A stretch of 44,122 nt of DNA, taken from the NCBI GenBank assembly GCA_900319525.1, contig ONOU01000038.1:1-44122 (forward strand). The letters run 5' to 3'. Position 1 is the first letter of the stretch. Every line of letters begins with the position of its first letter. Under the pieces are notes generated by a model, which saw only the letters and a list, made by a program, of their open reading frames with translations, did not search any database and was not told where the DNA came from. This document shows positions 1 to 44,122 of this stretch, one piece after another. The DNA is from an uncultured Prevotellaceae bacterium. Lineage in GTDB: Bacteria > Bacteroidota > Bacteroidia > Bacteroidales > Muribaculaceae. The position numbers and the translations under genes were made by a program.

Positions 1-21
1 AAAATTCTGACATGGCAAAAT

Positions 22-46
22 CCTGGGCAACTTTTTGTTGCTCAGG
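22..46. other. stem-loop at left edge
   Basis: A 10-bp stem (22-31 against 37-46, one G-T pair) closes a TTTTT loop. It may be the terminator of a gene outside the window. No long T-run follows on either side, so its role is uncertain. Confidence 0.35.
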
Positions 47-89
47 CACTTATAAATAATGTTAAACTATAGTGTTGCGGAATTAAGGA

Positions 90-97
90 TATATTTG
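90..97 (+). promoter_or_regulatory. -7 box (TATATTTG) for the NCS2 permease
   Basis: An exact match to the Bacteroidota -7 consensus TAnnTTTG lies 32 bases before the permease start codon. No TTTG at the right -33 spacing is visible. Confidence 0.5.
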
Positions 98-129
98 CAC
101 TTTCTTTCTTACTAACCCTAAAACACTTT

Positions 130-1443
130 ATGAAAAGGTTCTTAAATCTTTTGGGCTTCGACGAAGCCAAACACAACGTGAGGACTGAGCTTCTGGCAGG
201 CCTCACGACGTTTTTAACTATGAGCTATATCCTTGCCGTTAACCCACTTATCCTGGGTGATGCCGGCATGGATAAAGGTGCTGTGTTCTCGGCTACAGTA
301 GTATCTGGCGCCATTGCCACCCTGGTGATGGCGTTCTACGCTAGACTCCCATTTGCCCTGTCGTCGGGTATGGGATTGAATGCGTTCTTTGCTTACACGC
401 TGGTGCTCGTCATGGGCTTTTCATGGCAGCAGGCACTGGCAGCCGTGTTCATCGAGGGTATCGTGTTTATCTTGCTGACGGTTTTCAAGGTACGCGAAGC
501 CATTGTGAATGCCATCCCCCTCAATCTGCGCTATGCCATCTCGGTAGGTATCGGATTGTTTATAGCGTTTATCGGCTTGAGGAATGGCGGTATTATCATC
601 CAGAGTGATGCCACAGTGACAACACTCGCACCGTGGACGTCCAAATCTGTCTTAGCCATCGGAGGCGTCATCCTGGGCTGTGTGCTGATGGCGCTAAAAG
701 TGCGCGGCGCCTTGTTCTACACCATCATCGCCATGACCTTGATAGGCATACCCCTCGGAGTGACGCAGATTCCCGAGGGGTTTTCTATTCTCAGTTTGCC
801 GGCATCGGTTGAGCCAGTGGCCTTCCACTTGGACTTCTCGCGCTTCCTGAGTCTGGATATTGAATATTATATTATTGTGTTCACGCTGGTGTTTATGGAT
901 TTGTTCGACACCCTGGGCACACTCATCGGTGCATCGACCAGTGCAGGCATGGTCGACAAGAACGGCCGCATCCGCAGCCTGAACCGCGCGCTGCTGGCCG
1001 ACGCCATCGGTACCACCATCGGCGCCCTCACCGGTACATCCACCGTGACCACCTATGTGGAGAGCACCACTGGCATCGCTGCCGGTGGCCGCACCGGTCT
1101 CACCTCGTTCACGGTGGCCATGCTGTTCCTCGTGGCATTGTTCTTCTCGCCCTTCTTCCTGATGATTCCCGCAGCCGCCACAACGAGCGCTCTGGTGCTG
1201 GTGGGCGTGCTGATGATCCGCACCATCACCAAGATCGACTTTGCTGACATCACCGAGGCATTTCCCTGCTTCGTGACGATCTTGATGATGCCCTTCACAG
1301 CAAGTATTGCCGAAGGCATCGTGCTGGGTATGCTCAGCTACGTGCTCGTGAAGCTCCTGAGCGGACGTCATCGCCAGGTGTCGGTAGCCATGTATATCCT
1401 GGCTGTGTTCTTCGTGCTCAAGTATGTAGCACCGCTGATCTAA
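130..1443 (+). CDS. NCS2-family purine permease (AzgA/GhxP type)
   Basis: Polytopic inner-membrane transporter of 437 aa, a normal length for the AzgA-like branch, which imports adenine, guanine or hypoxanthine with protons. Family marks are an early NPLILGDAGM segment, the SSGMGLNAFFAYT stretch (about residues 76-88) and the FMDLFDTLGTLIGAST region (about 255-270), which in this family lines the substrate site. About a dozen hydrophobic segments fill the protein. The ATG follows a -7 box by 32 bases. A DUF5020 outer-membrane protein follows after 68 bases with no terminator between, so the two probably form one unit that carries a nucleobase or nucleoside across both membranes. Exact substrate cannot be read from sequence. 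Confidence 0.9.
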   Translation: MKRFLNLLGFDEAKHNVRTELLAGLTTFLTMSYILAVNPLILGDAGMDKGAVFSATVVSGAIATLVMAFYARLPFALSSGMGLNAFFAYTLVLVMGFSWQQALAAVFIEGIVFILLTVFKVREAIVNAIPLNLRYAISVGIGLFIAFIGLRNGGIIIQSDATVTTLAPWTSKSVLAIGGVILGCVLMALKVRGALFYTIIAMTLIGIPLGVTQIPEGFSILSLPASVEPVAFHLDFSRFLSLDIEYYIIVFTLVFMDLFDTLGTLIGASTSAGMVDKNGRIRSLNRALLADAIGTTIGALTGTSTVTTYVESTTGIAAGGRTGLTSFTVAMLFLVALFFSPFFLMIPAAATTSALVLVGVLMIRTITKIDFADITEAFPCFVTILMMPFTASIAEGIVLGMLSYVLVKLLSGRHRQVSVAMYILAVFFVLKYVAPLI

Positions 1444-1511
1444 ATAAAAAAGGACAACAAACGTAAAAACCAATAATTATTATTGTTACTCTTAAAAACC
1501 AAATTAACAAA

Positions 1512-2216
1512 ATGAAAAAGCAGATTCTTTTTGCCATGCTGCTGCTCATGGGCATGGCTGTGCAGGCACAGGATGTACAGTTGCACTACGACTTTGGCCG
1601 CAACATCTACCCTGACGAGGAGGCTGGTCGCCAAAAGGTTACCATGACCCTCGAACAATTCAAGGCCGACAAGTGGGGCTCATGGTTCTACTTTGTGGAC
1701 ATCGACTTCAGCCGCAAGTTCACTGAGGGTGCCTATGCCGAGATCTCTCGCGAAATCAACCTGAGCAAGAAGGTGCCCATTGCTGCCCATGTTGAGTACA
1801 ACGGCGGCCTGAACCGCTTCGGCAGCTTCCAGCAAGCCGCCCTGGTGGGTGCTGCATGGAATGGCCACTCGGCCGATTTTTCCAAGACCTACTCGGTACA
1901 GCTCATGTACAAGCACTACTTCAAGAGCTATGAGTACACCAGGAGCTACCCCAGCTTCCAGCTCACCGGCGTTTGGGGACTGAACTTTGCCAAGGGCAAG
2001 GGTACGTTCTCGGGCTTCATCGACTTCTGGCGTGGCGAGAAGGCCAATGGCCATGGTCAGCTCGTGATCCTGTCCGAGCCGCAGCTGTGGTACAACGCAA
2101 CATCGCACTTCAGCGTCGGCACCGAGGTTGAGGTCAGCAACAACTTTGTGTATAACACCTACAACGACAAGACGTTCTTTATCAACCCCACCCTGGGCGT
2201 CAAGTGGAACTTCTAA
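1512..2216 (+). CDS. DUF5020 family outer-membrane protein
   Basis: A 234-aa secreted protein with a short signal peptide (MKKQILFAMLLLMGMAVQAQ) and alternating aromatic/polar strands typical of a small beta-barrel, ending in ...PTLGVKWNF, where the final Phe is the usual outer-membrane C-terminal signature. The sequence matches the DUF5020 family of Bacteroidota, whose fold resembles Tsx-like nucleoside channels (recollection of family relationships, not tested). Position directly behind a purine permease supports a channel for nucleosides or nucleobases (inference). A strong hairpin terminator follows at 2258-2300. Confidence 0.8.
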   Translation: MKKQILFAMLLLMGMAVQAQDVQLHYDFGRNIYPDEEAGRQKVTMTLEQFKADKWGSWFYFVDIDFSRKFTEGAYAEISREINLSKKVPIAAHVEYNGGLNRFGSFQQAALVGAAWNGHSADFSKTYSVQLMYKHYFKSYEYTRSYPSFQLTGVWGLNFAKGKGTFSGFIDFWRGEKANGHGQLVILSEPQLWYNATSHFSVGTEVEVSNNFVYNTYNDKTFFINPTLGVKWNF

Positions 2217-2257
2217 ATCACTGACCTGTCGAGAGAACAGGCATTGACTACATTATT

Positions 2258-2300
2258 GAGCCCCCAAAAGTCGGTTTATCCCTACTTTTGGGGCTCTTTC
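2258..2300 (+). terminator. rho-independent terminator after DUF5020 gene
   Basis: Stem 2258-2271 (GAGCCCCCAAAAGT) pairs with 2284-2296 (ACTTTTGGGGCTC) with a single bulged C, and is followed by TTTCC. It ends the permease/DUF5020 unit. Confidence 0.8.
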
Positions 2301-2483
2301 CATCTTGGTACCGCCACTCAATATTATCAGAGCAAAGCACATGACGCATCATTAGATTTAGACTGATTTTAGTGTAAAAATGGAGCCAAATTTCATTTTT
2401 TTGTAATTTTTCTTTGCCATTTCACCGAAAATGAGTAATATTGCTACCTGAAACTATCAACCTTTCATAATAAAGAAGATGTA

Positions 2484-2858
2484 ATGATGAAAGATCAATT
2501 TAATCCGAAAGCTATTGCCAAGACGATTGATGTAGAGGAACTTTACGATCTCGACATCACTATAGCACGTTTTATCCTTCCCCGACTGATGGCCTACAAA
2601 CAGCATTGCGAGCGCACTCCAAATCTGAATATGACCCATGAGGAGTGGGACGGAATCCTTGACAAGATGATTTACGCATTTGACCGCATCGCTTGCCAGA
2701 CCGAGGAGGACACCCCCGAGTACAAGGCCTATATCAAGGCCATCTGGAACAACGAGGAAGACCTGGCCGACCTCAAGCGCGAAGCCAAGGCCTCGCTCAA
2801 GCCCATCAGCGAGGGCCTGTCGCTCTACCACAAGTATTACCGCAGCTTGTGGTGGTAA
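2484..2858 (+). CDS. small protein of unknown function
   Basis: A 124-aa, mostly helical, soluble protein without signal peptide. Two adjacent ATGs (2484 and 2487) sit behind an A/G-rich leader (AATAAAGAAG). The C-terminal pattern GLSLYHKYYRSLWW and the central MTHEEWDGILDKMIYAFDRI recall small conserved proteins seen in Bacteroidales genomes and their phages, but no function is known to me. The gene stands alone, with a terminator before it and a weak 7-bp repeat array right after its stop. Codon use looks like that of its neighbours. Confidence 0.7.
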   Translation: MMKDQFNPKAIAKTIDVEELYDLDITIARFILPRLMAYKQHCERTPNLNMTHEEWDGILDKMIYAFDRIACQTEEDTPEYKAYIKAIWNNEEDLADLKREAKASLKPISEGLSLYHKYYRSLWW

Positions 2859-2863
2859 TTCTT

Positions 2864-2891
2864 GATTAGGGATTATAGGTTAGAGATTTGT
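2864..2891. repeat. degenerate 7-bp tandem repeat (4 units)
   Basis: Units GATTAGG, GATTATA, GGTTAGA and GATTTGT follow one another just after the stop codon of the 124-aa protein gene. This is the weakest member of the heptad arrays found in gaps across the window. Confidence 0.4.
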
Positions 2892-2973
2892 GGGTTTCTC
2901 ACGACTAACGCCTAAAGCCTTTACACAATTTAGTGGATTGCTGTCCGTTATAATAGAAAACAAGAAAAATGCG

Positions 2974-3705
2974 ATGAAACGGACGATTTTGATTCTTTTG
3001 GCGATATTGACATTGACTCCTGCCACCCTGTGTGGGCAGGAGGCTGAGTCTATCAATAACAGCCGCAAACCTCTCGTGGGAATAGGCTTTGAGGCAGGTG
3101 TGGGCGGCATGGTGCCCACTGGCTCGCTAGGCGACAACCTCAAGGCTGGCGTTTTGTTCAAGTTGGGAGCCAATGTGTTCTATGACCGCTTTGCATTCAA
3201 GCTCGAAGGAACCATTTCCCAGCCCTCGTTCAAGAACGAGAATCCCTATGCCGTCTATGATGACCTTGGACGCAATTTGCAGCGCAATGGCACTGCCAGC
3301 CCAGGCCTATTAGGCTTGAATTTGCAGCTGGGTTGTACGGTTTGGCAGCATGGCAGGGTGTCGGTGACCCCCTATCTGGGCATCAACTTTAACAAACTGA
3401 TGTGGGAAATCAATCACCTCAAGTGGACACAGGATGATGAAGGCGAGGAGAGGCCCGAAATCAGTGATGTGACCAATGCCCATGAGAGCAGCACTGGCTG
3501 GATGGCGAGTGTGGATATCGACATCGTGGTGCATCAGAAGAGGTCTTACAGTGAGGGGGTTTGGCACACCACTTCATCTTCGGTGCGGCTGACGCCGTTC
3601 ATCACTCACTATACCTATGCCGACTTCAAGCCCTCGTTCAAGGGAAACTACATTGGCTTGACGGTTTCTTATTTTGGCCTGTTGGAGCGTTTGAGTTCAA
3701 AATAA
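2974..3705 (+). CDS. probable outer-membrane beta-barrel protein
   Basis: A 243-aa protein with a clear signal peptide (MKRTILILLAILTLTPATLCGQ). The open frame extends 28 codons further upstream, but this ATG gives a proper signal peptide and follows an A-rich leader (ACAAGAAAAATGCG). The mature part is rich in glycine and alternating hydrophobic residues (GIGFEAGVGGMVPTGS, LGLNLQLG, FKGNYIGLTVSYFGL), as in eight-to-ten-strand outer-membrane barrels. Length and the N-terminal GIGFEAG strand resemble OmpW/OprF-barrel-like proteins of this phylum, but no specific family is recognised. It has no clear operon partner. Confidence 0.7.
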   Translation: MKRTILILLAILTLTPATLCGQEAESINNSRKPLVGIGFEAGVGGMVPTGSLGDNLKAGVLFKLGANVFYDRFAFKLEGTISQPSFKNENPYAVYDDLGRNLQRNGTASPGLLGLNLQLGCTVWQHGRVSVTPYLGINFNKLMWEINHLKWTQDDEGEERPEISDVTNAHESSTGWMASVDIDIVVHQKRSYSEGVWHTTSSSVRLTPFITHYTYADFKPSFKGNYIGLTVSYFGLLERLSSK

Positions 3706-3745
3706 CCGCACCAAAGCGAACTAAAGACTATTTAACAAAGTTTTC

Positions 3746-3777
3746 TTGTTGAGAATCATTTCTTTATTCTACTTTTG
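3746..3777 (+). promoter_or_regulatory. promoter of the DUF4294 gene
   Basis: -7 box TACTTTTG (3770-3777) with TTG at 3746-3748 (21-base spacing) or 3749-3751 (18-base spacing). The box ends only 9 bases before the ATG, so the transcript should have almost no leader. Confidence 0.6.
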
Positions 3778-3786
3778 CGGCGAAAG

Positions 3787-4443
3787 ATGAAACGCTTGCT
3801 CCTCATATTAGCTATTGCCGTGACTATGACGGCTTTAACGGGCACCAAGGTGCACGCCGCCCCCGCTGTGCAGGATCCGCTCGACAACATCGAGCTGCCC
3901 TCGGTGTTGCAGAAGACCTTTGCCGGCTATTACCACTTCATCGAGCCCTCGACGGGCGACACGCTGGCGATGATTGTCTTCAATCCCATTATTATCTATC
4001 CGCGCGAGCGTTTCCGCAACAAGGCCGAGGAAAAGTACTACTGGAAGACCGTGCGCGACATCAAGAAGACCCTACCCTACGCCAAACTCATTAGCTCGAC
4101 GTTGCTCGAGACCTATGAGTACATAGACACCTACCAGACGCAGAAACAAAAGCAGGCTTACCTCAAACGCTTTGAGAAAGAGCTTTTTAACCAGTACAAG
4201 CCGCAGATGAAGAAGATGACCAAGAGCCAGGGCAAAATGCTCATCAAACTCATCAACCGCGAGACCAACCAGAGCAGCTACAGCATCTTGAAGGCATTCC
4301 TGGGCACCTTCAGGGCTGGATTCTGGCAGACCTTCAGCAAATTCTTCGGTGCCAGCCTCAAGGCCGGCTACCACCCCAACAAGAACAAGCAGGACGCGAT
4401 GGTTGAGCGCATCTGTGTCCGCATCGAGCAAGGCGCCCTATAG
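3787..4443 (+). CDS. DUF4294 family secreted protein
   Basis: A 218-aa protein with a signal peptide ending near KVHA-AP. The KYYWKTVRDIKKTLPYAKL segment, the KPQMKKMTKSQGKMLIKLI block and the RAGFWQTFSKFFGASLKAGYHP block are typical of DUF4294, a Bacteroidota-specific family of unknown function. A TTG 12 bases upstream lies inside the promoter box, so the ATG at 3787 is taken as start. The gene is monocistronic and lies between a barrel-protein gene and the repeat-flanked ATPase. Confidence 0.8.
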   Translation: MKRLLLILAIAVTMTALTGTKVHAAPAVQDPLDNIELPSVLQKTFAGYYHFIEPSTGDTLAMIVFNPIIIYPRERFRNKAEEKYYWKTVRDIKKTLPYAKLISSTLLETYEYIDTYQTQKQKQAYLKRFEKELFNQYKPQMKKMTKSQGKMLIKLINRETNQSSYSILKAFLGTFRAGFWQTFSKFFGASLKAGYHPNKNKQDAMVERICVRIEQGAL

Positions 4444-4478
4444 CCCACTCACAAACAGCATTTTATCCCCCGTCCTTC

Positions 4479-4518
4479 AATTTTTATAGAAATTCTATTA
4501 TAGGAATCCTATAAAATT
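4479..4518. repeat. 40-bp direct repeat, left copy, with two 13-bp palindromes
   Basis: Identical at 39 of 40 positions to 5744-5783 on the other side of the ATPase gene (G at 4504 against A at 5769). It holds two perfect odd palindromes one base apart: ATAGAAATTCTAT (4486-4498) and ATAGGAATCCTAT (4500-4512). The second falls where the -33 element of the ATPase promoter should be. Confidence 0.9.
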
Positions 4519-4531
4519 GGGATAAATGTAT

Positions 4532-4539
4532 TATCTTTG
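4532..4539 (+). promoter_or_regulatory. -7 box (TATCTTTG) of the ATPase gene
   Basis: Exact TAnnTTTG match, 28 bases before the ATG. No TTTG lies at -33; instead the palindromic repeat occupies that place, as expected for an operator or activator site. Confidence 0.65.
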
Positions 4540-4567
4540 CAGGGTCGATTAATGAATTTTGGTTTCT

Positions 4568-5737
4568 ATGAGAAAGACGATCAATCCGTTTATTGTGTCG
4601 GGCAAGATTGAGCCTGAGTACTTTTGTGACCGTGTTCAAGAGAGCATGTTCCTCATCAAGTCACTCATCAATGGCAACAACCTGGTGCTGATTTCCCCTC
4701 GCCGCATGGGCAAGACGGGGCTCATTCATTACTGCTATAACCAGGAGCCTATTCGAGACGATTATCACACCCTTTTTATCGATATCCTGCACACAACCAG
4801 CCTCAGGGAATTCACATTCTTGTTTGGCAAGAGCATCTTTGAGGCCATACTACCACTTGGGCATAAGATGCTCACCTCATTTGTTCAAACCCTCAAGTCG
4901 TTAAGCGGAAAGTTCAGTGTTGATCTGGTAACTAACATGCCCACCTTCAATCTGGAGTTGGGTGACATTACCCGCCCAGCGATGACCCTGGAAGAGATTT
5001 TTACCTATCTGGAACGTGCTGAAAAGCCATGTATCGTTGCCTTTGATGAATTCCAGCAGATTGCAAATTATCCCGAAAAGAACATCGAGGCATTGCTACG
5101 CACTTATGTACAGCAGGCCTCCAACACACATTTCATCTTTGCAGGCAGCGAATATCACATCATGCAGGAAATGTTCATGTCCTCGGCCAAGCCGTTCTAC
5201 AACAGCGCTGACACATTGGAACTCAAGGCCATTGACTTAGATGTGTACACGCCGTTTGTAATGGGACACATGAACAACGGCAGTCGCACCATCGCGCCCG
5301 AGCTTATCAAGGCTGTTTACCGGCTCTATCATGGCAATACCTATGCCATGCAAAAGACATTCAACGAGCTCTATTCGCTAATGAACGAGGATGACGTTGC
5401 CACCCTTGACGTGGTCACAACTGCGATTAACAATGTCATTGACTCAAAGGAGTCTATGTTCCGGGAGCAACTGTCCAATTACCCCGACAAGCTAAAGCCT
5501 TTGCTGTATGCCATTGCTCAAGATGGCGAGGCCGAACGCATCACCTCAGCAAAGTTTGTCAAAGATCACAAGTTGCCTTCGGCAAGTGCTGTCCAATATG
5601 CCGCCTCGCAACTGTTAGCCAAAGGAGCAATCACCAAACTCGCTGGCAAGTACTCTATCAATGACCCATTTTTCGCCTTGTGGATCAATCGGTTATATGG
5701 CGTAAAGACCATCCAGCAGCTACTGACAGAAGAATAA
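4568..5737 (+). CDS. AAA ATPase with C-terminal winged helix (PF01637/archaeal-ATPase type)
   Basis: A 389-aa P-loop ATPase. The N-terminus has the NPFIVSGKI...FCDR entry typical of this family; Walker A is SPRRMGKT (43-50), with Ser in place of the usual first Gly; Walker B is CIVAFDEFQ (155-163); a sensor-like segment FIFAGSEYHIM follows. The last 75 residues (about 315-389) look like a winged helix (LPSASAVQYAASQLLAKGAITKLAGKYSINDPFFALWI). Such proteins occur in many copies in Bacteroidales and archaea, function unclear. The longest frame starts at a TTG 9 bases earlier; the ATG is preferred. The gene is alone and bracketed by 40-bp palindromic direct repeats, which suggests self-regulation or mobility. 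Confidence 0.85.
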   Translation: MRKTINPFIVSGKIEPEYFCDRVQESMFLIKSLINGNNLVLISPRRMGKTGLIHYCYNQEPIRDDYHTLFIDILHTTSLREFTFLFGKSIFEAILPLGHKMLTSFVQTLKSLSGKFSVDLVTNMPTFNLELGDITRPAMTLEEIFTYLERAEKPCIVAFDEFQQIANYPEKNIEALLRTYVQQASNTHFIFAGSEYHIMQEMFMSSAKPFYNSADTLELKAIDLDVYTPFVMGHMNNGSRTIAPELIKAVYRLYHGNTYAMQKTFNELYSLMNEDDVATLDVVTTAINNVIDSKESMFREQLSNYPDKLKPLLYAIAQDGEAERITSAKFVKDHKLPSASAVQYAASQLLAKGAITKLAGKYSINDPFFALWINRLYGVKTIQQLLTEE

Positions 5738-5743
5738 GCGAAT

Positions 5744-5783
5744 AATTTTTATAGAAATTCTATTATAGAAATCCTATAAAATT
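5744..5783. repeat. 40-bp direct repeat, right copy
   Basis: Second copy of the palindromic repeat, 6 bases after the ATPase stop codon. Its second palindrome carries one mismatch (ATAGAAATCCTAT, 5765-5777). It lies about 90 bases upstream of the metG promoter box. Confidence 0.9.
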
Positions 5784-5874
5784 ACAGGGTGGTGGCCTAC
5801 TTAGCCACGGCAACAAGGAATTAGAAAAAGTTGTCTTTCTTGTCTTCAAATCAGAGTATAAGCAAGTTTTTTTG

Positions 5875-5882
5875 TACCTTTG
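5875..5882 (+). promoter_or_regulatory. -7 box (TACCTTTG) of metG
   Basis: Exact consensus followed by CAGG, 48 bases before the metG start codon. No well-spaced TTTG is seen upstream. Confidence 0.6.
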
Positions 5883-5930
5883 CAGGCTCATAGAGATAAA
5901 AACAACAATCATCATAACAGACAAAGCCAA

Positions 5931-7997
5931 ATGGAGAAAGAAAAGAAATTTGCACGCACGCTGGTGACGACAGCGCTGCCCTACGCTAACGGACCAGTTC
6001 ACATCGGCCACCTGGCAGGTGTGTATGTTCCTGCCGACATCTATGTGCGCTACCTGCGCCTGCAGGGCGAGAATGTGCTGTTTGTGGGTGGTAGCGACGA
6101 GCACGGTGTGCCCGTGACCCAGCGCGCCCGCAAAGAGGGCATCACCCCGCAGCAGGTGGTGGACCGCTACCACAAGATCATCAAGGATTCCTTCGAGGAC
6201 CTCGGCATCTCCTACGACATCTACAGTCGCACCACCAGCAAGACGCATCACCAGTTTGCGGCAGAGTTCTTCCGCAAACTCTATGACGACGGCAAGCTCA
6301 TCGAGAAGACGACCAAGCAGTTCTATGACGAGCAGGACGGCAAGTTCCTCACCGACCGCGACGTCGAGGGCGAGTGCCCCTATTGCCACCACCCCGCCGC
6401 CAAGGGCAACCAGTGTGAGGACGGCTGCGGCCGCGACCTGGATCCAACCGAGCTCATCAACCCGCACGCCAAGGACAGCGACCATCAGCTCGTGCTCAAG
6501 GATACCACCAACTGGTTCCTGCCCCTCAACGAGTATGAGGGCTGGCTCAAGGAGTGGATTCTCGAGGGCCATCAGGAATGGCGCAGCAACGTCTATGGCC
6601 AGTGCAAGTCGTGGCTCGACAACGGCTTGCAACCCCGCGCCATGACGCGCGACCTGGACTGGGGCATCCCCGTTCCCGTCGAGGGTGCCGAAGGCAAGGT
6701 GCTCTATGTGTGGTTTGACGCGCCCATCGGCTACATCAGCAACACCAAGGAGCTGTGCGACGCCCAGCCTGACCGCTGGGGCACGTGGCAGCAGTGGTGG
6801 CAGCAGGAGGACACACGCCTCATCCACTTCATCGGCAAGGATAACATCGTGTTCCACTGCATCATCTTCCCCACGATGATGAAGGCCCATGGCGAGTATG
6901 TGATGCCCGACAACGTGCCGGCCAACGAGTTCCTGAACCTGGAGGGCGATAAGATTTCCACCAGCCGCAACTGGGCCGTGTGGCTGCATGAGTACCTGGT
7001 GGACTTCCCCGGCAAGCAGGACGTGCTGCGCTATGTGCTCACGGCCAATGCCCCCGAGACTAAGGACAACGACTTCACCTGGAAGGACTTCCAGGCCCGC
7101 AACAACAACGAGCTGGTGGCCATCCTGGGCAACTTTGTAAACCGCGCTCTGGTGTTGACGCACAAGTTCTGTGAGGGCATTGTTCCCGAGGCTGGCGAAC
7201 TCACCGACATCGACCGCGAGGCCATCGAGGAGTTCAAGAATGTCAAGGCCACCCTGAGCGACAATATCGAGCACTTCCACTTCCGCGAGGCACAAAAGGA
7301 CGCCATGAACCTGGCTCGCATCGGCAACAAGTACCTGGCCGACACCGAACCCTGGAAACTCGCCAAGACCGACATGGCGCGTGTAAGGACCATCATGAAC
7401 CTGGCCCTGCAGATCACAGCCAACCTGTCTATCGCTTTCGAGCCGTTCCTGCCCTTCAGCTCAGCCAAGCTGCGCAGCATGATCGGCATCAGCAAGGTGG
7501 ATTGGAGCCGTCTAGGCGACATCAACATCCTGCCCGCCGGGCAACAGCTGGAGCAACCCGTGCTGCTGTTCGAGAAAATCGAGGACGACGTCATCCAAGC
7601 ACAGATCGACCGCCTGGAGCGCATCAAGCAGGAGAACATCATCAACAATTTCAAGCCCAAGCCCGTCACCACGTCGTGCACTATCGATGACTTTGCCAAG
7701 CTCGACATCCGTGTGGGCACCGTCACCGCCTGTGAGAAAGTGAAGAAGGCCGACAAGCTGTTGAAGTTTACCATCGATGACGGCATGGCCGGACGCACCA
7801 TCATCAGCGGCATCGCCAAGTGGTATGAGCCCGAGGAGCTGGTGGGCAAGCAGGTGTGCTTCATCGCCAACTTCCCGCCCCGCAAGCTCAAGGGCATTGA
7901 GAGCCAGGGCATGATCCTGAGCGCCGAGGATGCCGGCGGCCGCCTCGTGGTCATCGGCCCGACAGGCCCCGTCAAGCCCGGCTGCCAAGTGGGCTAA
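5931..7997 (+). CDS. metG: methionyl-tRNA synthetase
   Basis: Class I aminoacyl-tRNA synthetase of 688 aa that charges tRNA-Met in the cytoplasm. The HIGH motif is at residues 24-27, the KMSKS equivalent is KISTS (341-345), and a zinc knuckle uses C149, C152, C162 and C166. The anticodon-binding helical domain follows, and residues from about 583 to the end form the EMAP/Arc1p-like tRNA-binding domain that makes the bacterial enzyme a dimer ([20 protein letters not shown]). A longer open frame begins at a TTG inside the promoter box; the ATG at 5931 is used because the protein then begins just before the conserved [15 protein letters not shown] terminator hairpin follows at 8023-8065. Confidence 0.97.
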
Positions 7998-8022
7998 ATC
8001 AGACAACAATAACAACTTAAGG

Positions 8023-8065
8023 ACAACTGGAACAACAATTAATGAGTTATTCCAGTTGTTTTTAT
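8023..8065 (+). terminator. rho-independent terminator of metG
   Basis: Stem ACAACTGGAA (8023-8032) pairs perfectly with TTCCAGTTGT (8050-8059), followed by TTTTTA. Flanking GTTGTT/AACAAC sequences could lengthen the stem. Confidence 0.8.
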
Positions 8066-8141
8066 GTTGTTAAGGTTGTTTGAAAGTATCGTTGAGAGTG
8101 GAAATGGGAAGTGTTAAAAGAGGTTAAATAATTGGCTGTTA

Positions 8142-8173
8142 TTTGGTTTATATTATAAACCGATTTATCTTTG
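8142..8173 (+). promoter_or_regulatory. promoter of the membrane protein/HTH operon
   Basis: TTTG at 8142-8145, 20 bases, then TATCTTTG at 8166-8173: a full match to the Bacteroidota sigma-ABfr consensus. The predicted leader is about 95 bases, A/T-rich. Confidence 0.8.
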
Positions 8174-8274
8174 CAGCGTGAAACAAGAACGGTAATCGCG
8201 AGTGCTGTTCTTTTTTCGGAGAGTTTTAGTTTATTTTTTAAACCGCTTTATAGCCAAATAAAACAATTCAAGTT

Positions 8275-8907
8275 ATGGAAGAGAAGAAAATGACCGAGAA
8301 AGAAAGTCTCGAATTGATCACCTCAATGATTCAGCGCACCCGTGAGCGCTATGTGGGCGACGGCAACATTATGCTGATGTGGCGATACCTCACGGTGGCA
8401 GTGACCGCCCTGGTATGGATTCTGCTTGTTAAGACAGGCAATCCGATCTACAACCTGGGCTGGTTTCTGATACCCCTGCTTGGTAACATCCTCAAGCCCT
8501 TGATGGACAAGAAGCAGAAAGTGAAATCTGGCGTGAAGAGCTATTCCGACCGCATTGTTACGCAAATTTGGACCGTTGTGGGCATTTCCTCATTAGTGGC
8601 AATGCTGACCTGTTTCGGCTTCATCTTTTTTGCCCATGCATCTTCCAACATCTGGAAGTCGATGTTCATCTTCGCTTTGATTATGGTGCCGATGGCCGAA
8701 ATAGCCCACGGTATTGTCGTGAAAGAGAAGTCACTGGTCGTTGGTGGCGCATTGGGATTGTGCGTCGGCATTTTCACCATGTGTTGCATTGCCGCAGGAA
8801 TTCCTTTTGGTGCCAACTGGTATCTGCCGATGTTCATCATCGCTTTCATCTGCATGATGATAATCCCGGGTCATATTATTAACTACAAGGCCAAGCAGCA
8901 GCGATGA
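8275..8907 (+). CDS. integral membrane protein of unknown function
   Basis: A 210-aa protein with a 35-residue charged cytoplasmic N-terminus (LITSMIQRTRERYVGDGNIMLMWRY) followed by about six hydrophobic segments in three pairs: 39-55, 60-70, 98-120, 128-145, 155-172 and 180-200. No catalytic motif is visible. The stop overlaps the start of the winged-helix gene (ATGA), so the two are translationally coupled. Pairs of this kind are common in Bacteroidota: a small membrane protein made with a one-domain DNA-binding protein (family knowledge). It may sense membrane state for its partner (inference). Confidence 0.8.
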   Translation: MEEKKMTEKESLELITSMIQRTRERYVGDGNIMLMWRYLTVAVTALVWILLVKTGNPIYNLGWFLIPLLGNILKPLMDKKQKVKSGVKSYSDRIVTQIWTVVGISSLVAMLTCFGFIFFAHASSNIWKSMFIFALIMVPMAEIAHGIVVKEKSLVVGGALGLCVGIFTMCCIAAGIPFGANWYLPMFIIAFICMMIIPGHIINYKAKQQR

Positions 8908-9185
8908 AAGAGTTGGATCCCATCCTTCACTCCCAGTTGCGGCTGGCGGTGATGTCTATCCTGATGAACGTGGACGAGGCCGACTTTGTCTATCTCAAGG
9001 AGAAGACCGAGTCCACGGCGGGCAACCTGAGCGTGCAACTCGACAAACTCTCCAATGCCGGTTACATCACCGTGACTAAGGGGTTTGTCGGCAAAAAGAC
9101 ACGCACCACCTGCCAGGTCACCGAGCAAGGCCGCACGGCCTTTGAGCAGTATGTCGAAGCATTGAAAGACTACCTGAACCTGTAA
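8904..9185 (+). CDS. winged-helix transcriptional regulator (HTH_34/PadR-MarR-like)
   Basis: A 93-aa single-domain DNA-binding protein. The order helix (LHSQLRLAVMSILM), helix (FVYLKEKTE), recognition helix (TAGNLSVQLDKLSNAGYITVTK) and wing (VGKKTRTTCQVTEQGRTAF) matches the HTH_34 family. It starts within the last codon of the membrane protein (ATGA overlap) and shares its promoter at 8142. It probably represses or activates its own operon. A hairpin lies about 25 bases after the stop. Confidence 0.88.
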   Translation: MKELDPILHSQLRLAVMSILMNVDEADFVYLKEKTESTAGNLSVQLDKLSNAGYITVTKGFVGKKTRTTCQVTEQGRTAFEQYVEALKDYLNL

Positions 9186-9208
9186 ATAGCCGATTCATTT
9201 AGTGATAG

Positions 9209-9238
9209 GAGCGCTCATCCATAGCAGGGTGGGCGCTT
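9209..9238. terminator. stem-loop between convergent genes
   Basis: Twelve-base arms 9209-9220 and 9227-9238 pair with a few G-T pairs around a 6-base loop (ATAGCA). It lies between the plus-strand regulator gene and the minus-strand methylase gene and can serve both. Confidence 0.6.
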
Positions 9239-9240
9239 CT

Positions 9241-10605
9241 TTACAGTATTTGGGGTTTCTCGTCGGGGGCGTGGGTGCTGAGGATGCGCAGGGGCTTGGG
9301 GTAGAGGTTGTTGGCGCGGTTGCCCAAGTTGTTGGCAAAGCCCAGGACAGCGCCCTCGTGGGCGATGAGGACGTAACCACGCGGGCCATCCACAGTGATG
9401 CTCTCGCCGCGCAGGTAGCGCAGGGCCGTCGTGTAATCCACCTCGCAGACGGAGAAAGCATCAGTGGCCCTTGCCGTTGACATGGCCAGCGCATGATGCG
9501 GGACTGTCTTGCGCCCCATCACGGTGGCCAGTTCCACCCCGGCGTGCAGCACATTCAACGAGGCGCGCAGGGCAGCCACCTCGCCACGTATATCCACTGG
9601 CACGGCAATACAAAGATCCCCCTGCTGCCCAATCATGTAATCATTGGGCGAATCGAGCCAATTTTTGCCGATTTCATCGGCTTTTTTTGTGTTTTTCTCT
9701 TTGGTGCGGATGCTCTGACAAGGGGCCTCGCCATCCTTGCGGAATACCGCCATAAACAGACCCTCGCCATCCACGCGGTGGGGCATGAATCGGTAGCAGC
9801 AGATGTCGCTGCCGATGGCAGGATGGATGTTCCAATCCGGTTCCACAGGCACTTCCAGCGACGTGGCGCCCAACTCGTTGACGATAAAATCGGCCATCTG
9901 CTCATTTTCCTGGCGGTTGTAGGTGCAGGTGCTGTAGATCAGCAAACCTCCAGGACGCAGGGCGGGCCACACGTCGGTGAGGATTTCGCGCTGGCGTTGG
10001 GCACACTGCTCGACCAGAGCGGGCGTCCACTGGGCAACAGCCTCGTCGTCCTTGCGCATCATGCCCTCGCCGCTGCACGGCACATCGGTGGCGATGACGT
10101 CAAAGAAGCTGTTGAGTTTGCCCACCTGGGCGGGTGCGTTACTCGTCACCACGCAGCGTGAGTTGCCCCAGCGGACGACATTATCGCCCAGGACGCGCGC
10201 TCGTGGCGGCACAATCTCATTGGCAACAATCATCGATCGCTGCGGCAAGGCCTGGATGGCTGCTGTTGTCTTGCCACCCGGGGCAGCACAAAGGTCCAGA
10301 TACCGTACCGGCTCATGAATGAGGCTATCGATCACATGAGCGATGAACATGGATGAGGCATCCTGGACGTAATAGCGCCCCGCATGCCAGTCGGTATCAA
10401 AAGTGAAGGACGGGCGATTGTCCAAGTAATAACCCTGGCCGCACCATGGCACGCGGCGTGCACGGTCGGGCACGCTCACGCCTCTCGTGGCGTTAACGCG
10501 CACAGCCACGCTGGGATCGCTCGACGTGATGGCATCTGCCAGTGCCTGCCACTCGTCGGGCAGCAGGTCGCGCAGTTGAGATATAAACAATTCTGGTAGT
10601 TTCAT
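9241..10605 (-). CDS. RsmF/NOL1-NOP2-Sun family RNA cytosine-C5 methyltransferase
   Basis: A 454-aa S-adenosylmethionine-dependent enzyme that methylates a cytosine in rRNA or tRNA. Seen: the SAM-binding motif DLCAAPGGKTTA, the PCSGEGM motif after DVIATDV, and the catalytic TCTYNRQENE; both motif Cys residues expected of m5C RNA methylases are present. The C-terminal 130 residues resemble the PUA-like/RNA-binding tail of RsmF. Two GTG codons lie before the ATG at 10605, but the promoter -7 box ends 5 bases upstream of that ATG, so it is the likely start and the mRNA is probably leaderless. Single-gene unit divergent from gyrB. Confidence 0.9.
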   Translation of the reverse strand: MKLPELFISQLRDLLPDEWQALADAITSSDPSVAVRVNATRGVSVPDRARRVPWCGQGYYLDNRPSFTFDTDWHAGRYYVQDASSMFIAHVIDSLIHEPVRYLDLCAAPGGKTTAAIQALPQRSMIVANEIVPPRARVLGDNVVRWGNSRCVVTSNAPAQVGKLNSFFDVIATDVPCSGEGMMRKDDEAVAQWTPALVEQCAQRQREILTDVWPALRPGGLLIYSTCTYNRQENEQMADFIVNELGATSLEVPVEPDWNIHPAIGSDICCYRFMPHRVDGEGLFMAVFRKDGEAPCQSIRTKEKNTKKADEIGKNWLDSPNDYMIGQQGDLCIAVPVDIRGEVAALRASLNVLHAGVELATVMGRKTVPHHALAMSTARATDAFSVCEVDYTTALRYLRGESITVDGPRGYVLIAHEGAVLGFANNLGNRANNLYPKPLRILSTHAPDEKPQIL

Positions 10606-10610
10606 CACCA

Positions 10611-10618
10611 CAAAGATA
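10611..10618 (-). promoter_or_regulatory. -7 box (TATCTTTG) of the RNA methylase gene
   Basis: Exact match on the minus strand, only 5 bases (TGGTG) from the ATG. The expected transcription start falls on or next to the start codon. A short AGTTTTC heptad array (10625-10645) lies directly upstream. Confidence 0.6.
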
Positions 10619-10624
10619 GTATAT

Positions 10625-10645
10625 AGTTTTCAGTTTTCAGTTTTT
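10625..10645. repeat. 7-bp tandem repeat (3 units, AGTTTTC)
   Basis: AGTTTTC, AGTTTTC, AGTTTTT directly upstream of the -7 box of the RNA methylase gene, where the -33 region should be. Confidence 0.5.
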
Positions 10646-10840
10646 TTGTTGCAAGAGTGCTCCTAACTTAATCGTGTTTTTCATCCAAATCCCTAGTTTT
10701 TACCCCACATTTGGACAAAAATCCATGTTTTTGCACTTTCTTGCCACATGATTTGCCGAGGATGCAAAAAGGCTGAACTCTCGCCCTTGGAATTAGGGTT
10801 TTTTAAGGATTTAGGACATCGGTTAATGGCCGATTTTTTG

Positions 10841-12870
<2,030 letters not shown>

Positions 12871-12875
<5 letters not shown>

Positions 12876-12900
12876 TTGCCTGCTTGTGCAGGCAATTAAG
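12871..12900 (+). terminator. perfect hairpin over the gyrB stop codon
   Basis: CTTAATTGCCTGC (12871-12883), loop TTGT, GCAGGCAATTAAG (12888-12900): a perfect 13-bp stem including the TAA stop. No T-run; it is followed by a heptad array. It may be an RNA-processing or 3'-end protection element. Confidence 0.65.
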
Positions 12901-12902
12901 AG

Positions 12903-12946
12903 GTCTAGAGTCTAAGGTTTAGAGTTTAGAGCTTAGAGGTTTAGGG
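12903..12946. repeat. 7-bp tandem repeat array (6 units, GTTTAGA type)
   Basis: GTCTAGA, GTCTAAG, GTTTAGA, GTTTAGA, GCTTAGA, then one extra G and GTTTAGG. It follows the hairpin at the gyrB stop and starts with the same sequence as the array after obgE. Confidence 0.75.
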
Positions 12947-13001
12947 AGCCTTTGGCTACGTGGGGCGTAATCCCCACGACGATATATATTTTTCTTCTAC
13001 A

Positions 13002-13040
13002 ACCCCAGTATTGCCTACAGCAACGCTGGGGTCATTTTTT
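13002..13040 (+). terminator. rho-independent terminator of gyrB
   Basis: ACCCCAG (13002-13008) pairs with CTGGGGT (13026-13032), with an inner TTGC/GCAA stem, followed by CATTTTTT. Confidence 0.75.
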
Positions 13041-13074
13041 AAAACAACAAAATTTGATACCCAAAATATGAGCC

Positions 13075-13120
13075 ATAATTTGCCACGAGATGGTAAAAAT
13101 GACGTTTCGTGGCAAATTAT
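13075..13120. repeat. perfect 14-bp inverted repeat (REP-like palindrome)
   Basis: ATAATTTGCCACGA (13075-13088) and its exact complement TCGTGGCAAATTAT (13107-13120) are separated by 18 bases. It follows the gyrB terminator, so it is not needed for termination of that gene. Confidence 0.75.
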
Positions 13121-13229
13121 AAGATAGTTTTTGGATGTTTATGGTGGTGTTTGTTCTCTTGATGAGACGATAAAGGCACAGCGATGGGGCAGATTGTCCC
13201 GATGCTGTATTGTTGTATCCACTCTTACA

Positions 13230-14420
13230 CTACCACCTGACTTCGGGTGATAGGGTGATCTGACGGGACTCGCCGTTGGCAGTGATTATATCCAGTGTGA
13301 TTTGAGGCACTTCATCGATGCGGTATTCTTCTTCCCAGGAGTAGTCCTCCACGGGCCTGCCATTGATAGCGATGATGCGGTCGTTTAATTGCAGCCCGGC
13401 ACGGGCGGCGTCTCCATCGCGCGTGAGCGATGAAACAATCCAGCCCTTGCCGATGTCGGTGCGGTTTCTGAAATCGAAGTCATAGGTAGCCTTGACGGGT
13501 TGGTCTGCCTTGAAACGCTTGAGGTAGAGAACACTGTGCGGAATGTCAATAATCAGATTGAACTTGGATAACACCTTATTGCCGATGATGCCGACATAAT
13601 CCTTCTGGCCAAAGACGCCTGTTCCGTCGGGCAAATAGGAAATCACCTCGTTGCTGGTGGTGTCAGAGCCGATGACGATGCGCTGTGACTGCATCTCGAT
13701 AATCGACTCTTGTGACTTGTCTCCAATGCCAAACTGCGTCATCTCCTTAACATATCTCTTGCCTGACAGCGATTCAAGTCCGTACTGCTTAACGGTACTT
13801 GCCGTGAAGTCGACTGCGGCACCTGAGCCCGTGTCCACAAGAAACCAACCCTGGATGCTCTTGCCGCCAACGAGGACCTCGGCCTGAACCTGGATTCGGT
13901 GGTCATGGCAACGGATCGGCAATTTCTCATAATCCTCGACCAGTGGATTTCCATCCTTGTAATACTTCAAGAAACTGTGCTCAAAGTTGATTTCCAACGG
14001 ATGCTGCTCAATGTCCTTGATGCCCCAGATGCCATCGACATGGCAATCCACCACATCCCTCAACTTGAAAATCGGCACAATCTGGTAAGTGCTCTTTAAC
14101 GACCCGATGCTCAACGGTGTAAGGTCCATGATGACGCGCACGCTGGTGCCGCCGGCGGCGCCCCCTGTCCTTGCCCGGCCGAGGCTCTGCGGATGCCATT
14201 CCGAGGCCGAGAGATAGACACTGTCGATGCCGAACAGGTCAGAGCCTCCCGTGTCAAAGATAACGTTGGCCTGATGTTCATTATTGATACAAGCAGGGAG
14301 ATAGAGATGCCCACGGTACAGGAACGGGATGCTATCATTGCCCCAAGCCACTGCAACCCATGACCAAAGTACGGCCAGGACGATGATAAGCAATCGCTGA
14401 TTATTTTTTAAAAACATCAT
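13230..14420 (-). CDS. secreted aspartyl-type protease with C-terminal PDZ domain
   Basis: A 396-aa protein with an N-terminal hydrophobic signal/anchor (LLIIVLAVLWSWVAVAWG). Two retropepsin-like half-domains each carry a DTG catalytic motif (IFDTGGSD near residue 55, LVDTGSGAAVDF near 195), followed by hydrophobic strands ending in GIIGNKVLSKFNLIID. Residues from about 325 form a PDZ domain (GWIVSSLTRDGDAARAGLQLNDRIIAINGRPV). Bacteroidota have many such aspartyl/PDZ proteins in the periplasm, with poorly known substrates. It starts about 130 bases after the M56 peptidase gene on the same strand, with a stem-loop between, and may belong to the BlaI-controlled unit. Confidence 0.85.
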   Translation of the reverse strand: MMFLKNNQRLLIIVLAVLWSWVAVAWGNDSIPFLYRGHLYLPACINNEHQANVIFDTGGSDLFGIDSVYLSASEWHPQSLGRARTGGAAGGTSVRVIMDLTPLSIGSLKSTYQIVPIFKLRDVVDCHVDGIWGIKDIEQHPLEINFEHSFLKYYKDGNPLVEDYEKLPIRCHDHRIQVQAEVLVGGKSIQGWFLVDTGSGAAVDFTASTVKQYGLESLSGKRYVKEMTQFGIGDKSQESIIEMQSQRIVIGSDTTSNEVISYLPDGTGVFGQKDYVGIIGNKVLSKFNLIIDIPHSVLYLKRFKADQPVKATYDFDFRNRTDIGKGWIVSSLTRDGDAARAGLQLNDRIIAINGRPVEDYSWEEEYRIDEVPQITLDIITANGESRQITLSPEVRW

Positions 14421-14454
14421 CTATGATAATTGAGTATATAATTCAAGCACACCT

Positions 14455-14495
14455 AGCGTGAGTCCAATGACATCTAATCATAGAACTCACGCTAC
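14455..14495 (-). other. intercistronic stem-loop between M56 and aspartyl protease genes
   Basis: TAGCGTGAGT (14455-14464) and ACTCACGCTA (14486-14495) pair perfectly around a 21-base loop. No T-run follows on the minus strand, so it may be a partial terminator or processing site within the unit. Confidence 0.6.
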
Positions 14496-14553
14496 TGTAA
14501 TCACATAGGATCATCAACTTTATATTAACAAATTAAAAGGCTTGATGCTGGAC

Positions 14554-15969
14554 CTACTGCTCCTGGGATTTATCGTCCTTTCCCTGGAGTTTGGCGGTGC
14601 CATGCACGGCTGGCGTGTTTTGTGTCTCAGCGGGATTTCCGGGCAGGGTGTACCACACTGATACGGCTTCACCGTCCTGGCGGCCAGGTTCAAACTTGGG
14701 CAAGGCTTTGACAACACGGACTGCCTCAGCATCCAGTTCCTCACTAATCGGGCGAACTACCTTGACTTCTCCCACCTGACCGGTCTTGTCAATAATAAAC
14801 TGAACAATGACACGGCCTTCAATATCGTTCTTTGCGGCCTCAGGGGGATATTTGATGTTTCCCTGCAGGTATCTCATCAGTCCGGCTTCTCCACCCGGGA
14901 ATCGGGGCATCTGCTCGACAGAGTTATAGACCTTATTATCGGACTGTGGTTCAGCATTTTGGGGAGCCTGCTCCTCGGTATTCACTTCGACAGCCTCGGG
15001 AACGGCGTCAGCCTCGACAGGCTGGGTAGCGGCCTCGGCCTGGGCGGGTTCAGGCAGCGCTACAGGAGCGGGAGTCACATGGGCTGGTTGGTTGGTCACT
15101 ACTGCTGCTACACTCTTGGGGTTGGCAAAGGCCAACAGCGCCAATGCTATCGCGGGCACCGCAGCCAGCGCACGCAACATCTTCCATCGGCTGCTTTTGT
15201 TCATCGTCATCATACGGATTCGTTTTTTTAGAGATTGATAATTGAAGTTATTTGCCATCGAGAATAGCTGGTCCCCGACGGACTTTCGTATGAGCAGCAA
15301 CTGGTACTGCTTCACGTCGACGCCTTGGTTAAGTACGGCCTCGTCGGCCTCGTATTCATGCACTTGTCGCAATTCTCGTCCCAGGAGCCAGGCGGCAGGG
15401 TTCCACCACTGGAACAGCATCACCGCGCTCCAGAACATCACGTCCAGGGAATGGTGCAGGGCGATATGTGCCTGCTCGTGAATCAAGATCTCACGCGGGT
15501 TGTCGCGATAGTCCTGCTCATTGATTACGATGTGGCTGAAGTAACTGAACGGGGACATGTCGCCAGGCACCACATACAGGGTGGCACCGCCGGGAAGCGC
15601 CTCGCGACGGCCTTTCTTCATCAGGCGACGCAGATTCCATTGGCCATGCAGGAGCCATGCGGCCACCAGTACCATCCCAATGAAATAGACCACAGTGGCG
15701 ATGCCCGTCCCGCTCAAGGACGTCTGCGGGGTAGCGACTTGACCATTGGGCGTAACGATCAGGTCCTCGAGCACCACCATCTGCTGGGCAACCGGTGCTG
15801 CGACATCCAGCGACAGACGCACCCACGGCAACACCATAGCGAGCGTCATAGCCGTGAGCAGCGCCACGCGGTTGAAGCGGTGGAAGGTCTCACGGCTGAG
15901 TAGCAACTTCCACAACAGGTAGAAGGCGATGAGGCACAGGCCCACTTTGATCTGATAGATGAGAAACAT
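14554..15969 (-). CDS. BlaR1/M56-family membrane metallopeptidase with TonB C-terminal domain
   Basis: A 471-aa sensor-type protein. The N-terminal half has membrane helices at about 5-23, 35-52 and 92-107 and the zinc motif HEQAH (164-168) followed by LHHSLDVMFW, as in BlaR1/MecR1. A further helix (ALAAVPAIALALLAF) leads to a Pro/Ala/Glu-rich linker, and the last 95 residues are a TonB C-terminal fold (GRVIVQFIIDKTGQVGEVKVVRPI...LPKFEPGRQDGEAVSVWY). There is no penicillin-binding sensor domain. The start 13 bases after the blaI stop is used; the longer frame overlaps blaI. By analogy with BlaR1, a signal would trigger cleavage of the BlaI partner; what is sensed is unknown. Confidence 0.88.
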   Translation of the reverse strand: MFLIYQIKVGLCLIAFYLLWKLLLSRETFHRFNRVALLTAMTLAMVLPWVRLSLDVAAPVAQQMVVLEDLIVTPNGQVATPQTSLSGTGIATVVYFIGMVLVAAWLLHGQWNLRRLMKKGRREALPGGATLYVVPGDMSPFSYFSHIVINEQDYRDNPREILIHEQAHIALHHSLDVMFWSAVMLFQWWNPAAWLLGRELRQVHEYEADEAVLNQGVDVKQYQLLLIRKSVGDQLFSMANNFNYQSLKKRIRMMTMNKSSRWKMLRALAAVPAIALALLAFANPKSVAAVVTNQPAHVTPAPVALPEPAQAEAATQPVEADAVPEAVEVNTEEQAPQNAEPQSDNKVYNSVEQMPRFPGGEAGLMRYLQGNIKYPPEAAKNDIEGRVIVQFIIDKTGQVGEVKVVRPISEELDAEAVRVVKALPKFEPGRQDGEAVSVWYTLPGNPAETQNTPAVHGTAKLQGKDDKSQEQ

Positions 15970-15982
15970 GGCAATGCATAGT

Positions 15983-16351
15983 TTACTGTTGGTTGTTCTC
16001 TTCCACTTCACGAATGAGTTCCTTCAGGTCATCGATGCTGACCTTTTCACTCTTGACAAGCGCCGAGACGGCACTCAGGTAGGATTTGCCGAAGAACTTG
16101 TTGATCACGCCCTCCAACGAGCCTCCGCGGTACTCATCGCGGCTGATGCGGGCAAAATACTGGAAGCAACGCGCCGTGATGGCCTTGTGACCCAGGAAGC
16201 CTTTTTCCTCCAGTATCTTCATCAATGTAGCCAGGGTATTCACATGGGGGCGGGGCTCGTCATAATAAGCCTGCAACTCGCGCACCAGCAAGGGGCCGTG
16301 GTCCCACATCCGCTCCATGATTTCCTCTTCTTTTTGGGTTAACTGTTTCAT
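15983..16351 (-). CDS. BlaI/MecI/CopY-family repressor
   Basis: A 122-aa repressor with the family's N-terminal winged helix (LTQKEEEIMERMWDHGPLLVRELQAYY...TLATLMKILEEKGFLGHK) and a helical dimer tail (LVKSEKVSIDDLKELIREVEE). It is 13 bases upstream of the M56 peptidase gene, the classical blaI-blaR1 order. Its promoter carries several TTAGTT/AACTAA half-sites, so autoregulation is very likely. The usual cleavage target within the dimer domain cannot be pinned down by eye. Confidence 0.93.
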   Translation of the reverse strand: MKQLTQKEEEIMERMWDHGPLLVRELQAYYDEPRPHVNTLATLMKILEEKGFLGHKAITARCFQYFARISRDEYRGGSLEGVINKFFGKSYLSAVSALVKSEKVSIDDLKELIREVEENNQQ

Positions 16352-16380
16352 TTTTCGAGCCTTTTATAAGTTTGACACCG

Positions 16381-16413
16381 CAAATTAACTAAACGAATTA
16401 GTTATAAGACAAA
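16381..16413 (-). promoter_or_regulatory. promoter of the blaI operon
   Basis: On the minus strand: TTTG at 16413-16410, 21 bases, then TTAATTTG at 16388-16381 (one mismatch to TAnnTTTG). The leader is about 25 bases. The first operator palindrome fills the spacer and overlaps the -7 box. Confidence 0.65.
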
Positions 16414-16446
16414 TTATTTTAGTTAATAAAACTAAAAACATTAGTT
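16386..16446. promoter_or_regulatory. BlaI-type operator cluster
   Basis: Palindrome 1 is TAACTAA-N5-TTAGTTA (16386-16404). Palindrome 2 is TTTTAGTT-N5-AACTAAAA (16417-16437). A lone TTAGTT follows at 16441-16446. All share the half-site TTAGTT, five copies in 60 bases, placed on the blaI promoter. Confidence 0.75.
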
Positions 16447-16551
16447 TTTGATCGTTGAAACAGGAAAAAGCGGGAAAAACCGATTTGATATGAAAATTGC
16501 CCCAAGGATAATAAAAAGAATGAATTTTTTTATTCTGCGCTCGGCTTGCAG

Positions 16552-16559
16552 TATCTTTG
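16552..16559 (+). promoter_or_regulatory. -7 box (TATCTTTG) of the MATE gene
   Basis: Exact match, 5 bases (CAGGC) before the ATG at 16565, the same spacing as at the RNA methylase gene. Confidence 0.6.
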
Positions 16560-16564
16560 CAGGC

Positions 16565-17866
16565 ATGAAAGAGGGCATGAATCGGGAGATATTGAGGATT
16601 GCGTTGCCGGCGATTGTGGCCAACATTACCGTACCGCTGCTGGGACTGGTGGACACGGCAATCGCCGGGCACCTGGGCGACAAGGTGTTTATCGGCGCCG
16701 TCGCGGTGGGCGCGATGATGTTCAACCTGGTGTACTGGAACTTCGGGTTCCTGCGCATGAGCACATCGGGCATGACAGCCCAGACCTGCGGCAGCGGCGA
16801 CTTCAACGAGAGCGCCAAGCTGCTGGGCGAGTCCACGGCACTGGCCATCGTCATCTCGGCCCTCATCATCGCGCTGCAGTGGCCCATCCGCCTGCTGCTG
16901 TTGTGGATCATCGGGCCCTCACCCGAAGTTACCTCGCTGGCCATCACCTATTTCACCATCTGCATCTGGGGCGTGCCGCCCGTGCTGGTGATGATGGCCT
17001 TCAAGGGGTGGCTGCTGGGCATGCAGGACTCGCAGAGCGCGATGTGGATTTCCATCATGACCAACGTCTTTAACATCGGGGCGAGTCTGATCTGCGTCTA
17101 TCTGCTGAAGATGGGCTTCACGGGCATCGCCGTGGGCACGCTGGCTGGCGAGTGGCTCGGGCTGCTGTATGCCGCCCTGACGGTGCAGCGCAAGTTCCCG
17201 CGCCTGAACGGCCTGCTGGACTGGCGCCGCGTATGGCGCTTCAAGGGCGCCGGGCGCTACTTCAGGGTGAGCCGCGACATCTTTGTGCGCAGCTTCCTGC
17301 TGATGACCGTCAGCCTGGCCTTCGTCTCGATTGGTGCGCGTAGCGGTGACCTCATCCTTGCCGTCAATGCCCTGATTCTTCAACTCTTTACCCTCTACAG
17401 CCACTTCATGGACGGCATCGCCTTTGCCGGTGAGGCTGTCGTGGGCAAGTACTACGGCCGTGGCGACATGGCACGCATGAGGCGATGCGTGCGGCTGCTG
17501 TTCCTGTGGGGACTGGGCGTGGCCGCCGTGTTCACTTTGATTTACTCCTTCCCGCGCGTGGCCTTCGGCCTGTTGACCGACCAGCAGGGCGTCATCGAGG
17601 CCGCGATGGACTACCGCGTGTGGTGCGCGCTCATTCCCGCCGCCGGCATGGCCGCCTTTGTGTGGGACGGCGTTTTTATCAGCCTCACGCGCTCGATGGG
17701 CATGCTCATCTCGGCCTTTATCGCATGGACGCTGTTCTTTGTCATCTACTGGATCACCCCCGAGGCATGGGGCAACAACCGCCTGTGGATCGCCTACCTG
17801 AGTTTCCTGGCCCTGCGCGGCATCATCCAGACCATCCTCTACAGCGGCTACTCCCGCAACTTTTAA
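16565..17866 (+). CDS. MATE-family efflux transporter (DinF-like)
   Basis: A 433-aa inner-membrane antiporter with about 12 helices in two similar halves; the N-terminus NREILRIALPAIVANITVPLLGLVDTAIAGHLG is diagnostic for the DinF branch of MATE exporters, which expel cationic drugs or metabolites against sodium or protons. The open frame extends upstream to a TTG at 16448, but that passes through the promoter. Two ATGs remain, 16565 (leaderless) and 16577 (the usual family start, MNREIL); 16565 is chosen with low certainty. It is divergent from blaI and ends 24 bases from the convergent M6 peptidase gene. Confidence 0.92.
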   Translation: MKEGMNREILRIALPAIVANITVPLLGLVDTAIAGHLGDKVFIGAVAVGAMMFNLVYWNFGFLRMSTSGMTAQTCGSGDFNESAKLLGESTALAIVISALIIALQWPIRLLLLWIIGPSPEVTSLAITYFTICIWGVPPVLVMMAFKGWLLGMQDSQSAMWISIMTNVFNIGASLICVYLLKMGFTGIAVGTLAGEWLGLLYAALTVQRKFPRLNGLLDWRRVWRFKGAGRYFRVSRDIFVRSFLLMTVSLAFVSIGARSGDLILAVNALILQLFTLYSHFMDGIAFAGEAVVGKYYGRGDMARMRRCVRLLFLWGLGVAAVFTLIYSFPRVAFGLLTDQQGVIEAAMDYRVWCALIPAAGMAAFVWDGVFISLTRSMGMLISAFIAWTLFFVIYWITPEAWGNNRLWIAYLSFLALRGIIQTILYSGYSRNF

Positions 17867-17889
17867 AAAGGAAGACTATAAAGACAAAT

Positions 17890-19671
17890 TTAGGGGGCGA
17901 GGAGGTGGTCGATGAGGGCGGTGACGTCGGCGATATTGACATCGTCAGTGACGTTGAAGTCGGCGCAGATGGCGCAGCAGCCGTCGGAATCACTAGACAG
18001 CAGATAGTCGATGATGCGGGTGACGTCGGCGATGTTCACACTGCCGTCATGATTGACGTCACCATGCTTGAAGTTATGCTCCTCCTTCATGTACCAGAAA
18101 CTGGCCGTACCGTCGCGGTTGATAATCATCTCGGTGACGGGTTTGCCTAGATAGCCGGCTTTGCCCGTAATTTCGCCGTAGGAGGTCATGTTGAGCACTG
18201 TCGCCGGGGTTGATGTGTCGGTGATGGCGCGCTTGTTACCGTTGGGCCACGTGTCACCGCTCTCGCTGTAGTTAGACAACTTGTTGTCGGCAGGCAGCAG
18301 GGTGATGAGCTGGATCTTATCGTTATTGGGCTTGTTGGCCGACCACTGGCTGGCGCTATAGGTGATGTGGGTGACCAGGATGCCCTGGCCGGGCAGGCAA
18401 CGGTCCCATCCGATGCGCTGACGGTTCTCGAGAATGAAGTACTCGTTCTTGTTGACATCGCTCACGATGCACACGGCTTGATCGGTGCCCTTGATCTTCT
18501 GGTTCCACACGGGCAGCGTGTAGTAGGTATTGGGCGTGGGTTTGATATAGTCCACCCAACCCATGAAAACCTTCTCATAGGCCGAATAGCCAACGGGCAA
18601 ATAGCCATCGTTGCCATAGCATCCCAGACACATGACGTCCCAATTGCCCATACCATAATTGTCGTTGGTGCCCGTGTCATACATGTCGGGCAAACCCAGA
18701 CAGTGGCCAAACTCGTGGGCAAACGTGCCGATGCCGTCGATGGTCTTGCCGTTATCGTTGCTGCCATGCAGCTCGTTGAACACGGCAAAGTGGTTGACAT
18801 AGGGATCGCCGCTGCTGGGACTGAAGGCGCCATCGCCTCCACGGGAATAATACCTGGCGGCATCCAGGGTCCAGTTGCAGGGCCAGATGGTCTCGGGATG
18901 GTACATGCCAGCCTGGGCCTCGCCCACCCCGGCAAAAATCACGATGACCACGTCACAGTAGTAGTCGTTGTCGGTGTCATAGGGGGCGAACGACACACTG
19001 TCCTTAGCTGCCAGCAGACAAGCCTCGGTGACCAGCCAACCGATACCCTTGTCCTTAGTCGTGCCCGAATGACCACCATAGTACTCGCGGTCTTGCGACA
19101 GGCTATAGATGCCGTACACATCAAACACAGGTTTATACAACCCATTGGACTGGTCATGATAGTACTGGGCCACACCCTCGGGTCCAGTAATCATCGACTC
19201 GACAATCTTCTCGCGTGTATTATTGAACTTCTTGTCCTTGAACTCCACCAGGATGACCGGGATGCGGCGCTCGCCCATGGCCGGAACATCGGCCGTGGCA
19301 TTGCTGCCCGTCGCTCCCAGCCTGCCCGCACGGCTGGGCATGGCATAGGACTTGGTCTGCATGGTCATCGCCCCACGCTGGGCACTGATAAAAGCATTCT
19401 CGGCTGCAGTTCGCTGCCCGGCTTCATGAGCCCGCACGGCGGTCAATCCCGTGAGCGACGAGCTGTAGTAGAAATCGCCGTCACTGCCACGGGCCACCGT
19501 CAGGCCGTCGGTCGTCAAGATGGCATTGTTAAAGGCATTGCCCACCGCCTGGAGGCGCAAAGTGGAGCCGTCGCTCTGAGTAAAGGTGTGCCAACCTGGA
19601 CGTGCAGGTACAGCAAGAGCTAATACAGTGAAGCATAGCAACGCTGATAGAGTAAGGAGGTTTCTTTTCAT
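17890..19671 (-). CDS. secreted M6-family metalloprotease with dockerin-like tail
   Basis: A 593-aa secreted zinc protease. A signal peptide (MKRNLLTLSALLCFTVLALA) precedes the VPARPGWHTFTQSDGSTL N-terminal domain. The M6 (immune inhibitor A-like) catalytic site is HEFGHCLGLPD: H319, E320, H323 and D329, followed by Met-turn candidates. The last about 60 residues hold two Asp/Asn-rich calcium-loop repeats (GDVNHDGSVNIADVTRIIDYLL and DFNVTDDVNIADVTALIDHLL) like type I dockerin, with a Cys-Cys pair between. It is a shorter paralogue of the next gene, from its own promoter. Likely a digestive or host-protein-degrading enzyme (inference). Confidence 0.92.
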   Translation of the reverse strand: MKRNLLTLSALLCFTVLALAVPARPGWHTFTQSDGSTLRLQAVGNAFNNAILTTDGLTVARGSDGDFYYSSSLTGLTAVRAHEAGQRTAAENAFISAQRGAMTMQTKSYAMPSRAGRLGATGSNATADVPAMGERRIPVILVEFKDKKFNNTREKIVESMITGPEGVAQYYHDQSNGLYKPVFDVYGIYSLSQDREYYGGHSGTTKDKGIGWLVTEACLLAAKDSVSFAPYDTDNDYYCDVVIVIFAGVGEAQAGMYHPETIWPCNWTLDAARYYSRGGDGAFSPSSGDPYVNHFAVFNELHGSNDNGKTIDGIGTFAHEFGHCLGLPDMYDTGTNDNYGMGNWDVMCLGCYGNDGYLPVGYSAYEKVFMGWVDYIKPTPNTYYTLPVWNQKIKGTDQAVCIVSDVNKNEYFILENRQRIGWDRCLPGQGILVTHITYSASQWSANKPNNDKIQLITLLPADNKLSNYSESGDTWPNGNKRAITDTSTPATVLNMTSYGEITGKAGYLGKPVTEMIINRDGTASFWYMKEEHNFKHGDVNHDGSVNIADVTRIIDYLLSSDSDGCCAICADFNVTDDVNIADVTALIDHLLAP

Positions 19672-19742
19672 CGTAACCTTGAACTAGGGTTAATGGTTAG
19701 TTTGTAAAATATTTGTTGAGACACTAGTTAGCAAAATTGCCG

Positions 19743-19774
19743 CAAAATTAAGTATAATAATTCATGTAAACAAA
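19743..19774 (-). promoter_or_regulatory. promoter of the shorter M6 protease gene
   Basis: On the minus strand: TTTG (19774-19771), 20 bases, TAATTTTG (19750-19743): a complete consensus. The predicted leader is about 65 bases. Confidence 0.78.
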
Positions 19775-19838
19775 ACTTTGCTGTTGCAATCATGTTTCAA
19801 TCAATCATTCAATCATTCAAGCTATTACAAAACATAGG

Positions 19839-19878
19839 GGGGAGGGCATGCCTGCCTTGCCGGCAGCGTGCCCTCCCC
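19839..19878 (-). terminator. GC-rich terminator after the long M6 protease gene
   Basis: GGGGAGGGCATGC (19839-19851) pairs with GCGTGCCCTCCCC (19866-19878, one G-T pair), with an inner TGCC/GGCA stem. It lies between the stop of the 955-aa protease and the promoter of the 593-aa one, making them separate units. Confidence 0.7.
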
Positions 19879-19915
19879 TCCTGAAATGAGGTTAGGTTTT
19901 TCCTATTATCTAGCT

Positions 19916-22783
19916 TTATTTGGCACTCAACAGGATATCGATGAGGGTGGTTACATCGGCAATGTTGACCTCATCGTTGCCATCGACATCGGCGCAGATG
20001 AGGCAGCAACCTGACGAGTCATGACTCAGCAGGTAGTCGATGAGCGTGGTCACGTCACCGATGTTGACCATGCCGTCGTGGTTCACGTCGCCCAGTTCAT
20101 AGCCATGGCCGTTCTCGAACAGGGTTACCTCCTCTACATTGCTCCATGCGGTCTCGGTGCCATCGGCGAGGACGGCCTTCACCTTATAGATATAGGTGCC
20201 GGCAGCCTCCAGATCACGCACGTTGTAGTACTTGTCGGTGATATCGGTAATCAAGCGGTAAGTGGCATTTCCGGTTTCGCTGGCATTCAGCGTATTGGCC
20301 ACCTGCTCACCAGCATAGATGCTGACAACCTTGACGCTGGTGTAATTGTTCAGGCTTTGAATCGTTACTGCATCATTGTCGGCGCAGTCGAGCACGATGG
20401 TGTAATCGGTCATGTCGCTGGACAGAGCGACCTCCTGCGATGCCACGCTGGTCGAAACACTGATAGTGGAGTTGTCATAGTAGTAGGCCGCACCCTTGAC
20501 GACCACAGTGACCTTGCCATACCCCTTCAGGTTGTAGGTCGGTGACTTGATGGTGCCATCAAATGCCAGAATCAACGCATGGTCATAGGCGCCCAGATAG
20601 GACGTGCCCGTCCACCCTGCGGGCAGGTAATCGCCATAATTGCCCGAGATGTCTTCAAGGCCAGAGCCATCGCTGGTTACAGCATCGGGCACATCAGTAA
20701 AGTCAGCAGTCTCCAGCAGTTCAAACGGCGGCTTGGTCATCACCTCAAGCGTGTAGCTGCTCAGGTTTTGAGCGGGCGTCAGGTCGGTCCAGTCGGCACG
20801 GAACTGCGTCAGGTTGATGGCATCCTCGGCTGCAGGCTGCATCACGGGAGCGTAGCTCTCGATGAGGCCATGACCCGTGAGGTTGACCACGACATCCTCG
20901 GCACCGTCACTCTTGATCGTGATGGTGGCATGATAGTCCCGGATGGCCTTGGGGGCGAACGTTATCGTGACATTGAGGCCACTCATTGCATCGGCATTGC
21001 TGATGACCACAGGATCGACAGTGAAGACACCATTGGCATCGTTGAGCGTCAAGGTCACATCGCCGGTCAGCGCCTGGCCAATGACCTTCATCGTCTTGCT
21101 GTCATTGTTGTTCATCATCACGCTGCCAAAGTCGATTTCGCTCGATGAAACCGATATTTTCGGGTCAACGACAACACCCTTCATATACCAGAAGCTGGCC
21201 GTGCCGTCAGGATTGATGACCATCTCGGTCACGGGCTTGCCCAGGTAGCCGGCACTACCGGTGATGTTGCCGCTGGCGGTCATGTTGAGGCGGGCAGCAG
21301 GGGTGGAATTGTCGGTGAACTCGGTCTTGCCGTTCTGGGGCCACAGGTCGGTGCTCTCGCTGTAGTAGGACAGCGTGTTGTCGGCAGGGACAATGGTCAT
21401 CAACTGGATGCTCTGATTGTTGGGCGTGTTGGCCCACCAGCGATCGGCATTATAGGTCACATGGGTGATCATGATGCCCTGACCAGGCATATAACGGTCC
21501 CAACCCTGCTTCTTGCGGTTCTCCAGAATGAAATACTCGTTCTCGTTAAGGTCGCTCGTGATGCAGACGGCCTTGTCGGTCGATGCCTGCTTCTGGTTCC
21601 ACACGGGCAGGGTGTAGTAGCTGCCCGGTTGAGGGGTGATATAGTCAGTCCAACCCATGAAGACCTTCTCGTAGGCCGAGTAGCCCGGAGGCGTGAAACC
21701 GTCATTGTTGTAGCATCCCATGCACATGATGTCCCAATCGCCCATGCCATAGTTACCGGCGTTACCCGTATCGTAGAAGTCGGGCAAACCCAAGCAGTGG
21801 CCGAACTCGTGGGCAAACGTGCCGATGCCATCGATGGTCTTGCCGTTGTCGTTGCCGCCATGCAGCTCGTTGAACACAGCGAAGGTGTTGACATAGGGGT
21901 CGCCATTGGCAGGACGGAAGGAGCCCTCGCCACCATTATTGTAATAGACGGCGGCATCCAGAGTCCAGTTGCAGGGCCAGACGGCTTCGGGGTGGGTCGT
22001 GCTGGCAGATGCCTCGCCCACACCGGCATAAATCACGATAACCACGTCACAGAAGTCATCGCCATTGGTGTCATAGGGCTTGAACGAGACGCCATCGGCA
22101 GCAGCCAGCTGGCAAGCCTCGGTCACCAGCCAGCCCAGGCCCTTGTCCACATCGTCACCACTATGACCACCATAGTACGCACGGTTTTGTGACAAACCGT
22201 AGATGCCAAACACGTCAAACTCAGGCTCGTACAACCCATTGGACTGATCGCGGAAGTACTGGCCCACGCTCTCGTTGCCCGTGAGCATGGCATCGATGAT
22301 GTCCTGACGGGTATTGTTAAACTTCTTGTCGGTAAACTCGACCAGGATAATGGGGATGCGGCGCTGACCAATGGCGGGAACCCCCGAGTCGGCATTGCTG
22401 CCACCCACGCCCAATTTACCACTCGCCGAGTGATGCATCCTCATCAGCTTATCACTGCGCTTATATGTCAAATTATCGCGCTGGACATTGACAAAAGCCG
22501 TCTCGCGTGCAGGACGCATGCCGGCGTCGTGGGCACGAACTGCAGTTATACCCGTCAACGAGGACTTGTAGTAGAAATCGCCGTCACTGCCACGCTCGAC
22601 CATCAAGCCGTCGGAAGTGAGCAGTGCGTTACTGAATGCGTTACCCACGGCCTGCACCTGCAAGGTGGTGCCGTCGCTCTGTTTCACCGTGTGCCAACCC
22701 GGCCTGGCGGGCACTGCCATCGCTGTAATGGCGCAAAACATCAGCATTAACAAAGAAAAGAATTGTTTCTTCATCATCATCAT
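19916..22783 (-). CDS. large secreted M6-family metalloprotease with accessory domains and dockerin-like tail
   Basis: A 955-aa secreted protease, paralogue of the 593-aa neighbour. Four Met codons in a row open the frame, so the exact start is uncertain by up to three residues. Order: signal peptide (FFSLLMLMFCAITAMA), PARPGWH N-domain, M6 catalytic region with HEFGHCLGLPD (H325, E326, H329, D335 from the first Met), a Hydin/choice-of-anchor-D-like beta domain (about 555-650, ISVSSSEIDFGSVMMNNNDS), fibronectin-like segments (about 660-890), and a dockerin-like tail with two calcium loops (GDVNHDGMVNIGDVTTLIDYLL, DVDGNDEVNIADVTTLIDILL). The extra 300 residues are the main difference from the neighbour. 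Confidence 0.92.
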   Translation of the reverse strand: MMMMKKQFFSLLMLMFCAITAMAVPARPGWHTVKQSDGTTLQVQAVGNAFSNALLTSDGLMVERGSDGDFYYKSSLTGITAVRAHDAGMRPARETAFVNVQRDNLTYKRSDKLMRMHHSASGKLGVGGSNADSGVPAIGQRRIPIILVEFTDKKFNNTRQDIIDAMLTGNESVGQYFRDQSNGLYEPEFDVFGIYGLSQNRAYYGGHSGDDVDKGLGWLVTEACQLAAADGVSFKPYDTNGDDFCDVVIVIYAGVGEASASTTHPEAVWPCNWTLDAAVYYNNGGEGSFRPANGDPYVNTFAVFNELHGGNDNGKTIDGIGTFAHEFGHCLGLPDFYDTGNAGNYGMGDWDIMCMGCYNNDGFTPPGYSAYEKVFMGWTDYITPQPGSYYTLPVWNQKQASTDKAVCITSDLNENEYFILENRKKQGWDRYMPGQGIMITHVTYNADRWWANTPNNQSIQLMTIVPADNTLSYYSESTDLWPQNGKTEFTDNSTPAARLNMTASGNITGSAGYLGKPVTEMVINPDGTASFWYMKGVVVDPKISVSSSEIDFGSVMMNNNDSKTMKVIGQALTGDVTLTLNDANGVFTVDPVVISNADAMSGLNVTITFAPKAIRDYHATITIKSDGAEDVVVNLTGHGLIESYAPVMQPAAEDAINLTQFRADWTDLTPAQNLSSYTLEVMTKPPFELLETADFTDVPDAVTSDGSGLEDISGNYGDYLPAGWTGTSYLGAYDHALILAFDGTIKSPTYNLKGYGKVTVVVKGAAYYYDNSTISVSTSVASQEVALSSDMTDYTIVLDCADNDAVTIQSLNNYTSVKVVSIYAGEQVANTLNASETGNATYRLITDITDKYYNVRDLEAAGTYIYKVKAVLADGTETAWSNVEEVTLFENGHGYELGDVNHDGMVNIGDVTTLIDYLLSHDSSGCCLICADVDGNDEVNIADVTTLIDILLSAK

Positions 22784-22963
22784 TTGAATGTTTAATAGTC
22801 AATAAAGTTATTTAGGTTCTCTAGATTCTATCATCATGTCACAATTATCACTTTCCCACACAACACAGGGCATTTCTTGTGAAACTCAAAGCGCACAGCA
22901 ATGAGCGTCAGGGCATTGCCATTGGTCTCTGGCTCCTTTAACCGCCACTTGTCAAGGGCTGGA

Positions 22964-23722
22964 TCACTTGTAGAAAGTAATCCAGTTGGTGCAGTAGCGG
23001 GACTTCTCGGCCGTGGGATGGATCTCGTGCACCTTACCGTCGCCGTCACGCCACCAGGAATGGTTCCAGCCGGCACCCATGTCCATATACAGGGCGTGGG
23101 TGGGAGCAAACTGCTCCAGCAGGGCGACAAAACGCTCATACTCAACCGCATCGCGGCTATCAACGATGCACAGGCGGCCGTCCTTCTCGCACAGGGCGCG
23201 ATACTGGTTCACACCGTCACGCCACAGGGGTCGCACGCTCTCGCCATTGTGGATGATGATGGCCTGGCCGAAGCCCATGCCGCCAGCCTGGGCCACACTG
23301 TCGAGCAGCTCGCCATAGTCGCCGTGGACAAACTCCCACGTCGTGTCGCCAAACCAGGCAAAAGCACCGCTGTTGTCGCTGCACACGGCACCCTTGTAGC
23401 GCTTGCCACCGCTCACGTGGTCGCCATCGATGTTGCTGTGGGCAAACTCGTCGAGTAACTCATGGGTAAACGCAGCCTCGGCACAGAAGATGATGCTGTC
23501 GGCGTTCTTGCTGGGCATCTGGCCACAAACGAGGTCGATGCGGCCATATTGAGGATAGTAAGCGATAAGGCCCGCCACCGTGGTGTCATCGATCATCACG
23601 GGCGAGCTCTGTATGGCAGTAGTATCGTTGTTCATCGGTTGCTGGGATCCACGGCCCGTGCAGCAGCACATCGACAGCACTGCCAGCATGGGAAGAAGGA
23701 AATGGAGAGTTTTATTGGTCAT
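22964..23722 (-). CDS. putative lipoprotein of unknown function
   Basis: A 252-aa exported protein; the start MTNKTLHFLLPMLAVLSMCCC is chosen over an upstream Met because it begins the signal peptide. The Cys cluster could be a lipobox, though Met at -1 is unusual. The body has GKRYKGAVCSDNSGAFAWFGDTTW, GMGFGQAIIIHNGE and a C-terminal YMDMGAGWNHSWWRD; the last recalls the conserved Gly-rich Asp motif of phosphodiester glycosidases (NAGPA-like), but this is a weak resemblance. An internally deleted copy of the same gene lies at 27871-27966. Expressed alone, upstream of the M6 proteases on the same strand. Confidence 0.75.
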   Translation of the reverse strand: MTNKTLHFLLPMLAVLSMCCCTGRGSQQPMNNDTTAIQSSPVMIDDTTVAGLIAYYPQYGRIDLVCGQMPSKNADSIIFCAEAAFTHELLDEFAHSNIDGDHVSGGKRYKGAVCSDNSGAFAWFGDTTWEFVHGDYGELLDSVAQAGGMGFGQAIIIHNGESVRPLWRDGVNQYRALCEKDGRLCIVDSRDAVEYERFVALLEQFAPTHALYMDMGAGWNHSWWRDGDGKVHEIHPTAEKSRYCTNWITFYK

Positions 23723-23831
23723 AAATAAGCCGTTGGCGGGATTAAAAAGTCTAAAAAGATGTTGAAAATTTGTACACATCGCTGATTTTTAGCAATTTAG
23801 CAGCAACAAAACATTAAATTCAAATCATCGC

Positions 23832-24121
23832 ATGCACAACTTGTACGCAAATTTCGTAAGAAATCTTGGAGTATGCAAGCAATTCCTCCAAGATTTAGTG
23901 AATGAACAGGGCAATGCGCATAGTTGGGACGTCGTACCCAAGTTAAACGACCAGTTCAACATCAAGCGTAACTATGCCAGGGACTACAGGGGGTCTTCAT
24001 GAGAATCATCAGTAAAGTGAGCACCTTTACTGTTTCACAATATGTTTCCAAGAATAACGAAAAGCCCATCGGCAGGATCAAGTTTTTCGTTCGCTTAATT
24101 CTGCCAATGGGTATCATTTAA
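23832..24121 (+). pseudogene. internally deleted IS982-family transposase
   Basis: The first 38-40 codons (MHNLYANFVRNLGVCKQF...LVNEQGN...VVPKLND) match the N-terminus of IS982-type transposases. They join directly to the family's C-terminus (DQFNIKRNYARDYRG), which hits a TGA at 24000; a shift to the +2 frame continues it (MRIISKVSTFTVSQYVSKNN, then EKPIGRIKFF) to a stop at 24119. About 200 central residues with the DDE residues are missing. The junction falls on an Asp codon shared by the two sides, as in deletion at a short repeat. No terminal inverted repeats were recognised. It cannot encode an active enzyme. Confidence 0.8.
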
Positions 24122-24218
24122 TAACAACTGATGCATCACTAGTAATCCCGCCTCGCTTGTGCCTTTCCTTGATTACAGACTACATTATTGCATTGTTGTC
24201 GTTTTAACGAGACGTACC

Positions 24219-25547
24219 CTATGTCCCCCATTGACTATTAAGCCATGCCACTTTCTTGTGAAAAGATGGCTTGCCGAATTGGCGAAGTCTCTCTATCGTA
24301 TTATCGCTTGGGTATTGAGGCCAGCGCTTGTGGTCGGCATTGCCTGCTTGCTCAATTTTGGAAACAAACTGGTCCATAAACTCGTCCATCTCGGGATAGA
24401 CCTCTTGATAAAACCGTTTCCAGTGAAATCTTACCCGCTCTTGAAACCGTGGGAATTTTGCAATCTCACTAATCCATCGCGAGCGGCAATAACTTGGAAC
24501 ATTTTCATAAATGAATTCATTAAACCCGTAGGTTTCGCTCCAGCGATAGTAAGAGGAACCGCAATCCCACAGAGGGCCAAATATGAGTTTTGTGCCTCCT
24601 CCTCGCTGCTTGTGGATGTAACAACTTCCCGAGAATGCTTCTGGATTATCCATGATTTCCTGTACGATATAGTAAATTGCTAGTGAGTCGATATCGATGT
24701 ACTGTTCCCACAGCTGACTTTCCTTGTCCTCTACATAGATAGCCGAATCCGTTTCAAGAAGGAAATGGGTAATGTAATCTCGTTGCTCCTCGCTGAGCAG
24801 TTCAGGTGAATGCACGGTTATCCAAAATGGCTGCCCATTGCCTTCAGTGAATATGATATTGTCATGTTGCACGTAGTTCTCAATCTCAAGCAGCCAACCG
24901 CCCGTTACTTTATCAAGTTCTGTCTCATAATCATTTTGCTCGATGACATTTACCCTGTTTTTGGCGACGCGAACGTTCTCTGTCAAGAAGTAGAGGCCGA
25001 TGTACTGACCGTTAAGCGCTACCTCAACGGGTTGCATGTGTGGATTCCAGGCCATACCCATGCGCCGGCCTATCTCAAACGGCAGGGCATCATTCATTTG
25101 CCCCATCCAGCTCAATGCCTGAGCCAATAGTGCCCAGTGGCGACTGGCATGCATACCCAACACTTTGTGCTTTTCGTCAAACTTGAGGCGATAGGACTTC
25201 TTGTCTAGGTTGGTCCATGTTGAATTTCCTCTTCCCCTAATCTGCATACGCAACGGGTGCCTGAAGGATCCAAGCGAATCCACACCATCTATCCCCATGG
25301 GGTCCAGCCACCAGTCGGCATACAAATATTCCTCTTTGCTCACAATGGCCGCGGCACTGTCGGTATTTATAAACAACATCGGCAAGGTACCTGAACAGCC
25401 CTCAACGAATATTGCCGTATCGACAGGCGTAGGAGGTATAGGAGGCTCAGGATTGACAGGACTGTCTCCGCAGGCATTTAATGAGAACAAAACGCAGAGA
25501 AGACTAATGCTTATGAACGATAAAGAAACAAGTTTCTTCACTATCAT
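24219..25547 (-). CDS. CotH-like kinase-fold lipoprotein
   Basis: A 442-aa lipoprotein: signal peptide with lipobox SLNAC (Cys26) and a Pro-rich linker (NPEPPIPPTPVD). The core matches the CotH family, an atypical protein-kinase fold first known from spore coats: RGRGNSTW with KKSYRLKF, the NRVNVIEQND region, the catalytic-type segment IVQEIMDNPEAFSGSCYIHK and GPLWDCGSSY where others have WDFD. Bacteroidota carry many CotH lipoproteins, often with polysaccharide loci; substrates are mostly unknown. The gene stands alone next to the IS982 remnant, and its lower GC content suggests a younger acquisition (impression, not measured). Confidence 0.85.
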   Translation of the reverse strand: MIVKKLVSLSFISISLLCVLFSLNACGDSPVNPEPPIPPTPVDTAIFVEGCSGTLPMLFINTDSAAAIVSKEEYLYADWWLDPMGIDGVDSLGSFRHPLRMQIRGRGNSTWTNLDKKSYRLKFDEKHKVLGMHASRHWALLAQALSWMGQMNDALPFEIGRRMGMAWNPHMQPVEVALNGQYIGLYFLTENVRVAKNRVNVIEQNDYETELDKVTGGWLLEIENYVQHDNIIFTEGNGQPFWITVHSPELLSEEQRDYITHFLLETDSAIYVEDKESQLWEQYIDIDSLAIYYIVQEIMDNPEAFSGSCYIHKQRGGGTKLIFGPLWDCGSSYYRWSETYGFNEFIYENVPSYCRSRWISEIAKFPRFQERVRFHWKRFYQEVYPEMDEFMDQFVSKIEQAGNADHKRWPQYPSDNTIERLRQFGKPSFHKKVAWLNSQWGT

Positions 25548-25643
25548 AACATGCTTTTATTTAGTCGTTAATATCCGTGAAATAATTGTTTTTATGAATG
25601 ACACTCATACTATTTTGAATGTACGAGTACATATTATTCTTTA

Positions 25644-25892
25644 TTAGATTATCAAAGATATTGCATCATCTTCATAATCAATATTGACTGGTACATTCAA
25701 GATAGTCGTTGTACTTCCCTGACCTTTGATAATGACGTTATGTTGATGGATAAGCAGATTGTAGTCAAGGGTATAGCTCCCTTCTCCCAATTCAATAACC
25801 AGTTTCTCGTTGTTGATATCTACACTTCCTTCAAGAAAAGTGGGCAAGGTGCAGTCATTAAAATTATTGTTGTAATCTCTGTGATGTGCCAT
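25644..25892 (-). CDS. small beta-helix-like protein or fragment
   Basis: An 82-aa protein without signal peptide. Its pattern (LVIELGEGSYTLDYNLLIHQHNVIIKGQGSTTTILN) is the opening turn of right-handed parallel beta-helix proteins such as pectate-lyase-like enzymes, but the rest of such a protein is missing. A -7 box 60 bases upstream suggests it is transcribed. It may be a remnant of a larger gene in a degraded region or a genuine short protein; the clean start and stop argue slightly for the second. Confidence 0.5.
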   Translation of the reverse strand: MAHHRDYNNNFNDCTLPTFLEGSVDINNEKLVIELGEGSYTLDYNLLIHQHNVIIKGQGSTTTILNVPVNIDYEDDAISLII

Positions 25893-26198
25893 AATTGAAA
25901 AAATGATTGGTATATAACAAATAGTTGAAATCGAAAAATTAAACGAAGCTTTGCAAAATTATTGAAAGAATACACCACATCATAAAAAAGACACAATAAA
26001 CTTCAAAAGATTTTTACAGATACCAATCATCGAATTATCAGTATGTTACACACAACTGACTGAGGCTGATGACATGGGGCTTTCTATTCATGAGCTATTA
26101 GTTCTCTGATAAACAAAGGTTATTCGGCAGCCATTATGGCCACCGAAAACAATAGTCCTGTATAAATCGAGATTTGTATGCTGGTTATATTTCGCCTT
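25893..26198. other. AT-rich gap before the TPR regulator gene
   Basis: No gene found. It contains the -7 box of the 82-aa gene and a stem-loop at 26123-26147 (TTCGG/CCGAA with an inner GCC/GGC stem) about 50 bases beyond the stop of the TPR gene, a possible weak terminator. Confidence 0.5.
25954..25961 (-). promoter_or_regulatory. -7 box (TAATTTTG) upstream of the 82-aa gene
   Basis: Exact match on the minus strand, about 60 bases before the ATG. No TTTG at the right distance. Confidence 0.4.
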
Positions 26199-27848
26199 TT
26201 ATTGCTTTTTCATGGCATCTTCAAGATAATCCCGCAAGGGTACCCTCAAGCGCAATTTTGCGGCTATATCGTTTCTTTTTTGACTGATATACTTGGGATT
26301 GTAACCTAAGACAATGGCAATTTCCACATAGTTGAAACCACAGCAAGTCAGTTCGATAAATTTAAGGTCGGTCTCAGAGATTTTGGAATTTTTGGCCAAT
26401 TGAGAGATGATTCCGTTATAATTCTGGTCAAGGTGAGACCTCAACGCCTTCCAGAAATCGTCACTAGCGACCATATTACCTATGCCTTCCTTTACGCGTT
26501 TTCTGATTACTGAAGGGGAATCATGCTCACTGGAATCGATTGTCGTCTGCATAAAAGAGACGATTTTCTCAATAAATTGGATAATCACACCATTTTGAGG
26601 TTTGATTTGCTCAAGCAATTCCTCGTGCTTACTTCTGCTTACGTGTTTCAGTTCATTAATGATTGCATTAATACGATGCAGGTGACTGAAATGGTAAAAA
26701 GTGAAAACACCAAGTGCTAGGATTGCAATAGCGATTAAACCGGCAACTAAGCCATGAAGACTATTGATGGTGTATTTGCGTCGTTCAACTTGTATAAAAT
26801 TGCCTTTGTTCTCGGCCTGTTGGATAAGATATTTTTGTTTGTTGTTTAATAGAGAATCTGCCAGTTGATGTGCAAGCTTGTCATAATGATTGCTTTGGAC
26901 TGCATCCCCTTCAATTTGGTAAATTTTGGAAAGAGTCAAGTATTTTCTTGTGCGTAATTGCCCTTGATTATTAATATTAGCATTGTCATTCACATATTTC
27001 AGATAATATCTGGCCGAGTCGGATATTCCATACTTTGTGTAGATGTCAGCGATATCCAGCAAAAGGTCCTCAGTGATGAACCGAAAATAATCATTCAAGC
27101 AATGGAATGCTATTTTCTTTGCCACTGATAACGAATCTTCATAACATAACTGCCGGCAAAGCAATTCTTGGCTTTTGTAGTATTTGCCGCTATCGTTTAG
27201 CTCAATGGCAAGCTGGCTGGCTTGTGCCAACAACTTTTCGGGGTCCCCTATACGTGTGATACCGCTGCATGCTCCCATATTGAGAAGACAATCAAATTGC
27301 AAGCGCTTGTTACCTATCAGTCTGTAATATTTTAATGCTTGCTCGAACTTATCATAGCAAATCTGCTGGTCAGCGAAATATAGTCGGTATAGGTTGGCGA
27401 TTCGTGTGTTGATCTGACCCAGGTTGGTGTAGTCGGTGGTGTCGGCGGCGGCTTCGGCAGTCTTGTAGTATCTCATAGCACTATCCACGTGTCCCAATTC
27501 TTCCATAACGGCACCCTTGTAGAGGAAGGCGCGGGTGAGTTTCTCGCGGTCGCTGTTGTGGTGGCGGTAGTAGTTCATGGCACGGGTGATGGCGCTGTCG
27601 TCGCGGGCGGTGATCTTGGCATAGCACTTGTAGCGCGCCTGTGTGGCGAGCAGGTCACGGTAGGCGCTGTCAGCCACTCCGCGTAGGGTGTCGAGGGCGC
27701 TAATGATGGCCAGGGCGCTGTCAGGGGTGCTCCACATCAGGCTGTCGGCTGCGATGAGACGCGCGTCATAGTGGCGCATGCCGCCACAGTCCGTAAACAG
27801 AGCAGCGACCACAATGGCAACAAATATGCTAAGACCCGATGATTTCAT
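26199..27848 (-). CDS. TPR - transmembrane - HTH regulatory protein
   Basis: A 549-aa protein of a kind frequent in Bacteroidota. Order: N-terminal signal/anchor (LSIFVAIVVAALFTDC), about ten tetratricopeptide-like helices (residues 30-345), one transmembrane helix (LVAGLIAIAILALGVFTFYHF, about 368-388), a coiled-coil stretch, then a LuxR-like helix-turn-helix at the C-terminus (ISETDLKFIELTCCGFNYVEIAIVLGYNPKYISQKRNDIAAKL). This layout places sensing repeats outside and a DNA-binding domain inside the cytoplasm. Targets are unknown; neighbouring genes give no firm clue. The region upstream of its start is the remnant described at 27871-27966. Confidence 0.85.
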   Translation of the reverse strand: MKSSGLSIFVAIVVAALFTDCGGMRHYDARLIAADSLMWSTPDSALAIISALDTLRGVADSAYRDLLATQARYKCYAKITARDDSAITRAMNYYRHHNSDREKLTRAFLYKGAVMEELGHVDSAMRYYKTAEAAADTTDYTNLGQINTRIANLYRLYFADQQICYDKFEQALKYYRLIGNKRLQFDCLLNMGACSGITRIGDPEKLLAQASQLAIELNDSGKYYKSQELLCRQLCYEDSLSVAKKIAFHCLNDYFRFITEDLLLDIADIYTKYGISDSARYYLKYVNDNANINNQGQLRTRKYLTLSKIYQIEGDAVQSNHYDKLAHQLADSLLNNKQKYLIQQAENKGNFIQVERRKYTINSLHGLVAGLIAIAILALGVFTFYHFSHLHRINAIINELKHVSRSKHEELLEQIKPQNGVIIQFIEKIVSFMQTTIDSSEHDSPSVIRKRVKEGIGNMVASDDFWKALRSHLDQNYNGIISQLAKNSKISETDLKFIELTCCGFNYVEIAIVLGYNPKYISQKRNDIAAKLRLRVPLRDYLEDAMKKQ

Positions 27849-27857
27849 GCATAAAAA

Positions 27858-27991
27858 TGATTACAATCAGTCACTTGCTTGTAGAAAGTGATCCAGTGGT
27901 GCAGCAGCAGCACATCGACAGCACTGCCAGCACGGGAAGAAGGAAATGGAGAGTTTTATTGGTCATATATACACTGAATTGATTGTAATCA
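27858..27991. repeat. 12-bp perfect inverted repeat flanking the lipoprotein remnant
   Basis: TGATTACAATCA (27858-27869) and its complement TGATTGTAATCA (27980-27991) bracket the remnant open frame. The left arm is 10 bases upstream of the TPR gene start; the right arm abuts the lgt stop codon. Confidence 0.75.
27871..27966 (-). pseudogene. internally deleted copy of the 252-aa lipoprotein gene
   Basis: The first 54 or so bases are nearly identical to the start of the gene at 23722 (signal peptide MTNKTLHFLLP then VLAVLSMCCC) and the last about 35 match its 3' end (GGATCACTTTCTAC region), joined around a shared GTGCAG. About 660 bases of the middle are missing. The fused frame still reads as 31 codons with ATG and TGA. 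It is flanked by a 12-bp inverted repeat. Confidence 0.85.
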
Positions 27992-28885
27992 CTATTGTTT
28001 GTATTTAGCCTTTGACTTCTCATCGGCAAAGCGGTCGGGATAGTCCAGCGGCACGCGCGGACGGCGCAGCGCCCTGATGACGAGCCACAGGCCGAGCACG
28101 ATGAAGGGGATACTCAACAGCTGGCCCTGATCAATGCCCCAGTTGGCGCGCATAGCGACCTCCCAAGGCTCCTGCACATTCTTGATGTACTCGATAAAGA
28201 AACGCGGCACAAAGATGCCCAGCATGAACACACCGAAGATGAGTCCCTCGCGCTCCTGGCAACGCCAGCGCCAGTACATCAACATGCACACGGCAAACGT
28301 CAGCAGATAGAACGCCGCTTCATAGATTTGCGTCGGGTGACTCGGTGCCGAGAAGACGGGCTCGGCGCCCTGCATCCACTGGCCCAGGTTGGTCACGAAG
28401 CTGAATCCCCAGGGCATTGACGTCTCACCGCCATAAATCTCGTGGTTCATCAGGTTGCCGATGCGGATGAGCGCTGCCACAAAGCCCACGGGCACCACCA
28501 GGCGGTCAAACGTCCACAGCATGGGCTTACGCGTCACAAATCGGCTGTAGAGCCAGATGGCAATCATGATGCCCAGCGTGCCGCCGTGGCTGGCCAGTCC
28601 ACCCTCCCAAATTTTGGGAATCTCGGCCAGATGCTGGCTGTAATAACCCCAGTCATAGAAGAACACGTGACCCAACCGGGCTCCCAGGATGGTAGCCACC
28701 ACCACATAGATGAACAGGCTGCCCACCCAGCTCTCACGAGCTCCCTCGTGGCGGAAGATGCGGTAAACGATCTCATACCCCACGAGAAAACCGATGGCAA
28801 ACATCAGTCCGTACCAGCGCACGGTAACGGATCCAAAGCTAAACAGGACGGGACTAGCGGTCCACGTGACAAAATCGAGTATCAT
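27992..28885 (-). CDS. lgt: prolipoprotein diacylglyceryl transferase
   Basis: A 297-aa inner-membrane enzyme with seven hydrophobic segments that moves diacylglycerol from phosphatidylglycerol onto the lipobox cysteine of prolipoproteins, the first step of lipoprotein maturation. The family signature is present: GGLASHGGTLG, and ALIRIGNLMNHEIYG with the essential Arg. The C-terminus is extended by a basic tail (FADEKSKAKYKQ). It would serve the lipoproteins in this window (SusD, CotH-like). It is divergent from obgE, with its own -7 box 25 bases upstream. Confidence 0.96.
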   Translation of the reverse strand: MILDFVTWTASPVLFSFGSVTVRWYGLMFAIGFLVGYEIVYRIFRHEGARESWVGSLFIYVVVATILGARLGHVFFYDWGYYSQHLAEIPKIWEGGLASHGGTLGIMIAIWLYSRFVTRKPMLWTFDRLVVPVGFVAALIRIGNLMNHEIYGGETSMPWGFSFVTNLGQWMQGAEPVFSAPSHPTQIYEAAFYLLTFAVCMLMYWRWRCQEREGLIFGVFMLGIFVPRFFIEYIKNVQEPWEVAMRANWGIDQGQLLSIPFIVLGLWLVIRALRRPRVPLDYPDRFADEKSKAKYKQ

Positions 28886-28910
28886 ATTTCTATATTACAG
28901 TTTAGAAATG

Positions 28911-28918
28911 CAAAGGTA
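28911..28918 (-). promoter_or_regulatory. -7 box (TACCTTTG) of lgt
   Basis: Exact match on the minus strand, 25 bases before the ATG. The -33 region is made of the heptad array at 28927-28961. Confidence 0.6.
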
Positions 28919-28926
28919 GTAATAAG

Positions 28927-28961
28927 ATTTTAGTTTTTAGTTTTTAGTTTTTAGTTTTTTG
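28927..28961. repeat. 7-bp tandem repeat array (TTTTTAG, about 4.5 units)
   Basis: AG dinucleotides recur exactly every 7 bases (28932, 28939, 28946, 28953) separated by T-runs. The array lies in the lgt/obgE divergent gap, over the -33 region of lgt. Confidence 0.8.
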
Positions 28962-29010
28962 AGGGCCATAGGCTCGGAGTGGCTTGACATGCAGTCTTGA
29001 CGAGAGTGGT

Positions 29011-29044
29011 TTTGAGGCTTATTGAAAAAAATACATTACCTTTG
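29011..29044 (+). promoter_or_regulatory. promoter of obgE
   Basis: TTTG (29011-29014), 22 bases, TACCTTTG (29037-29044), then CAGG. The leader is about 15 bases. Confidence 0.7.
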
Positions 29045-29064
29045 CAGGCAAAATACAGATAGTT

Positions 29065-30279
29065 ATGGCAGAGAGCAACTTTATCGACTATGTGAAAATC
29101 CTGTGCCGCAGCGGCAAGGGCGGCAGGGGATCGGCCCACCTGCATCGCGCCAAGTATGTCCCCAAGGGAGGACCCGACGGCGGTGATGGCGGTCGTGGCG
29201 GCCACATCTACCTCAAGGGTAACCGCAACCTGTGGACACTGATTCACTTGAAATATCAGCGCCACGTGTTTGCCACCGACGGCCAGGCCGGCAGCGAGAA
29301 CCAGAGTTCAGGCAAGGACGGTGAAGACCGCACCATCGAGGTACCGTGCGGCACGGCAGTGTATGATGCCGAGACGGGACAGTTCCTGTGTGACGTGACC
29401 GAGGACGGCCAGGTCGTGCGCCTGCTGCGCGGCGGCCGTGGCGGCCTGGGCAACCAGCACTTCAAGACAGCGACCCGACAGACACCCCGCTTTGCCCAGC
29501 CAGGAGAGGCCGGTGTGGAGAAGGCCGTGATCCTTGAACTCAAGCTGCTTGCCGACGTGGGCCTCGTGGGATTTCCCAATGCCGGCAAGTCAACGTTGCT
29601 GAGCGTCATCAGTGCAGCCAAGCCCAAGATCGCCAACTACCCTTTCACGACGCTGGAGCCCAACCTGGGCATCGTCTCCTATCGCGGACAGCAATCGTTT
29701 GTCATGGCCGACATCCCCGGCATCATCGAGGGTGCCAGCGAGGGACGCGGTCTGGGACTGCGTTTCCTGCGCCACATCGAGCGCAACGCAGTCTTGCTGT
29801 TCATGGTGCCCGCCGACAGTGACGACATCCGCAAGGAGTACGGCATCCTGTGCCACGAGCTGGAGACTTTTAACCCCGACCTGGTAGAGAAACCCCGTGT
29901 GCTGGCCATCACCAAGTGTGACATGCTCGATGACGAACTCATCGAGCAGATGCGGCCCGAATTGCCCGACGATATCCCTAGCGTATTCATCTCGAGCGTT
30001 GCCCAGATGGGACTCACCGAGCTGAAGGACCTGCTGTGGCGCACCATCAACGATGAGCGCAACCGCATTCCAGAGACACTGACACACCATGACCTGGATG
30101 AGCGTCACCGCGAACAGAAGGAGGACGACTTCATCTTTGGCGCCGAGGACCTTGAGGATGAGGCTCCTGACGCCGGCGGCAAGATGGTTGACTCGGGCTC
30201 GAAGCAATGGAGCGAGGAATACTGGGAGAGCGACTACGAGGACGAGAACAAGGATTTCCAAGTCGTAAGCGATGATTAA
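29065..30279 (+). CDS. obgE: Obg-family GTPase
   Basis: A 404-aa essential GTPase linked to 50S ribosome assembly and stress control. The Gly-rich Obg fold occupies about residues 1-158 ([29 protein letters not shown]). The G domain starts with G1 GFPNAGKST (169-177), then switch I with [13 protein letters not shown]3 [12 protein letters not shown] and G4 TKCD. The C-terminal tail is acidic ([16 protein letters not shown]), as in many Bacteroidota homologues. It is transcribed alone, followed by a perfect stem-loop, a heptad array and a bidirectional terminator. Confidence 0.97.
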
Positions 30280-30307
30280 GCAAGTGGCGCATTGAAGCGC
30301 CACTTGC
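30280..30307 (+). terminator. perfect stem-loop directly after the obgE stop
   Basis: GCAAGTGGCGC (30280-30290), loop ATTGAA, GCGCCACTTGC (30297-30307). It begins one base after the TAA, lacks a T-run and is followed by GTCTAGAGTCTAGGG, the same layout as at gyrB. Confidence 0.65.
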
Positions 30308-30308
30308 G

Positions 30309-30407
30309 GTCTAGAGTCTAGGGTTTAGGGAGGCTTACGCATCCCAAATGCTAATGGCCTCTAAACTCTAAGTTCTAAGCCCTAAACTCTAGACTCTAGA
30401 CCCTAGA
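30309..30407. repeat. inverted pair of 7-bp repeat arrays
   Basis: Left array 30309-30329 has three units (GTCTAGA, GTCTAGG, GTTTAGG). Right array 30359-30407 has seven units of the complementary type (CTCTAAA, CTCTAAG, TTCTAAG, CCCTAAA, CTCTAGA, CTCTAGA, CCCTAGA). Arms 30308-30330 and 30380-30402 are complementary at 22 of 23 positions. Confidence 0.85.
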
Positions 30408-30408
30408 C

Positions 30409-30440
30409 AAAAACGGACTTCAAAAAGAAGTCCGTTTTTT
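30409..30440. terminator. bidirectional terminator between obgE and kinase genes
   Basis: AAAAACGGACTTC (30409-30421), loop AAAAA, GAAGTCCGTTTTT (30427-30439): perfect, with T-runs for both directions. It serves obgE (plus) and the kinase gene (minus). Confidence 0.9.
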
Positions 30441-30446
30441 ATTATA

Positions 30447-31493
30447 TCACTTGCCTTCGTTGCTTAACAGGAATCGTCGCTTGGGAGCAATGGCGACAAA
30501 GTCCTCGTGGGTGAGGGCGGCAATGCGGTCAAGCATGGCACCCAACCGCTGTGCGATCTCATACTCGACGGGCTCGCTGGGTGGAACCTCGTGCAACAAC
30601 TGCGCCACACGGGGCTTGATGGCCGAGAATTCAAACACCATCGACGTGTTGAACCACGCATCGGCATGACTGGCAAACGGCAAGATCCACATGTGCTCAC
30701 CGCGCAACACGCCAGGCCACCACTGCAGCGTCTGTAAGGCACTTGCACCACGGCTGTTGAAGTCACGGTAAATGCGCCGCAGCAAGCGATTGTCATGCTC
30801 GCCCAAGCCAGCTTTCTCGCCGTAGTAGATGGTTGCCTGGGCCGTGACAAAGAGCTTGAACTTCAACTCTTCGTCAATGTCGGGCACGAGCTGGGGATTA
30901 AGGGCATGCAAGCCCTCCAGGAACAAGAGGCTGTTGCTCTCGAGCTTGAGGGTGTTGCCGCGGTAAGCGCGCTCACCCTTGACGTAATCATAGGTGGGCA
31001 TGGACACCTGATCTCCAGCCAGCAGGCTCGTCACGTCACGGCTCAACTGCTTCAGGTCCAGGCCGTAGAACGACTCATAGTCAATCTCGCCATTCACGTC
31101 AAGCGGCCGTTGATCCAGATTGAGAAAATAATTGTCGAGCGACACCACACAAGGCTGGATGCCATTGTCACGCAGCATGTGGTTAAGGAAACGCGATGTG
31201 GTCGTCTTGCCCGAGCATGACGGTCCCGCAACGAGCACCATGCGCAGTCCTTCCTGCCTGAAACGGCGAGTGATCTCGCTCGTGATGCGCTCCAGACGGC
31301 GGCTGTGCTGAAACTCGTCCTCGGCAATCAGATCGGGGGCATACCCTTGTGAGATGACATCGTTAAAAAGCGAGATGCCATCCTGGCCCTGCGACTCCAT
31401 GCGACGGACAGTTCCACAAAACTCTTCCAGCGTCATGTGCTGCTTGGTCGTGGTGGGTTCGTTGGGCTGTGCGGTTGCTGTATTCTCAATCAT
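30447..31493 (-). CDS. uridine kinase-like nucleoside kinase (short paralogue)
   Basis: A 348-aa P-loop kinase of the phosphoribulokinase/uridine kinase group. Walker A is GPSCSGKTTTSRF; the substrate motif SLDNYFLNLDQRP and the FLEGLHALNP (EGxHALNP) segment are typical. It lacks the N-terminal domains of the neighbouring 561-aa kinase but shares the same core order (SMPTYDYVKGERAYRGNTLKLE, DNRLLRRIYRDFNSRGASALQT). Probably phosphorylates uridine or cytidine in salvage (inference from family). It lies 100 bases downstream of the larger paralogue on the same strand, separated by a 15-bp perfect hairpin. Confidence 0.88.
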   Translation of the reverse strand: MIENTATAQPNEPTTTKQHMTLEEFCGTVRRMESQGQDGISLFNDVISQGYAPDLIAEDEFQHSRRLERITSEITRRFRQEGLRMVLVAGPSCSGKTTTSRFLNHMLRDNGIQPCVVSLDNYFLNLDQRPLDVNGEIDYESFYGLDLKQLSRDVTSLLAGDQVSMPTYDYVKGERAYRGNTLKLESNSLLFLEGLHALNPQLVPDIDEELKFKLFVTAQATIYYGEKAGLGEHDNRLLRRIYRDFNSRGASALQTLQWWPGVLRGEHMWILPFASHADAWFNTSMVFEFSAIKPRVAQLLHEVPPSEPVEYEIAQRLGAMLDRIAALTHEDFVAIAPKRRFLLSNEGK

Positions 31494-31549
31494 TGGTCGT
31501 TATGTTAATTGTTTATGGTTCAGTAGTTAATTATCAGTTTGTTATTAAG

Positions 31550-31586
31550 GCGTGGGCCCTATTGCGCATCACAATAGGGCCCACGC
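31550..31586 (-). terminator. perfect 15-bp hairpin between the two kinase genes
   Basis: GCGTGGGCCCTATTG (31550-31564) and its complement (31572-31586) around the loop CGCATCA. It lies 9 bases after the stop of the 561-aa kinase. No T-run follows on the minus strand. Confidence 0.75.
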
Positions 31587-31594
31587 GGTTCACG

Positions 31595-33280
31595 CTAGTA
31601 GTGGAAACTGCTGCCTCCCAGGAATTCTCGCAGCAAGCTCGTGCTGGGAATGTCTTTCTCGTCCAGAGGCTCGAAGTAATTCAAGAATTTGATCAGACGT
31701 GAAGCCTCGGCATACTCCTCCACGCTGGAGGGCACTTGCTGCAATATGGGCAACGCATGGTTCTTCATCGCCGACAATTCAAACAGCAGTGACGAGTTGA
31801 ACATGGCGTCAGCATTCTCGCTGAAGGGCATGATCCACTTGTTCTCGCCACGTCGCACACTGGGCCATCGCTTGATGGTGTCCAGAGCGCTGGCGCCACG
31901 ATACTTGTGGTCACGCACGATGCGTCGCAACAAGCGGTTATCAAAGGTTCCAATCCAGTTGTGGTCATCGATGTTGAGCGTGGTCAACGCCGACACGAAC
32001 AGGCGGAACTTTTGATTATCGGGAATGTTGCGTGTGAGTTCGGGATTGAGTCCATGGATGCCTTCCATGAGCAGGATGTCGCCATCCTCGAGCTTGAGCG
32101 TGTTGCCCAGGTACTCGCGCTCTCCCTTCTTGAAGTTATAGGTGGGCATGGGCACTTCCTTGCCTGCCAGCAGATCGGTCACATCCTTGTTGAACTGATC
32201 CAAGTCAAGGGCAAAGAGCGACTCGTAGTCATAGTCGCCCGTCTCGTCACGCGGCGTGCGGTCACGGTTCACGAAATAGTTGTCGAGCTCAATGACCTTG
32301 GGCACGATATAGTTGGTCATCAGCTGGATGGCCAAGCGCTTAGACGACGTGGTCTTGCCGCTGGACGACGGTCCCGCGATGAGCACCACGCGTGCCCCAC
32401 CCTCGTGGTAGCGGCGCGTAATCTCGTCAGCAATCTGGATAAAGTACTTGTTGTGCAGGGCTTCCACAACATTGATGAGCAAGGGGGCATGTCCTCCCCT
32501 GATGGCACGGTTGAGCTCGCCCACGTCACCCAATCTAATGACCTTGTTGAAGTTGATGTGGTCGGTAAACGCCTGGAACAGCTTGGGCTGCGGCTCCCAG
32601 TCGGCCACGCGGGTGATATCGTTGCGGTCTGGTCCCAAGAGGAGCATGCCGTTCTCGTAGGGGACCAAGTCAAACACCTGAAGCATGCCCGTTGAGGGCA
32701 CCAGCGGGCCGTAGAAACTGTCGATGATATCATCGAGCCTGTAGTAAACGGTGTAGAGCTGGTTGATGCCCTCGAGCAGACGCACCTTGTCCCTGAGCCC
32801 CTGCTTGCGGAACATCTCGATGACATCGCTCGTCAAGCGCTCCCGGCGCCTGAATGGCAGGTCGGCATCGATGATCTCACACATGCGCTGCTTGAGCTGG
32901 GCGATGACCTCGGGGGTGAGGAAGTTCTCCTCATGCTTGATCTGGCAATAATGGCCGTTGCTGATGCTGTGCTGGATGCACAGGCGCTTGCCGGGATACA
33001 GGTCGTTGAGTGCCTTGTACAGCACCATGCACAACGAGCGCGTGTAAACCCTGTAGCCTGCATTGGGGATGATGTCAAGAAACTCGATGTGCTTGGGGGC
33101 GAAAACGGGATAATACAGATCCTCGACCTTGTTGTTGACAAGCACGCACACAGCGTCACCCTTGAGGCCGATGCGCCCCTTGATAGTATCATACAAATCG
33201 ATGAGCGCTTCTCCGCCTTCAATGTTCAGGTACTCGTTCGTGTTCTTGCAGAACACCTTGAGTTCATCGTATTTTCTCAT
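31595..33280 (-). CDS. nucleoside kinase with N-terminal TGS/ThrRS-like region
   Basis: A 561-aa protein widely kept in Bacteroidota. The first about 60 residues look like a TGS/ubiquitin-like fold (DLYDTIKGRIGLKGDAVCVLVNNKVEDL), then a region related to the second domain of threonyl-tRNA synthetase (IQHSISNGHYCQIKHEENFLTPEVIAQLKQRM), then a uridine-kinase core: Walker A GPSSSGKTTSSKR, ELDNYFVNRDRTPRDETGDYD, LMEGIHGLNPEL. Length is normal. It is the upstream partner of the shorter paralogue. The N-terminal region may sense tRNA or act in control (inference). Confidence 0.92.
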   Translation of the reverse strand: MRKYDELKVFCKNTNEYLNIEGGEALIDLYDTIKGRIGLKGDAVCVLVNNKVEDLYYPVFAPKHIEFLDIIPNAGYRVYTRSLCMVLYKALNDLYPGKRLCIQHSISNGHYCQIKHEENFLTPEVIAQLKQRMCEIIDADLPFRRRERLTSDVIEMFRKQGLRDKVRLLEGINQLYTVYYRLDDIIDSFYGPLVPSTGMLQVFDLVPYENGMLLLGPDRNDITRVADWEPQPKLFQAFTDHINFNKVIRLGDVGELNRAIRGGHAPLLINVVEALHNKYFIQIADEITRRYHEGGARVVLIAGPSSSGKTTSSKRLAIQLMTNYIVPKVIELDNYFVNRDRTPRDETGDYDYESLFALDLDQFNKDVTDLLAGKEVPMPTYNFKKGEREYLGNTLKLEDGDILLMEGIHGLNPELTRNIPDNQKFRLFVSALTTLNIDDHNWIGTFDNRLLRRIVRDHKYRGASALDTIKRWPSVRRGENKWIMPFSENADAMFNSSLLFELSAMKNHALPILQQVPSSVEEYAEASRLIKFLNYFEPLDEKDIPSTSLLREFLGGSSFHY

Positions 33281-33311
33281 TTTGTGCCAGTGCTTACGGG
33301 TTTATAAGTTG

Positions 33312-33319
33312 CAAAAGTA
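33312..33319 (-). promoter_or_regulatory. -7 box (TACTTTTG) of the kinase genes
   Basis: Exact match on the minus strand, 31 bases before the ATG of the 561-aa kinase. Confidence 0.55.
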
Positions 33320-33424
33320 GTAAAAATTCCCGAAAAACAGTAAATTTTGCAGCACAAACATCACATAAAGTGGCAAAAATCCGTTTTTTAACGCTTTCAG
33401 GACAATGGTTTGCTGTGATTTTTC

Positions 33425-33432
33425 TACCTTTG
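33425..33432 (+). promoter_or_regulatory. -7 box (TACCTTTG) of the MBL-fold gene
   Basis: Exact match, 33 bases before the ATG at 33466. Confidence 0.55.
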
Positions 33433-33465
33433 GAGCGCAAGTTAAATCGATTATATCATAAACTA

Positions 33466-34221
33466 ATGAAAACGAAATTATTGATTATGGCAATGATGAT
33501 TGTTGGTGCCATGTGCGGATGCACGGCACAGGAGCAAGAAGCCGGGTGCGACGTGTTCAAGACCCCGAGCGGCATTACCGTGAAGATGTATTGCATCAAG
33601 CACGGCAGCGTGAGGATGCAGGTGGGCGACAAGTGGATCTATGTGGATCCTGTCACCACGGCTGTCAAGCCCGAGACCGACTACTCTAGCCTCCCCAAGG
33701 CCGATTACATCCTGGTGACCCACGAGCACTTTGACCACCTGGACTCGGTAGCTATCAACCAATTGAGCAAGCCAGGCACTATGCTCATCACCAACGCCCG
33801 CTGCCACGACATGCTGGGCGGCAAGGGCCAGGTGATGAAGAACGGCGAGGTTCTCCAGTTACCTGACGAGGTATTCACTACACTGGAGGCTGTGCCGGCC
33901 TACAACAACTCGCCCGACAAACTGCAGTTCCATCCCAAGGGCCGCGACAACGGCTTTGTGCTCAACCTCAACGGCATGCGCGTCTATATCGCCGGCGACA
34001 CCGAGGACATCCCCGAGATGGCCGAGATCAAGGACATCGACGTGGCCTTCCTGCCGTGCAACCTGCCCTTCACGATGACTCCCGAGCAGTGTGCCCACGC
34101 CGCCACGATGATCAAGCCCACGGTGCTTTTCCCCTACCACTACGGGCAAACCGACATCCAGCAAGTAGTCAAGCTGCTTGACGGCAGCGGCATCGACGTG
34201 AGAATCAGGGACTACCAGTAA
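33466..34221 (+). CDS. secreted metallo-beta-lactamase-fold hydrolase
   Basis: A 251-aa protein of the metallo-beta-lactamase superfamily, UlaG-like branch. Signal peptide MKTKLLIMAMMIVGAMCGC..., possibly a lipoprotein (Cys near 19). Metal ligands: THEHFDH (HxHxDH) for the first site, NARCHDML with a His for the second position, and AGDTEDI with the bridging Asp; FPYHYGQ gives the last His. The longer frame, starting 32 codons earlier, runs through the promoter and lacks the signal peptide at its front. The substrate is unknown; sequence relatives include lactonases and RNA-unrelated hydrolases. A strong terminator follows. Confidence 0.85.
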   Translation: MKTKLLIMAMMIVGAMCGCTAQEQEAGCDVFKTPSGITVKMYCIKHGSVRMQVGDKWIYVDPVTTAVKPETDYSSLPKADYILVTHEHFDHLDSVAINQLSKPGTMLITNARCHDMLGGKGQVMKNGEVLQLPDEVFTTLEAVPAYNNSPDKLQFHPKGRDNGFVLNLNGMRVYIAGDTEDIPEMAEIKDIDVAFLPCNLPFTMTPEQCAHAATMIKPTVLFPYHYGQTDIQQVVKLLDGSGIDVRIRDYQ

Positions 34222-34226
34222 CTGTT

Positions 34227-34253
34227 CTAGATAGTCTAGATAATCTAGAAAGG
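34227..34253. repeat. 9-bp tandem repeat (CTAGATAAT type, 3 units)
   Basis: CTAGATAGT, CTAGATAAT and CTAGAAAGG follow the MBL-gene stop codon. Confidence 0.5.
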
Positions 34254-34265
34254 GAGAGTAAAAAC

Positions 34266-34310
34266 ACTGCCGCCGTGTCGAGATGAATCGACGCGGCGGC
34301 AGTAGTTTTA
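34266..34310 (+). terminator. terminator of the MBL-fold gene
   Basis: A 15-bp stem (34266-34280 with 34289-34303, one T-G pair) with the loop AGATGAAT, followed by AGTTTTATT. Confidence 0.8.
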
Positions 34311-34335
34311 TTGGTCAGTTGTCAGGAAGGCCTAA

Positions 34336-34363
34336 ACCTGATACCTGACACCTGAAGCCTGAA
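34336..34363. repeat. 7-bp tandem repeat array (ACCTGAA, 4 units)
   Basis: ACCTGAT, ACCTGAC, ACCTGAA, GCCTGAA end at the base before the susD stop codon. Confidence 0.7.
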
Positions 34364-36076
34364 TTACCAGCCAGGATTCTGACTTGTGGCACCCTTGCTC
34401 AGCGTGATCTGGTTGCTGGGGATGGGGCACAGGTAATACTTCTTGTCGAAGGTGCGCAGTGTGCTCACGGGGATCACATAGCCATCTGCATCCAGGTTGA
34501 AGGTCTCGTCCAGGTCGGCCACACCAGCCAGGAAGGCACCGCGGTTGATGTTGGGATGAGCCTGTGAGTCGAGGAGGTCAAGCTTGTGCCAGCGAACGAG
34601 GTCCCAATAACGGTACCAGTTGTCGGCCATGAGCTCGCAGCGACGCGTACGGCGGATTTCCCACAACAGGTCGCTAACACCCATATTGTTGGCGGGGTCG
34701 GCAGCAGGTGTCAAGCTCATAGCGGGCAGACCGGCGCGGGCCTGTAGCTTGTTGACACTGGCATCCAGATCAGTCTGGTTGATGGTGCCCAACTCGGCCT
34801 TAGCCTCGGCGTAGTTCAGATAGATGACTGCCAGCCAATAGATGGGAGCGTCGGTATAGTTCTTGCCGGTGTTGATGCGGTAATCCACTTCCATAGCCGT
34901 GTTGTCATACTTGGCGATGTTGTAGCCGGTAGATGACGTCATGAGCATGGAGTTGGAACGCACCCAACCATGACCCTTGAAGCACAGATACGGATCGAGC
35001 AGCACGCTCAGGCGCTTGTCGCGGTTGGCAAGCATGCCCTGAATGCTATAAGCATTGTTTGTGGGATCGAGCACGGGATGATCATCGGTGTTATAGGCAG
35101 TGGTTGCCAGGGGCTTGCCATCCAGGAAGAGGAAGGCATCGACAGCGTCCTTGCTGATACCGCGCTGCTGTGACGACGATGCGGTATAGTCGGCAGTCGA
35201 GTGCATGAGCTGATCCTTCACGTAGTTGCGGAAGAAGATAACCTCACTGCTCTTGCTCAGGTCGAGCGAGTTATAGACCTCGCCATAGTTGGCGGTAAGG
35301 CTGTACTTGCCCGAGTTCATCAGCTGCTGCGAGGCATCAACGCACTCATTGAGGAACTTCTGGGCACGGGTAGCATCGGCAGCCTTGCCATTGTCCTCAA
35401 CAGTGCGGTACTTGCAATAGGTACCCTCAAACAGGCAGATGTCGCTCTTCATGGCCAGGGCCATATCCTTGCTCCAGGAATTCTTGCCGCCGGCACCCAG
35501 GTTCTGAACAGCATAGTTCAGATCCTCGAGCACGAAGTCCATGACCACGTCACGGTCGGTGCGGGGACCATAGACAACATCGCTCTGAGCCTCGGGATCA
35601 AGGATGACCTCATCGATCATGTTGACATCACCGTACATGCGCACGAGCTGATAGTACTGCCAGGCGCGATTCAAGCGGCCAACAGCTATATAATAGCTCT
35701 TCTCGCCCTCAGCGAGGGTCGAGCTCTGCAAGCCGGTCAACATATAGTTGCAGCGGCGAATCTCGGTATAAGGCGTGCTCCAGTAGGTCGAGGTGCCGGG
35801 AACCGTGGTGAACATCCAGTTATCAAAGCTGGGATTCACCTGGTCGTCGCTCAAACTCTTGAAATAGAACCAGCCAGCGCCACCACCTGTTCCATATCCA
35901 GTATAGTTCTCATACAGGACATTGCTATAGCTGGCGACCTGATTGGCATTGCTCCAGAACTCAGGTCCGAGCTCAAACTTGGTGCGTTCGCTCTTGGTGA
36001 GCATGTCGTCACAAGACGACAGCGAGATGACAGCAGCACCCAGTCCACACAGTATAATTGATTTCAATAATTTCAT
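34364..36076 (-). CDS. SusD/RagB-family nutrient-binding lipoprotein
   Basis: A 570-aa surface lipoprotein that forms the lid of a SusC channel and captures glycans or peptides. Lipobox SLSSC with Cys22 after the start used here; the longer frame starts 24 codons earlier in the heptad array and lacks a signal sequence at its front. Typical helices (SYSNVLYENYTGYG, WAYYQL-type RAWQYYQLVRMYGDV) and the C-terminal pattern LLWEIRRTRRCELMADNWYRYWDLVRW, ending in YYLCPIPSNQITLS...QNPGW, are SusD hallmarks. It follows the susC-type gene by 113 bases on the same strand, and the spacer holds two opposed heptad arrays. Substrate unknown; no glycoside hydrolase lies beside it. Confidence 0.95.
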   Translation of the reverse strand: MKLLKSIILCGLGAAVISLSSCDDMLTKSERTKFELGPEFWSNANQVASYSNVLYENYTGYGTGGGAGWFYFKSLSDDQVNPSFDNWMFTTVPGTSTYWSTPYTEIRRCNYMLTGLQSSTLAEGEKSYYIAVGRLNRAWQYYQLVRMYGDVNMIDEVILDPEAQSDVVYGPRTDRDVVMDFVLEDLNYAVQNLGAGGKNSWSKDMALAMKSDICLFEGTYCKYRTVEDNGKAADATRAQKFLNECVDASQQLMNSGKYSLTANYGEVYNSLDLSKSSEVIFFRNYVKDQLMHSTADYTASSSQQRGISKDAVDAFLFLDGKPLATTAYNTDDHPVLDPTNNAYSIQGMLANRDKRLSVLLDPYLCFKGHGWVRSNSMLMTSSTGYNIAKYDNTAMEVDYRINTGKNYTDAPIYWLAVIYLNYAEAKAELGTINQTDLDASVNKLQARAGLPAMSLTPAADPANNMGVSDLLWEIRRTRRCELMADNWYRYWDLVRWHKLDLLDSQAHPNINRGAFLAGVADLDETFNLDADGYVIPVSTLRTFDKKYYLCPIPSNQITLSKGATSQNPGW

Positions 36077-36080
36077 ATCT

Positions 36081-36115
36081 TTTTTAGTTTTTAGTTTTAA
36101 GTTTTTAGTTTTAAG
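36081..36115. repeat. 7-bp tandem repeat array in the susC-susD spacer, T-rich arm (5 units)
   Basis: TTTTTAG, TTTTTAG, TTTTAAG, TTTTTAG, TTTTAAG, ending 4 bases before the susD start codon region on the minus strand. AG recurs every 7 bases. Read on the minus strand it would sit in the leader of susD. Confidence 0.85.
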
Positions 36116-36158
36116 TATGGTTTGTATCGCCTGTAACTGTATCGTCATTTGGTAATAT

Positions 36159-36193
36159 TACTTACAACTTAAAACTTACAACTTAAAACTCAG
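36159..36193. repeat. 7-bp tandem repeat array in the susC-susD spacer, A-rich arm (5 units)
   Basis: TACTTAC, AACTTAA, AACTTAC, AACTTAA, AACTCAG, running into the susC stop codon. It is largely complementary to the array at 36081-36115, so the spacer can fold back on itself. Confidence 0.85.
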
Positions 36194-39100
36194 TTTAACC
36201 TTATGTTGCTGATGCCCTGGCCCTGGGCGTTGATGCGCTTGGCATCGATACCATACTTCTTTACGAGCATGTCCTTCACGCTGGCGGCACGGCCGTTAGC
36301 GAGAGTGATGTTGCGGTCCATGGGACCGTCCTTGGAAGCATAACCATTGATGACGCAGGTAGCCTCGGGGTGGCTCTTCATGTAAGCGGCAATGCGCTCC
36401 ACATTGGGCTGCTGGTCGGCATAAACGGCCATCGAGTTAATGGGGAAGTGAACCAGGATGGTCATGTACTGCAATGACTTGTCAATCATACCGCTCTTGC
36501 TGTTCTGGCAAGCGGCAAGGTCCTTCTGGAGCTGGCTGTTGCGGTTGTTGGCAGCGTTGAGCTGGTTCTGCAGTTCGGCGATGCGGCTGTTGTAAGCGTT
36601 CTCGGCATTAGCGAGCTGGGCGCGCAGGTCATTGATCTGAGCGTTCAAGGCGCTGTTGTCGCCAGTAACGGCTACGGCAGCACTGCGGTTGGTACCGAAG
36701 GTCACTTGCAGACCTACAGACCAGGTGCGGTTGATGGGATAGGTGCGGCCCCAAGTACCGTAGCCCAGAGAGCCCTGTCCGGCGTTCATCTCGGGATCGA
36801 TGGGGAGGTCACCGCTGCCCTTGTGGAGCAGACACAGGTTGTTCACACTACCGTAAACACGCAGTTTCTCGATGAAGGCCTTACGGGTCAGGTTCTCGGG
36901 CAGGGTGTAACCCAGCGTGATGTTCTTGAGGCGCAGGTAGCTCATGTCAACGAGGTACTTGGTCTGGGGATAGTAGTTGTGGCAGCCGCCCTCACCCGAG
37001 AGGCCCACAACATTGCCGGCATACTCGTTGCCGGGGAACAGGCACGGGAAGTCGTTGTCCTCACTGATGTTGACAACGCCATTCTCGGGATCATAGATAT
37101 TGTACTTGGTCTGGTTGGCAAAAATAGCCAAGTCGGCCGAACGCATCATCGGGAATACAAAGGCTGACTGGGTCCACATTTCACGCTTGCCCACACCCTG
37201 GAAGAACACGTCCAGGTCAAAGCCCTTGAAGTTACCACCAACGTGGAAGCTGTACTCATAGCGGGGCATCATGTTACCGATAACCTTGAGGTCACCATGA
37301 TCCTCCTGAGTGCCCTTGCCACCGTCGATCACACCATTGTTGTCCAGGTCCTTGTACTTGATGTCACCAGGGCCAAAGACGAAGGTCTGGGTCTGGATGC
37401 CGGTCTGATCGGCAACGCCGGGAGCATAGTTCCATGAACCGTCGGCGTTCTTGCCGTTGAAGTCACGCTCGGTGAAGTAGCGGTCGGTCTCAAAGCCCCA
37501 GATGTCACCCCAGGTCATGCCCTCATAGGCATAGGCACTGTTGCAAGGATAGCCGATCAGGTGAGAGTCGTTGTTCCACTTGGTCACCTTGGTCTTAGCG
37601 TCACCGATGCTGGCGCTGAAGTAGGCGCCGAAGTCCTTGCTGAACTGCTTGCGCAGGTCCAGGGTGGCTTCCCAACCGCGTGTGCGCAGCTCACCATTGT
37701 TGGTCACAGGAGCAGCGGCACCCACAGCGGGAGGCAGTGCGGTACCGGGACCGAGCATGTCGCTGGTCGTGCGCTGGTACCAGTCAAAGCCCATCGTGAG
37801 CACGTCACCAAACAGGCCCAGGTCGATACCTGCGTCCATGGTGGTGATGCGCTCCCAGGTCAGTGAGGAGTTCACCCAGCTGGGGAGACCCAGCTCGGTC
37901 ACCTTGGCACCATTCTCGTTCAGCCAGTAAATGTTGCCCTGGCTGATGGGGCTGATGAGCGACTGGAACTGGTTCTCGCCGACGGCCTCGTTACCGATGG
38001 TACCGTAAGAGAAACGCAGCTTACCATTGTCCACGATGTGGCGCAGGCGGTCCCAATACTTCTCCTGGGTGAAGCGGTAGCCCACCGATCCCGAGGGGAA
38101 GAATGCCCAATGGTCATTCACGGGGAAGCTCGACGAGCCGTCGTAACGGCCATTCAACTCGAGCAGGTAGATGCCCTTGTAGTCATAGTTGATACGGCCA
38201 AAGTAGCCGGCAGTAGCCTTGTCATAGGTGCTGCTGTTGATGTTCCACTTGGTCTGGTCGCCATAGGTCAGCGCCATCTCGGGATAAGCCTCGCTATAGA
38301 GCTGGGGCCTGTAGGCATAGAAGTAGTCGCTGGAGTAGTTGTCGCCATTGACACCCACCATGATGTTGAAGTTGTGGGCATCATTGAAGCTCTTGTTCCA
38401 GTTCAGGGTTGCGTTGGCAGCCCACTTGTTGCTCTTGCTGTTGTCGCGCCAGGCGTTGGTGTTGCCGTCGTTGACAATCCACTGCGGGGTGACACCGCTC
38501 CAGTTGTAGCCGTAAACGGTGTGGTCACTCGAACCGCTGTTCATGTTACCGATCTCATAGGTGAAGTCGGCATTCAAGGTCAAGTCCTTGGTGATGTGCA
38601 CGGTGGTGAAGGCGGTCATGCTCAGGCGATCCATGGTCACGTTCTTGCGGGCGGCCTGCTTCTGCATGGCGATCACGCGGAAGTCGAGCTGCTCACCCGT
38701 GGTGGGATCAGCAATCGTGCCGCTGGGGATGAAGAACGAGCCCCAGCGCCAGATGTACTGGTACATGTTGTTCCAGGTATCGGCACGCGAGAAGTGGCGG
38801 CGCGAGAAGTTGATGCGGGTACCAACGGTCAACCAGTCGGTCAAGTCGGTCGAGATGTTGGCAGCAGCGTTGTAGCGCTTACGCATAGCGGGATTCCACT
38901 TCATGTTATCCTCCTTGTAGTTGTAGCCAAAGGACAGATAGTAGGTGGTGCGGTTGCTGGCACCACGCACCGACACGTTGTGGCCCTGAGAGGGAGCGGC
39001 ATGGTTGTACCAGATGTTCTGGATGTCATAGTCGGCATAGTACATGGGCTGGCTGCCGATGAAGCGGTAGTCACCCACGTCACCGTCGCTCACCCAGGGG

Positions 39101-40065
39101 CGCATCACGCCATAACCGATCTTCTTGCCGCCATTCTGCTTCTGCCATGCCTCGGCATAGGGCAGCAGCTGGTCGAAGTACATACCGAAGAGCTCGACAG
39201 CGTCCGAGCCCTCACGCTTCTTGGCCATGATGGCCGACTTCAACTGGGTGGGCACATCAGGATAGTCGGGCAGGTAGGTGGGATCGTCCCAACCGAAGTT
39301 GTTAGAGTAGGTCACCGAGGCATGCTCGCCCTTCTGGCCACTCTTGGTGGTAATCAGCAGCACACCAAAGGCGGCACGGGTACCGTAGATCGACGACGAA
39401 GCGGCATCCTTCAGTACCGATACCGAGGCTATATCGTTGCCGTTGAGCAGCTGCAGTCCGTCCATGTCGCTCACGACACCGTCGATGACGATCATGGGCG
39501 AGGTGTTCTGGTCGTTGCTCAGCGTGCCGACGCCACGGATGCGCATCGTGGGATTGCCATCGATGTCACCGCTGGCGTTGATAATGCTCAGGCCAGGAAC
39601 GGCGCCCTGCAATGCGCGGGACACATCCTGCTCAGGACGTGAATTGAAGGTCTTGTCAACATCTACAGTCGATACGGCACCGGTGAGGTTCACCTTCTTC
39701 TGTGTGCCGTAGCCCACTACAACGACCTCGTCCAGGAGGGCCTTATCCTCGGCCATGACAACGTTCATGCCCGCAGCAGCGCGGGTGGTCACCGTCTTGT
39801 AGCCGATAAACGAAATCTGGAGCTTGGCATTGGTGCCTGCTCGCAACGAGAAGTTACCATTCACATCGGTCGATGTGCCACGGGTCGTTCCCATCTCGAC
39901 AATGCTGGCGCCGATGACGGGTTCTCCCTGCTCATCGACAACGCGGCCTGTCACAATGCTGGTGGCGGCGCTTTCCGTCACCTGAGGCGCGGGTGCTGCC
40001 TGTGCCTGGTACCCAGTACCGCACAGCAACGCCATAGCGCCTAAAAGAGCTAAATGTCTTTTCAT
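36190..40065 (-). CDS. SusC/RagA-type TonB-dependent transporter fused to a coiled coil and OmpA domain
   Basis: A 1291-aa outer-membrane importer. Signal peptide MKRHLALLGAMALLCGTGYQ..., carboxypeptidase-D-like regulatory domain (VTGRVVDEQGEPVIGASIVE, about 32-110), TonB box region DEVVVVGYGTQKK, plug (SRALQGAVPGLSI, IYGTRAAFGVLLITTKSG) and a 22-strand barrel ending in WSVGLQVTFG (about residue 1122). It does not stop there: a coiled coil (about 1135-1190, INDLRAQLANAENAYNSRIAELQ) and an OmpA-type domain follow (about 1195-1291, VHFPINSMAVYADQ, INGYASKDG, NGRAASVKDMLVKKYGI). The OmpA domain has the Asp and Arg expected to hold peptidoglycan diaminopimelate. The start downstream of a long upstream extension is chosen for its signal peptide. 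Cotranscribed with susD. Confidence 0.93.
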   Translation of the reverse strand: MKRHLALLGAMALLCGTGYQAQAAPAPQVTESAATSIVTGRVVDEQGEPVIGASIVEMGTTRGTSTDVNGNFSLRAGTNAKLQISFIGYKTVTTRAAAGMNVVMAEDKALLDEVVVVGYGTQKKVNLTGAVSTVDVDKTFNSRPEQDVSRALQGAVPGLSIINASGDIDGNPTMRIRGVGTLSNDQNTSPMIVIDGVVSDMDGLQLLNGNDIASVSVLKDAASSSIYGTRAAFGVLLITTKSGQKGEHASVTYSNNFGWDDPTYLPDYPDVPTQLKSAIMAKKREGSDAVELFGMYFDQLLPYAEAWQKQNGGKKIGYGVMRPWVSDGDVGDYRFIGSQPMYYADYDIQNIWYNHAAPSQGHNVSVRGASNRTTYYLSFGYNYKEDNMKWNPAMRKRYNAAANISTDLTDWLTVGTRINFSRRHFSRADTWNNMYQYIWRWGSFFIPSGTIADPTTGEQLDFRVIAMQKQAARKNVTMDRLSMTAFTTVHITKDLTLNADFTYEIGNMNSGSSDHTVYGYNWSGVTPQWIVNDGNTNAWRDNSKSNKWAANATLNWNKSFNDAHNFNIMVGVNGDNYSSDYFYAYRPQLYSEAYPEMALTYGDQTKWNINSSTYDKATAGYFGRINYDYKGIYLLELNGRYDGSSSFPVNDHWAFFPSGSVGYRFTQEKYWDRLRHIVDNGKLRFSYGTIGNEAVGENQFQSLISPISQGNIYWLNENGAKVTELGLPSWVNSSLTWERITTMDAGIDLGLFGDVLTMGFDWYQRTTSDMLGPGTALPPAVGAAAPVTNNGELRTRGWEATLDLRKQFSKDFGAYFSASIGDAKTKVTKWNNDSHLIGYPCNSAYAYEGMTWGDIWGFETDRYFTERDFNGKNADGSWNYAPGVADQTGIQTQTFVFGPGDIKYKDLDNNGVIDGGKGTQEDHGDLKVIGNMMPRYEYSFHVGGNFKGFDLDVFFQGVGKREMWTQSAFVFPMMRSADLAIFANQTKYNIYDPENGVVNISEDNDFPCLFPGNEYAGNVVGLSGEGGCHNYYPQTKYLVDMSYLRLKNITLGYTLPENLTRKAFIEKLRVYGSVNNLCLLHKGSGDLPIDPEMNAGQGSLGYGTWGRTYPINRTWSVGLQVTFGTNRSAAVAVTGDNSALNAQINDLRAQLANAENAYNSRIAELQNQLNAANNRNSQLQKDLAACQNSKSGMIDKSLQYMTILVHFPINSMAVYADQQPNVERIAAYMKSHPEATCVINGYASKDGPMDRNITLANGRAASVKDMLVKKYGIDAKRINAQGQGISNIRLN

Positions 40066-40513
40066 AAGCACGTTTAAATTTGTTAATATTAAATTGTTAA
40101 TAATTCTGTTGTTTTTCTCAACTTTTGCCACTTCATCGTCCATGCGTTGACAACACATCTTGTTATCTTTTTTTAACAAGGTGCAAAATTCTACATTTTT
40201 TTTGAACCTACCAAATTATCGGTGTCTTTTTACAAACACAAACGTTAAAGAACCAAAAAATCGGTTTAAGACACGTAAAATTTTGGGGTCAGACTACCGA
40301 TTATCGTCATTAAATGCGATTTTTTGCCTCAAAATTTTGGCCGCGTGAATTTTTATTTGCAAATTTGCCTTTCAATTCCGCACGTTTACCGCCTGGCGGT
40401 GCTTGCGGCATGGATTCTAATACCGAATTTTGAACCACCAGATATGAAAGAATAAAAGAGACAATAAATAAAGTCAGTAAATTTTATTTTTTTAAACAAA
40501 ACAATTAGTGCGT
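40066..40513. other. divergent control region between two susC-type genes
   Basis: 448 AT-rich bases without a gene. Seen: a hairpin CTTGTTA-N8-TAACAAG (40159-40180) in the leader of the left gene; a -7-like TAGAATTTTG on the minus strand (40192-40183); a perfect palindrome ATTTGCAAAT (40355-40364) and ACCGCC-T-GGCGGT (40388-40400) upstream of the right gene. No exact TAnnTTTG box is seen for the right gene, so an extracytoplasmic sigma factor or activator may be used (inference). Confidence 0.6.
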
Positions 40514-43500
40514 ATGAAAAAACAATTAGCACTGTTGGCCGCACTGGCAATCGCAAGTGGAGTGCCCGTAGGAATGACGTCGAGTCAGACCACGACGGGT
40601 TTCACTGCTGTTGCCCAGACCAACAAAGTTACTGGCGTCATACGTGACGCCCAAGGTGAGCCCCTCATCGGCGCGACCATCAAGGTCAAGGGTACCAACC
40701 GCGGTACCGCTACCGATGTCGATGGCAAGTATTCAATCAACGCCAATCGTGGCGACGTGCTCGTCGTCTCCTACGTGGGCAGCAAGCCCATGGAGGTGAC
40801 CGTGGGCAGTGGCGCGATGGACATCACCATGCAGGACAACGACCAGGTCCTCGACGAGGTTGTTGTTACCGCACTCGGTATCCGCAAGGACAAGAAGTCG
40901 CTGGGTTATGCCGTCGATGACTTGAAGGCCGAGGAGCTGATGCGCAACAAGAGCGCCAACGCGATCAACTCGCTGTCGGGTAAGATTGCCGGTGTGAACA
41001 TCACCCAGTCGTCGGGTGCCGCCGGTTCGGGCGCACACATCGTGCTCCGTGGCGGTACTTCGGTCAGTGAGAATTATGACAACCAGCCGTTGTTCGTTGT
41101 GGATGGTGTCATCTATGACAACTCGGCAGGTGTTGTGGGTAACTCGGCATTTGACGGTATGATGAACAGCGCCACCACGTCTTCCAACCGTGTGATGGAT
41201 ATCAACCCCGAGGATATCGACAATATGTCGGTACTGAAAGGCCCGGCTGCATCGGCACTGTATGGTAGCCGTGCTGCCAATGGTGTTGTGATCATTACCA
41301 CTAAGAAGGGTAAAGAAGGCCACACTGAGGTCAGCTTCTCTGGTAAGATGATTGCCTCGACCGTTGCAAATCTGCCCAAGACCCAGAATGAGTACACCCG
41401 CGGTTACATGACTGACATGTACGAGAAGGATGCTCAAGGTAAGAGCGTGTGGACTGGTTTGGACATCAAGGACGACAGTTACAACTCATGGGGTCCTAAG
41501 GTACCTGGCCTGCAAACCTACGACAACCTGAAGAACTTCTTCGACACAGGTATCATCTGGGACACCAACTTGAGCGTTAGCGGCGGTACCAAGAACAACA
41601 ACTTCTTCCTGAGCGGTTCATTCTACGATCAGGACGGTATTGTTCCCACCACCGGCTACACCAAGACGACCTTCCGCTTCAACGGTGAGCAGAAGGTGGG
41701 CCGCTTCACCTTCGGCGCCAATGCTGCCTACAGTGACGCCCGCACCACCAAGACGCTGACTGGTGCCGCTCTGTACGGTTCCAGTGGTACTGGTGCCTTG
41801 TATGCTGCCTATAACTGGACTCCCAGCGATGACATGCGTCACTACCTGAACGAGGACGGAACGCGCTATCGCATGTTCGGTGACCAGTTCCAGCCCTGGG
41901 ACGAGCGCGACAACCCCTACTGGATTGTCAACAAGAACAAGATGACCGATGATACCGAGCGTTTCACCGGCAACTTCAACGTGAAGTGGGATCTGTTCGA
42001 CTGGTGGTGGCTGAGTTACCGCATGGGTGTCGATAGCTATACGACCCAGAGCCACAATACAATCGCTCCCGGTGGCGCCATCAAGCAGATCTGGCAGAAG
42101 GGTATGTTGAGTGACAACATGTACAAGTATCGCTACTTGAGCAACAACCTGATGTCGAACTGGGGCAAACAGTTCGGTGACTTCAACGTCAACTTGATGT
42201 TGGGTGGTGCTACCGAGTACACCAAGACCCGCCGTGACTATGAGTCGGCTTGGAACTTCGCCGTGCCTGAATTCTATAGCTACAACAATGCCAGCGATGC
42301 TGACAAGAAGTTTAGCCACAGTACGAGTCGCAAGCGTCTGGCTTCACTCTTCGGTGAGTTCCGCATCGACTGGCGCAACGCCATCTTCCTGACCGTTACT
42401 GGCCGTAACGATTGGGATTCGACCCTTCCCAAGGAGCACTGGAGCTACTTCTATCCCAGTGTGAGTGGCGCTATCGCCTTTACCGAACTCTTCCGTGAGA
42501 GCCTGCCCGACTGGTTCTCCTTCGGTAAGATCCGTGCCAGCTGGGCTGAGGTAGGTAAGGGTACCAGTCCCTATGAGACAGGTACAACCTTGTGGCCAGT
42601 AAGCACTTTCCTGGATGGTCTGATGGGTCTGGGTAACAGCTGGGTTCGCGGTAACCCCTATTTGAAGCCTGAGACCACCCGTTCAACCGAGGTTGGTCTG
42701 GAACTGCGCTTTATCCAGAACCGCTTGAAATTTGACATTGCTTACTATACCAACAACTCATACGACCTGATTCTGTCACCGCGTGGCCCGCAGTCAACCG
42801 GTTACATCTTTACCTCCTACAATGCAGGTAACGTTTACAACAAGGGTCTTGAGATCAGCCTGAGTGGTACCCCCATCCAGCATGAGAACTTCATCTGGGA
42901 AACCGGTATCAACGTCTATGGCAACCGTGGCACAATCGACAATCTGTATGCTGGTATGGACATTATGTACGTGACCGATGTACAGTATGCTGGTGCTAAG
43001 GCTGCAACCTTCAACGGTAGCAACTTCATGGGTATCTCTGGCACCAAGTGGAACCGTAACAGCGAGGGTAAACTTATCCTTGACAAGAACGGCTTCCCCA
43101 CCGAGGATAAGAAGCAAGATGCATTTGAAGTCGGTGACCGTGAGCCCAAGTTCCAGGGTGGTTGGAACAACACCTTCACCTTCTTCAAGAACTGGACCTT
43201 CAACATGTTGTGGGAGTTCCGTTATGGCGGTGACGTCTTCAACGGTACCAAGTATGCCATGTCGATGAGCGGTGTAAGCGCACTCTCTGGCGACTGGCGC
43301 AACGATCCCCTCACCATCGAGGGTGTATTCCAGACGGGTACAGATGATAATGGCAAGCCCATCTATGAGGCTGTATCCAACACTTGGAAAGCTGATCAGA
43401 ACTACATCTTTAATGGTGTCGAGACTAGTGGTTCTACCATTATCCAGAACTACTACACTGGTGCTTATAATTATGAGACCCGCAACTGGATCACTAACGT

Positions 43501-44122
43501 GAAGAGCCTGCGTCTGCGCACCATCTCTTTGACCTATGATGTTCCCCGTAGCTTCCTGGCCAAGACCAAGTACATCAAGCGTGCTGCCATCACCGCATCG
43601 GCCAGCAACCTGTTGCTGTTCACCAACTATGATGGTGATCCCGAGGTGGCTGCTGCAGGTGCTGGTGTCGGTGGTTCGTCGTCAGTCGGCTTTGACTACT
43701 GCGGCGTTCCCGCTACCCGCCAGTATGCATTGGGTATCAACCTGACCTTCGGCACTGACGATGCTGCTCCCGCGCGCGTCAACAACGTTGAGCTGGAGAA
43801 CCTGAATGGCCAGATCAACGACCTGCGCAACCAGCTCGCCAACGCTCAGAACGCCAGCAACGCCCGCATTGCACAGCTCGAGAACGACCTCGCTGCTGCC
43901 AACAAGGCTCTGGCTAACTGCCGCAACGACCTGAATGCTGCCAAGAACGCCGCTCCCAAGGTGGTTGACAACAGCAAGCAGTACATGAACGTACTCGTTC
44001 ACTTCCCCGTGAACAAGACCGCTATCACCGCCGATCAGCGCGCCAACGTTGAGCGCGTCGCCGCTTACCTGAAGAGCCATCCCGAGGCCACCTGCACCAT
44101 CAAGGGTTACGCTTCGCCCGAG
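40514..44122 (+). CDS. second SusC-type TonB-dependent transporter with coiled coil and OmpA domain (3' end cut by window)
   Basis: Open for 1203 codons to the last base of the window, no stop reached. Signal region MKKQLALLAALAIASGVPVG, carboxypeptidase-D-like domain (VTGVIRDAQGEPLIGATIKVKG), TonB box and plug start LDEVVVTALGIRKDKK, plug (SLSGKIAGVNITQSSG, LYGSRAANGVVIITTKKGK), then the barrel, whose end is YALGINLTFG (about 1075). After this come a coiled coil (VELENLNGQINDLRNQLANA, then ARIAQLENDLAAANKAL) and an OmpA domain (MNVLVHFPVNKTAITADQ, LKSHPEATCTIKGYASPE) that runs off the edge. The tail is clearly related to that of the divergent gene, the barrels much less so. Start ATG follows an AT-rich leader. 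A susD partner is expected to the right. Confidence 0.92.
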   Translation, partial: MKKQLALLAALAIASGVPVGMTSSQTTTGFTAVAQTNKVTGVIRDAQGEPLIGATIKVKGTNRGTATDVDGKYSINANRGDVLVVSYVGSKPMEVTVGSGAMDITMQDNDQVLDEVVVTALGIRKDKKSLGYAVDDLKAEELMRNKSANAINSLSGKIAGVNITQSSGAAGSGAHIVLRGGTSVSENYDNQPLFVVDGVIYDNSAGVVGNSAFDGMMNSATTSSNRVMDINPEDIDNMSVLKGPAASALYGSRAANGVVIITTKKGKEGHTEVSFSGKMIASTVANLPKTQNEYTRGYMTDMYEKDAQGKSVWTGLDIKDDSYNSWGPKVPGLQTYDNLKNFFDTGIIWDTNLSVSGGTKNNNFFLSGSFYDQDGIVPTTGYTKTTFRFNGEQKVGRFTFGANAAYSDARTTKTLTGAALYGSSGTGALYAAYNWTPSDDMRHYLNEDGTRYRMFGDQFQPWDERDNPYWIVNKNKMTDDTERFTGNFNVKWDLFDWWWLSYRMGVDSYTTQSHNTIAPGGAIKQIWQKGMLSDNMYKYRYLSNNLMSNWGKQFGDFNVNLMLGGATEYTKTRRDYESAWNFAVPEFYSYNNASDADKKFSHSTSRKRLASLFGEFRIDWRNAIFLTVTGRNDWDSTLPKEHWSYFYPSVSGAIAFTELFRESLPDWFSFGKIRASWAEVGKGTSPYETGTTLWPVSTFLDGLMGLGNSWVRGNPYLKPETTRSTEVGLELRFIQNRLKFDIAYYTNNSYDLILSPRGPQSTGYIFTSYNAGNVYNKGLEISLSGTPIQHENFIWETGINVYGNRGTIDNLYAGMDIMYVTDVQYAGAKAATFNGSNFMGISGTKWNRNSEGKLILDKNGFPTEDKKQDAFEVGDREPKFQGGWNNTFTFFKNWTFNMLWEFRYGGDVFNGTKYAMSMSGVSALSGDWRNDPLTIEGVFQTGTDDNGKPIYEAVSNTWKADQNYIFNGVETSGSTIIQNYYTGAYNYETRNWITNVKSLRLRTISLTYDVPRSFLAKTKYIKRAAITASASNLLLFTNYDGDPEVAAAGAGVGGSSSVGFDYCGVPATRQYALGINLTFGTDDAAPARVNNVELENLNGQINDLRNQLANAQNASNARIAQLENDLAAANKALANCRNDLNAAKNAAPKVVDNSKQYMNVLVHFPVNKTAITADQRANVERVAAYLKSHPEATCTIKGYASPE

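Follow-up and report, generated by a model that had tools for sequence, protein, structure and literature searches.

Two SusC-family transporters with a C-terminal OmpA-type tail in a ruminant-gut Bacteroidales genus, and a possible anchoring of TonB-dependent importers to the cell wall

The C-terminal domain of PorE anchors the type IX secretion machine to the cell wall, and PorE is not known to be joined in one chain to a transport barrel. One study names OmpA and a SUS complex as the two most abundant outer-membrane components of Flavobacterium johnsoniae and says of this OmpA that it anchors the outer membrane to the wall (PMC12611786). Two further reports state that TonB force can open the transporter plug (PMC5413942) and that Asp271 and Arg286 form the contact with diaminopimelate in the OmpA of Acinetobacter baumannii, AbOmpA (PMC6572160).

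The window analyzed here, which is the whole stretch of 44,122 nucleotides and comprises all of one contig (C51), contains two divergent susC genes. The initial annotation had proposed that both continue beyond the normal last barrel strand into a coiled coil and an OmpA-type domain. This was confirmed: in each gene a complete SusC barrel, matched by TIGR04056, is followed in the same frame by a predicted helix and an OmpA-like sequence, which PF00691 recognizes in susC-A. The SusC-OmpA fusion is genuine. The features of the locus are as follows.

31595..33280, minus strand: uridine-kinase-like protein (PF00485), a neighbor of the window locus that served to mark the tailed clade
33370..34221, plus strand: metallo-beta-lactamase-fold hydrolase (PF12706), adjoining the locus in the window and in most relatives read for synteny
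34364..36076, minus strand: susD-A, lipoprotein partner, 570 aa from MKLLKS (PF07980, PF14322); the open reading frame reaches 36148
36190..40065, minus strand: susC-A, SusC/RagA transporter with C-terminal OmpA-type tail, 1291 aa, start MKRHL (PF13715, PF07715, PF00593, PF00691)
36697..40065, minus strand: signal peptide region, N-terminal extension, plug, and barrel of susC-A (residues 1-1123, end ...LQVTF); the TIGR04056 match ends here, and unfused A orthologs stop at the same Phe
36193..36696, minus strand: tail of susC-A (linker, helix, OmpA-like domain; residues 1124-1291), an in-frame continuation
36487..36648, minus strand: predicted long helix or coiled coil of susC-A with one Cys (~residues 1140-1193), placed from the prediction for the homologous D tail
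36211..36447, minus strand: OmpA-like domain of susC-A without its last strand (PF00691 positions about 2-81 of 98)
36203..36204, minus strand: junction of an out-of-frame gap in susC-A (~53 nt, last OmpA strand removed), from the DNA alignment with the ortholog G024_A
40066..40513, no strand: intergenic region from which susC-A and susC-B diverge; relatives have the pair in this arrangement too
40514..44122, plus strand: susC-B, second SusC with an OmpA-type tail, gene end off the contig (TIGR04056 positions 2-981 of 981, residues 38-1079)
40514..43750, plus strand: plug and barrel of susC-B (residues 1-1079, end ...INLTF); unfused B orthologs stop there
43751..44122, plus strand: partial tail of susC-B (linker, helix at ~43802-43951, start of the OmpA-like domain from ~43976)

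The susC-A product matches TIGR04056 over positions 3-981 of 981 (residues 38-1123, 800 bits, cut-off 368) and PF00691 at residues 1207-1284 (43.1 bits, cut-off 27.2), with the end of the latter profile uncovered. The susC-B match to TIGR04056 reaches 662 bits, and both proteins carry the TIGR04057 signature (53.6 bits in susC-A and 58.8 bits in susC-B, cut-off 46.2). Their N-terminal part is a SusC plug and barrel rather than the short porin barrel of an OmpA porin, and in place of the usual, although not defining, SusC end at the last barrel strand, a tail of approximately 170 residues follows behind F-G. The OmpA domain is incomplete in both genes. The susC-B gene leaves the contig at 44122 after 1203 aa, and PF00691 was not called in it by Pfam because the contig end cuts the domain, of which only the first part is present. 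In susC-A the last strand is missing: the protein terminates with GQGISN-IRLN-stop, while the G024 ortholog (95% identity) goes on to ...SWNRVSICEIIVK, and the gap of ~53 nt between the two DNA sequences is not a multiple of three. The susC-A tail is 63% identical to a complete tail on contig C16, and the susC-B tail shares 59% identity with that of susC-A (query residues 13-120). As had been noticed at first reading, the window tails are more alike than the barrels, with 67 of 122 positions identical in the tails (64 of 107 in the local alignment) and 305 of 994 in plug plus barrel.

A SusD-family gene lies next to susC-A, namely susD-A at 34364, which is 90% identical to its 570-aa ortholog in G024; in this SusD-partnered transporter the barrel is covalently extended by the helix and the OmpA-fold domain, also as proposed. 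The susD of susC-B is expected beyond the contig end, and a SusD-size gene adjoins B in five relatives read (G018, G052, G041, G024, and G025), the one in G018 being matched by SusD-like models. The OmpA domain is absent from the 12 other over-cut-off SusC hits in the genome of the window, so SusC function does not generally need it.

Open frames for tailed SusC proteins, which fall into four barrel types (A-D), were detected in 27 of 61 genomes sampled from the genus. These 27 are also the genomes that possess a marker kinase at least 82% identical to that of the window (0 of the 34 others). Beyond the genus, sampling of 198 genomes from the family, 393 from the order, and 395 from the phylum, with few candidates scored per genome, showed no tailed SusC. 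The tail is thus carried by at least four different importers in one clade of a ruminant-gut Bacteroidales genus. The locus can be absent: the porins of G009 (94% complete) and G056 (57%) fall within the donor line's clade of 13 porins, yet both genomes lack tailed SusC and the kinase. Among the 72 named loci, which are the best 72 of 132 relatives, the tail end lies within the open frame in 70; two failed the C-terminal motif filter, L085 (cut by the contig end) and L110 (fused, ending NRVSLCE). Types were assigned to 84 of 85 sequences, a 154-aa fragment without junction being left untyped. The filter for this set requires a complete tail end and both window genes were added by hand, so that truncation rates are unreadable from it, and the presence of F-G is partly by construction since the junction was located by an F-G search. 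A literature search found no title or abstract opening describing a SusC-OmpA fusion, which is weak evidence of absence because subscription literature was mostly outside its coverage, and nothing for the whole words 'SusC' and 'OmpA domain'.

Untailed orthologs are 73% (B), 72% (C), 68% (A), and 61-65% (D) identical to the tailed barrels. The 39 unfused SusC proteins compared end in Phe (36) or Phe-Asn (3), and the tailed proteins read F-G-tail at the same point. The tail seems to have been joined directly behind the last barrel Phe on each barrel.

The AlphaFold2 model of the tail has an OmpA fold (mean pLDDT 80.1, pTM 0.51), and its top PDB matches include AbOmpA (3td3, 3td4, and 3td5), OprF, and PorE; 3td5 and 3td4 are AbOmpA with peptidoglycan peptide or diaminopimelate. 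The full-length model reached a mean pLDDT of 30.6, too low to place the tail relative to the barrel. The equivalent of Arg286 in AbOmpA is conserved in all 82 scorable tails (of 84), whereas 83 of 84 have Ser in place of Asp271, the remaining tail being without the GYA string. Two residues behind this Ser stands an acidic residue (GYASPEG or GYASKDG), a candidate to stand in for Asp271. The Asp-Arg pair that contacts diaminopimelate is therefore present in the tails as Ser and Arg. The initial annotation had held that a tail without diaminopimelate-binding residues would speak against its reading; this objection holds for the Asp half and fails for the Arg half, and all 39 porins examined share the Ser.

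With a probability of roughly 60%, we favor the interpretation that the SusC-SusD importers are anchored to peptidoglycan by the tail. The C-terminus of the barrel would face the periplasm, the helix would span part of the gap between barrel and wall, and the OmpA domain would hold peptidoglycan, as is thought for the donor porin. The transporter would be laterally fixed, and tailed importers would supply extra links between the outer membrane and the wall. An anchored barrel could bear the pull of TonB without dragging of the barrel or the membrane. Alternatively, the tail may mainly be an oligomerization or scaffolding module, with the helix and the Cys bringing SusC chains, or different SusC types, together in the periplasm and with little or no binding to the wall. 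This possibility, which we consider unlikely, is consistent with the single 55-residue helix predicted for the D tail (homologous to A; pLDDT ~90), with the Ser at the Asp271 position, and with the Cys count, as each of the 84 typed tails has one Cys, and no more, between the barrel and the OmpA domain. The Cys precedes the first OmpA strand motif by 22 residues in 54 tails, by 15 in 23, and by 24-26 in 7, the 15-residue position being one heptad later than that at 22. However, of the two halves of the tail the OmpA domain is the more conserved, and it would be superfluous in such a module, and related tails of helix plus OmpA domain occur in porins. In the peptidoglycan-anchor interpretation, the same Cys may, speculatively, cross-link tails within a SusC dimer.

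In the phylogenetic tree, 36 SusC tails form one clade (100/98), which is joined to 13 of the 19 genus porins (100/98), unlike the barrels, which are old, separate paralogs. This agrees with the earlier suggestion that the tail was passed between genes. A single clade of SusC tails beside those of the genus OmpA porins implies that one porin tail was captured and is now on at least five barrel lineages; the tail would thus derive from the lineage's own OmpA-porin line and would then have been handed between susC genes. A fusion predating the A-D split with later loss was rejected because the SusC tails group with the porin tails of the genus to the exclusion of those of the family, and because the barrels diverged much earlier and cluster with orthologs of other genera that have no tail. 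Separate porin captures for each gene are not favored, since the SusC tails form one clade.

The initial annotation had further offered that the two window tails were copied or are under shared selection, and of these the shared constraint fits better. Recent conversion between the two found little support: same-genome A and B tails showed no excess identity at fourfold sites (0.627 versus 0.618, a difference matched or exceeded in 21% of permutations) and only a slight excess in amino acids (0.629 versus 0.623; 1.3%) and nucleotides (0.710 versus 0.706; 2.1%). The B and C tails showed a clear excess at fourfold sites (0.756 versus 0.672; 0 of 5000 permutations) and an identical tract of 176 nt in one genome compared to at most 75 nt between genomes, a pattern indicative of gene conversion between B and C.

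Such exchange raises the alternative that the tail is kept chiefly as shared DNA for homologous-recombination exchange of barrels, a cassette variation of surface-exposed transporters. The B-C conversion tract accords with this, as do the A-type tails shared by two A barrel lineages that are split by unfused orthologs, an A barrel (L087) whose tail groups among the B/C/D tails, and the divergent window tails themselves, which form a 154-nt inverted repeat that is 75% complementary. Nevertheless, we judge it improbable, because the protein sequence is under purifying selection, the divergent A-B order does not differ between the window and the five relatives with both genes that were read, and no near-perfect inverted repeat occurs in window positions 33000-44122, where the tails and three short imperfect pairs (82-86%) were the repeats found. 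Site-specific inversion, as in a shufflon SusC locus, was rejected for want of suitable repeats in the window; the L050 locus has one imperfect 18-nt inverted pair.

Between genomes, the tails are 84-92% identical in amino acids and 70-77% at fourfold sites, which indicates purifying selection on the tails; type C tails, however, are less conserved (0.864) than the barrel ends of that type (0.932). It is quite improbable that the tail is a decaying by-product, captured, spread by recombination, and functionless today, since conservation of amino acids far exceeds that of silent sites and each of the 27 genomes whose marker kinase reaches 82% identity has tailed copies. The truncated tails of the window susC-A and of G036 (three of its four visible tails are shortened, one only at the very end) and the broken frame of the D copy in the genome of the window would fit decay, but these truncations come from draft assemblies, which are error-prone at similar repeats. 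An artificial origin, with a frame error or a mistaken join in the assembly linking an ompA gene to each susC, to which the end of the window contig within a tail might lend some color, is ruled out for practical purposes by the same fusion directly behind the barrel end in many separate assemblies.

Taken further, the peptidoglycan-anchor interpretation leads to a broader and more tentative proposal, for which we see clearly less than an even chance: a bank of importers bolted to the wall by a transferable OmpA anchor, captured once and handed from susC to susC across at least five barrel lineages. TonB would then pull on wall-fixed barrels, the importers would double as ties between the outer membrane and the wall, and barrels would be exchangeable above a constant anchor.

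Compared with the described systems, the window-type proteins share with the SusC/RagA family (TIGR04056) and its SusD partners the N-terminal extension (PF13715), plug, TIGR04057 signature, full barrel, and adjacent SusD gene, but continue approximately 170 residues past the last strand. The OmpA porin of the genus (~420 aa; barrel, helix, and OmpA domain) resembles the tail in its helix and OmpA domain (57% identity in the genome of the window), and GYAS plus Arg are common to porins and SusC tails; however, the porin has a short N-terminal part and no SusC plug, and the SusC tails are a clade of their own. The Acinetobacter baumannii OmpA domain (PDB 3td3, 3td4, 3td5) shares the fold and the Arg286 position, whereas its Asp271 is Ser in the SusC tails and a long helix precedes the SusC-tail domain. 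The PorE C-terminal domain of the type IX secretion system (PDB 6top) is, like the SusC tail, a Bacteroidota OmpA-fold domain. In tailed SusC, the OmpA kind and the SUS kind are merged into one protein, and a periplasmic module is spread over several old paralogs, each joined directly behind the terminal Phe. The occurrence of the same SusC genes with and without tails within the genus provides a natural comparison for the wall anchoring of a TonB-dependent transporter, one that bears on force, mobility, vesicle loss, and packing.

The window makes up contig C51 in full (44,122 bases), one of 54 contigs in a 3.28-Mb draft genome. Two divergently oriented susC genes are present at its end:

36190-40065, minus strand: susC-A, full-length TIGR04056 match over residues 38-1123
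40514 to contig end, plus strand: susC-B, full-length TIGR04056 match over residues 38-1079

Both proteins have the N-terminal extension, plug, barrel and signature of the SusC/RagA family, and in both the reading frame stays open beyond the barrel into a tail consisting of a linker, a helix and an OmpA-like domain. This domain scores above the Pfam cut-off in SusC-A, yet matches only profile positions 2-80 of 98, and is interrupted by the contig end in SusC-B, with no Pfam call. Elsewhere in the window lie two adjoining peptidases of the M6 family (immune inhibitor A type), both carrying a type I dockerin domain at the C-terminal end (17890-19671 and 19916-22783), and a CotH kinase-family protein (PF08757; 24219-25547).

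Sixty-one genomes sampled from the genus were surveyed with the complete tail of a further susC on contig C16 of the same draft as query (E 0.001 or better), and 60 gave matches. In 27 of the 61 the best matches had E values below 1e-60 and lay within SusC-size frames, mostly about 1,100-1,360 aa and shorter at contig ends or frame breaks, frequently with several per genome on one contig. The frames in the remaining genomes, among the matches listed, were ~300-450 aa long, mostly OmpA porins. The SusC-OmpA fusion proposed in the initial annotation is real and group-specific, with in-frame tails in these 27 genomes. Exactly the same 27 hold the uridine-kinase-like gene of the window at 82% identity or more (in two pieces in G017 and as a 198-residue fragment in G026), and therefore the tail is a mark of one group within the genus; the kinase is at most 73% identical in 30 other genus genomes, and no match to it was found in four of the 61. 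Outside the genus, profiles spanning the barrel-tail junction, which resemble this tail and could therefore overlook a fusion that arose independently with another kind of tail, revealed no tailed SusC among the matches listed for the family (198 genomes of 30 genera, best 13 or fewer candidates per genome), nor in the order (393 genomes of 207 genera, E 1e-20, best six or fewer) or the phylum (395 genomes of 171 genera, E 1e-12, best six or fewer). In the phylum search, SusC matches outside the genus covered the barrel part alone (profile positions about 1-82), and porin-size matches the tail part alone. The 72 named loci, drawn from the best 80 of 132 relatives, come from records of uncultured Muribaculaceae, Prevotellaceae, Bacteroidales or Porphyromonadaceae; the hosts, where a record title gives one, are goat, sheep, roe deer and water buffalo, and the RUG labels on records denote rumen genomes.

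Tailed SusC proteins fall into four types, A to D. In five of six relatives examined (G018, G052, G041, G024 and G037), the kinase and a metallo-beta-lactamase-fold hydrolase gene adjoin SusD-A/SusC-A, followed beyond SusC-A by the divergent SusC-B with its SusD and by SusC-C, accompanied by its SusD and a lipoprotein, except that B is absent from G037 and no C was seen in G041. In the sixth, G025, A, B and C lie together and the kinase is ~20 kb away. SusC-D has its own SusD and lipoprotein. Where it shares a contig with other tailed susC genes (four genomes: G018, G052, G041 and G024), the closest of these is 14-32 kb away. All four SusDs of G018 match SusD-like models; one of its lipoproteins has a DUF4397 match below the cut-off and the other has no match. 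Among the sequences typed, all four types occur in 3 of 36 assemblies and one to three in the others, which may reflect the limited locus set, contig ends or real absence.

Each tailed barrel is nearer to untailed orthologs than to the other types. Untailed orthologs are 66-67% (same genus) and 68% (another genus) identical for A, 73% (same genus) and 58-69% (other genera) for B, 70-72% for C, and 61% in full or 65% over a partial frame for D. Divergent untailed A-B pairs also exist (G099:C12, G080:C29, G165:C23 and G151:C223), and G119 has untailed A and B on the same strand. Unfused SusC proteins (32 orthologs and seven others from the window's genome) end in Phe in 36 of 39 cases and in Phe-Asn in three; the tailed junction is Phe-Gly-linker. 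In a barrel tree of 58 rows, built by a quick method with a program warning of long branches between groups, tailed and untailed orthologs cluster by type (support at least 97), with the tailed A barrels split into two lineages, each beside different untailed genes. Since all four types cluster with untailed orthologs and A splits in two, the tail is present on five or more barrel lineages, through tail copying or barrel exchange above the tail.

A midpoint-rooted tree was built from 75 tails: 36 from SusC (out of 84 typed), 19 from genus porins and 20 from family porins. It placed all 36 SusC tails in a single clade (100/98), itself within a clade with 13 genus porins (100/98) that left the remaining porins outside. 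The most parsimonious history is a single capture from the genus porin line followed by passage between susC genes. Two genomes with porins inside the 13-porin clade to which the porins of tailed genomes belong, G009 (L048; 94% complete) and G056 (L047; 57%), yielded neither tailed SusC nor kinase in the survey of 61 genomes; they may have lost the whole locus or be incomplete.

Exchange between susC genes has continued, as indicated by an A barrel at L087 whose tail clusters among B/C/D tails and by the within-genome likeness of B and C tails. In 10 genomes, B-C tails were more alike within than between genomes at the amino acid (0.807 vs 0.770), nucleotide (0.832 vs 0.799) and fourfold-site (0.756 vs 0.672) levels, each excess being reached in 0 of 5000 permutations. 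The longest identical B-C run was 176 nt within a genome (median 53.5) and at most 75 between genomes (median 47). The last 350 barrel residues of B and C (7 genomes) had no within-genome amino acid excess (0.279 vs 0.279) and a weak one at fourfold sites (0.603 vs 0.579; 2.7% of permutations). Permutation shares for other tail pairs were 1.3% (aa), 2.1% (nt) and 21% (fourfold) for A-B, 0.9% (aa) and 63% (fourfold) for B-D, 1.9% (aa), 0.8% (nt) and 6.8% (fourfold) for C-D, and 5.6% (aa) for A-D, with no within-genome excess for A-C, and single values of ~1-2% are not trustworthy among these 36 tests, because the A-C barrel control itself reached 1.5% for nt. In the window, the tails are indeed more alike (55%, 67/122; local 64/107) than plug plus barrel (31%, 305/994), as first noticed. 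This had been ascribed to copying or shared selection; passage of the tail across susC genes holds, and the likeness of this A-B pair mainly reflects constraint. Because the two genes are divergent, their tails flank the pair as an inverted repeat of 154 nt with 75% complementarity (36335-36488 and 43962-44115); inversion could occur at such a repeat where tails are more alike.

The window susC-A tail is incomplete. In its 95% identical relative from G024, the complete C-terminal end is ...GQGISEMFDELSWNRVSICEIIVK; in susC-A the frame is lost behind GQGISN via an out-of-frame gap of ~53 nt, with a stop four codons on, and the last OmpA strand is absent (36190-36210), corresponding to residues 182-188, the last domain strand, in the predicted D-tail model. 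Shortened tails were also found in three of four visible in G036 (L287 and L288). Both cases may represent real decay or assembly error among similar repeats. The third tailed gene of the window genome, the type D susC on C16 (L018:2637-6327), has a frame broken into two overlapping ORFs. A fourth, of type C, may fall within the gap separating C51 from C16: at the end of C16 stand the SusD and lipoprotein genes found alongside C in relatives.

Same-type tails are 84-92% identical between genomes in amino acids and 70-77% at fourfold sites, and the tail is better conserved than the barrel end in A, B and D but not in C. Exactly one Cys lies between barrel and OmpA domain in 84 of 84 typed tails (in the window, within 36487-36648 and 43802-43951). 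From this Cys to the first OmpA strand motif the distance is 15 residues in 23 of 24 A tails and 22 in most others. AlphaFold2 predicts for the D tail one helix (residues 18-72, pLDDT about 90) followed by an OmpA fold (mean pLDDT 80.1, pTM 0.51). The top PDB structure matches of this model are Acinetobacter baumannii OmpA (3td3), OprF (5u1h), A. baumannii OmpA with ligands (3td5/3td4) and 9uu2, with PorE (6top) at rank 12; sequence search also ranks 3td3 first (E about 1e-15 and 1e-14).

Asp271 and Arg286 of A. baumannii OmpA are described as contacting diaminopimelate in passages of PMC6572160, whose numbering is used here. In the 3td3 alignment, GHTD corresponds to GYAS of the tail, so that Asp271 is replaced by Ser, and Arg286 is Arg in the tail too; 9uu2 has GYAD at this place. 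GYAS occurs in 83 of 84 tails, all 82 scorable tails have the Arg, and both are present in all 39 porins examined (best-matching loci). The initial annotation had named a lack of diaminopimelate-binding residues as a refutation: Arg286 is kept and Asp271 is lost, and the Ser is common to SusC tails and porins, as GYAS is found in both. Speculatively, an acidic residue two places past the Ser (PEG, KDG) may replace Asp271.

These comparisons establish the architecture, origin, spread and conservation of tailed SusC and, within the genomes sampled, its confinement to one group, and the case for the evolutionary history of the tail is strong. From sequence and the predicted model, a wall-anchoring function is reasonable to infer: the tail would lie in the periplasm, given general barrel topology, would bind the cell wall, judging by its fold and donor porin, and would anchor the SusCD complex. 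More speculatively, anchored SusC might withstand the pull of TonB, and tails might pair through disulfides. Force gating has been described for BtuB and FhuA (PMC5413942), and a review (PMC11658791) presents the pulling model and ExbD fixed to peptidoglycan. As far as our searches show, tailed SusC is an undescribed SusC variant built from known parts. For the outer membrane of Flavobacterium johnsoniae, PMC12611786 names OmpA and a SUS complex as its two most abundant components, which makes the merger of these two kinds notable here.
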